From Verrucomicrobiia bacterium (GTDB lineage Bacteria; Verrucomicrobiota; Verrucomicrobiia; Limisphaerales; UBA11358), in the NCBI GenBank assembly GCA_031290985.1, contig JARLJW010000029.1, positions 1-40,991 of the forward strand: a stretch of 40,991 nt of DNA, in the 5' to 3' direction. Of this stretch, positions 1 to 40,991 are shown piece by piece. A model generated the notes under the pieces. That model saw only the letters and a list, made by a program, of their open reading frames with translations. It did no database searches and was not told where the DNA came from. The first letter of the stretch is position 1; each line of letters opens with the position of its first letter. The position numbers and the translations under genes were made by a program.

Positions 1-157
1 GCTCGTCAACCCGGGTGCGTGAAAATGTCCGAAAGCGCCTCGTACTTTGGAAATTGCTTCCGCCGGGCACAGCCGCGCTCCGCAATCAAAAAACGAAAAG
101 CCCACGACTGGATCATTGCCACGACCAACGAACCCACCAAACGCATCTCTACGCGCT

Positions 158-177
158 CCTCTCCGCGGGGGGAGAGG
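158..177. repeat. CCTCTCC/GGAGAGG hairpin, repeat copy A
   Basis: CCTCTCC (158-164) and GGAGAGG (171-177) form a 7-bp stem around a six-base G-rich loop. It is followed by a CC..GGCGAGG run that resembles the sequence after a similar hairpin at 11543-11587. The two sites look like members of one dispersed GC-rich intergenic repeat family. Confidence 0.5.
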
Positions 178-285
178 ACCCAGGCGAGGGCGAGCGTCAA
201 AACGGCCTGCCACCGCTGCCCTGCCGTTTTTGAAACCCATAATTGTCTGGGTTACTTATTGCGACATGCGCCCTACGGTTCCGGC

Positions 286-331
286 GCGCCGGCTTCAGCC
301 CGGCGCAAGGAGCGCCGATCTCCAGATCGGC
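286..331. repeat. Two adjacent GC-rich palindromes
   Basis: The first palindrome has arms GCGCCGG (286-292) and CCGGCGC (300-306). The second has arms GCCGATCT (314-321) and AGATCGGC (324-331). The spacer contains AAGGAGCGCCG, and AGGAGCGCCG also occurs inside the hairpin at 37516-37578, which suggests related dispersed palindromic elements. Confidence 0.5.
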
Positions 332-872
332 CCGTTGCAATCCGGCCAACGCTGGAAACTCCCTGCTCCGTGGAACAAACGGACGGCGGCTGTGCCCGCA
401 GGGCCAGCCGCAGCGCGTGGCCCGTGCGAGCGCTTTCGAAGGTTCCGAAGTGCTGCTAGTCTCCGACCCGTCCGCCGTCCATTTTTTGACCCCCAAAAAA
501 CAAAGCGCTCCCCCGGCGATAATCTGCCTGGCCCCAGTTACAGCGCCGGCAGCTTGCCTGCGGGTTCGGGCGGCATCCTGCCGCCAGTTTTTCATCTTCA
601 CCCGGCCCTTAAAAGCATCGGCCCATTTTTTCGGATGCCGAATTTCCACCTGCCCGGGGGAAAGGGGATGCGTTTGAACTAATCCGGTTTTCAAGCACAA
701 TGCCAAGCTGCCCCAGCGCACCTGCGGAGTTTCCCCTGGTAATTAATGTTTGGAATTACAAATGGAGATAATTATCAATTGTGAACAATTTTATCTAATT
801 AAAGGTGGACACCTCTTTTTAAAGGAGTATAACAGCCTCATTCAGTTCAGAAGTTTGGGCTCCGTTTTTTAT

Positions 873-1904
873 ATGAAAAAAATCATTGGAGATTCACCCC
901 GCTTTGGTTCGAACCGCAACCCCCTCGTTTTTCCTTCCGTCCTGCTGCTGGTGTTTTTTTCCGGAGCGGCCACCAAGTTGGTGGCGCAAAATCAAGATGC
1001 CCCACCGGTAAAACCGGATTCGACAACCCCCGCGACGGATGCGTTGAATGATAACATCGTCATGCCTCCGCCCGTTTTGCAGGCGCCGAAATCGACCAAA
1101 AATGAAATTTCCGCCTCGGGTGACTTTTTGCTCGGACAGGGAACCGTCACCCTGCCGCTGGGCTACTCGCTCAAGCAGTCGCTGGGCGGCATCGGCGGCT
1201 TTCCAGCCTCGGCCTTTTCCGTGCCCCGTAATTCAACTTACTTCGGTGGTACCGTGGCTTATTCCTACGGTCAGGCATGGTATTTCGATTTGTCTTATGC
1301 CCAGGGCCAGTCCTCCGGCAGCCAATCCATCGACACCGGCTTTTTAGGCCAGCTCCATTCCAATTTTCAGATCCAAGATGAGATTTATCAGGCATACATA
1401 CGCTATACCTTCCCCAAATTACGCGGCAAGCGCCTTTCGGCCTACGTTCGCGCCGGCGTCAGCTATGTCACCACGGACCTGAAAGATGATGCCACCAGCC
1501 CGGCCATCGGGCGCTATACCCAGCGGGACACGACCACCGACATCCTGGGCAACCTTGGTTTTGGCGTGGCCTATTCACTCTATAAGTCCGGCGCCTGGCG
1601 GTTTGGTTTGCAGGCCGAAGGCGAAGGTTTCTACGGCACCCGCACCCAAACCTCCCTCGAAACCCTGTCGGCGGACACCGGGCTGAATTTCGTTTCCGCC
1701 AACATCAACAACTCCCTCTATGGCGGCATTTTTCAGGCGACTTTCCGGGCGGAATACAGCATCGGGCATTCAGGCTTGTTCAAGGTGTTCGGTGATTTTG
1801 GGGCGCAAATAAAATACACCCTGATCGAATATCCCGGTGCGGGATCCAGCACCGAAACGCTTTGGGGGCCTTATGTGCGGCTGGGTCTGCGGTATAATTT
1901 TTAA
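873..1904 (+). CDS. Outer-membrane beta-barrel protein (predicted)
   Basis: The 343-residue product starts with a signal peptide: basic n-region MKK..., hydrophobic stretch around residues 18-33 and a probable cut after VAQ near residue 39. A Pro/Asp-rich segment follows, then alternating aromatic/polar strands such as GGTVAYSYGQAWYFDLSY and a C-terminus ending in LGLRYNF. A terminal Phe after such strands is typical of outer-membrane barrels. The frame is open from ATG 750, but the 41 extra residues carry no signal-peptide character, so I chose ATG 873; neither start has a good Shine-Dalgarno. The gene lies 25 bp before the giant repeat protein and may be co-transcribed with it. I do not recognise a specific family, so the function (porin, surface anchor, export partner) is open. 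Confidence 0.75.
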   Translation: MKKIIGDSPRFGSNRNPLVFPSVLLLVFFSGAATKLVAQNQDAPPVKPDSTTPATDALNDNIVMPPPVLQAPKSTKNEISASGDFLLGQGTVTLPLGYSLKQSLGGIGGFPASAFSVPRNSTYFGGTVAYSYGQAWYFDLSYAQGQSSGSQSIDTGFLGQLHSNFQIQDEIYQAYIRYTFPKLRGKRLSAYVRAGVSYVTTDLKDDATSPAIGRYTQRDTTTDILGNLGFGVAYSLYKSGAWRFGLQAEGEGFYGTRTQTSLETLSADTGLNFVSANINNSLYGGIFQATFRAEYSIGHSGLFKVFGDFGAQIKYTLIEYPGAGSSTETLWGPYVRLGLRYNF

Positions 1905-1929
1905 CTGATTCAATTTACCGGAGGCCTTT

Positions 1930-4900
1930 ATGAATATGATTCGTCGATTATTAATCAGCCTGATATTCGGCACCGGTCTGATGGCCGGCGCCGCCCCGCT
2001 TCAGTTCACCAACCTGACCCTGCCTTTTTTTCCGACGCTGACCAACCAGCTCAATGCGGTCACCTATGATGGCGGATCCAATTTTCTGGCGGCGGGCGAT
2101 AAAAAGATGACCGTGCGCGGCCACTTCATGCCCGGGAAATCATTTCTGACCAACGCCGACTGGAGCACCACCATCGTCAGCCTCTGGCCGGGCACCAACC
2201 TCAGCGCCACGGCGGCCAGCAGCAATCTTTTCATCGTCAGCGGGGAAAACAACGCGATCGTCAGCTCCCCGGACGGCCTGACCTGGACCGGCGGCAATTC
2301 AAATGTATTTGTCAACTCGGCGCTGGCGGTGGGCGCGGCCAATAATGCCGGCATCTTTGTGGTGGCGGGCGCCGCGCCGGAGATCGGCTGGACGGCCCAG
2401 CCGCTGCCGAAGACCACCGCGTGGAATCTGGCGACCATCACCAATCTGTCATTTGCGGAATCTTTTCGCGGGGTTGCCAAATTCGGTTCCGGGGGCTTTG
2501 TTTCCTGCGGGGTGTTTGGCGTGGTCCGCCTCTCGACCAATGCCGGGGCCTTTTGGCAGCCCGCCATCCACGGCAGCATCGGCCAGCCGGATTTGTTTGG
2601 CGTGGCCGGCGACGGCCAGCAGACCATTGTCGCGGTCGGGGCCAGCAACGCCACCACCACGATCAACGGCGTCATTCTTTCCACCACCAACCGGGGGGCG
2701 ACGTGGAACACCTATTTGAACCCGCTCGCCAACAGCCCGATCAATGCCGTCGCCTATACGGGGAGCGGGTATGTCGCCGCCGGCAAAGGCGGGCAGGTTT
2801 ACGTCAGCTCCAACGGGGTCGCTTGGTCGCCGGTGGCGGTGACCTGGAATAATACCGTCGCCAGCAACCTGCTGGACTTGTATGGCGTCGCCTTCGCCAC
2901 CAGCGGCTATCTGAACCAGGTCGGCGAACTGGTCGGCACCAACGGAAATGTGATCCTGTGCGGCTATGCGCCCCCGGCGCCGGTCAGCCTGGGCAACACG
3001 CTGACGTGCGTGGGCACCACCACGCCGCTGGTCGTCAGCACCACCAATTCCGTGGGCACCAACCTGGTGACGGTGGACTGGTATGATGCGCCCGCCGGCG
3101 GAACTTTGATCATCGCCGACACGGTGTCCTTTACGCCGCCGATCAAGACCAGCAACCTGAACACCACCAACCATTATTGGGCGGAAACCCGGGACCTGCG
3201 GACAAGTTTCGTCAGCACGAACCGCACGGAAATGATCTGGACCAATATGATGCGGCCCATCGCCACGATGGTCACCACCAACACCATCTGCAACGGGGAT
3301 TCGACGATTTTGACCAATTATCTCGCGGGGAATGCGCCGTTCACGAATGTCTGGCTGGATAATAACAACGTAACCTATACGCAAATTGTCAATATCACCG
3401 GCCTCTGGCCGACCAACAATCCGTACACCAACACATTCGCGATTCCTTCGCTGGTCTGTCCGTATGTTCCCACCAATGTATTTCCCAATGCCGCCACCAA
3501 CCACGCTTATTGGATCATCAAGGTCAGTGACGCCTTTTTCCCGGCCGATGACGCCGGGAACACCCCGGGCACCAACTGGTTTGGCGACCTCACCGGGACG
3601 AACCTGGTGCGGGTGAATCCGCGGCCGACCTCGACGGCGGTGACGACCAACACGATCTGTAACGGGGATTCGACGGCGCTGAAAAACGTGCTGACCGGGT
3701 TCGGTCCGTGGACGGTCTACTGGACCGACGGGTTTACGAGCTTCGCGCAGACGGTGAACGTGCCGGGTCCGGGACCGTATACGAATTCGCTGACAATCCC
3801 GAACGGCGTGTTCAACCCCACGAACGTGTTCCTGAACGCGCCGACGAACCATTATTACTGGGTGACCTTCCTGACGGACAGCAACAACTGCGGCTCGCGG
3901 CCCGAGGACATCCGCGGGACGAACTGGGTGAAGGTGAATCCGCGCCCGACTTCAACGTCGGTCACGACCAACACCATTTGCAACGGAGACCCGACGGTGT
4001 TGACGAACGTGCTGACCGGGTTTGGTCCGTGGACGGTGTATTGGACGGATGGCTTTACGAACTTCACCCAGACGGTGAACGGTCCGGGCACGGGACCGTA
4101 TGTGAACACGCTGGCGATCCCGAACAGCGCCTTTAACCCGACAAACGTGTTGTTGAACGCGCCGACAAACCATTTCTACTGGGTCACCCTGGTGACCGAC
4201 AGCAACTGCGTCAGCCAGGCGCGGGACATCATCGGGATGAACCGCGTGACGGTGAATCCGCGGCCGACGTCACGGAGTGTGACGACCAACACCATTTGCA
4301 ACGGGGACTCGACCATCTTGACGAATGTGTTGACGGGCCTCGGCCCGTGGACGGTGTATTGGACGGACGGGTTCACCAATTACACGCAGACGGTCAACGG
4401 GAACGGTGCTGGGCCGTTTACGAACAAATGGGTGATCGCGAACGTTGGCGGCAATCCGTTCAACCCCACGAATGTGTTCCCGAACGCGCCGACGAACCAT
4501 TTCTACTGGGTGACGCTGGTGACCGACACCAACTGCGTGAGCGAGACGCGGGACATCACGGGCACGAACTGGGTGCGCGTGAATCCGCGGCCGACCTCGA
4601 CGTCGGTGACCACGAACACGATCTGCAATGGCGACGTCACGGTCTTGCAGAACGTGCTGACGGGCTTCGGTCCGTGGACGGTGTATTGGACGGATGGCCT
4701 TACGAACTTCACCCAAACGGTGAGCACGACGGGCGCGGGGCCGTATACGAATTCGCTGACGATTCCGAACGGCGTGTTTGATCCAACGGACGTGTTCCTG
4801 AATGCGCCGACGAACCATTATTACTGGGTGACGTTCCTGACCGACAGCAACAGTTGCGGTTCCCGGGCGCAGGACATCACCGGGACGAACTGGATAAAAG

Positions 4901-7900
4901 TGAATCCGCGGCCCACCTCAACATCGGTCACGACGAACACGATTTGCAACGGAGACCCGACCGTGTTGAAGAACGTGCTGACCGGGTTCGGCCCCTGGAC
5001 GGTGTATTGGACGGATGGGTTTACGAACTTCACGCAGACGGTGAACGTGCCGGGCACAGGTCCATATCTGAACACGCTGGCCATCCCGAACGTCGGCGGC
5101 AATCCGTTCAACCCGACGAACGTGTTTTTGAACGCAGCGACGAACCATTATTACTGGGTGACGCTCGTGACGGACAGCAACTGCGTGAGCCAGGCGCAGG
5201 ACATCACGGGAACAAATGTGGTGACAGTGAACCCGCGCCCGACGGCAACCTTGATGACGAGCAACACAATCTGCAACGGCGATACCACCGCGTTGGTGGT
5301 CGGGTTGACCGGCCTCGGCCCGTGGACGGTCTACTGGACGGACGGGTTCACGAACTTTACCCAGACGGTGAGCGTGAATGCCGGGGGTCCGTTCATCGAC
5401 ATTCTGGCGATTCCGAACGGCGTGTTCAACCCGGCGAACGTGATTTTGAACGCGGCGACGAACCATTATTACTGGGTCACGCTCGTGACGGACAGCAATT
5501 GTGTGAGCCACGCGCAGGACATTACGGGGACGAATGTGGTGACGGTGAATCCGCGGCCGGCCTCCACGCTGTGGGCTTTCAATGTGACCAACTGTGATGA
5601 CGGCACGACCTATACTTTGACCAACGTGCTGACGGGCATCGGTCCGTGGACGAACCTGTGGTCGCTCAATGGTCAATCTTACACCCAGGTGGTCGGGAGC
5701 GCGGTGTCCGGGCCGTTCACGAACACCCTGCTGGTGTATCCCACCAACAGCTTCCGCGGAAATGCCCCGAGCAATTATGTCTATTACGTGACCGGCCTGC
5801 TGAACGCCAACACCTGCGGCGGCAGCCAGCCGGGCGACCTCTCCGGAATCGTCAGCGTGACCGTGAACCCGCGCCCGACCTCCGTGCTCTGGTCGTTCAA
5901 TACGACGAACTGCAATACTGGAACCAGCTATGTCTTGACGAACGTGCTCACGGGCATCGGCCCGTGGACGAATGTGTGGTCACTGGACGGCCAGCCGTTC
6001 ACCCAGGTGGCGGGCGGGGCCGGGCCGGGGCCGTTCACCAACATTTTGCAGGTGCATCCCACGAACAGCCTCGGGGCCACCGTGGCGAGCAACAACGTTT
6101 ATTATTTGACCGCCGTCATCAACGCGGACACCTGCAGCGGGAACCTGCCCGGCGACCTCGTCGGCGTGGTGACGAACGTCATCAATCCCGCGCCGCTGGC
6201 CCCGACCGGTCCGGCGCCGGTCACCAATGCCTTGACCAGCCCCTTGCAGGTCAATCCGACGCTCACCGTCAGCACGGCCAATTCAGCCTTCATCACCGCC
6301 GGGGCGGTGACGGTGGATTGGTATCTGGATGCGGCGGGGACGATTCCGGCGTACACGGCCACGAACAGCTCGGATGTCAACTGGCTGACCGGCGGCGGCG
6401 TGATCCCGGCGGTGAACACCTTGACGTTCATCCCGACAAACCGCATTTGCGGGGCCTACACGTATTGGGCGCGGGCGCGCGTGGTGGATGCGAATTGCAG
6501 TTGCCTGGACTGCGTAAGCACGAATCTGACCCGGGTCCTGTTTGTCGTGATCCCGCCGATACCGACGGGCGGCACCGGCGGAGCGAATTGCGCGTTGAAC
6601 GGCCAGTTCTTCGGCTGCCCCAATCCGGTGCTGTCGGTGACGTTGTTGACGAATTTCGATTATCCGCCGCACTTTCTCACGGCGGACTGGTTTGATGCGG
6701 ATGGCAATATGAAGGTGAACGGATCCCTGGCCTACACGCCGACCAATGCCGCCGCCGGCACTTACCTGTATTTTGTTGAAACCCGGGATGTGGTGACGGG
6801 CCAGTTGAGCATTAACCGGTTGCCGGTGGTGTTCAAGGTGGACGCCCTGCCGCTGGCGTCGTCCGCCCAGGCCCCGGTGGTCACGAACGTATTGACCGCG
6901 CCGTATCAGACGAATGGGTCGCTGGTGGTAAGCGTCGACAACTCAACGAACATCGTGGCAACCAATACGCCGGGGGCCACGGTGACGGTGGACTGGTTCC
7001 TGGATGCGGGCGCGACGATTCCGGCGTACACGGCGACGAACCCGGCGGATCCGTTGTGGCTGACGGGCGGCGGAGTGATCCCCGCGACGAACACACTGAC
7101 ATTCATCCCGACGAACCGGGTGAGCGGGACGTATGTGTATTATGCCCGCGCCCGGGTGATCAACCCCGGCTTCAACGGCTGCACCTGCGTGAGCACGAAT
7201 CTGACGGCGGTGGTGTTCCTGCTGATTCCGCCCGCACCCGCCAGCCTGGGTGACCAGACCAACAACGTGCTGGTTCCCAACCCGGCGTTGGCCGTGACGG
7301 TGTTGACCAATTTCGATCATCCGCCGCGCGGGTTGACGGCGAACTGGTATGACAACATGGGTAATCTAAAGACCGCCGGATCGCTGACCTGCACCCCGGC
7401 GGATGGCGCCGCGGGCAGTTACACGTATTATGTGGAAGCCATGGATATATTGACGGGCTATGTGAGCACGAACCGCACGGCGGTGACCTTCACGCTGGTG
7501 ACCAATCCGCCCTGCCTCGTCACTTACCAGACGAACACGTATCCGGTGGTGAGCAACCTGATCACCTTCGATGATCTGCCCAGTGACAGCGTGATCAATG
7601 CCTATGCGGGATTCAACTGGAGCAACTTTACCGCGCTGGATGGCACGGACTATTCCGACCCGAGCGGCTATCAGGCGGGAGTGGTTTCCCCGAAAGGCAT
7701 CGCGTATGGCCAGGACGGAGTCACCTCGACCATCGCCAGCACCACGCCGTTCGACTTGGTTTCCGCCTATCTGACGGCGGCCTGGTATGACAACTTGCAG
7801 TTGCAGGTTGTGGGCTACGATACCAACGGCGTTTTGGTTTACTCCAACGTCTTCGTGTTAAGCCCCACAACGCCCACGAACATCATCTTCAACTATCTCA

Positions 7901-8511
7901 ATGTGACCCAGGTGAGCTTTGTTTCCTCGGGCGGAACCCCGCATCCGGGTTATGGCAGCGTCGGGGCGCAATACATCATGGATAATCTCGTGGTGTCCAA
8001 TGGGGTGGAGGTCGCCACCAATGTGGACTGCTCGGCGATTCCCGAAGCGCCTGTGCTGGCGGTCAGCCAGACCAATTGCGCCGGGGTGATGAATGATCAA
8101 TCCCAGCTCGCGGTGACGGTATCCGGCGGACAAACCGTCAACTGGTATGATGCCAGCACCAACCTGCTCGCACGCGGAGTCAATCCCTTCACCCCGACCA
8201 ATACCGCGCCGGGGGTTTACACCGAATACGCGCAGGCGGTCGACACCGGCACATATTACGTCAGCCCGAACTTCACGCCGGTCACCCTGACGTTGTTGGA
8301 CTGCCTGACCAACCCGCCGGTGATCAGCCTGGTCGGCGGCAGCAACATCAATGTCTCGTGGTTCGGCGATCTGAAACTGCAGTCCACCACGAACCTGGCG
8401 CCGCCGGTCATCTGGGTGGATGTGTTCACCAATCCGGTGGTCGGCCCCACCAACCTGTCGTGGCCGGGCGGAACGCCGCCGGTCGAGTTCTTCCGGCTGC
8501 AAATTCCGTGA
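1930..8511 (+). CDS. Giant secreted protein with nine tandem Ig/PKD-like repeats
   Basis: The 2193-residue product has a clear start: GGAGG at 1920-1924 before ATG 1930, then a signal peptide (MNMIRRLLISLIFGTGLMAG, cut near AAP). Residues ~30-350 resemble a BNR/Ycf48-like beta-propeller (SSPDGLTW, STNRGATW, SSNGVAW). Residues ~442-1420 are nine tandem ~106-residue units sharing TNTICNGD, LTGFGPWTVYWTDG and TNHYYWVTLVTDSNC; similar units are common in Bacteroidetes adhesins. Two copies of a longer ~220-residue double-Ig block follow (~1421-1860), then a domain opening ITFDDLPSDSVINAYAGFNW that resembles a jelly-roll carbohydrate-binding fold, one more Ig-like unit, and a tail with LQSTTNL and FFRLQIP. 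I see no PEP-CTERM, LPXTG or T9SS-like sorting signal. It is probably a surface or extracellular adhesin/matrix protein; ligand unknown. Confidence 0.85.
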   Translation: MNMIRRLLISLIFGTGLMAGAAPLQFTNLTLPFFPTLTNQLNAVTYDGGSNFLAAGDKKMTVRGHFMPGKSFLTNADWSTTIVSLWPGTNLSATAASSNLFIVSGENNAIVSSPDGLTWTGGNSNVFVNSALAVGAANNAGIFVVAGAAPEIGWTAQPLPKTTAWNLATITNLSFAESFRGVAKFGSGGFVSCGVFGVVRLSTNAGAFWQPAIHGSIGQPDLFGVAGDGQQTIVAVGASNATTTINGVILSTTNRGATWNTYLNPLANSPINAVAYTGSGYVAAGKGGQVYVSSNGVAWSPVAVTWNNTVASNLLDLYGVAFATSGYLNQVGELVGTNGNVILCGYAPPAPVSLGNTLTCVGTTTPLVVSTTNSVGTNLVTVDWYDAPAGGTLIIADTVSFTPPIKTSNLNTTNHYWAETRDLRTSFVSTNRTEMIWTNMMRPIATMVTTNTICNGDSTILTNYLAGNAPFTNVWLDNNNVTYTQIVNITGLWPTNNPYTNTFAIPSLVCPYVPTNVFPNAATNHAYWIIKVSDAFFPADDAGNTPGTNWFGDLTGTNLVRVNPRPTSTAVTTNTICNGDSTALKNVLTGFGPWTVYWTDGFTSFAQTVNVPGPGPYTNSLTIPNGVFNPTNVFLNAPTNHYYWVTFLTDSNNCGSRPEDIRGTNWVKVNPRPTSTSVTTNTICNGDPTVLTNVLTGFGPWTVYWTDGFTNFTQTVNGPGTGPYVNTLAIPNSAFNPTNVLLNAPTNHFYWVTLVTDSNCVSQARDIIGMNRVTVNPRPTSRSVTTNTICNGDSTILTNVLTGLGPWTVYWTDGFTNYTQTVNGNGAGPFTNKWVIANVGGNPFNPTNVFPNAPTNHFYWVTLVTDTNCVSETRDITGTNWVRVNPRPTSTSVTTNTICNGDVTVLQNVLTGFGPWTVYWTDGLTNFTQTVSTTGAGPYTNSLTIPNGVFDPTDVFLNAPTNHYYWVTFLTDSNSCGSRAQDITGTNWIKVNPRPTSTSVTTNTICNGDPTVLKNVLTGFGPWTVYWTDGFTNFTQTVNVPGTGPYLNTLAIPNVGGNPFNPTNVFLNAATNHYYWVTLVTDSNCVSQAQDITGTNVVTVNPRPTATLMTSNTICNGDTTALVVGLTGLGPWTVYWTDGFTNFTQTVSVNAGGPFIDILAIPNGVFNPANVILNAATNHYYWVTLVTDSNCVSHAQDITGTNVVTVNPRPASTLWAFNVTNCDDGTTYTLTNVLTGIGPWTNLWSLNGQSYTQVVGSAVSGPFTNTLLVYPTNSFRGNAPSNYVYYVTGLLNANTCGGSQPGDLSGIVSVTVNPRPTSVLWSFNTTNCNTGTSYVLTNVLTGIGPWTNVWSLDGQPFTQVAGGAGPGPFTNILQVHPTNSLGATVASNNVYYLTAVINADTCSGNLPGDLVGVVTNVINPAPLAPTGPAPVTNALTSPLQVNPTLTVSTANSAFITAGAVTVDWYLDAAGTIPAYTATNSSDVNWLTGGGVIPAVNTLTFIPTNRICGAYTYWARARVVDANCSCLDCVSTNLTRVLFVVIPPIPTGGTGGANCALNGQFFGCPNPVLSVTLLTNFDYPPHFLTADWFDADGNMKVNGSLAYTPTNAAAGTYLYFVETRDVVTGQLSINRLPVVFKVDALPLASSAQAPVVTNVLTAPYQTNGSLVVSVDNSTNIVATNTPGATVTVDWFLDAGATIPAYTATNPADPLWLTGGGVIPATNTLTFIPTNRVSGTYVYYARARVINPGFNGCTCVSTNLTAVVFLLIPPAPASLGDQTNNVLVPNPALAVTVLTNFDHPPRGLTANWYDNMGNLKTAGSLTCTPADGAAGSYTYYVEAMDILTGYVSTNRTAVTFTLVTNPPCLVTYQTNTYPVVSNLITFDDLPSDSVINAYAGFNWSNFTALDGTDYSDPSGYQAGVVSPKGIAYGQDGVTSTIASTTPFDLVSAYLTAAWYDNLQLQVVGYDTNGVLVYSNVFVLSPTTPTNIIFNYLNVTQVSFVSSGGTPHPGYGSVGAQYIMDNLVVSNGVEVATNVDCSAIPEAPVLAVSQTNCAGVMNDQSQLAVTVSGGQTVNWYDASTNLLARGVNPFTPTNTAPGVYTEYAQAVDTGTYYVSPNFTPVTLTLLDCLTNPPVISLVGGSNINVSWFGDLKLQSTTNLAPPVIWVDVFTNPVVGPTNLSWPGGTPPVEFFRLQIP
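3253..6189 (+). repeat. Nine tandem ~320-bp coding repeats
   Basis: Direct repeats inside the giant exoprotein gene start at 3253, 3622, 3943, 4261, 4588, 4909, 5236, 5554 and 5872. Periods are 318-327 bp, apart from the longer first unit (369 bp). Units 2-7 are very similar in DNA as well as protein, whereas units 1, 8 and 9 are more diverged: 8 and 9 read NVTNC or NTTNC in place of NTICNGD and WSLNGQ or WSLDGQ in place of YWTDGF. An optional VGGN insertion occurs in units 4 and 6. The pattern fits recent internal amplification. Confidence 0.9.
6190..7500 (+). repeat. Two tandem copies of a ~220-codon double Ig-like block
   Basis: Within the same gene, about 6190-6842 and 6843-7500 encode similar blocks. 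Each contains TVDWYLDA or TVDWFLDA, then IPAYTATN, WLTGGGVIPA, NTLTFIPTNR, a Cys-containing segment before VSTNLT, and a second half with TNFDYPPHFLTADWFD or TNFDHPPRGLTANWYD. This is an older, more diverged duplication than the nine-unit array upstream. Confidence 0.75.
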
Positions 8512-8550
8512 GCCGGCGGAAACCGGAAAAATCTCATTCAAGCGCACGCT

Positions 8551-8577
8551 GTTCGGTTGCCGGGAGGCCAGCCGAAC
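8551..8577 (+). terminator. Possible hairpin downstream of the giant exoprotein gene
   Basis: GTTCGG (8551-8556) and CCGAAC (8572-8577) form a 6-bp stem with partial inner pairing, 40 bp after the stop codon. No T-run follows, so this is at best a weak or factor-dependent terminator. Confidence 0.3.
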
Positions 8578-8594
8578 GGTAATTTCAAAGGAAC

Positions 8595-8760
8595 TTATTC
8601 CAATGAGCTTTCAGGATGGGACTAAGGCGCGCCGGATTTTGGACCGCTGGCAAGGCGCGAGCGAGGCGCATATCCAAAGCGATCTGCAACGAGCGAGCAA
8701 CGAAGCCAGCGGTCCAAAAGACCAGCGAATTAGTCTCATCTTGAAAGCGATTTGGAATTA
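8595..8760. repeat. ~165-bp imperfect palindrome (MITE/REP-like hairpin)
   Basis: The element is one long inverted repeat centred near 8678. TTTTGGACCGCTGGC (8637-8651) is perfectly complementary to 8705-8719. Farther out, 8610-8625 matches the complement of 8730-8745 at 14 of 16 bases, with both differences allowing G-U pairs in RNA, and ATTCCA (8597-8602) pairs with TGGAAT (8753-8758). The inner part continues imperfectly (CTGGC...GCGAGCGA against GCTCGCTC...GCCAG). It fills the gap between the exoprotein gene and the sulfatase gene and ends 8 bp before the latter's start. It has no coding capacity and no visible target-site duplication. Confidence 0.8.
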
Positions 8761-8768
8761 ACAACGCC

Positions 8769-11471
8769 ATGCCGGCTGCCATTACATCCAGTCCGTCACG
8801 TCGGGGAGTGGCCATTTCCTGGGATGTCTTCGGCCGGGCCGGCTTGTTGTTCGTGGTGCTCTGCCTCATCAAGCTGGCCATGCTGGCCGGGTTCCGGAAG
8901 CATCTCTATGAACTGCACTGGCGCCTCGACCTGTCGACGCAGCATACCTGGCTGAATCAGGCGTTCTTTTTCATCTTCGCCCTGCTGGTGGCGGTGACTA
9001 TCTGGCGGCTGGGGACGCGTTGCGCGGCCGGCGGGCTGCGGATGGTCCGGGCGGCGAACCTCTGCGTGCTGGCGCTGGGGGCGCTGTTTATTTTCCTGTC
9101 CTTCGCCCCCGGCGATAAAAATTTTCTGTTCTCCCTCGTGGCGGGCACGCGGTCGTGGCACGACCTGGCGGCGGCATTCATTTCGGAGCCGCCCGTCTGG
9201 TCGGTTTGGATCCTCTTTTATGCGCTGTTTTATCACCTGCTGGTCTGCGTGGGACGCGAGCATCTGGTCCTGCGGCTGACGGCGGTGATGGCGGCAATCT
9301 ATACGATCCTGTTTTTGCAGGACATGATCGACTGCCGGGATGCGTTGCTGGTGGCGGATTGCCTGGGCGCGGTCTGTCTGCTGGCCGGCGCGGGTTCCCA
9401 AAAACCGCTCGGCTGGTTCTGGCTGGTGCAACCGTGGTGCTGGCTGGCCTTTCTTTTTTTCGTGTTTCGACCGGAAGAGATTCATCTGCACGAGTGGCCG
9501 CCGGAACGCGTCGTGCCGGTTGGCTGGTGCCTGGTGTTGCTGGCCGGGTTGAGCGTGGTCGCCTGGCGGCGGAAGTTTTATTCCCCGTGGTCGTGGTCGC
9601 TCCCGTTCGTCTTCGGTGCGTTCTGCCTCTTGATCAACCTCAGCTACGAGTTCACCCGCAACGACCTGAACCTGCTGTGTCTGGGCCTGACGTTGCCGCA
9701 TTATTTTTTCGGCGAGTTCCTTTTGGCCGGCGGATTGCTGGCGGTGGCCTTGCTGTATCGGCGGTTTCTGCCGGCCGCGTCTTTGTGGTGGCTGGATGTC
9801 ATCAACCTGCTGCTGATCGCCCTCGCCGTGGCGGACTTGTGCCTGACGCGGATCATGGGCGTCAGGCTCGACTGGCAGGTGATCCAGTTCGGCGCTGATT
9901 TCACGATGGTGTGGCGTATGGCCAAAACGTATCTGCCGGACCTGATCATCGGCCTGATTTTGCTCACGGGGCTCTATGCCATTTTGGTGGGATTATTGCG
10001 GCGGACAGGAGCCCATGAAAAGACGCTGCAACTGGGCGCCGGCGGGCGCTTTTTTCTGATTGCCTTCCTCGGCCTGGGGCTGGCGGGGAGCTGGCTGGCC
10101 GGGAATGACCTCGCGGACGGCGAGTCCGCGTTTCTGCTGGCCGAAAGCTGTCCATGGTTTAGCACGACGACGCATCCGGTCATGGCTGACCAGCATTTCC
10201 AGGAGACCGCGCGCCGGCTGGGCCTGGCATCCATGCTGGCGCCACCGGTCATGCCCGCGCGTCCGCCGCGCGACCTGAACGTGGTCCTGATCTTTCAGGA
10301 GTCTTCCTACAACAAATACCTTTCCTTGTTTGGCGCGAAGGACAACACCCAGCCGCTGCTGGGAAAATACCGGGACCGGATGGAGCTTTTCCCCGGGTTC
10401 TTTTCCAGCTTTGCCGGTTCGGTGAACGCCCGTTTTGCCACGCTGTCAGGGCTCTATCCCGTGCGGGATTTTCAGATGTTCACCTTCAACCGCGTCGAGG
10501 TGAAAAGCCTTTATGACGTGCTGCATGACCATGGCTATGTGTCCTCGGTGTTTGCCTCGGACTCGTTTGATTACACCGGGTTCCGCCAGTTTCTGCGGGG
10601 GCGAGGGATCGAGGCGATGTATGATGCCGACACCATGCCCGGCCGGGGCGATGAACCGCCGGTGTCCTGGGGCGTGCGGGAAGGGGTCACGTTCAAGGCC
10701 ATCCGCGCTCAGCTCAAGCAATACGCCGCCAGCCATCAGAAATTTTTTCTCTCCTATTTCCCGGTCGCCCCGCACCACCCGTATGACGGCATACCCCCGG
10801 AGTTCCGAAAATTTCCGGTGACAAAAAAAGATCCGTATGTGCCGCAATACAAAAACGAGCTGCTGTATCTCGACTGGGGGATCGCCTCCATCCTCGATGA
10901 GCTGAAAGACTCCGGCCTGCTGGACAACACGCTGGTCGTCATCACGGATGACCACGGCGAAATGCTCGGCGAAAACGGCGGGCCCATCGGCCATGGCTGG
11001 GCGGTGCTGCCCGAGCTCGCCAACATCCCGCTGATCATCATGGACCCGGCCAATCCGGGGTATCACGTGAATGACACCATCGGCTCCCAGGTCGACCTGC
11101 TGCCGACGATCCTGGACCTGTTGGGCATCCCGGCACCGGCCGGACAGTTTTATCAGGGCGCCTCGCTTTATTCTGCCACCGCGCGGGATGAGCGGAGGAT
11201 CTACCTGAATTCATTTCAACAGTACGGCGTGGTCGAAGGCCGCCGCTTTGTGCGCGCCAGCCGGACCACCGAAAATTTAACCGTCACGAACAATCCTTCG
11301 CTGCGGGCCTTTTGGATGACCAACGACGGGCCGCGCGAAGTGTTCACGGAAACCAACACGGCGGGATTCCCGGCGCCATACATCACTCCGTTTGACAAGT
11401 TTCAGGAAAACTTTCTGCTAAATTACTCGCATTACCAACAGGCGAACCAGCCGGCGGCGGGGAAGGAGTGA
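8769..11471 (+). CDS. Membrane sulfatase / LTA-synthase-like protein
   Basis: The 900-residue product has a polytopic N-terminal half (roughly residues 20-470, about ten or more hydrophobic helices) and a C-terminal alkaline-phosphatase-superfamily domain. Visible active-site candidates are Glu511 in NVVLIFQESS, Ser551 in SSFAGSVNARF where related enzymes carry a nucleophilic Thr or Ser, Asp727-Asp728-His729 in VVITDDHGEML, and a later GHGW His. Family enzymes include lipoteichoic acid synthase, phosphoglycerol and phosphoethanolamine transferases. A Gram-negative context favours transfer of a phospho-alcohol head group to a periplasmic glycan or lipid, or a sulfatase role; the substrate cannot be read from sequence. 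The start sits just after a long hairpin with no clear Shine-Dalgarno. It stands alone between repeat-filled gaps. Confidence 0.8.
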   Translation: MPAAITSSPSRRGVAISWDVFGRAGLLFVVLCLIKLAMLAGFRKHLYELHWRLDLSTQHTWLNQAFFFIFALLVAVTIWRLGTRCAAGGLRMVRAANLCVLALGALFIFLSFAPGDKNFLFSLVAGTRSWHDLAAAFISEPPVWSVWILFYALFYHLLVCVGREHLVLRLTAVMAAIYTILFLQDMIDCRDALLVADCLGAVCLLAGAGSQKPLGWFWLVQPWCWLAFLFFVFRPEEIHLHEWPPERVVPVGWCLVLLAGLSVVAWRRKFYSPWSWSLPFVFGAFCLLINLSYEFTRNDLNLLCLGLTLPHYFFGEFLLAGGLLAVALLYRRFLPAASLWWLDVINLLLIALAVADLCLTRIMGVRLDWQVIQFGADFTMVWRMAKTYLPDLIIGLILLTGLYAILVGLLRRTGAHEKTLQLGAGGRFFLIAFLGLGLAGSWLAGNDLADGESAFLLAESCPWFSTTTHPVMADQHFQETARRLGLASMLAPPVMPARPPRDLNVVLIFQESSYNKYLSLFGAKDNTQPLLGKYRDRMELFPGFFSSFAGSVNARFATLSGLYPVRDFQMFTFNRVEVKSLYDVLHDHGYVSSVFASDSFDYTGFRQFLRGRGIEAMYDADTMPGRGDEPPVSWGVREGVTFKAIRAQLKQYAASHQKFFLSYFPVAPHHPYDGIPPEFRKFPVTKKDPYVPQYKNELLYLDWGIASILDELKDSGLLDNTLVVITDDHGEMLGENGGPIGHGWAVLPELANIPLIIMDPANPGYHVNDTIGSQVDLLPTILDLLGIPAPAGQFYQGASLYSATARDERRIYLNSFQQYGVVEGRRFVRASRTTENLTVTNNPSLRAFWMTNDGPREVFTETNTAGFPAPYITPFDKFQENFLLNYSHYQQANQPAAGKE

Positions 11472-11542
11472 TACTGATTTGCTTTCAAAACCACACGAAA
11501 TCACCTGCGACTTGGCTTCGGCAAGACGCGGCAACCATTTCT

Positions 11543-11587
11543 CCCTCTCCGCGTTTGGTGGGGGGTAGGGGCCAAATGGGGAGAGGG
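11543..11587. repeat. CCCTCTCC/GGAGAGGG hairpin, repeat copy B
   Basis: Between the convergent sulfatase and cpaF1 genes, CCCTCTCC (11543-11550) pairs with GGAGAGGG (11580-11587) and TTTGG (11554-11558) with CCAAA (11572-11576), followed by a GGCCGGGGTGAGG run. It resembles the shorter hairpin at 158-177. Its position suits a bidirectional terminator, although no T-run is present. The rest of the 11472-11705 gap shows nothing I recognise. Confidence 0.55.
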
Positions 11588-11705
11588 CCGGGGTGAGGTG
11601 TTTGTCCCTCCATCTTTGGGTGCAAGGAGAAAGCCATTTTGCAGCATTTTGAACGCGCGTTGTATGAGGGCAGAGATGGGCGCGGTCTGATGTCGCTGGC
11701 AGGCG

Positions 11706-12935
11706 CTAAAGCTGGACGCCGCGCTTTTTGAAACGGGTGTCGTTGAGAAGCGGGTTGACGGCGCGGAATTCCCCGGTCACCGTGCCGTCGCTCCCGCGCC
11801 CCGTGATTTCAAAACGGTAGAGGTCGTTGAGGATGATTTCGCCCTGCTCGTTGAGGCCGGCGAGCTCGGTCAGGTAGGTGATCTTGCGGGCGCCGTCGGC
11901 CAGTTGCTCGTGCTGGACGATGAGGTTCAAGCCGGAGGCGATCTGCCGGCGGAGTTCCAAGGAAGGCAGCTCCAGGCCGGCGTACATGGCCATGGTCTCG
12001 AGGCGGCCGACGACATCCGCCGGCGTGGCGGCATGCAGCACGGCGAGCGTGCCATCGTGGCCGCTGTTGATGGCCTGCAGATAATCCAGCGCCTCCTCGC
12101 CGCGGATTTCGCCGAGGATGATCCGTGACGGACGCATCCGCAGCGTGTTGCTGAAAAGCTGGCGGACATTGACCGTGCCCTTGCCCTCGATGTTGCTGGC
12201 GCGGGTGAGCAGGCGGACAACATGCCGCTGGTCCAATTTCAACTCCAGCGCATCCTCGATGGTGATGATCCGCTCGTCGGGGGCGATTTCATGCGAGAGC
12301 ACGTTCAGCGTGGCGGTCTTGCCCGCGCCGGTCGCGCCGGAGAACATGATGTTCAGCTTCGCCTGCACGGCCGCGCGCAGGAACCGGCCCATCGGCTCGT
12401 TGATGGTTTTCAGGCGCACGAGATCATCCAGAGATTTCAGGCTGTCGAGAAATTTGCGGATGGTGATCGTGGAACCGTCCACGGCGAGCGGCGCAATGAT
12501 GGCATTGACGCGCGAGCCGTCCTTCAGCGAAAAATCGACATAGGGCGAACTCTCATCCAGCCGGCGACCGGCGAGGGCCAGCATCCGTTCCAAGATGGTG
12601 CGCAGGTGGCCTTCGTCATCGAAGCGCGCTTCCGACAGGATTTTTCGGCCGCTCCGTTCAATGTAGATGCGGTCGGGGCCGTTGACCATGATCTCGGTGA
12701 TGGTGCTGTCCTGCAGCAGGGACTCCAGCGGGCCGAAGCCCAGCATGTCGTCACAAATGCTGGCGATGAGGGAGTCGCGGGCGGCGGGGTCCAGTTGCAG
12801 GCGCTTCTGTTTGAGCCGGGCATCAAGCACGAGGCGCACGGCCTCCTTCGCCTCCGCGAGCGACGGCGTGGTCTTGACGAACCGCATCCCGCTCTCGATG
12901 CGGATTTCGCGTTTCAGGTCCTTGTCGATGGTCAT
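11706..12935 (-). CDS. cpaF: CpaF/TadA-type pilus ATPase 1 (no FHA domain)
   Basis: This 409-residue secretion ATPase (type II/IV, T2SSE family) starts at ATG 12935; a TTG at 12938 would add one residue. Visible are EIMVNGPDRIYIER (~81-94), Walker A GATGAGKT (200-207), the Asp-box ITIEDALEL (~225-233), Walker B region RIILGEIRGEEA (271-282) and a His-box GHDGTLAVLHAATP (~292-305). It lacks the FHA domain of the other two copies, and its His-box reads LAVLHAATP where the others have TTVHANSP or STIHANSP. It is the last gene of the minus-strand cluster, 10 bp after the cyclase-pilin gene. It likely powers Flp pilin extension or retraction at the inner membrane; which is unknown. Confidence 0.9.
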   Translation of the reverse strand: MTIDKDLKREIRIESGMRFVKTTPSLAEAKEAVRLVLDARLKQKRLQLDPAARDSLIASICDDMLGFGPLESLLQDSTITEIMVNGPDRIYIERSGRKILSEARFDDEGHLRTILERMLALAGRRLDESSPYVDFSLKDGSRVNAIIAPLAVDGSTITIRKFLDSLKSLDDLVRLKTINEPMGRFLRAAVQAKLNIMFSGATGAGKTATLNVLSHEIAPDERIITIEDALELKLDQRHVVRLLTRASNIEGKGTVNVRQLFSNTLRMRPSRIILGEIRGEEALDYLQAINSGHDGTLAVLHAATPADVVGRLETMAMYAGLELPSLELRRQIASGLNLIVQHEQLADGARKITYLTELAGLNEQGEIILNDLYRFEITGRGSDGTVTGEFRAVNPLLNDTRFKKRGVQL

Positions 12936-12945
12936 CAAAGCTTGA

Positions 12946-13992
12946 TCAGGGTGAGTTTTTTTTCGAGTCGAAAGAACTCATGTTTTCAGTATTTGCAGCC
13001 GTGCTATTTGAGTTGGTAGAACCAACCGCGATTTGTCCGGCACCAGTTCCGCCTGCGTCCGTCCCGCCAAGGGTCGAGGTATTGCGGTGAAAAACATCTT
13101 TAATTTGCCTTCCAAACAGGCCAACCACCATGACCGAAAATGAAAAAGCCACGACCAGGAACAGGGCCAAGATTGAGTTCAATTCCTTCACGGTCTTGAA
13201 GAACAGCCGGAATATCGAATAAAATAAGATGGGTATGCAGATCGAAACCACGAGGGCGAGGCTGCCCGGCAGGTTGTTTGTGGGGATAAACTTGAACAGC
13301 GCTGCTATCACCAGCAGGGTCAAAACGGCGATCACGCATACGATAACCAGGGCCTTGCCAATGTTTGACTTCCCGGGGGCGGCGGCTTTCGGGGCCGTTA
13401 ACGCCGGGGGCTTTTGAAGCTCTTCCTTGGCAGCGGCCGGTACAAAATTGCACCGCCGGCAGGCAAATATTTCATCGCGTTTGCCGGCGACATGCTCGCC
13501 TGCGTTATAAAATGCCTTCAACTGGTCCGGCAGCGCCTCAAAAGTTTCATAGTCGACGAGCAGTTCACCCTTCTCCGCGGCGGCCTCCAGCCGGACCGCC
13601 CGGGCCACGGTGGTGCCGACGATGCGGCGTTCTTCGGGTATCACGAGCACCAGGCCCGTGGCCGCGCCCATCCGGAACCACCGTTTCGCGGAATCCACCG
13701 ATTTCTGGCGGTTATGGCTGACCACGAGTTCCTGGACGGTTTTGGCGAAGTGATGCATGGTGGCGGCATCATCAAAAATAAGCAGGGCGTTGTCGCCCGC
13801 CGTCCCAAAGACGACATCGTTCCGCTGGATTTGCAGACGGTTCAAGGCTTCATCGACGAATGATTGGATCTGGTCTTGAAAAGTCCGCACCGCTTGAACA
13901 TCGAGGTTTTCTTCGAGAACTCGCGCGATGTCGCTGTAAGCAACCAGATCCAGCTCCAACACGGTTTTGGTTATGCCCTGATTTGGCTGCAT
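12946..13992 (-). CDS. Class III cyclase-like domain joined to membrane segments and a Flp pilin C-terminus
   Basis: The 348-residue product is a composite. Residues ~10-165 resemble a class III nucleotide cyclase homology domain: Asp15 in LELDLVAYSD and Asp67 in GTAGDNALLIF match the two metal-binding aspartates, and GTTVARAVRLEAAAEKGELLV (~126-146) matches the region with the transition-state Asn and Arg. Arg134 is kept, but the Asn is Ala130 and the base-selecting Lys is not evident, so activity is doubtful. A CRRC pair follows at 178-181, then three hydrophobic segments (~211-236, 242-263, 270-293). Residues ~290-348 nearly match Flp1: 24 of 26 identical over VGLFG...GTDAGG and 16 of 18 at the C-terminus (ANTENMSSFDSKKNSP). 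Positive-inside reasoning puts the cyclase in the cytoplasm and the pilin tail in the periplasm. The E-Y processing motif is absent. No known family with this architecture comes to mind. Confidence 0.8.
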   Translation of the reverse strand: MQPNQGITKTVLELDLVAYSDIARVLEENLDVQAVRTFQDQIQSFVDEALNRLQIQRNDVVFGTAGDNALLIFDDAATMHHFAKTVQELVVSHNRQKSVDSAKRWFRMGAATGLVLVIPEERRIVGTTVARAVRLEAAAEKGELLVDYETFEALPDQLKAFYNAGEHVAGKRDEIFACRRCNFVPAAAKEELQKPPALTAPKAAAPGKSNIGKALVIVCVIAVLTLLVIAALFKFIPTNNLPGSLALVVSICIPILFYSIFRLFFKTVKELNSILALFLVVAFSFSVMVVGLFGRQIKDVFHRNTSTLGGTDAGGTGAGQIAVGSTNSNSTAANTENMSSFDSKKNSP

Positions 13993-14032
13993 GTCAAGTG
14001 AGGGTAAGCAGGTTAATCGTCAATCACGCCGG

Positions 14033-14233
14033 TCATGCTGTCACGGCGTGGTCGCCGCGGCTCTGTCCCGATGCCCGCCGGCTTTCGCCGGCTCGGCGGC
14101 GTAAGCGTAAAAAATTGTTCCATTGAAGTCCGCTCTTGGGTGACGTGATGTGATCAAGTTTTCCGTCAGACCCGGCGAAGGCGGTGGCACCCAAGGTGAG
14201 GAAAAGCCAAACGCCTTGTAATAACGTTCTCAT
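14033..14233 (-). CDS. Small putative exported protein, possibly decayed
   Basis: A 66-codon frame starts at ATG 14233 with a fair Shine-Dalgarno (GAGGG about 8 bases upstream) and a signal-peptide-like N-terminus (MRTLLQGVWLFLTLGATAFA). The second half reads through a GCCGGC-TTTC-GCCGGC palindrome (14077-14092) and becomes Arg-rich, so an ancestral exported gene may have been cut by a repeat, or this may be only a spurious frame. It lies between cpaF2 and the cyclase-pilin gene on the same strand, 58 bp after cpaF2. Function unknown. Confidence 0.4.
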   Translation of the reverse strand: MRTLLQGVWLFLTLGATAFAGSDGKLDHITSPKSGLQWNNFLRLRRRAGESRRASGQSRGDHAVTA

Positions 14234-14291
14234 AAATGCGCCCTCAAATTTTTTCTTTTAAAGCCTTTGCCCTCCCGCTCCATCGAGCTGG

Positions 14292-15932
14292 TCAGGGCTC
14301 AAACAGGCCTGTGATATCGAGTCCGTGTTGTTGTGCGGTCTGGAGGAAAGTGGGTTTGTAGCCGGTGAAGACATGGCGGCCGGTGATCTTGCCATCGGCG
14401 GCCAGGCCCTCGTTCCGGAAGACATAGATGTCTTGCAACTGATATTCGCGGTCCTTCAAGCCCAGCACTTCGGTGACGGCGGTGATCTTGCGGGTGCCAT
14501 CGTGCAGGCGGGCGGTCTGGATGACGACATGGATGGCGGAAGCCACCTGTTCGCGGAGGGCGGACAGGGGAATTTCAATGCCGCTCAACAGCGCGCAGGT
14601 CTCCATCCGCAGCAGGCTGTCGCGCGGGCTGTTGGCGTGGATGGTGGACATGCTGCCTTCATGGCCGGTATTCATGGCCTGCAAGAGGTCGAGCGCCTCG
14701 CCGCTGCGGATTTCGCCGACCACAATCCGGTCGGGCCGCAGGCGCAGGGCGGAATGGAGCAGGTCGCGGATGGTGACCTCGCCCTTGCCGTATTCATCCG
14801 GCTTGCGGGTTTCGAAGCAGACCTTGTGGTTCTGTTGCAGTTGGAGTTCGCTGGCATCCTCCAAAACCAGGATGCGGTCATTGTCGGGAATGAGGCTGCT
14901 CAGCACGTTGAGCACGGAAGTTTTGCCGGAGGAGGTGGCGCCCGAGACAATGAGGTTCCGGCCGATCTTTACGATGACATCAATCAGCCGCGCGCCTTCC
15001 TTGGTGATGCTGCCGAACTGGACAAGCTGGTCCATGGTCAGCTTTTCCCGGCGGAATTTGCGGATGGCGACGATGGTGCCGGCGCGGGAAAGCGGCGGCA
15101 TGACGGCATGAACGCGCGAGCCATCCGGCAGGCGCGCGTCCAGCCGGGGGTTTTCCTTGTCAAAGAAACGACCGACGCTGCGCGCGACATTCATCAACGC
15201 GGCTTGCAGGGCCTGTTCGCTGGCAAACTTCTCGGGCACCGGGGTCAGCTTGCCCTTGCGCTCGATGTAAATTTGCGCGGGACCATTGATCATGATTTCC
15301 GAGACGTCGTCATCCGAGAGATACTGCTGGACCGGGGCGAAGAACAGATAGAGGTAGGAAAGTCCGGGCTTCGGCGGGGTCTTTTTTAGGGGCTCGGCGG
15401 CTGGCTTTTCTGCCGGCGCAGGCGACGGGGCCTTGGTGGCGGAGGTGGCGGTAGCTGGACCCTTGGTGGCGGATTCGTCCGGCAAGCCGGCCATGTGGCT
15501 TATTTCACTGCTGGCTGCTTTGGCGGCTAAATCAGATTTATGACCATCATGATTATATAAGGTCTTATCAATAGATGCCTTATCACTGCTTGTCGCCTCG
15601 GGGTGTTCTAATGGTGTGGCGGCTGACCCCGATAAGTTGCGGATAATAACCTTGGTTGAACCGGTGCTAATAACATCGCTGGCTTTTACCGGGGCATCAG
15701 CGGTGCAGGCTTTGCCATTGAGCAGGAACACACCTTGCGCGCCTTTAACCTTTAAAGTGCAGGGCTCGGTATCTCCTTGGAGCAGCAGTTCCGCACCACT
15801 ATCATTATAAGGTTCGAGCGAGAGATTGCATTTGGCATTAAAGCCGATGGTGATGGCGGGCTCGGCGAAACGAAATAAGCGGGATTTCTGGCCTTCCCGT
15901 TGAACTTCAAAAGTTACAATAATAGGCTTCAT
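14292..15932 (-). CDS. cpaF: CpaF/TadA-type ATPase 2 with a degenerate FHA-like N-terminus
   Basis: The 546-residue product starts at ATG 15932. Residues 1-100 look like an FHA beta-sandwich (ITIGFNAKCNLSLEP, GVFLLNGK) but lack the GR, SxxH and N phosphothreonine-binding residues. An Ala/Pro/Thr/Lys-rich linker (~100-190) follows, with AT-richer DNA at about 15530-15700 than its surroundings. The ATPase domain has SEIMINGPAQIYIER (~211-225), Walker A GATSSGKT (331-338), LVLEDASEL (~355-363), IVVGEIRSGEALD (~403-415) and GHEGSMSTIHANSP (~423-436). It is the first gene of the minus-strand cluster, divergent from flp1. It is probably a hexameric inner-membrane-associated pilus motor; the linker suggests the N-terminal domain is a tethered docking module. 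Confidence 0.88.
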   Translation of the reverse strand: MKPIIVTFEVQREGQKSRLFRFAEPAITIGFNAKCNLSLEPYNDSGAELLLQGDTEPCTLKVKGAQGVFLLNGKACTADAPVKASDVISTGSTKVIIRNLSGSAATPLEHPEATSSDKASIDKTLYNHDGHKSDLAAKAASSEISHMAGLPDESATKGPATATSATKAPSPAPAEKPAAEPLKKTPPKPGLSYLYLFFAPVQQYLSDDDVSEIMINGPAQIYIERKGKLTPVPEKFASEQALQAALMNVARSVGRFFDKENPRLDARLPDGSRVHAVMPPLSRAGTIVAIRKFRREKLTMDQLVQFGSITKEGARLIDVIVKIGRNLIVSGATSSGKTSVLNVLSSLIPDNDRILVLEDASELQLQQNHKVCFETRKPDEYGKGEVTIRDLLHSALRLRPDRIVVGEIRSGEALDLLQAMNTGHEGSMSTIHANSPRDSLLRMETCALLSGIEIPLSALREQVASAIHVVIQTARLHDGTRKITAVTEVLGLKDREYQLQDIYVFRNEGLAADGKITGRHVFTGYKPTFLQTAQQHGLDITGLFEP

Positions 15933-16116
15933 GGTCCCAATTTATCAGCATAAATCCCCGGGAGTGGCTAAAAGTCAGGCACCAAGGATCCGGGCTGTCT
16001 CAATCTGATGCATTTTTTGCTTGTATCTACTCTGAATTAGTGGTTATTCTCATGCGTTGGTTGCAGAAAGCGAGTCCAAACTGAACGAATCGGAAAATAA
16101 ATCAAGAAGGATTGAT
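15933..16116. promoter_or_regulatory. Divergent intergenic region between the two Tad operons
   Basis: This 184-bp gap separates cpaF2 (-) from flp1 (+) and must hold promoters for both operons unless they are read from outside. It contains AT-rich segments (around 16010-16050 and 16090-16116). I could not assign a convincing sigma-70 or sigma-54 promoter pair by eye. The flp1 Shine-Dalgarno (AGAAGG, ending at 16110) is the only clear signal. Confidence 0.45.
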
Positions 16117-16386
16117 ATGAAACTACTCGGACGCAAACTTCACAACTCCCGTGCCATCGCCATGACCGAATACTTGATTATTCTGGCCATTGTGGCGATT
16201 GCGGCCATAGCCATCGTTGGCCTGTTTGGCAAGCAGATTAAGGACGTCTTTTATCGCAACACCTCGACCTTGGGCGGAACGGACGCGGGCGGACACAGCG
16301 CTTCGACCATCACCGGGTCGGCTTCCACCGCTGCCGCCAACACCGAAAACATGAATTCTTTTGACAGCAAAAAGAATTCGCCTTGA
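16117..16386 (+). CDS. flp: Flp-type major pilin 1
   Basis: The 89-residue pilin starts at ATG 16117, six bases after AGAAGG; the frame is open upstream but that part does not resemble a pilin. It has a short basic leader, SRAIAMTEYL with Glu18-Tyr19 at the +5/+6 positions, a 20-residue hydrophobic helix (LIILAIVAIAAIAIVGLFG), then a polar Ser/Thr/Ala-rich tail with RNTSTLGGTDAGG and ENMNSFDSKKNSP. The residue before the expected cut is Ala13 rather than the canonical Gly. The tail is longer than in many Flp pilins (50-70 residues). It is the first gene of the main Tad operon, and its stop overlaps the flp2 start. Confidence 0.92.
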   Translation: MKLLGRKLHNSRAIAMTEYLIILAIVAIAAIAIVGLFGKQIKDVFYRNTSTLGGTDAGGHSASTITGSASTAAANTENMNSFDSKKNSP

Positions 16387-16658
16387 AAATTTTTGGCCAT
16401 AAGGTCCGCAGCCGTCAGGGCATCGCCATGACGGAGTATCTGATCATTTTGGCAATAGTGGCGATCGCAGCGATTGCGATTGTTGGCTTGTTTGGGCAAC
16501 AGATCAAAGACGTTTTTTATCGCAACACTTCGACGCTCGGTGGGACGGATGCCGGCGGCCATAGCGCCTCGACGATCACCGGCAATGCGTCGACGGCGGC
16601 CTCCACCACCGAAAACATGGATTCTTTTGACAAGAGTAAAAATAGCACCGGGCAATGA
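16383..16658 (+). CDS. flp: Flp-type major pilin 2
   Basis: The 91-residue pilin begins at TTG 16383, which overlaps the TGA of flp1 (TTGA), implying translational coupling. The choice of TTG is supported by end-to-end alignment with Flp1 from residue 1. By my count 72 of 89 aligned residues are identical. The leader ends RQG before IAMTEYL, so Flp2 has the canonical Gly at -1 that Flp1 lacks. The mature helix and the block through GTDAGGHSASTITG are nearly identical; the last ~20 residues differ most. It is probably a tandem duplicate and either the main or an alternative subunit. Confidence 0.9.
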   Translation: MKIFGHKVRSRQGIAMTEYLIILAIVAIAAIAIVGLFGQQIKDVFYRNTSTLGGTDAGGHSASTITGNASTAASTTENMDSFDKSKNSTGQ

Positions 16659-16697
16659 TGCAGTGATCAGCCGGTGATCAGAACGGGGAATCAGAAA

Positions 16698-16723
16698 GCA
16701 TGCACGGGCTAAAACATGCATGC
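16698..16723 (+). promoter_or_regulatory. GCATGCA/TGCATGC hairpin before cpaB
   Basis: GCATGCA (16698-16704) and TGCATGC (16717-16723) form a 7-bp stem with a 12-base loop between flp2 and cpaB. It buries the alternative cpaB start ATG 16716, favouring ATG 16749. Such a structure could lower read-through from the highly expressed pilins to the rest of the operon; no T-run follows. Confidence 0.4.
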
Positions 16724-16748
16724 GCGTGAGATCGGGCTGTTGCTAACT

Positions 16749-17600
16749 ATGAAAAACAAATTTCCGCTGATTGTGGCCTTGATAATCGGGGTGGGGGCGC
16801 TTTTGGCCATCCGGCAATATGTCAACAAGATGGAGCAGGAGGCGGCCGCGAAATTAAAGGGTGAATTGGTGGTCGCGGCGAGCGTGGATATTCCCGCCGG
16901 GACGGAATTGACCATGCAGATGATTTCCCCCAAGGAGGTTCCGCCGCAGTTCATTCCCGCCCAGGCGATCCAGGGCAGTGACCAGGTAAAGCAGATTTTG
17001 GGCAGAAAAGCGCGGGTGGCGGTCACGGCCGGCCAGATCATTCTCTGGTCGGATTTGGCCAGCGAAACCCGGGGCGGACTTTCATCCATCATTCCCGAGG
17101 GGGAAGGGGCCTTCACGGTATCCATCGCCAAAGGCATCAAGCCGGGCCTCATTCAACCGAGTGATCATATCGACATCATCGCTTCTTTTGCCATTCCCAA
17201 GCCGAACCAGCCGCTGCCGACGGATGCCAACGCCGCCGCGTCGTGGCGGGAGGTTTCGGATGTGGTCAATGTGGTCGTGCTGCAAAATGTCACCGTGCTG
17301 GCGGTGGGAGACACTTTTGGTGGCGGGGTGAAATCACAAAACGAATCCGGCGGCGACCTGACCCTCTCGCTGACCTTGAGCGAGGCGCAATTGGTCATGT
17401 TTGCGGGTCAGAATGGCGAACTGGGGGCGGTTCTGCGCCGGGAAGGTTCCACCACCTTCACGCCGGCCGACCAGCGGCAGCGGGTCACCTTTGAGGCGAT
17501 TGAAAAAATCGTGGGCGACCTTGATGGCAAGCGAAATTACCGCAATGTCGAGGTTCAAAAAGGTTCGCAAAGCACGTCGGTTCCGGTGTCAAACCATTAA
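16749..17600 (+). CDS. cpaB: CpaB/RcpC pilus assembly protein
   Basis: The 283-residue product has an N-terminal membrane anchor (PLIVALIIGVGALLAI) and a SAF-like domain (~residues 36-105) with VVAASVDIPAGTELTMQMI, KEVPPQFIPAQAI and VTAGQIILWSDL. An RcpC-like region follows (GAFTVSIAKGIKPGLIQPSDHIDIIASF). CpaB proteins sit in the periplasm and work with the CpaC secretin as an outer-membrane channel accessory. I chose ATG 16749 because the membrane anchor begins there; ATG 16716 would add eleven residues and lies in a hairpin. It is followed 16 bp later by cpaC. Confidence 0.88.
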   Translation: MKNKFPLIVALIIGVGALLAIRQYVNKMEQEAAAKLKGELVVAASVDIPAGTELTMQMISPKEVPPQFIPAQAIQGSDQVKQILGRKARVAVTAGQIILWSDLASETRGGLSSIIPEGEGAFTVSIAKGIKPGLIQPSDHIDIIASFAIPKPNQPLPTDANAAASWREVSDVVNVVVLQNVTVLAVGDTFGGGVKSQNESGGDLTLSLTLSEAQLVMFAGQNGELGAVLRREGSTTFTPADQRQRVTFEAIEKIVGDLDGKRNYRNVEVQKGSQSTSVPVSNH

Positions 17601-17616
17601 ATCACGAAGGAAATAT

Positions 17617-19008
17617 ATGAAAAAAATCACCTTTAGGACGTTTTGTTTGCGGGCGGCGTTGGTTTGCTGCCTGCTGTCATCGGCCTGTCTTTCGTCCTTG
17701 CGGGCGGACGACCTGACTGTGCTCAAAGGTTCCAGCGCGAAGATTTTTATTCCCGGGGGGGTGAAGAAAATCGCGGTGGCCAACCCGAGCGTGGCGGATG
17801 TGAAGCCGGAAATGGACGGCCAGTCGGTGCTCATCAGCGGCCTGGCGGAAGGCAACACCGAGCTGCGCGTCGAAGGAATGCAAGGCGGAGAACTCGTCAC
17901 CAACGTTGTGGTGCGTTCCGACCTGAACCAAATGCTGGCTCAAATCAAAGATTTGCTGTCGGAGGTGGAGGGGCTGGAGATCAAGGCGGTCGGCGACAAG
18001 ATCGTCCTGCGGGGCAAGATCTTGACGAAGTCAGATTATGACCAGGTTTCCAAGGTGGTGGCGGCTTATTCCGGCCTGATCCTGAACCTGGCAAAATTTG
18101 ATGACAGCATCGTGGGCAACTATGCGGCTCAGGCGATTTTACAGGACATCGGGATTGATACGGTCACGGCCCGGGTGGTGGGCGACACGGTCATTTTGGA
18201 AGGCGTGGTTTACAGCCAGGCGGATCTGAAGCGGGCGGAGGAAATTGCGCACCTGAAAGTGCCGAATGTAAAGAATCTGCTGCAGGTCCAGGACATCATG
18301 GTGGAAACCGACGTGCAGTTCATCGAAGTCAGCATTCAAAACGGCAAGAACACCGGGTTTAACCTGTTGGACACATTGGGGGCCGCGATGTCCGGCTCCG
18401 GTTCGAGCCAGGGCGGGGGGTTGCCGATCAATTTCGGCGTCTCGGCGGGCGCCTCCAGCGGAATCCTGAACATGCACTGGCAAAACGCGACCGGGAAAAT
18501 TGTGGCGCAACCGCATTTGAGCACGAAGAGCGGCGAGGTGGGGGAATTTCAATCCGGCGGCACAACTTACTTTCAGATCGCCGGCAATGTCGGCGGCAGT
18601 TTGCAGAGCGTGGACTACGGGGTGATCTTGAAGGTCAAGCCGACCGTCCAAGGGCGGGACCATATTCAAAATGAGGTTTCCATCGAGGTCAGCCTGCCGG
18701 TGAAGGATGCTTCAGGCCGGTTCACCTTGGACAAGTATACCACCAAGTGCACGTCTTTGTGCAAAGTCGGCGAAAGCATGGTCATGTCGGGCATGACCCA
18801 GTTGCTGGCCTCCAAGAGCAACGACCGGACGCCGTTGATCGGCGATGTCCCGCTGATCGACCTGTTCTTCAGCAACAAGACCGCCAACAAGGACAAGAAG
18901 GAATTTGCGATCATCGTGACGCCGCAGCCGGTGTTTCCCAAGGTGGCCACCGGCCTGCCGCTGGGCGAGCAGCACCAGAAGATGATGGACGAAAAGAACA
19001 AGGACTGA
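17617..19008 (+). CDS. cpaC: CpaC/RcpA secretin
   Basis: The 463-residue outer-membrane secretin starts at ATG 17617, preceded by GAAGGA. It has a signal peptide (MKKITFRTFCLRAALVCC..., cut after LRA near residue 31), an N-terminal secretin-associated domain (KKIAVANPSVADVKP, ~50-64), a BON-like segment (VEGLEIKAVGDKIVLRGKI, ~113-131) and the C-terminal secretin domain. The latter shows VQFIEVSIQNGKNTGFN, the DYGVILKVKPTV strand, MVMSGMTQLL and the hallmark TPLIGDVPLIDLFF (~408-421). It forms the pore through which the pilus leaves. Its stop is one base from the next start. Confidence 0.93.
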   Translation: MKKITFRTFCLRAALVCCLLSSACLSSLRADDLTVLKGSSAKIFIPGGVKKIAVANPSVADVKPEMDGQSVLISGLAEGNTELRVEGMQGGELVTNVVVRSDLNQMLAQIKDLLSEVEGLEIKAVGDKIVLRGKILTKSDYDQVSKVVAAYSGLILNLAKFDDSIVGNYAAQAILQDIGIDTVTARVVGDTVILEGVVYSQADLKRAEEIAHLKVPNVKNLLQVQDIMVETDVQFIEVSIQNGKNTGFNLLDTLGAAMSGSGSSQGGGLPINFGVSAGASSGILNMHWQNATGKIVAQPHLSTKSGEVGEFQSGGTTYFQIAGNVGGSLQSVDYGVILKVKPTVQGRDHIQNEVSIEVSLPVKDASGRFTLDKYTTKCTSLCKVGESMVMSGMTQLLASKSNDRTPLIGDVPLIDLFFSNKTANKDKKEFAIIVTPQPVFPKVATGLPLGEQHQKMMDEKNKD

Positions 19009-19009
19009 C

Positions 19010-20623
19010 ATGGCTGACGGCCCTCAGCGAGTTCCCGGCGTGCTGGTCATTTATGGCGGCGAATACACTGGAGAGCAGATTGAAGTGGCCGGCGACCGGC
19101 TGTCAATCGGCCGTTCCACGGAGTGTGACATCATCCTCCGGAACAAGGATGTTTCCTCCCGCCATGCCCAACTGGTCATCCGGGACAAGGTGTGCTGGCT
19201 GCAGGACCTGGGCAGCAGCAACGGCACGCTGCTCAAGAAAAGAAAGATCATCCAGCATCCGCTGGCTTCCGGGGACGAGTTTTACATCGTCAACTACCGG
19301 TTCGTCTACGCGGAAAACGCCGAGGCTTTTGCCGAAAAGGCCGAGGCGACGATGGAGGAGATCCGGCAAAAACTTCATGCCCAGCTCATCGGCGAATTGA
19401 ACTTGAAGCGCCTGACCCTGGCGCAAATGGCGGACCAATCCTTGCGCCGGCGGGCCGGCGACGTGCTGGACAAGCTGATTGAAGAACGGGAGAAGGACAT
19501 CCCGGCGCAATATGACCGCGCGGAGCTGAAGAAGGCCGTGCTGGATGCGGCGCTGGGACTCGGGCCGCTGGAAGACCTGCTGGCCGATGCCGAGGTGACG
19601 GAAATCATGGTGAACGGCCCGCAAAAAATTTATGTGGAGCGGAACGGCAAGCTGCAAAAAACCACAAAATCATTTTTGGGCAAAAATGAAATCCTGACTT
19701 CCATCGAGCGCATCGTCGGGCCGATCGGCCGGCGCATCGATGAGTCGAGCCCGACGGTGGACGCCCGCCTGCAGGATGGTTCCCGGGTGCATGCGATCAT
19801 TCCGCCCCTCGCCCTGGACAGTCCGACGATCACCATCCGTAAATTCCCCAAAAAGCGCATCGTGGCGGATGATCTGGTCCACTACGGCAGCATGTCGCAA
19901 CCCATGGCTGAATTTTTGCGGATCTGCGTGCTGGCGGTCCGCAACATGGTCATCTCCGGCGGCACCGGGTCGGGCAAAACGACCCTGCTGAATGTGATGG
20001 GGGCCTTCATTCCCGATGGCGAACGCATCATCACAATTGAAGATTCCGCGGAATTACGCCTGCCGCAGGAACATGTGATCCGCCTGGAAACCCGTCCGTC
20101 CAACATCGAAGGAACGGGCGAGGTGACCATCCGTGACCTGGTGCGCAACGCCCTGCGCATGCGGCCCAACCGGGTGGTGGTGGGCGAGTGCCGTGGCGGT
20201 GAAGCGCTGGACATGTTGCAGGCGATGAACACCGGGCATGATGGGTCGTTGACCACGGTGCACGCCAATTCGCCGGCTGATGCCGTCCGCCGGCTGGAAA
20301 ACCTGGTGCTCTACGCCGGCACCGACCTGCCCCTGCGGGCGATCCGCGACCTGATTTTTTCAGCCGTCCACCTCTTTGTCCAAATCTCGCGGTTTTCGGA
20401 CGGCTCGCGCAAGCTGATCTCGATCGCCGAAGTGGCGTCCATGCATGACGGGGAGATCAAGCTCCAGGAAATTTTCAAGTACCGCCGGACCGGGATCGGC
20501 GATGACGGGCGGATCCAGGGCCAGTTTTCGGCGACCGGGATCATCCCCACATTCGTTGAAGAGCTGCGCCAGGCGGGCCTGGCCGTGGACATGGCCATGT
20601 TCGTGCCCACTTCGGTTGAGTGA
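19010..20623 (+). CDS. cpaF: FHA-domain CpaF/TadA-type ATPase 3
   Basis: The 537-residue product fuses an intact FHA domain (residues ~9-100: [33 protein letters not shown]) to a CpaF ATPase. ATPase marks are [14 protein letters not shown] (~198-211), Walker A GGTGSGKT (317-324), [27 protein letters not shown] and [14 protein letters not shown]. It keeps every residue expected of an active motor and sits at the usual cpaF place between the secretin and tadB, so it is the best candidate for the canonical TadA. The FHA domain should bind phosphothreonine peptides, suggesting phosphorylation-controlled recruitment. Confidence 0.93.
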
Positions 20624-20626
20624 CCT

Positions 20627-21490
20627 ATGTTATACCTCATACTGATCCTTGTATTCGGGGCGGTCGGGACCGGATTTTATTTTTTATACCAGCCGGCGCA
20701 GGCGGCGATGCAAAAAAACGTGTTCCGCCAGAAGGAGCATGTGGCCCATGAACTGGAGGAGATGTTCATCTTCATTTCCGTGGACAGCCTGCAGAAGATC
20801 AAATGGAGCCTGTCGATGGTGGTGGCCGGGGTGGGGCTGATCCTGACCTGGGAGGCCAAGCCGCCGGCCCCGCTGATCGCCGCCGCCCTGCTGGGGATCA
20901 TCGCTTACTGGGGGCCGGAGCTTTTCATCATTTATCTGCGCAAGAAACGGCGGGCGGCCTTCAGCCAGCAACTGGTGGACGGACTGGTGCTGATGTCCAA
21001 TGGCTTGCGTTCGGGCTTCACCCTGCAGCAGGCGATCGACATGCTGATCGAGGAGATGCCGGCGCCCATTTCCCAGGAGTTTGAACTCGTGCGGCGTGAA
21101 TTTAAACTGGGCGTGGACCTGGATGTGGCCTTGCGGAATTGCGTCAACCGGACCAAGGACGAGGATTTGGATCTGGTGGTGACGGCGATCCAGATCACCC
21201 GCCAGCTCGGCGGCAACCTCGCGGAGGTGTTTGACCGGATCGTGGCGATGGTGCGCGAGCGCAAAATCTTGGCGGGCAAGGCGGATGCGCTGACCTCCGA
21301 GGGGAAATTGCAGGCGCTGGTCGTGGGCCTGCTCCCCTACGGTTTCCTGTTTGCCATGATCAAGGTCAATCCGGACATGATGCGGATAATGTGGACGACG
21401 TTCCCGGGATTCATCGCGCTGCTGCTGGTGATCATCCTGGATACGGTCGGTTACCTGTGGGTGCGCAAGGTCGCCAACGTGGAATATTAA
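20627..21490 (+). CDS. tadB: TadB inner-membrane platform protein
   Basis: This 287-residue type II secretion system F-domain protein has an N-terminal membrane helix, a second hydrophobic pair (~62-100), a cytoplasmic T2SSF domain with FSQQLVDGLVLMSNGLRSGFTLQQAIDML and TAIQITRQLGGNLAEVFDRI, and a C-terminal hydrophobic pair. TadB and TadC form the platform on which CpaF acts. The start is three bases after the cpaF3 stop. Confidence 0.92.
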   Translation: MLYLILILVFGAVGTGFYFLYQPAQAAMQKNVFRQKEHVAHELEEMFIFISVDSLQKIKWSLSMVVAGVGLILTWEAKPPAPLIAAALLGIIAYWGPELFIIYLRKKRRAAFSQQLVDGLVLMSNGLRSGFTLQQAIDMLIEEMPAPISQEFELVRREFKLGVDLDVALRNCVNRTKDEDLDLVVTAIQITRQLGGNLAEVFDRIVAMVRERKILAGKADALTSEGKLQALVVGLLPYGFLFAMIKVNPDMMRIMWTTFPGFIALLLVIILDTVGYLWVRKVANVEY

Positions 21491-21491
21491 C

Positions 21492-22274
21492 ATGAACGCC
21501 ACACTCAAACAATTTCTGGGCTGGATGGGCGACAAGGGCTGCCAATGGGGCGGCGGATTCGCCGACAAGCATGTCGAGAAGCTGAATGCCAAGCTGGTCA
21601 TGGCCGGGGAGCCCGGCGACATGAAGGGCCGGGAACTGTTTGGCATACAACTGGTATGCCTGATCATGGTCCCGATTTTTTGGGGGGTGGTGATCGGCCA
21701 TTTTGATTTTGTCGCGTTTCTGCTGGAGGGACCAAAACAAATTTTGGTGTACCTGGCCCTGATGTTTCTAGGCTTCTCGTTTCCCGCCATGAACCTGAAC
21801 GAACGGGCGGCGAAGCGGCAAAAAAACATCGCCTTGCAACTGCCGGACACCCTGGATTTGCTGACCATTTCCGTGGAGGCGGGTCTGGACTTCATGTCCG
21901 CGATGCGGCGGGTGGTGGAAAAGCACCGGCCGGGACCGTTGAAAGACGAGTTGGAACGGTTCTTTAAACAAACGGAACTGGGCCGTCCGCGCCGCGAATC
22001 GTTGCGGGAAATGGCCAACCGGGTGCAGTTGCAGGATTTGACCGCCGTGGTTTCCGCCTTGATCCAGGCCGACCGGCTGGGCGTGAGCATCGGCCCGATT
22101 TTGCGGACCCAGTCGGACATGCTGCGGATCCGCCGGGGTCAACGCGCCGAAAAGGCCGCGCAAGAGGCGCCGGTCAAGATGATGGCGCCGCTGATGATTT
22201 GCATTTTGCCCTCGGTGTTCATAATGATTCTGGCACCGGTCATCATTCAGATGATCATGAACATGCACCATTAA
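21492..22274 (+). CDS. tadC: TadC inner-membrane platform protein
   Basis: The 260-residue product is the second T2SSF-domain platform protein. It has two hydrophobic segments (~50-75 and 80-98), the T2SSF core with LQLPDTLDLLTISVEAGLDFMSAMRRV and ALIQADRLGVSIGPILRTQSDMLR, and a C-terminal helix (MMAPLMICILPSVFIMILAPVII). It starts one base after the tadB stop and is followed by the FHA-membrane protein three bases later, so it is clearly within the operon. Confidence 0.92.
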   Translation: MNATLKQFLGWMGDKGCQWGGGFADKHVEKLNAKLVMAGEPGDMKGRELFGIQLVCLIMVPIFWGVVIGHFDFVAFLLEGPKQILVYLALMFLGFSFPAMNLNERAAKRQKNIALQLPDTLDLLTISVEAGLDFMSAMRRVVEKHRPGPLKDELERFFKQTELGRPRRESLREMANRVQLQDLTAVVSALIQADRLGVSIGPILRTQSDMLRIRRGQRAEKAAQEAPVKMMAPLMICILPSVFIMILAPVIIQMIMNMHH

Positions 22275-22277
22275 AAC

Positions 22278-23771
22278 ATGAAAGGTTTTCTGACAATCAT
22301 GGAAGGCGCCGGCAAAGGCAGCCAGCGGCCTTTGACCTCGGCTCTGGTCATCGTGGGCCGTTCCAAAAATGCCGACCTGCAGATTGAAGACCCGCTGGTC
22401 TCCCGGCGCCATCTCGAGATCCGGGTGGAGGGGGACGCGGTGTTTGTCGAAAACAAAAGCACACAGGGCGCCTTTTTAAACAGCAAGCCGCTGGTGGGCA
22501 TCGTCTCCTTGAATGCCGGCGACCTGATCCAGATCGGTGACACCAAGCTGCGTTTTGATGAAGCGTCGTCGCCGGCGGCGCCGGTGGCCGAGGCCTCGCC
22601 GGTCGAGCCCATGTCCTCCGCCCTTGATGGCACCAAGATCGCGGATTCGCAGGTGGAATTTCAGCGCCAGAAGAAAGAAGCCCCCTCGCCCGACGCCACG
22701 CGGGCCATGGTCGAGGACGGCACGCGGATGCTGAATCCCTCCGAGCTTCCCAACTGGGTGGCGCCGAAAAAAACGGAAGCGCAAAAGCAGAATAAAACCG
22801 TGCCGCTGTTGTGGCTGCTGGTGGCGATGGTGGCCGGACTGGGGTTGCTGTATTGGTTCAAGCGCAGCAGCGCCCACGATGCCCCGCAGGGCATGATTGA
22901 ATACAAGGACTCCCTCTATGGCTTCCAGTTGCAGCGTCCGCTGGACTGGGCGAAATTAAAGGATGAGGCCAACTTCATCTCGTTTGGTTTTGGCCGGCAG
23001 GGGGAACGTGATTCCGGGGCGCTCAACATCTACACCGACAAAAGCCCGTTGCATGAATTGACCGGTCTGACCGACGGCTTTGTGGGGTATCAACAAATCC
23101 TCAAGGCCCGGTACAAGGATTTTGAGCTGATCGGCAGCAAGCTGATCCACATCAACAACGCCACGGTGATCTTTTATGGGTTCAGCACGCCGGCCGTGCA
23201 GGGCAAGGGGGTGTATACGTTGAACGGAGATTCCCGGATCGTGGTGGAGTGCGTCAGCCCGGTGTCGTCATACCAGCAATATGCCCATGCCTACGGGTCG
23301 CTGTTGCAGGGTTTCCGGCTGGGCGATTTTGATCCGCAACAGTTCATCGACTTCCCGCTGCCGGACGAGTCCATGCAGCAACTGGCGCTGGCCAACCCCG
23401 CGGAACTGGCGCGCCAGGTGGACCAACATGCCCGCCAGGGTGACATGTTCTTGAATAATCCGTATGTCAAACCCGACAATTTGTATAATTCCATCCAGGA
23501 GTTCCAGAAGGCGCTGCAGCTCGCCAAAGCCGCGGCCCATGATCTGCCGGCGTATCCCTCCATCGCGCAGCGGCTGGGCCAGGCGACCAGGCTGTTCAAC
23601 CAGTCGCTGGACCGGGAGCGGTTTGAAATCAGCCGCGCACTGAAGGACGGGGACACGACCACGGCCTATTGGGAGGCGAACAAAATGATGCAGATGGTGC
23701 CGGACAAGGTGGATCCGGTTTATCAGGAGGCGTACCGGGTCGTCCGCCAAACCGCCCCGCATTCGCAATAA
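22278..23771 (+). CDS. FHA-domain membrane protein of the Tad locus
   Basis: The 497-residue product has an N-terminal FHA domain (residues ~5-95: ALVIVGRSKNADLQI, VSRRHLEIRV, STQGAFLN), a flexible linker with VEDGTRMLNP, one membrane segment (LLWLLVAMVAGLGLLYW, ~176-192) and a C-terminal part. That part begins YKDSLYGFQLQRPLDWAKL, reminiscent of PsbP/DcrB-like domains, and ends in a helical region (~360-497) that may form TPR-like hairpins. The expected topology is FHA in the cytoplasm and the rest periplasmic. In the FHA motif the usual N at the end of SxxN is Gln-Gly, so phosphopeptide binding is uncertain. Such a protein could link cytoplasmic phosphorylation to periplasmic assembly; that is inference. 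Confidence 0.75.
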   Translation: MKGFLTIMEGAGKGSQRPLTSALVIVGRSKNADLQIEDPLVSRRHLEIRVEGDAVFVENKSTQGAFLNSKPLVGIVSLNAGDLIQIGDTKLRFDEASSPAAPVAEASPVEPMSSALDGTKIADSQVEFQRQKKEAPSPDATRAMVEDGTRMLNPSELPNWVAPKKTEAQKQNKTVPLLWLLVAMVAGLGLLYWFKRSSAHDAPQGMIEYKDSLYGFQLQRPLDWAKLKDEANFISFGFGRQGERDSGALNIYTDKSPLHELTGLTDGFVGYQQILKARYKDFELIGSKLIHINNATVIFYGFSTPAVQGKGVYTLNGDSRIVVECVSPVSSYQQYAHAYGSLLQGFRLGDFDPQQFIDFPLPDESMQQLALANPAELARQVDQHARQGDMFLNNPYVKPDNLYNSIQEFQKALQLAKAAAHDLPAYPSIAQRLGQATRLFNQSLDRERFEISRALKDGDTTTAYWEANKMMQMVPDKVDPVYQEAYRVVRQTAPHSQ

Positions 23772-23804
23772 ACCGATTAGTTAAGACAACCAGACCATAA
23801 AATT

Positions 23805-25802
23805 ATGGGTGCCGTTTTTATCGTAACCAAAAACAAGAAGCAGGTGGCAAAAGCCGGCGTCACCGGCGATGTTTTTATCATTGGCCGTTCCAAAGACTGC
23901 AACCTGCCGGTGGATGAATCCCTGGCCTCGCGCCACCATGTCGAAGTCAAGCTGGAGAAAGGCGCCTACTGGGTCCGGGATTGCGGCAGCCGGAACGGCA
24001 CCCTGCTCAACGGCGCCAAGCTGCTCGAACCCCAGGCATTGAAGGACGGGGATGAGCTTGAGATCGGTTTGACGCAGTTGAAATTCATCTGGGATCAAGA
24101 CCGGGGCGGCGGCGGGGGCGGGACGGACGAAGACCGGACGCGCGCCGCGTCGTTTGCGGATGATGGAAAAAAAGCCGCGGGCAAGGAGGTCGTGGCGAAA
24201 AAGAAGCCGGGCGGGCTGCTCGTCAAATTACGGGTGGTGGACGGGCCGTTGCAGGGCGGAACCTTCCGTGACTGGGAGGGGCCGTTGAACATCGGTCGCG
24301 GGCTGGAAAACCATGTGGTGCTGCTGGATGACGCGGTCTCGATCGCCCACGCCCGGATCGTGCACGAAGACGGCGCGTATTTCATCGAGGATCTGCAAAG
24401 CAGCAACGGGACGTTTCTGGACGGGGTCAAGGTGCAAAAGACGTTGCTGACGGACGGCAAGAAGATCAAGGTGGGCATATCCACGCTGGTCTTTGAGCTG
24501 GTGGATCCGCAGAAGCAGCGGCGGCAGTTGAAGATCGCCTTGATCACCATCAGCGTGATCGCCGTGCTGGCCCTGGCGGTCAAATTCTTGCAGCCGCCGG
24601 ATGTGGCCGGGCAGCATATCGCGCTGGCGCAGGATTACTTTTCACGGGACGACATGGCGAAGGCCGCGGACGAATATGCGGCGGCGCTGAAGATTGATCC
24701 CAACCGCGTGGAGGCCAAGCGCGGGCTGCAACTGGCCAAGGATGAGATGGAGGCGGACGAGCTGTTGAAGCAGGCCGAGCAGGAGGCGACGGCGGAAAAT
24801 TATGACAAGGCGAAGGAGCTGTGTTACCGGGTGCTGCGCAGCTTCCCCCAGAAGCCCCAGGCGGTGGAACTGGCGGCGGTCATCAAGTCCATCGAGAACG
24901 CCAAGCTCGCCTTTGCTTCGCGCAACTGGGCGGACGCCAAGCATCTGCTGGACAAGGTGCATGAAACCTATCCCCAGTCCAAATTGATCCGGCTGCGGCT
25001 GGATGAGGCGCAAAATGAACTCGTGGCCGAAGGCAATCTGGCGAAGGCCAAGGACGACCTGAGCCACCAGCAGTTTGAACTGGCGCAGCCGGTGCTGCAG
25101 TCGATCCCCGCGAACAGCGTGTATTACACCGAGGCCAAGGAACTGCTGGATCAGATCGCCAACCGGCTGGTGGTGAACGATTATTTGAACAAGGCCCAGG
25201 CGTCCTACCGGGATGGCAACATCGCCGACGCCCTGCAGTCGCTGGATGACGGGCTGAAACAGTCGCCGGGCAACGCCCTGTTGCTGGACTTTCAAAAGCA
25301 CGTCCGGCAAATGGCGGCCCTGACCAAGCCGCTGGAAACTGCGGAGCTGGCCAGCCAGCCGAAGGATGTGAACACCGTGCTCCAAGACCAGGCCACCTGC
25401 CAAAAAATCATCAGCCTGGAGGACGACCCCCTGAACGCCTTCCGGAAGCGGGCGCAAGCCGCCCAGGCGAACATCGCGGACCGGCTGACGCAGATCGCGC
25501 AGGAATATGCGGCCAAGGCGGTGACGCTGTTACAAGCCGGCAACCGGAAGGAGGCCCTGCAGGCGTTCGACCTGGCGCTGAAGGCCAACGCCGGCGATCA
25601 GGCCGTGATCGACCAGCGGAACAGCCTGTTCCAGAAAATCATGGCGGATTGCAAGGATCTGTATCAGAAGGGAATCGTGCACCAGGATCTGCAACAGACG
25701 GCCCTGGCCCGCGCGGCCTTTCAAGAAATCCTCAAGATTGGGGTGCCGGGTGAAGATTATTATGAGCGGGCCACCCGGAAGTTGAAGGCGCTGGCCCCCT
25801 GA
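23805..25802 (+). CDS. Double-FHA, single-pass, TPR-repeat protein
   Basis: The 665-residue product has two FHA domains: residues ~5-95 (FIIGRSKDCNLPV, ASRHHVEVKL, CGSRNGTLLNG) and ~143-230 (LNIGRGLENHVVL, IAHARIVHED, QSSNGTFLDG). A Gly/Lys-rich linker separates them. A membrane helix follows (~245-262, ALITISVIAVLALAVKFL), then a long periplasmic helical region with TPR character (YFSRDDMAKAADEYAAALKIDP and further repeats to the end). A TPR protein is standard in Tad loci (TadD, a lipoprotein), so this may fill that role, but here it is anchored by a membrane helix and carries FHA domains. The second FHA has Ala-His in place of Arg-His. Confidence 0.8.
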   Translation: MGAVFIVTKNKKQVAKAGVTGDVFIIGRSKDCNLPVDESLASRHHVEVKLEKGAYWVRDCGSRNGTLLNGAKLLEPQALKDGDELEIGLTQLKFIWDQDRGGGGGGTDEDRTRAASFADDGKKAAGKEVVAKKKPGGLLVKLRVVDGPLQGGTFRDWEGPLNIGRGLENHVVLLDDAVSIAHARIVHEDGAYFIEDLQSSNGTFLDGVKVQKTLLTDGKKIKVGISTLVFELVDPQKQRRQLKIALITISVIAVLALAVKFLQPPDVAGQHIALAQDYFSRDDMAKAADEYAAALKIDPNRVEAKRGLQLAKDEMEADELLKQAEQEATAENYDKAKELCYRVLRSFPQKPQAVELAAVIKSIENAKLAFASRNWADAKHLLDKVHETYPQSKLIRLRLDEAQNELVAEGNLAKAKDDLSHQQFELAQPVLQSIPANSVYYTEAKELLDQIANRLVVNDYLNKAQASYRDGNIADALQSLDDGLKQSPGNALLLDFQKHVRQMAALTKPLETAELASQPKDVNTVLQDQATCQKIISLEDDPLNAFRKRAQAAQANIADRLTQIAQEYAAKAVTLLQAGNRKEALQAFDLALKANAGDQAVIDQRNSLFQKIMADCKDLYQKGIVHQDLQQTALARAAFQEILKIGVPGEDYYERATRKLKALAP

Positions 25803-25839
25803 GGTCGCGCCGCCATCAGCCCATCCCGATGATGAAGCC

Positions 25840-26802
25840 ATGAAACTGCATCTGGCCATTCCGCTCATGTGGGTCATGACGGCCGGGGCTTTTGCGGCGC
25901 CACAAATCGAGGTGGACCAGCCGCGCTGGAATTTCGGCACCGTGACCAACGGCTACGCGGAGGATCACGATTTTTTGATCCGGAACCGCGGGGATGAGAC
26001 GTTGCGAATCAGCCGGGTGCTTTCCAGTTGCAGTGCATGTTTGTCCGCGCAGATGCCGTCAACCAACCTCCCGCCCGGCGGCACCGCCACGGTGCGGGCG
26101 CATCTGGATTTACGCACTCTGACCGGGGCGGTGACGCGCGCGATCCTGGTGGATTCCAACGATCCCAAAACGCCCTCCGTGATCCTGAACCTGGCCGGCG
26201 TGGTCGTTCCGGCCTATCAGGTGGTGCCGCCGGAAATCAACCTGGACCTGTCCCGGAACCAACCGGCGGCCACCGTTGAAATCAGCGCCTTGACGGAAGG
26301 CGGCGGCGCCTTGGCGCAGGTGTCCAGCAGCGACACAAATGTCATCGCCACCATCACCCGGCGGGCGACCAGCCCGGGGGAATATGTGGTGGCCATGCAG
26401 GTGCTCAATTCATTGCCGCGGGGAAACACGGTGTGTGTCCTGACCGCGCGCGGAACCGATTCCAACACCGAGCCCTGCCGGGTGCTTTGTTATATTCGCA
26501 ATCCGCCGGATCTGGAATTGACCCCGGTGCAGTTAAGGCTGCAACCGGTGGACGAGCTGCAAAGACGCATCCTGTGGATCCGTCAGCGGGGGCCAACCCC
26601 CTTGATTTTGCTTGATATTTTGGCTTCGTCCGCTACCATCAAGTGTGAAATTGTTCCGGAATCGACCCGGTTCAATTACCGGGTAAACGTGGCGGCGCGG
26701 GGTCAGAAAAACCATTCCGGCCAGACCAACTGGCTGACGCTGAAAATGCAGGACCAGAATTTGCAGGAGAGGCTGGTGCCGGTGCCCGTGTCGGTGAACT
26801 GA
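25840..26802 (+). CDS. DUF1573-type periplasmic protein
   Basis: The 320-residue product begins with a signal peptide (MKLHLAIPLMWVMTAGAFAA). Residues ~25-130 match DUF1573 in layout: PRWNFGTVTNGYAEDHDFLIRN, a Cys-containing SSCSACLSA, an LPPGGTATVRAHLD strand and a SNDPKTPSVILNLAGVV end. This Ig-like ASH-type fold is common in exported Bacteroidetes and Verrucomicrobia proteins. The remaining ~190 residues contain at least one similar Ig-like domain. A periplasmic chaperone or structural role in pilus assembly is possible from context only. Confidence 0.75.
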   Translation: MKLHLAIPLMWVMTAGAFAAPQIEVDQPRWNFGTVTNGYAEDHDFLIRNRGDETLRISRVLSSCSACLSAQMPSTNLPPGGTATVRAHLDLRTLTGAVTRAILVDSNDPKTPSVILNLAGVVVPAYQVVPPEINLDLSRNQPAATVEISALTEGGGALAQVSSSDTNVIATITRRATSPGEYVVAMQVLNSLPRGNTVCVLTARGTDSNTEPCRVLCYIRNPPDLELTPVQLRLQPVDELQRRILWIRQRGPTPLILLDILASSATIKCEIVPESTRFNYRVNVAARGQKNHSGQTNWLTLKMQDQNLQERLVPVPVSVN

Positions 26803-26826
26803 TCAGAAGCAGCATCCGGAAAAAAT

Positions 26827-27057
26827 ATGCTCCCAGTGGAAAATAAAGGAACGAACCCGGCCGGACTAAATCTGGTGGCCAGGTTTATGGAGTGCCTGCG
26901 GGATGAGCGCGGCTCGGTCATGACGGAGTATCTGCTGGTCACCGGGATCATGGTGCCGGTGGCGGCCTACCTCTTCCACCCGGACAACGGCCTGTATCAG
27001 GCCGTCCGCGCCCAGTACGATACGACGACGACCCTGTTGATGTATCCCGGCCCCTGA
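26827..27057 (+). CDS. Third Flp-like prepilin (minor or initiating)
   Basis: The 76-residue product carries a long leader (29 residues) ending DERG before SVMTEYLLVTGIMVPVAAYLF, so Gly29 is at -1 and Glu34-Tyr35 at +5/+6 as in Flp prepilins. The helix is short and broken by Pro, and the tail (HPDNGLYQAVRAQYDTTTTLL) is unlike Flp1 and Flp2. It sits just before the peptidase gene, away from the major pilins. A minor or assembly-initiating pseudopilin is the likely role. Confidence 0.8.
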   Translation: MLPVENKGTNPAGLNLVARFMECLRDERGSVMTEYLLVTGIMVPVAAYLFHPDNGLYQAVRAQYDTTTTLLMYPGP

Positions 27058-27073
27058 CTTCAAGCTCCACGGC

Positions 27074-27634
27074 ATGCCACCCGCATCATCCATCCCGCCA
27101 GTTGATTTCCCGGCAGTGCCGGCCGCCGCCAGTCCGCTCGCGGCCATGCTGATTTTGTTTGTCCTGCTGACGGTGGCGGTTTACATGGAATTGAAAGAGG
27201 GCCGGATTCCGAACTGGCTGACGCTGGCCGGCATGGCCGCGGGATTGCTGGTCGCGTTCCTGCACGGGCAGCCGGTTTTTTGGTCGAGCCTCGGGGGGCT
27301 GCTCATTGGCTTTGGATTCCTGTTCATTTTTTATTTGTTTAACGGGGTCGGCGGCGGCGATGTGAAGCTGATGGGTGCGGTCGGGGCTTTGCTGGGGGCG
27401 GAACTGATCAAGCCGGCCTTGTTTTATACGACCTTCATTGGCGCCTTTCTGGCGGTGATGATCTTCGTCTGGCGCAAAGATTTTTGGCTGCGGGTCAGTT
27501 GGGGTTTGCAAAACCTGGTTTTCTGGCGCCAACCAGAGGCGAAGCAATTGACCAGGCTGCCGGCCATCAAAGTGCCCTACGGCATAGCCATTGCCACCGG
27601 CTGCGTGCTGGCCCTGCTGGCCAGGGGCAGCTAG
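27074..27634 (+). CDS. cpaA: CpaA/TadV prepilin peptidase (A24 family)
   Basis: The 186-residue polytopic protein has the A24 hallmark GGGDVKLMGAVGALLG, which supplies the second catalytic Asp (GxGD). The first motif reads VYMELKEGRIPNWLTL; in most family members the residue six before IPN is Asp, and here it is Glu. It should remove leaders from Flp1, Flp2, the third pilin and the TadE-like proteins at the inner membrane. ATG 27074 gives a Pro/Ala-rich 24-residue N-terminus; ATG 27146 (MLILFV) is a possible later start. Confidence 0.87.
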   Translation: MPPASSIPPVDFPAVPAAASPLAAMLILFVLLTVAVYMELKEGRIPNWLTLAGMAAGLLVAFLHGQPVFWSSLGGLLIGFGFLFIFYLFNGVGGGDVKLMGAVGALLGAELIKPALFYTTFIGAFLAVMIFVWRKDFWLRVSWGLQNLVFWRQPEAKQLTRLPAIKVPYGIAIATGCVLALLARGS

Positions 27635-27648
27635 AACCCGTTTTCTCC

Positions 27649-28365
27649 ATGGAAAAACCGCTTCATAACGGAGGCCTGCTCAGGGATGAGCGGGCGGTGG
27701 CGTTGACTGAATTTGCCATCGTCATGCCGGTGGTGCTGCTGTTCTTTTTGGTGATGTTGCAATATTTTGCGGCGCTCCGGGCGGCGCAGCTTGGCAACTA
27801 TGCCGCGTATGTTGCGGCGCGTTCCTATGCCGTCCGGCATTCGCAGCCCGATGCCTTGACCGCGGCCGCGATGGCGCTGGCGCCCACGGCCAAGTTTGTC
27901 CCGGGCGAAGCGGGCGGCGGCGGCGGCTCGGGCATATTGTCACAGGTGATGGGAGACAAGGCCGGCGATTATGCGGCCGGCCTGGCGGCGGCCTACGTTC
28001 GCCTCCAGGGAAATGCATTTTCCGCAAAAAAAGATCCCATCAACGGCAGCAGCCTGCAGCAGGCGAGCGTGGTCATCAACTATCCGCAGCCCATCTACGC
28101 GCCGGGATTGAAACCGCTTTGGAACATGCTGGCCGGTCCGGATATCAACACCAAACTGGCTCCGTTGGCCGGGGGCGGCTGGTTTGGTTTCCTCAATTCA
28201 ATCCCATACGTCAACATCCAGAGCAGGTGCGCCACCGGCTACGAGACCTGGGGTGAAGATTCGGCCTACAATGACGCCGCAAAGAAAGTAAAAACCTACA
28301 GCGTGTGGGATCCGAATGACTGGGGCAGCGGCTCCCACTGGCAACCGCGGGAGGCGCGACAATAA
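27649..28365 (+). CDS. TadE-like pseudopilin
   Basis: The 238-residue product starts at ATG 27649. It has a short leader, RAVALTEFAIVMPVVLLFFLVML with Glu21-Phe22 at +5/+6 (Ala16 at -1) and a hydrophobic helix, then the AALRAAQLGNYAAYVAARSYAV segment typical of TadE-type proteins, and a Gly-rich periplasmic part. TadE proteins are minor pseudopilins processed by the prepilin peptidase. The gene ends 6 bp before the TadG-like gene. Confidence 0.82.
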   Translation: MEKPLHNGGLLRDERAVALTEFAIVMPVVLLFFLVMLQYFAALRAAQLGNYAAYVAARSYAVRHSQPDALTAAAMALAPTAKFVPGEAGGGGGSGILSQVMGDKAGDYAAGLAAAYVRLQGNAFSAKKDPINGSSLQQASVVINYPQPIYAPGLKPLWNMLAGPDINTKLAPLAGGGWFGFLNSIPYVNIQSRCATGYETWGEDSAYNDAAKKVKTYSVWDPNDWGSGSHWQPREARQ

Positions 28366-28371
28366 TCCGCC

Positions 28372-29664
28372 ATGAAACTTTTTGCCATCTTGGAAAGCCG
28401 GATCCGGCGCCTGCGGGATGACCAGAACGGCAGCGTCTTGTTGCTTTCGGGGATCATGGCCTTCATGGTGGCCATTTTGGGGGTTTTTGCGGTGGATACC
28501 GGGCAGGCCATCTACAACCGGATTGTGGCGCAAAACGCGGCGGATGCGGCGGCGGAAACGGCGGCGCTTTGGCAGGCGCGCGGGCTGAACCTGGTGCAGC
28601 AGTTGAATAATTTTCATTACGTCTTCAATGTCACGTTGTTCGGGGTTGAAGCCGGCCAGTTGGCGACCTGCTTGTCCACCCCCCAGACCGAGGCCAATGA
28701 ACATGCCGCCTGCTCGATCGGCGCATTATTGTCCGGCGGGGCATCGTGTCCGCCCGCCATCCGCGCCATGACGCATGCGTGCCGGGAATGCACCAAGGCC
28801 GGGCCGAACAACGATTACCAGAAGTCCGTGGCCCAGCAAATCCTGGCCATGCAGCAAAGCATGACCTACACATTTCCGTTGTTGACCCTCACCTATGCGA
28901 GCCAGGCGGCGCAGCAGTCCGGCGCCGACGACCTGTCCATCGTGGTGCCGCAATATGCCTCCAAGATCGGCAGCCAGATCGGCCTGAGCTTTCCGTCCCT
29001 GCCGGCGGTGAACGTTTTTGCCTTCCCGATCAATCCGGCCTCGGTCTCGCTCAATGTCCAGCAAGTCGATGGAAAATATTTTCCCTGGCGCTGGAGCCTG
29101 GTGAATCTGCCGTCGGATGATACCCGGGCGGATGAAATGGTGGCCAAGGTGGCGGCGCTCGTCGCGTGGGAGACCGGCCGGATCTTTTGTTCAACGGATC
29201 CATTTCAACTGGGACAATTTATCGGCCAGTTTGGCGGCCATGACACCCCGGATGACTGGGGCTGGCGTGACAAATATTACCAGGGGCATCCGGGCTACAT
29301 GACCTGGGCGGCCGGCAAAACCAACCAGACCGAGCTGGCGGGGCTGGGCCTGCTGCGCTGGGTCAATGGCGGCGCCCCCGCGGCGCCGGTTCACTATAAG
29401 TTCATGAACCAGGACGGCCTGCTGATGTACGTGGGTACGGGCCTTGACTCGACCTCACCGCTAATGGTTCCGCCGCTGATCGCGGTGGCGAGCAGCCAGG
29501 TGGAAGGCACCGGTGTGATTGGGAAAGACGGCAGCCTCTTCAAAGGGTTCAGCTCCTTGGGCAGTTTGCTGACCGGGATAAATCCGGTGGATCAACCCCC
29601 GGTGGACTCCACGCCGCACCTGATCTCGGTGTATGGCGTGCCGTTTCCCTCCATTTATCACTAA
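28372..29664 (+). CDS. TadG-like pilus assembly protein
   Basis: The 430-residue product has an N-terminal basic stretch and QNGSVLLLSGIMAFMVAILGVFAVDTGQAIYNRIVAQNAADAAAETAALW (stated as positions ~19-67): a membrane helix followed by the NAADAAA-type motif characteristic of TadE/TadG-family proteins. The C-terminal ~360 residues are periplasmic, with several Cys (CLSTPQTEANEHAACS, HACREC). Family TadG proteins often carry a von Willebrand domain; I do not see a MIDAS motif here. The stop TAA is followed directly by the Shine-Dalgarno/start AGGATG of the next gene. Confidence 0.78.
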   Translation: MKLFAILESRIRRLRDDQNGSVLLLSGIMAFMVAILGVFAVDTGQAIYNRIVAQNAADAAAETAALWQARGLNLVQQLNNFHYVFNVTLFGVEAGQLATCLSTPQTEANEHAACSIGALLSGGASCPPAIRAMTHACRECTKAGPNNDYQKSVAQQILAMQQSMTYTFPLLTLTYASQAAQQSGADDLSIVVPQYASKIGSQIGLSFPSLPAVNVFAFPINPASVSLNVQQVDGKYFPWRWSLVNLPSDDTRADEMVAKVAALVAWETGRIFCSTDPFQLGQFIGQFGGHDTPDDWGWRDKYYQGHPGYMTWAAGKTNQTELAGLGLLRWVNGGAPAAPVHYKFMNQDGLLMYVGTGLDSTSPLMVPPLIAVASSQVEGTGVIGKDGSLFKGFSSLGSLLTGINPVDQPPVDSTPHLISVYGVPFPSIYH

Positions 29665-29666
29665 GG

Positions 29667-30230
29667 ATGAAACTACCCTCCGCCACCCGGTGCCCGAGCC
29701 GCTGCCGCCCGCCGACGGCCGCCGGAGCGATTCTGGCGGAGGCCTGTATTGGCCTGGCGCTGCTGGTGTTTCTGTGGATCTTGGTTTCGTATGTGACCTA
29801 CATGTCAAACAACCGGATTCGCACGGTCATGGCGGCGCGTGATTCCGCCTGGCTGTCGGGGAACGGACAGAACCCGACCGCCCAGGGGTCCATTGCCGGA
29901 TCTTTTTTCAGCGGGGACGATGTCAATGTGGCCCAGGTGCAGTCTTCGGTGCGCGTTCCCTTGAGCCCGGGGAATCCGTATTTCACGCCCGCAGTTTGCA
30001 GCAATTCCGTGACCTTTGGCATGTCGGTGAGTGATTTGAAGCAGAGCACGCAGTTCCCCTTTGTGCTGATGAACATGCAGGTGCCCTTCATGCCCGAGGC
30101 CATGTTGACCAATTTCACCAGCGTCTCCGGGCATTGCGCGTGGCCGGCGGATGTGGACAACACCTTGTCCGGCCCGCAAGCCATCCTGCTCGCGGCGGAA
30201 GCGAGATGGATGGGCGGCATCAAATATTAA
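29667..30230 (+). CDS. Second TadE/TadF-like pseudopilin
   Basis: The 187-residue product has a 20-residue leader ending AAG, then AILAEACIGLALLVFLWILV: Gly20 at -1, Glu25 at +5 and a hydrophobic helix, the TadE/F pattern. The periplasmic part has two widely spaced Cys and no recognisable domain. Coupled to the previous gene by TAAGGATG. Likely a minor pseudopilin; which Tad class it belongs to is uncertain. Confidence 0.7.
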   Translation: MKLPSATRCPSRCRPPTAAGAILAEACIGLALLVFLWILVSYVTYMSNNRIRTVMAARDSAWLSGNGQNPTAQGSIAGSFFSGDDVNVAQVQSSVRVPLSPGNPYFTPAVCSNSVTFGMSVSDLKQSTQFPFVLMNMQVPFMPEAMLTNFTSVSGHCAWPADVDNTLSGPQAILLAAEARWMGGIKY

Positions 30231-30261
30231 AGAACCGGACTGATTGCCCGGTGATACGGTC

Positions 30262-31206
30262 ATGGAAACTTTAAAAAACGGGATCGGCCGGTGGATCGGC
30301 GTGGTGGTGAAATGCCTCCTCTCGTGCGTGATCGTGTGGCTGCTCATCTCGTTGCTGGACATGATGCGGCTGTGGAACTCCATCCATCCGGCCGCGACGG
30401 CAGGCAATGAGGCGGCCCGGTTGTCCGCGGCGCTGAAGCAGGAACAGGCCGGGGCGGCGATCACGCCGGCGGATGTTTTTTGGCCGCAATTTTTTGGGAG
30501 CGACGGGGCGGCCATCCACCGGATGTCGCTCAATGGCGTCCAGATAACCAGTCAAGAATGGACGACCACGGTGCCGGCCGCCGATGTCATCGCCTACTAC
30601 CGCGACCAGATGGCCGCGCGCGGCTGGCGGGATGTCACCGAGGAAACTTATCAATTCCAGCCGGAATCGCGCAGTCCCGGCATGGGCAGGAACGGGTTGC
30701 AGGACGAGCGGTTTCTGGACACCTACAATGCGACGATGGATTCCGTCCTCATATTGCGGCGGGGTGGCTGGTCGATGCAACTGATGACGGTGCACAATCA
30801 AAGGCAGATAGCGCAGACCACGGTTAGAATTTACGCCGCCGCGACACCTTCGATAAAACAATTTGTTGATAACCTGACCCTGGATTTTGTCCGGGGTGTG
30901 AACCGCGGTTCACCGGGAAAAGCGCTGGACGTGGAAGAACAAAGCGGACGGCAGCATTTGCATACCACCATCGTTGCGAAACGGCAATCACCCGGCGAGG
31001 CATTTCAAGAAGCGGTGTCCCAGCTCAAATCGCAAGGCTGGCACCTGGTCTTGCCATTGCCGGGCCAACCCTCTGCCCCCGGTTTTTTTGTGTGGCTGGC
31101 AAGGGGCGGCCAATATGGCGCGCTTTCCGTGAAGGCCCTGCCCGCCGGCCAAAGCTCCTCGGTGATGTTCGCGGAAGTGATGCCCGAGAATGCGCCCCGC
31201 CGCTAG
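30262..31206 (+). CDS. Single-pass membrane protein of unknown function at the end of the Tad operon
   Basis: The 314-residue product starts at ATG 30262; an in-frame TTG at 30244 is possible. It has one N-terminal membrane segment (IGVVVKCLLSCVIVWLLISL) and a periplasmic region. Two segments look alike: ADVIAYYRDQMAARGWRDV (~110-130) and GEAFQEAVSQLKSQGWHLV (~247-265), each an amphipathic helix ending in a G-W turn followed by strands, suggesting two related alpha/beta units. I do not recognise a named family. Its place as last operon gene suggests an assembly or regulatory accessory of the pilus. Confidence 0.65.
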   Translation: METLKNGIGRWIGVVVKCLLSCVIVWLLISLLDMMRLWNSIHPAATAGNEAARLSAALKQEQAGAAITPADVFWPQFFGSDGAAIHRMSLNGVQITSQEWTTTVPAADVIAYYRDQMAARGWRDVTEETYQFQPESRSPGMGRNGLQDERFLDTYNATMDSVLILRRGGWSMQLMTVHNQRQIAQTTVRIYAAATPSIKQFVDNLTLDFVRGVNRGSPGKALDVEEQSGRQHLHTTIVAKRQSPGEAFQEAVSQLKSQGWHLVLPLPGQPSAPGFFVWLARGGQYGALSVKALPAGQSSSVMFAEVMPENAPRR

Positions 31207-31216
31207 CCCGGTTTTT

Positions 31217-31414
31217 TTAGAGCGGTTAAAGAAAAGTTGTAGTCATTCGGGGCGAGGATTTTTGGGTTTTGGCGAGCGGTGCCGATCATCGGCCTTTGGC
31301 GAAGGAGCGGGTTTAAACAACCCCGTGACTGAGCCGAAACGAAGCCAAAACCCAAAAAGACCGCCCTCGCTCTTTCCCAACCGAATGGCTGCAACTTTTC
31401 TTTAACCGCTCTAA
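31217..31414. repeat. 198-bp palindromic element with 23-bp perfect terminal inverted repeats
   Basis: Between convergent operons, 31217-31239 (begins TTAGAGCGGTTAAAG) is perfectly complementary to 31392-31414. A second perfect 15-bp pair lies inside (31259-31273, TTTTTGGGTTTTGGC, with 31344-31358), and GCCGATCATCGGC (31281-31293) near the middle. There is no coding capacity. The structure fits a MITE or a large bidirectional terminator-type hairpin. I see no clear target-site duplication, though TTT runs flank the left end. Confidence 0.8.
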
Positions 31415-31431
31415 CCGCTCAAAAGGGCGGG

Positions 31432-33711
31432 TTACTTTTCAAGTCCGTCCGGCGTGGTGGTCAGCGGGATGACGATGCCCGCGTCAATGTATTGCCCGCC
31501 GGTGGTCTGGTGACAGTGGACGGCGATAAGGTTGACGCCGGGGTGCAGGGCGGCCAGCGCCTCCGGGTTTATTTTCTGATCCAAGTAGAGCGTGTCGTAG
31601 CTCGGCAACTGGGCGGCGAGAATCCCGTTCAGATAGATTTCGGCGTCTTCATCATGATGCACCTGGAGGACGGCATGGCTCAGATCTTCGTGGCCCAGGG
31701 TGAATTCACGGCGCAGCCAGATGTCCGCCGTGTTCCAAGTCGTGTTCAGCATGGTGTTGGGAGTTCCCTCGGTGCCGAACCCGCCGATGCCTTCCTTCCA
31801 GCCCCCGTCGTCGAACGCCGGCTGGAACCATTGGCTGCCGGGATCGTCGAGGGTGTATTTCCACGGCACCCGCCGGTACAGCCCGTTGGGCACGATGACT
31901 TGATAACGCTGCTGCGGGCCCCCGCCGAGATTGGCGGCCCGCGTCGCGGCCGGGTCGAGCTTGTCGATGGCCCGGTCGTAGGTCATCAACCCGTTGCATT
32001 CGGTTTCGACATCGGCGGTCTGGGTGTAAATGGCGGCGCTCAAGCCGTAGGAATAATTCAGCATGTGCACGCGGATGGAATTGGTCTGGTAATGGTCGTT
32101 CAAGGTCTCGATGTCGGGCATCGGCTGATAGCCCCAGGATTTGCCGGACCAGGTGTGTCCGGGCAGGCCGAGGCCGAGGCCGCCGAATTCACCGATCACC
32201 GCCGCCCGGTCGGGTTCCGGTTGCGGCGATTCCGGGCCGGGGTAGCTGTGGGTATCGATGATGTCGCCGACGCGTTTATCGGTCCAGCCGCTGGCGTCAT
32301 CCACGAGGCGGGAGGGGTCGATGGCTTTCAACCACGGCACCAGCCGCTCGGTGTCGTATTGGCCCCAGCCCTCGTTGAACAAGATCCAGACGATGATGGC
32401 GGGGTGATTGCCGCGGCTCTCGACCATGCGCTGCAGCTCGGTCTCGAATTGAATCCGGCTTTCCGCGGTCGTGTTCTTGCCGCTCGGCATGTCCTGCCAG
32501 ACGAGCAGCCCCAGCTTGTCGCACCAATAATACCAGCGGTCGGGCTCGACCTTGACGTGCTTGCGGGCGAGGTTGAAGCCGTCGCGCTTCAGCGCCTCGA
32601 TGTCATACCGCAAGGCCGCATCCGTCGGTGCCGTGTAGATGCCGTCCGGCCAGAAGCCCTGGTCCAGCGCGCCCATTTCAAAGGTGAACTGGTCGTTGAG
32701 CGCGATCCGCGTCTTGCCCTCCTCATCTTTTTTCAAGGCGACCTTCCGCATGCCGAAATAGCTCGTGACGGAATCAACGACCCGGTTGCCGTCCTTGAGC
32801 GTCACCTTCAAGTCGTAGAGGAACGGATCATCCGGCGTCCACCGATGGGGCGTGGCCACCGGCAGGCTGAATTCGCGGTTCACCGGCCCGGTGACGCGGG
32901 CGATCTCCCGGTTTGAGGACAGCGCAACCACCTCCACCTTCAATGATTCCAACTGGCTGCCCACGGCGGCGGTCACATGCAAAATTTCCTTGTCCACATC
33001 GGGCTGCAGCCGGAGCTCATCCAGGCAGATTTTGGGCACCGGCTCCAGCCAGACGGTCTGCCAGATGCCGGAAGTCGGCGTGTAAAAGATGTTTTCCGAG
33101 GTGCGCGATTGTTTGCCATGCGGCTGGTCGCCATCGGTCGGATCCTCCACCGCCACGGTGATTTCTTCATGGCCGTTCCATTGCAGGCTGCTGGTGATGT
33201 CGAAACTGAAATCATCGTAGCCGCCGCGATGCTGTCCCACGGGCCGGCCGTTGAGGCTGACCCGCGCGTGCCAGTCCACGGCGCCGAAATGCAGGCGCAC
33301 ACGCTGCCCGGCCCAGGCCGGGGGCACCGCAAAGTATCGCCGGTACCACAGGGTGCTGTTCTCGTCCAGCCGCTGCATCACGCCGGAGAGCGAGGACTCG
33401 ATCGGGAACGGAACCAGGATCTGGCCGGCAAAATTGGTCGCCTCGGTGGCCGTGATGGGGGTGATGGTGTAAGCCCACAGGCCGTTGAGATTGAGCCAGT
33501 CGTTGCGGACAAGTTGCGGCCGCGGATATTCGGGCAGGGCGTTGGTGGGGCTGACCTCGGCGGCCCAGCGCGTCATCAGGGCGCCGGGGGCGGGCCGCCA
33601 ACCGGCCGGCGCGGCGTGGCCGGCCAGCGTCAGCAGCGCCAGGGCGGAATAAAACACCCAGGGCCGGTTTACCGCGCGGCCGTCCGTCCTGCTGCCGGAT
33701 GTTTTTGGCAT
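31432..33711 (-). CDS. Glycoside hydrolase family 2 enzyme, exported
   Basis: The 759-residue product begins with a hydrophobic segment ([19 protein letters not shown], ~18-36) that should be a signal peptide. It shows the GH2 order: sugar-binding jelly-roll (~55-215, with [30 protein letters not shown]), Ig-like domain (~215-315), TIM barrel with [27 protein letters not shown] (stated in part), acid/base Glu447 in [10 protein letters not shown] and nucleophile Glu508 in [10 protein letters not shown]-terminal ~150-residue beta-sandwich (WLRREF, AEIYLNG) resembles a second carbohydrate-binding fold. Family members are beta-galactosidases, glucuronidases and mannosidases; specificity is not readable. 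Its ATG lies 4 bases after the response-regulator stop, so it is co-transcribed and probably its target or neighbour in regulation. Confidence 0.88.
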
Positions 33712-33715
33712 AAAT

Positions 33716-34351
33716 TTATTGCTGGAGGAATTTGGCCACGGCTTCGCCGGAGGAACGCACGTGCAGCTTCTGGTAGATGCGCCGGATATAATTCCTCACC
33801 GTATGGATGCTCAAGCCGAGCTTGTCCCCGATCTGCTTGTAGGCCTGGCCTTCCGCGAGCCCGTTCAACACCTCGCGCTCGCGCGGTGAGAGCGAGGTGG
33901 CTTCGTCATTGTGCGCGGACGGCGCGGGCTGGAGCGACTGCACCACCTTGCGGGCGATGGGGGCGGACATGGGCGAGCCGCCCTCGTGAACCTCGCGGAT
34001 GGCTTCCAGCAATTTCACCGGCGACAACCGTTTTAACAGGTAACCGCTCGCCCCGGCGGCCAGCGCGCTGAAAATCTTGTCCGTGTCCTCGAACACGGTC
34101 AGCATCACGACCTGCGTTTCCGGCATCAACGGCTTCAACAGGCGCACGCATTCGATGCCGCTCATCCCGCCCAGGTTGATGTCCATCAGCACCACGTCGG
34201 GTTTTTCCACCGGCAGGCGGGCCAGCGCCTCCTTGGCGTTGCTGTGGACGCTCACGCACTTGAATCCCTTGGCGGCATCCACATAGCCCGCGATGTTTTC
34301 GCGCAGGTCTACTTCATCATCCACAATGGAAACGCGGATCACTTTGCTCAT
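33716..34351 (-). CDS. NarL/FixJ-type response regulator
   Basis: The 211-residue product has a receiver domain (residues 1-~120) with the acidic pair Asp11-Asp12, phospho-acceptor Asp57 in [10 protein letters not shown], Thr in VVMLTVFED and Lys in [11 protein letters not shown], and a LuxR-type helix-turn-helix (~147-210, [20 protein letters not shown] and [17 protein letters not shown]). Three bases separate it from the kinase stop, and the GH2 gene follows closely, so it should be phosphorylated by the kinase and control transcription of this carbohydrate module. Confidence 0.93.
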
Positions 34352-34354
34352 AAA

Positions 34355-37300
34355 TCATCTTCTCCTGCCGGGCGTGGTCGCCGCCGTCAGCGGCACGGTG
34401 AAGCACACCGTCGTGCCCCGGCCCGGCTGGCTGGTCACCGTGCATTTTCCGCCGGTGTCGGCCAGTCGTTGCGACATGTTGCGCAACCCGTTGCCGACGC
34501 GGTTTCCCGGGGCCGGCTCCGGGGCCGGAAGGGCCGATCCCGCCGCCGCGACATCGAAGCCGCACCCGTTGTCCACGATCTTAATTTGAAATTGTCCCGG
34601 TTCAAACATCATATCGACGCGCACGAGCGTGGCGTGTCCGTGCTTGAGCGCGTTGTTCAGCGCCTCCTCGAATGCCAGAAAAATGTTGTGCCGCGTCTCG
34701 GCCGAGAACGGATGTTCCGGCAGCCCGCCCGGGATGTGCAGCTCGCAATCCACCGCGGTGTTCTGGAGATACTCGGTGGCATACTGCCCGAGGTAATTCG
34801 CGAGATGTTCCAGCGTGTCGTTGTGCGGATTGACCGCCCACACGATTTCATCCAGCGTCTGCAACAGGTCGCGCGAGGTGTGCGCGATGGAGTGCAGTTT
34901 GCGCGCCACGGAGTCCTGGCCCTGCAATTCCCCCTTCGCGCGCTCGCTCATGAACGAGATCTTGGTCAGCTTGGAGCCGATCTCGTCGTGCATGTCCTTG
35001 GCGATGCGCATGCGCTCGCGTTCCATCGCCTGCTGCGCCGCGAGCACCTCCAGCTTGTGCCGCAAACGCCGGTTGAACACCAGCCGCGCCGTGGACGCGA
35101 TCACAATGACGGTGAATACTATGTATGCCGTCAGGGCCCACCCCGTGCGCCAGACGGGCGTCGGCACCAGGAAGCGGAAGGACGCCCCCGGCTCAAACCA
35201 CGATTCATCCGCCGTGCCGGCCTGGACGCGAAAAGCATAGGTGCCATACGGCAGCGGACCATAGTGGACTTTTCTGGCCCCGTCATTGTCCACCACCCAG
35301 TCCGGGTCAATGCCCTCCAGCCGGTGGCGGAAGCGGATCTTTTCCGGGGCCGACAGGTTGAGGGCGGTGAACTGGATGTCCAGCGAACTCAGATTCGGGG
35401 CCAGCCGGCGGGGCGCCAAATCTTTGGCCGTCACGCCCGGCGCGGCTTTGAACACGGCATACGGCAAAGGCTTTTCGTTGACCACGACCGCCTCGATCAA
35501 AACCGGCGGCGGTTCGAAGTTGCTCATCGGGGTGCGGAGATCCAGCGAGACCACCGCGTTGGCCATGCCGAACCAAAGCTTTCCGTCCGGCGACCGCGCC
35601 GCCTGCGGCCAGCCGTACTTCGCGGCGGGGCCGGCCGTCCCCTCCGCCTTGTAGACCAACTGCGGCCGGAGCGCGGCCGATCCGGCCATCAGCGCCGCGA
35701 CATCATGCTGCGCCACGCGATAGATGGCGGTGCCGGTGCCCAGCCACAGGTCGCCATCGTCACTGCTCAAGATGCCCGAGATGGAATGGTCGTCCGTCGA
35801 GATCGGATTCAGATCCCAGGTCAGCACGCGTTCGTTGGCGAGGCAGGCCAGCCGTCCGTCCGCCGCCCCGATCCACAGGTTGCCCGCCGCATCCTCGTAC
35901 AGGGAGCGGATCATTTTGCCGGCGGTGGCGGACCGCAGGCCGACCTGGTGAAATGAACCGTTCTCCCCGCGAAACAGCCGGCCGTTGCCGAAGCCCGCCC
36001 AGACGCCGCCGTTTTTCGCCGCAAGGATCGCCGTGACGGGCGCCGCCGGCAAACCGGCTTCCGCGCCGGCGCTTTTTATCTCGCCATCCACGATCCACTG
36101 TAGATCGCCCGTGGCGGTTCCCAGCCAGACCACGCCCTTGAAATCCACCGCGATCGCCGTGATGTTATTGTCCGTCAGCCCGTTCGCCGTGGTGTAATGC
36201 ACCGTGCCCTGGCTTCCCGCACAGTAGATGCCCTCGCCGGGGGTGGCCACCCACAGGTTGCCGTCCGGGGCCACGCCCAGGGACGAGATGAGGTTCTGAA
36301 ATTCCCGCCCGCCGTCGCCGTTCAGCCGGTCAAAATTTTCGCCCTTGCCCGTGTAGAGCCCGTCGCGTTCAAACCCGAACCACGCCCGGCCCTGCGCGTT
36401 GAACGCCAGGCCGACCGCCGGGCGGTTCGGCAGTCCCGTGCTGGCGTCCACCACGGTGACATTGCGCGGCTGCAACCGCACCAGCCCGCCGCCGTACGTT
36501 CCCAGCCAGAGATTCCCCTCGCTGTCCTCGCACAACGTCCGCACATCGCTCGTCAAGCCGCCGTTGCGCAACGTGACGGGGAAGAACTTGTCATCCACAA
36601 AACAATACAGCTCCTTGCCGCTCGTCCCGATCCACAGCTCGCCGTGCCGGCCCTCGCACAAACCCCAGATGCGCATCGAGGCCGTCGCGTCGCCGCTCGC
36701 AAAATGGTTCAGATGCTTCCCCGCCGTCAGGTTGACCAGGTACGTGTCGCCGAACGCCCACAGGTTGGTCTTCCGATCCTCGTACACGCCGAGCGATTCC
36801 GGGTTGCGGCCCGGGCTGTCGGTCTGGAACGGGACGGAGAAGATATGGCCGGCCCGGAACTGGCACATGCCGCCCTTCGTCGTGATCCACACCATGCCCG
36901 ACCGCGCCACGTGGATGCTCGAAACGAAGTCGTTGGGCAGGCCGTCCTTCGTCGTGAAGTGCGTCAGCGCCTGGCCCGTCAGGCAATACAGGCCCGACGG
37001 CGCCCCCAGCCAGAGATTTCCCGCCGTGTCCTCGGCAATGCTGTTGATCGTTGAATCCAGCGCCTGGTGATCCGCACGATAGCGGGTCACCGTGCCATCC
37101 ATATAACCGAGCAGGCCCTCGCCCTGCGTGCCGATCCACAGGCGGCCCGCCGAATCCTCACACAACGCCAGCACATTGAGCGGCGCGTTGGTCTTTCCCG
37201 CAGCCGGCGCGAACGACACGAAGCGCACGCCGTCGAACCGCGCCAGACCCGCCGAAGTGCCCACCCACAGATAACCGTCGCGCGTCGGCAGCACCGCCGT

Positions 37301-37450
37301 CACCGAATCATCCGGCAACCCCTGCGGCTTGGTCCAGACCCGCATCGTCAGATCCTGCGGCAAAAACTGGGCCTCGGCCGCCGGCAACAGTGCCGGCGCG
37401 CACCACAGCAGCGCCAGGAGAACGATTCTGAGCTTTTGACCAACGGCCAT
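34355..37450 (-). CDS. Propeller-sensor histidine kinase (Reg_prop, Y_Y_Y, HisKA_3)
   Basis: The 1031-residue product starts at ATG 37450 (MAVGQKLRIVLLALLWC...), giving a signal peptide cut near AEA. An upstream in-frame start would translate through a palindromic repeat and is rejected. Residues ~35-660 are two-component regulator propeller repeats (GYLWVGTSAGLARFDG, GRLWIGTQGEGLL, GNLWLGAPSGLYCL, GNLWLGTYGGGLVRL). A Y_Y_Y domain (~690-760) with LPYGTYAFRVQA follows, then a membrane helix (~770-792), HisKA_3 with phospho-acceptor His821 in AKDMHDEIGSKLTKI, and HATPase_c with FEEALNNALKHG and VDNGCGFD. This is the periplasmic-sensing layout of Bacteroidetes hybrid two-component systems, but with a separate LuxR-type regulator. 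It probably senses a glycan fragment. Confidence 0.9.
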   Translation of the reverse strand: MAVGQKLRIVLLALLWCAPALLPAAEAQFLPQDLTMRVWTKPQGLPDDSVTAVLPTRDGYLWVGTSAGLARFDGVRFVSFAPAAGKTNAPLNVLALCEDSAGRLWIGTQGEGLLGYMDGTVTRYRADHQALDSTINSIAEDTAGNLWLGAPSGLYCLTGQALTHFTTKDGLPNDFVSSIHVARSGMVWITTKGGMCQFRAGHIFSVPFQTDSPGRNPESLGVYEDRKTNLWAFGDTYLVNLTAGKHLNHFASGDATASMRIWGLCEGRHGELWIGTSGKELYCFVDDKFFPVTLRNGGLTSDVRTLCEDSEGNLWLGTYGGGLVRLQPRNVTVVDASTGLPNRPAVGLAFNAQGRAWFGFERDGLYTGKGENFDRLNGDGGREFQNLISSLGVAPDGNLWVATPGEGIYCAGSQGTVHYTTANGLTDNNITAIAVDFKGVVWLGTATGDLQWIVDGEIKSAGAEAGLPAAPVTAILAAKNGGVWAGFGNGRLFRGENGSFHQVGLRSATAGKMIRSLYEDAAGNLWIGAADGRLACLANERVLTWDLNPISTDDHSISGILSSDDGDLWLGTGTAIYRVAQHDVAALMAGSAALRPQLVYKAEGTAGPAAKYGWPQAARSPDGKLWFGMANAVVSLDLRTPMSNFEPPPVLIEAVVVNEKPLPYAVFKAAPGVTAKDLAPRRLAPNLSSLDIQFTALNLSAPEKIRFRHRLEGIDPDWVVDNDGARKVHYGPLPYGTYAFRVQAGTADESWFEPGASFRFLVPTPVWRTGWALTAYIVFTVIVIASTARLVFNRRLRHKLEVLAAQQAMERERMRIAKDMHDEIGSKLTKISFMSERAKGELQGQDSVARKLHSIAHTSRDLLQTLDEIVWAVNPHNDTLEHLANYLGQYATEYLQNTAVDCELHIPGGLPEHPFSAETRHNIFLAFEEALNNALKHGHATLVRVDMMFEPGQFQIKIVDNGCGFDVAAAGSALPAPEPAPGNRVGNGLRNMSQRLADTGGKCTVTSQPGRGTTVCFTVPLTAATTPGRRR

Positions 37451-37515
37451 GGCCCAAAAGCTACCACAACCACCGCGCCCCGGCGGAGACATATTTGCCC
37501 CGACAGTTCTGGTTC

Positions 37516-37578
37516 GGAGTTCCGCCTTTAGGCGGTCAGGAGCGCCGCTTTGCCCGAACCGCCTAAAGGCGGAACTCC
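37516..37578. repeat. Palindromic repeat with 21-bp perfect arms
   Basis: Arms 37516-37536 (starts GGAGTTCCGCCTTTAGGCGG) and 37558-37578 are perfectly complementary around a 21-base loop holding AGGAGCGCCG. Each arm is itself a small palindrome (CCGCCTTTAGGCGG). It lies in the 221-bp gap between the galM-like gene and the kinase. Similar decorated palindromes occur at 286-331. It may act as an mRNA processing or attenuation site between the two genes. Confidence 0.75.
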
Positions 37579-37671
37579 AAACGGCAGGCACTGGGCGGCA
37601 GCCCTCGTGCTGTTGCCTGTTGTTGCGCCCGGGGCCGGGCGCACTCCGCCAGCCGCGAGGGCAGGGCCGCC

Positions 37672-38847
37672 TCACGGCTGCACCGAGAACTTGTACTCGA
37701 TCGTGTTATGATACGTCTGGCCCGGACGCAACACGACGGACGGAAAGTTCGGCTGGTTCGGTGAATCCGGAAAATGCTGCGGTTCCATCACGATCGCGTT
37801 GCGGAACTGGTACGTCCAGCCGCCTTTGCCCGTGATCGTGCCGTCCAGGAAATTGCCCGTGTAAAATTGCAGGCCCGGCTCCGTGGACCACACTTCCATC
37901 ACGCGCCCGCTCGTCGGCTCCGACACCCGCGCCATCAACGTCAGCTTGCCCATCGTTTTATTGAGCACCCAGTTGTGGTCGTAGCCGTTGCCGTACTTCA
38001 ACTGCGTCTCGTCGTTGCCGATGCGCGCGCCGATCGCCGTCGGCGTGCGGAAATCAAACGCCGTGCCGTCCACCGGCGCCAGCTCGCCCGTCGGGATCAA
38101 CGTGCTGTCCACCGGCGTGTAACGGTCCGCCGGAATCATCACCACATGGCCCAGCACATCGCCCTTGCCCGCGAGATTGAAGTACGAATGATGCGTCAGG
38201 TTCACCACCGTGGCCTTGTCCGTCGTCGCCGTGTATTCCAGCTTCAACGCATTATCCTCCGTCAACGTGTACACCGCCTTCACCGTCAGCGTGCCGGGAT
38301 AGCCCTCCTCGCCGTCCGGGCTCACATAATTCAGTTCCAACGCCGGGCCGGCCTTGCTCTCGAACGGCTTGGCCGTCCACACCACCTTGTCAAAACCCTT
38401 CAAACCGCCGTGCAACGCATTCACGCCGTTGTTCGTCGCCAGCGTATACGTCTGCCCGTCCAGCGTGAAATGGCCGCGGGCGATGCGGTTGCCGAAACGC
38501 CCCACCAACGCGCCGAAATACGGCGTGTCCTTCAGGTAACCGTCCAGGTTGTCATACCCCAGCGTCACATCGCCGAACGCGCCCGTGCGGTCCGCCACCT
38601 TCAACGACGTCACCAAGCCGCCGTAACTGCTGATCGTCGCCACCGACCCCGCCTTGTTGCGCAAGGTGTACAACTGCACCGGCACCCCGTCCTTCGTCGT
38701 GCCGAACGGTTGGACTGAAATGTTGGCGGACGTGTCCGCCTTCATATTGCAGCAGGAGTTATGGCCGGCGCAGCCGGTCAGCAGGGCCGCCGCCGCCGCC
38801 GCGGCCAGCGCGATGGATTTGGTGTTCAATGATTTTTGCATGTTCAT
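37672..38847 (-). CDS. galM: Aldose 1-epimerase, predicted lipoprotein
   Basis: The 391-residue product has a lipoprotein signal (Ala-rich h-region and lipobox LLTGC, Cys near residue 26) followed by a mutarotase domain of normal length. Active-site marks are GRFGNRIARG, NNGVNALHGG, NLTHHSYFNLAG with the catalytic His, and the general base Glu in VMEPQHFPDSPNQPNF. It interconverts alpha and beta anomers of aldoses such as galactose. A lipidated signal puts it in the periplasm or outer membrane, consistent with work beside the exported GH2 enzyme. ATG 38847 and ATG 38841 are both possible starts; no clear Shine-Dalgarno. Confidence 0.9.
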   Translation of the reverse strand: MNMQKSLNTKSIALAAAAAAALLTGCAGHNSCCNMKADTSANISVQPFGTTKDGVPVQLYTLRNKAGSVATISSYGGLVTSLKVADRTGAFGDVTLGYDNLDGYLKDTPYFGALVGRFGNRIARGHFTLDGQTYTLATNNGVNALHGGLKGFDKVVWTAKPFESKAGPALELNYVSPDGEEGYPGTLTVKAVYTLTEDNALKLEYTATTDKATVVNLTHHSYFNLAGKGDVLGHVVMIPADRYTPVDSTLIPTGELAPVDGTAFDFRTPTAIGARIGNDETQLKYGNGYDHNWVLNKTMGKLTLMARVSEPTSGRVMEVWSTEPGLQFYTGNFLDGTITGKGGWTYQFRNAIVMEPQHFPDSPNQPNFPSVVLRPGQTYHNTIEYKFSVQP

Positions 38848-39190
38848 TCAATAAATAGGTGTGGGGTCAGGAACCAACCATTGTCAAAACAAAACGCCAA
38901 AACGTCATGTGGCATGAAATGGCCACACCCGGAAAATGACGAAGCCCGAATGACGAATGGCTCTTGCGAACGGCCCCGTCACGCGCCACCCGCCACCCGT
39001 CACTTATCGCTCGCCTCGGTGGCTTCGTTCTGTAATTTTTCCCCACCCGCGCCCACCCCATGCCTCGCGCTTAAAATCAATGTAAACGATTAAACTATAA
39101 CATAATACGCAATTTTATTCAGTCCATCAAAGCCCTTTAAAAACCCCGAAAATTGGCTTCGTTTTGGCTTCGTTCTCCCGCCGATCAATC

Positions 39191-39227
39191 CTCCTCGTCC
39201 TCGTCCTCGTCCTCGTTCTCGTTCTCG
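39191..39227. repeat. CTCGTC/CTCGTT hexanucleotide tandem repeat
   Basis: About six units of CTCGTC, the last ones CTCGTT, in intergenic DNA. Simple-sequence tracts of this kind can change length by slippage. No adjacent start codon makes it an obvious phase-variation switch. Confidence 0.7.
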
Positions 39228-39430
39228 AATTTTTTGTCCCCTGTCTGGTGGCCCTACGCCAGTAGCATCACCCGTCACATTCCCGATGGCTTCGTTCTTC
39301 CGCCATGCCATCCGAGCGCCGAACCCCGATTCGGCGAGTTGGCGTTTGAGATTTCCTCCGCGCCCAGCGCCTCAGCCGGAACGAGGCAGACGAATTTGGA
39401 CGGAGCGGCAGCTCCCATCAATTAATGGTG

Positions 39431-39475
39431 GGGCGGCGCTGCTGCGCCGCCCTAATCTCCGCACCGAAAGGTGCG
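39431..39475. other. Two consecutive GC-rich stem-loops
   Basis: GGGCGGCGC-TGCT-GCGCCGCCC (39431-39452) is followed by CGCACC-GAAA-GGTGCG (39460-39475). Neither is followed by a T-run. They may be a dispersed palindromic repeat or a structured RNA remnant. Confidence 0.45.
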
Positions 39476-39617
39476 TTCCGCGCCGGCCATCCAAACCCGT
39501 ACTCATCAACGCCCGCCGTTCCTTTTGCCTCACCATGCCAAATTTAACCGAATCGCTCCGGCTCAGGCTATTTTAACCTGTCAAAGAACAACCCAAAAAC
39601 GCACAGTGCCGTCATTC

Positions 39618-39659
39618 GACATTCGTCATTTGACATTCGTCATTTGACATTCGTCATTT
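39618..39659. repeat. Three perfect copies of a 14-bp unit (GACATTCGTCATTT)
   Basis: Perfect tandem copies at 39618-39631, 39632-39645 and 39646-39659, preceded by a partial copy and followed by GACGTCA repeats that overlap the stop codon of the minus-strand gene. Related ATTCGTCATT motifs recur at 40826-40849 and, inverted, at 38934-38957, so this flanks the unknown gene on both sides. Confidence 0.8.
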
Positions 39660-39670
39660 GACGTCAGACG

Positions 39671-40633
39671 TCAGACATCAATCGTCTTGCACGGCGGCCC
39701 TGCGCACGTCGATTTCCGCGCCGCCTGCAACCGTTCCAACCGGTCCAGCGCCTTCCCCAGATGCCGTTCCAAGGCCGATTCGTAGCGCACGATCTTGTCC
39801 ACCGCCGCCGCGCCCGGCAACGCCGCCACCGCCTGACGCGACTCCTCCTCGCGCTGCTCCCGCTGCTCGCACTCCTCACCCTTCCGCCGCGCCGTCCCCG
39901 CCGTCCGCCGCAGATACTCCAGCACCTGCGCCTGGTACGCCGCCCGCGCCTCCGTCGACGCCCCCGCCGGTGGACACCCCGCGCGCAACGCCGTCAGCTT
40001 GCGCGTCAAACCATACGGCTGCCCGCGCACCGTGACCTGGCTCAAAACCTCCTGCGAGATTTCCCCCGTCGCCGCCACCACCGCCCGCACCAGCTCACAC
40101 TGTTCCTCCAGCAGCATGTTCCCGATGGCCGATTGCCCCATCGCCACCAGGTCATTCTCCGCGAACAACCAGGCATCAACCGTCTCCTTGACACCTTTGC
40201 ACTTCCGGTCCCACTGCCCCTGATCCGTGCCCAGGGCGATCTCCCCCGCCTCCGCCGTCAGCACCCGGCGCAACCGCCAGCGCAACGTCACAATCTGGTC
40301 CACCAACAACTCCTCGATCGGCCCCACCGGCTGCAATTGCGAGTGAAACCGCTCATGCCACGCCGCCAATTCCCGGACATTCTCCCGCCCGACCAATCCG
40401 CGCACCAGCACCTCCTTCGACGCCAGCCCATGCTTCAGCGCATTCATCCGCGACACCGCCCGCCCCTCCGGCGACTTCGGCCCCGTCGACTTCAAACCAT
40501 TCCGCCGGTTCGCCTCCCGCTTCCGCTCCGAAACCGACGTTGTTCCCGGGACCGCCGCCGCCCCGTTTGTGTTCGCGTTCAAGTTTTGATTCAGAGACCC
40601 GTTCGTGTTCGTCTTGTCATTGTTATTTTCCAT
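39671..40633 (-). CDS. 'STGPKSPEG'-motif protein of unknown function (multicopy-type family)
   Basis: The 320-residue product has an Asn/Thr-rich N-terminus (MENNNDKTNTNG...) and a motif RRNGLKSTGPKSPEGRAVSR followed by MNALKHGLASKE (~43-74). From memory, this STGP-x-PEG/NALKHG motif marks an uncharacterised family frequent in Verrucomicrobia, Planctomycetes and Acidobacteria, often in many genomic copies. The rest is helical, with an Arg/Glu-rich coiled-coil-like segment (RRKGEECEQREQREEESRQ, ~248-267). There is no nuclease or transposase motif I can name. The gene is bracketed by CATTCGTCATT-type repeats and adjoins a transposase fragment, suggesting mobility or repeat-driven spread. Confidence 0.7.
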   Translation of the reverse strand: MENNNDKTNTNGSLNQNLNANTNGAAAVPGTTSVSERKREANRRNGLKSTGPKSPEGRAVSRMNALKHGLASKEVLVRGLVGRENVRELAAWHERFHSQLQPVGPIEELLVDQIVTLRWRLRRVLTAEAGEIALGTDQGQWDRKCKGVKETVDAWLFAENDLVAMGQSAIGNMLLEEQCELVRAVVAATGEISQEVLSQVTVRGQPYGLTRKLTALRAGCPPAGASTEARAAYQAQVLEYLRRTAGTARRKGEECEQREQREEESRQAVAALPGAAAVDKIVRYESALERHLGKALDRLERLQAARKSTCAGPPCKTIDV

Positions 40634-40852
40634 AAGTTAATGATGGTTTTAATGGTTGTTTGATTTGATGGTTATTGTGAAAGCTGAAGGCGCGCCATGG
40701 CCCGATGAAGGTGGACAACGCCGCGCTGCGACGTCGATGGCCCGTCCGGCACGGATCCGCGTAGCCGGCACCCGGACCGTGGTCGAACCCAGATCGACCG
40801 CCGTCCGTCTGACGTCCACCCATCCATTCGTCATTTGAAATTCGTCATTCAT

Positions 40853-40991
40853 GAGGAGACCTCGGCGCTGTGGACCACTGAGTGCTGTCCGGATTGCCAA
40901 GCCAAGACGGTCGGCGGCTATGATCATGCGCCCGAACGGCGCTGGCGACATCTCAATATCTGTCAGTTGCAATCGGAGATTGTCTGTGCCC
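40853..40991 (+). pseudogene. 5'-truncated ISL3-family transposase fragment, cut by window edge
   Basis: One frame reads EETSALWTTECCPDCQAKTV then GGYDHAPERRWRHLNICQLQ and continues to the window end. The C-x2-C pair, the ERRWRHL motif and the spacing fit the N-terminal zinc finger of ISL3 (IS204/IS1001/IS1165) transposases. The ~30-40 residues expected before the finger are missing: upstream in the same frame is the ATTCGTCATT repeat, so the gene looks truncated at its 5' end. The right part lies outside the window. The preceding gap (40634-40852) shows no gene. Confidence 0.6.

Follow-up and report, generated by a model that had tools for sequence, protein, structure and literature searches.

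The analysed DNA, a stretch of 40,991 nucleotides that we call the window, carries within a Tad pilus locus a gene whose product joins, in frame, a cyclase-like domain to the tail of a Flp pilin. The fusion, first noticed in a sequence-only reading of the window, is confirmed in the assembly: the gene (12946..13992, minus strand) is a complete ORF of 348 amino acids, the sole full-length copy in its own genome, and its tail aligns to the flp genes. As assembled, the chimera is genuine, and it is unusual. We tentatively read it as a predicted inner-membrane protein whose atypical class III cyclase fold, also predicted, and tail from the locus's own Flp pilin may make it a pilin-mimicking sensor or regulator of the Tad pilus, a reading to which we give somewhat less than even weight. 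A pilin tail and a nucleotide-cyclase fold in one Tad-locus protein would give a testable, direct link from pilin to nucleotide signalling, and would bear on how cells learn the state of their Tad pili.

The chimera and its Tad locus

Residues 7-182 (13447..13974, minus strand) fit the class III nucleotide-cyclase fold, both in a profile match and in a predicted model. They are followed by a predicted three-helix membrane region spanning residues 211-292 (13117..13362, minus strand), with helices at 211-235, 243-268 and 274-292, the last extended to residue 306 in the AlphaFold model. The pilin-derived tail, residues 290-348 plus the stop codon (12946..13125, minus strand), starts at the motif VGLFG and is supported by genome search, alignments and a tree. 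The membrane region rests on hydropathy and the AlphaFold helices. In the predicted topology its three helices leave the cyclase-like domain cytoplasmic and the tail periplasmic, on the side that pilin tails occupy.

The gene sits between two T2SSE ATPase genes, all three on the minus strand. On one side is tadA1 (14292..15932; T2SSE E 1.4e-51), which has a weak FHA/YscD-like N-terminus (PF16697, E 0.0044, below its cut-off); on the other is tadA2 (11706..12938), whose ATG lies about 10 nt past the chimera's stop. Divergent from these, on the plus strand, are the genes for two Flp pilins identified as ORFs and by alignment, flp1 (16117..16386; 89 aa) and flp2 (16383..16658; 91 aa), with sub-threshold Flp_Fap matches at E 0.0047 and E 0.00022, respectively. 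The rest of the Tad set follows at 16716..29664, where domain matches mark CpaB/RcpC, a secretin, a third T2SSE ATPase, two T2SSF platform proteins, FHA proteins, a DUF1573 protein, a prepilin peptidase, TadE and TadG. The locus thus contains three T2SSE ATPase genes (11706-20623), two of them on the strand opposite the pilins, and upstream of it lies a gene (1930-8511, plus strand) for a protein of 2193 aa that matches an Ig-like domain.

Between tadA1 and the chimera lies a gap of 299 nt, which holds a 66-aa ORF with a signal-peptide-like start (14033-14233, minus strand). A repeat element was considered for this gap and rejected, as searches of the genome found no further copy of the gap sequence at their thresholds (40 of 55 candidates scored in one search). 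RNA structure in the gap is unremarkable (z -1.33), and a scan for promoters and terminators gave results near the shuffled expectation.

Origin and retention of the pilin tail

In pairwise alignments from V290 to the stop, the tail is identical to Flp1 at 46 of 55 residues and to Flp2 at 38 of 56, which bears out the pilin match reported from VGLFG onward; no further tail matches were found in the genome at E<=1e-3. At the nucleotide level identity is 71.5% to flp1 and 64.9% to flp2, and comparison with flp1 gives a dS of about 1.6 and a dN of 0.19, divergence that, as had been argued, speaks against a misjoin. Tail and flp1 also form an inverted repeat (13048-13125 / 16216-16293, 83%). In a tree of 35 pilins (alignment A3, comprising flp1, flp2 and 33 of 117 other listed matches), the tail groups with Flp1 of this genome, its closest relative, with support of 0.969, which points to derivation from this genome's own flp1 lineage. 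The amino-acid tree gives branch lengths of 0.45 for the tail, 0.00 for Flp1 and 0.08 for Flp2, making the tail the fastest of the three copies.

The C-terminal pilin segment, from VGLFG to the stop, is present in the chimera with its core pilin residues and original stop codon kept, and the changed residues lie mostly within a stretch that is variable among pilins. The prepilin cleavage motif is missing, as had been claimed for the E-Y processing site: AMTEY (MTEY, Glu5-Tyr6) aligns to a gap. Flp_Fap is unreported by Pfam for the chimera up to E 1. Beyond residue 308 the tail is predicted without confidence (AlphaFold pLDDT < 50); it was modelled almost without relatives, since the 16 pilin rows in the structure alignment (A5) failed to align to it.

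A three-branch codon model covering 56 codons assigned the tail a branch omega of 0.11. A neutral tail branch fits worse (2dlnL 5.2, reached in 2 of 200 neutral simulations), and the 42 of 56 residues equal to Flp1 in the codon alignment were matched in only 3 of 200 (mean 33.7, highest 43). These models hit saturation on long branches, and with three sequences they leave selection before and after the fusion inseparable. Because neutrality so rarely reached either value, the tail has probably been kept by purifying selection, which may have acted before the fusion, on a pilin copy that has since been lost. The GC3 of the tail, 0.47, is unlike that of the chimera body and the flp genes, but the paired shift (13 to 5) has p 0.10, so codon bias is not taken as proof that the tail has long resided in the gene. 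A tally of copy-specific changes, 7 synonymous and 3 non-synonymous, made on conserved blocks chosen by hand, is unused as well because it omits the variable stretch.

A cyclase-like family with exchanged C-terminal modules

A word-based search over 5.8 billion proteins gave 122 matches, 120 of them listed, including the window's own protein. Among the matches listed, most align over the N-terminal domain and cover about half of the query; P0008 and P0078 reach 80% and 81%. Outside this domain the proteins vary: the search together with a domain scan of 10 members gave PDZ, FHA, HAD_SAK_2, Bacterial Death-like domain 1 and TRADD-like domains, with a DUF4384 match just below its cut-off. By hydropathy, 72 of the 120 matches listed have no membrane helix, 43 have one, three have two and two have three, the last being only the query and P0008. 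P0008 is 52% identical to the chimera over residues 3-282, and the resemblance includes the membrane region (residues 208-292 compared, alignment 213-282; score 88, best shuffle 56, 0 of 2000 shuffles as good). Past helix 3 the similarity between the two proteins is gone, with 881 of 2000 shuffles scoring as well. Taken by itself, helix 3 resembles neither P0008 (553 of 2000 shuffles as good) nor Flp1 (616 of 2000) more than shuffled sequence does, which leaves a pilin-derived helix 3 unsupported. By these alignments, the chimera belongs to a family defined by a conserved N-terminal cyclase-like domain and many different C-terminal modules, and since that domain carries so many modules, the pilin tail appears to be a swapped-in module. 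The simplest history would start from a P0008-like three-helix protein whose C-terminal module gave way to the pilin tail, either within helix 3 or directly behind it.

Both metal-binding aspartates claimed for the domain, at positions 15 and 67, are kept and invariant: D15 occurs in 116/116 and D67 in 117/117 family rows having a residue there. Arg134, the transition-state Arg, is kept in 119/119 rows. Other positions depart from the canonical pattern. The base-specifying Lys position is G63 in the chimera and Lys in 6 of 117 rows, its Asp/Thr partner is T127, and the transition-state Asn position is A130, where the five commonest residues (115 of 119 rows) exclude Asn. Some adenylate cyclases have Thr at the second base-specifying position, so loss of the Lys is the firm part of the mismatch in this pair. 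Compared with the class III cyclases Ma1120, CyaC, CyaB and Rv1264, the chimera's family replaces the base-specifying Lys and the transition-state Asn nearly throughout; it is a family that keeps its metal-binding residues, loses two canonical ones and swaps C-terminal modules. Of the 119 further cyclase homologues listed, 61 went into alignment A5 and 25 into A4. VIA-align has no rows for the membrane or tail part, both barely probed there.

With the canonical Lys and Asn missing, we rejected active adenylate or guanylate cyclase as a label. For the same reason the part of the earlier interpretation in which the protein alters a cAMP or cGMP signal is weakened to doubtful; the cyclase-like fold, the predicted topology and tail placement, the missing motif and the Tad setting are supported. 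A Pycsar cyclase was also set aside, the match to the PycC model being weak and local (E 0.0056, 42 residues only), and no cognate effector gene was recognised beside the chimera, whose neighbours are the Tad ATPases and, in the upstream gap, the 66-aa ORF.

Counting the window's own genome, cyclase-family matches occur in 1 of 49 genomes of the genus, 10 of 293 of the order (E<=1e-3) and 1 of 387 of the phylum (E<=1e-15). None from another genome in the order sample reaches the pilin tail, and a second chimera was rejected when a protein search with residues 195-348, covering 1621 candidates, recovered no protein other than that of the window. Searching with the protein and its parts, as the sequence-only reading had proposed, thus recovered a family through the cyclase part and the full architecture in one genome; absence from all related genomes was half of what that reading, pairing it with non-expression, had named as telling against itself. 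The wider context of the order-sample matches takes in seven loci, with L017-L020 and L023-L025 left out. Because no Tad gene is seen close to the family member at nine loci in other genomes, some of which sit on short contigs, Tad linkage appears to go with the pilin tail, and the two are seen together in the window's genome only. Carriage by a mobile element was rejected as well: 17 pattern matches in viral contigs were not confirmed, and plasmids gave no match.

A close tadA1 was found in only two other genomes among 320 (E<=1e-172), G040 of the same genus and G089 of the same order; G015 has a more distant ATPase only. In G040, tadA1 shares 72% and tadA2 73% identity with its counterpart in the window, and the two lie 40 nt apart with no gene between them. 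In G089, tadA1 occurs without tadA2 in the stretch read, with an FHA gene on one side and genes for a protein kinase and a PP2C phosphatase on the other. With so few relatives carrying a close tadA1, the chimera is most simply read as an insertion between tadA1 and tadA2 in this lineage.

The same two genomes hold other pilin-like ORFs. On a contig of G040 other than that of the Tad ATPases (C157, L035:2126-2767), a 213-aa Flp-like pilin (Flp_Fap E 0.001, sub-threshold) contains a linker of Gly/Ser repeats and, at its C-terminus, an extra hydrophobic helix with a Lys tail, so that a congener too has a protein combining pilin and membrane parts. In G089, two 303-aa ORFs (C75, L048:14349-15260 and 16274-17185), far longer than a Flp pilin, have stretches that by eye resemble a pilin; the first has a weak match to Flp1 (E 3.5e-4), neither has a Pfam match, and the same stretch encodes an FHA protein, a protein kinase and a PP2C phosphatase.

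Proposed pilin mimicry and its alternatives

Because the prepilin cleavage site is missing, the tail would stay membrane-anchored and uncleaved. It could then pair with Flp1 and Flp2 in the membrane pool, or take a pilin's seat on the platform proteins. Pilin occupancy might shift helix packing and so alter dimerisation of the cyclase-like domain, in which the metal-binding residues are kept, with an atypical nucleotide product or a nucleotide-dependent contact with the flanking ATPases as the putative output. A more specific version is a candidate receptor that poses as a pilin to sense the pilus state, its captured Flp1 tail switching a cyclase fold with an unusual active site from within the pilin pool or platform, a direct relay from pilin to nucleotide signal; this we consider doubtful. 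In favour of the sensor reading in general are the predicted fold with its metal-binding Asp pair and Arg134, the module difference from P0008, descent of the tail from this genome's flp1 lineage, the purifying selection on it, and the position between tadA1 and tadA2, with Tad linkage seen only where the pilin tail is. Several findings weigh against it, among them the restriction to one genome, the fast evolution of the tail, selection on it that may predate the fusion, its low model confidence past residue 308, a helix 3 without pilin-helix similarity, and the lost Lys and Asn.

PilS is a sensor kinase and to our knowledge, unlike the chimera, carries no pilin tail of its own. The PilS-PilA pair of Pseudomonas is nonetheless the closest working analogy and a precedent for pilin-pool sensing: PilS is described as responding to levels of PilA in the inner membrane (PMC6058289), much as proposed here for the chimera. 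Nucleotide control of Caulobacter Tad pili is known for c-di-GMP (PMC6581867), and CpaL, from the same pili, is a predicted minor pilin of the pilus tip, fused to a vWA domain, and a candidate mechano- or surface sensor (PMC12607857). CpaL resembles the chimera in being a Tad protein that combines a pilin-like part with another domain; the chimera differs in placing a cyclase-like domain, predicted to be cytoplasmic, before a pilin C-terminus that lacks a processing site. Neither PilS, c-di-GMP control nor CpaL is known to put a pilin tail on a cyclase fold. The claim that no system of this kind has been described was borne out in the open-licence literature, where our searches found neither such a fusion nor such a regulator.

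The strongest rival to the sensor reading is a tolerated chance fusion, in which a three-helix cyclase-family gene landed between tadA1 and tadA2 and gained an in-frame tail from a stray copy of flp, while its cyclase part serves a pathway of its own. Occurrence in a single genome, the scattered and rare family in the order and phylum samples, the long tail branch and the deviating GC3 are consistent with it. Against these stand rejection of a neutral tail branch, even if selection may have acted before the fusion, retention of the core pilin residues and original stop, and a predicted topology that suits a pilin; we judge such an accident rather unlikely. The missing processing site, the pilin tail in pilin topology, the ATPase genes on both flanks and the lost canonical residues would also fit a structural role, in which an anchored pilin-like subunit that escapes processing caps the pilus base, tethers it or blocks an idle platform, with the cyclase-like domain as a nucleotide-gated switch instead of a signal generator. 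Packing of type IV pilins is driven by the N-terminal helix, however, and helix 3 has no detectable similarity to it; we consider this role distinctly unlikely.

We think it highly improbable that the family serves defence-like systems, with the tail as bait or sensor for an attacker of Tad pili such as a phage. Bacterial Death-like domain 1 or a TRADD-like domain does occur in two scanned members, the weak PycC match points the same way, and cNMP cyclase domains have been linked to predicted conflict systems, where a cyclase-like domain likewise combines with interchangeable adaptor modules (PMC8195603). The chimera's module, by contrast, is a pilin tail inside a Tad locus, other members carry PDZ, FHA or other modules, and the PycC match is short, with no effector gene recognised alongside. 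An assembly artefact joining two unrelated sequences is extremely unlikely. Pilin tails are repeats, and the window is one whole contig of a 113-contig draft genome judged from the assembly alone, which weighs against the sensor reading too. Yet the known flp copies offer little for a misjoin because the tail differs so much from them, with 14 nt common with flp1 at the junction, and tadA2 comes 10 nt later in the same orientation, keeping the order seen in G040, where it also lies downstream of tadA1.
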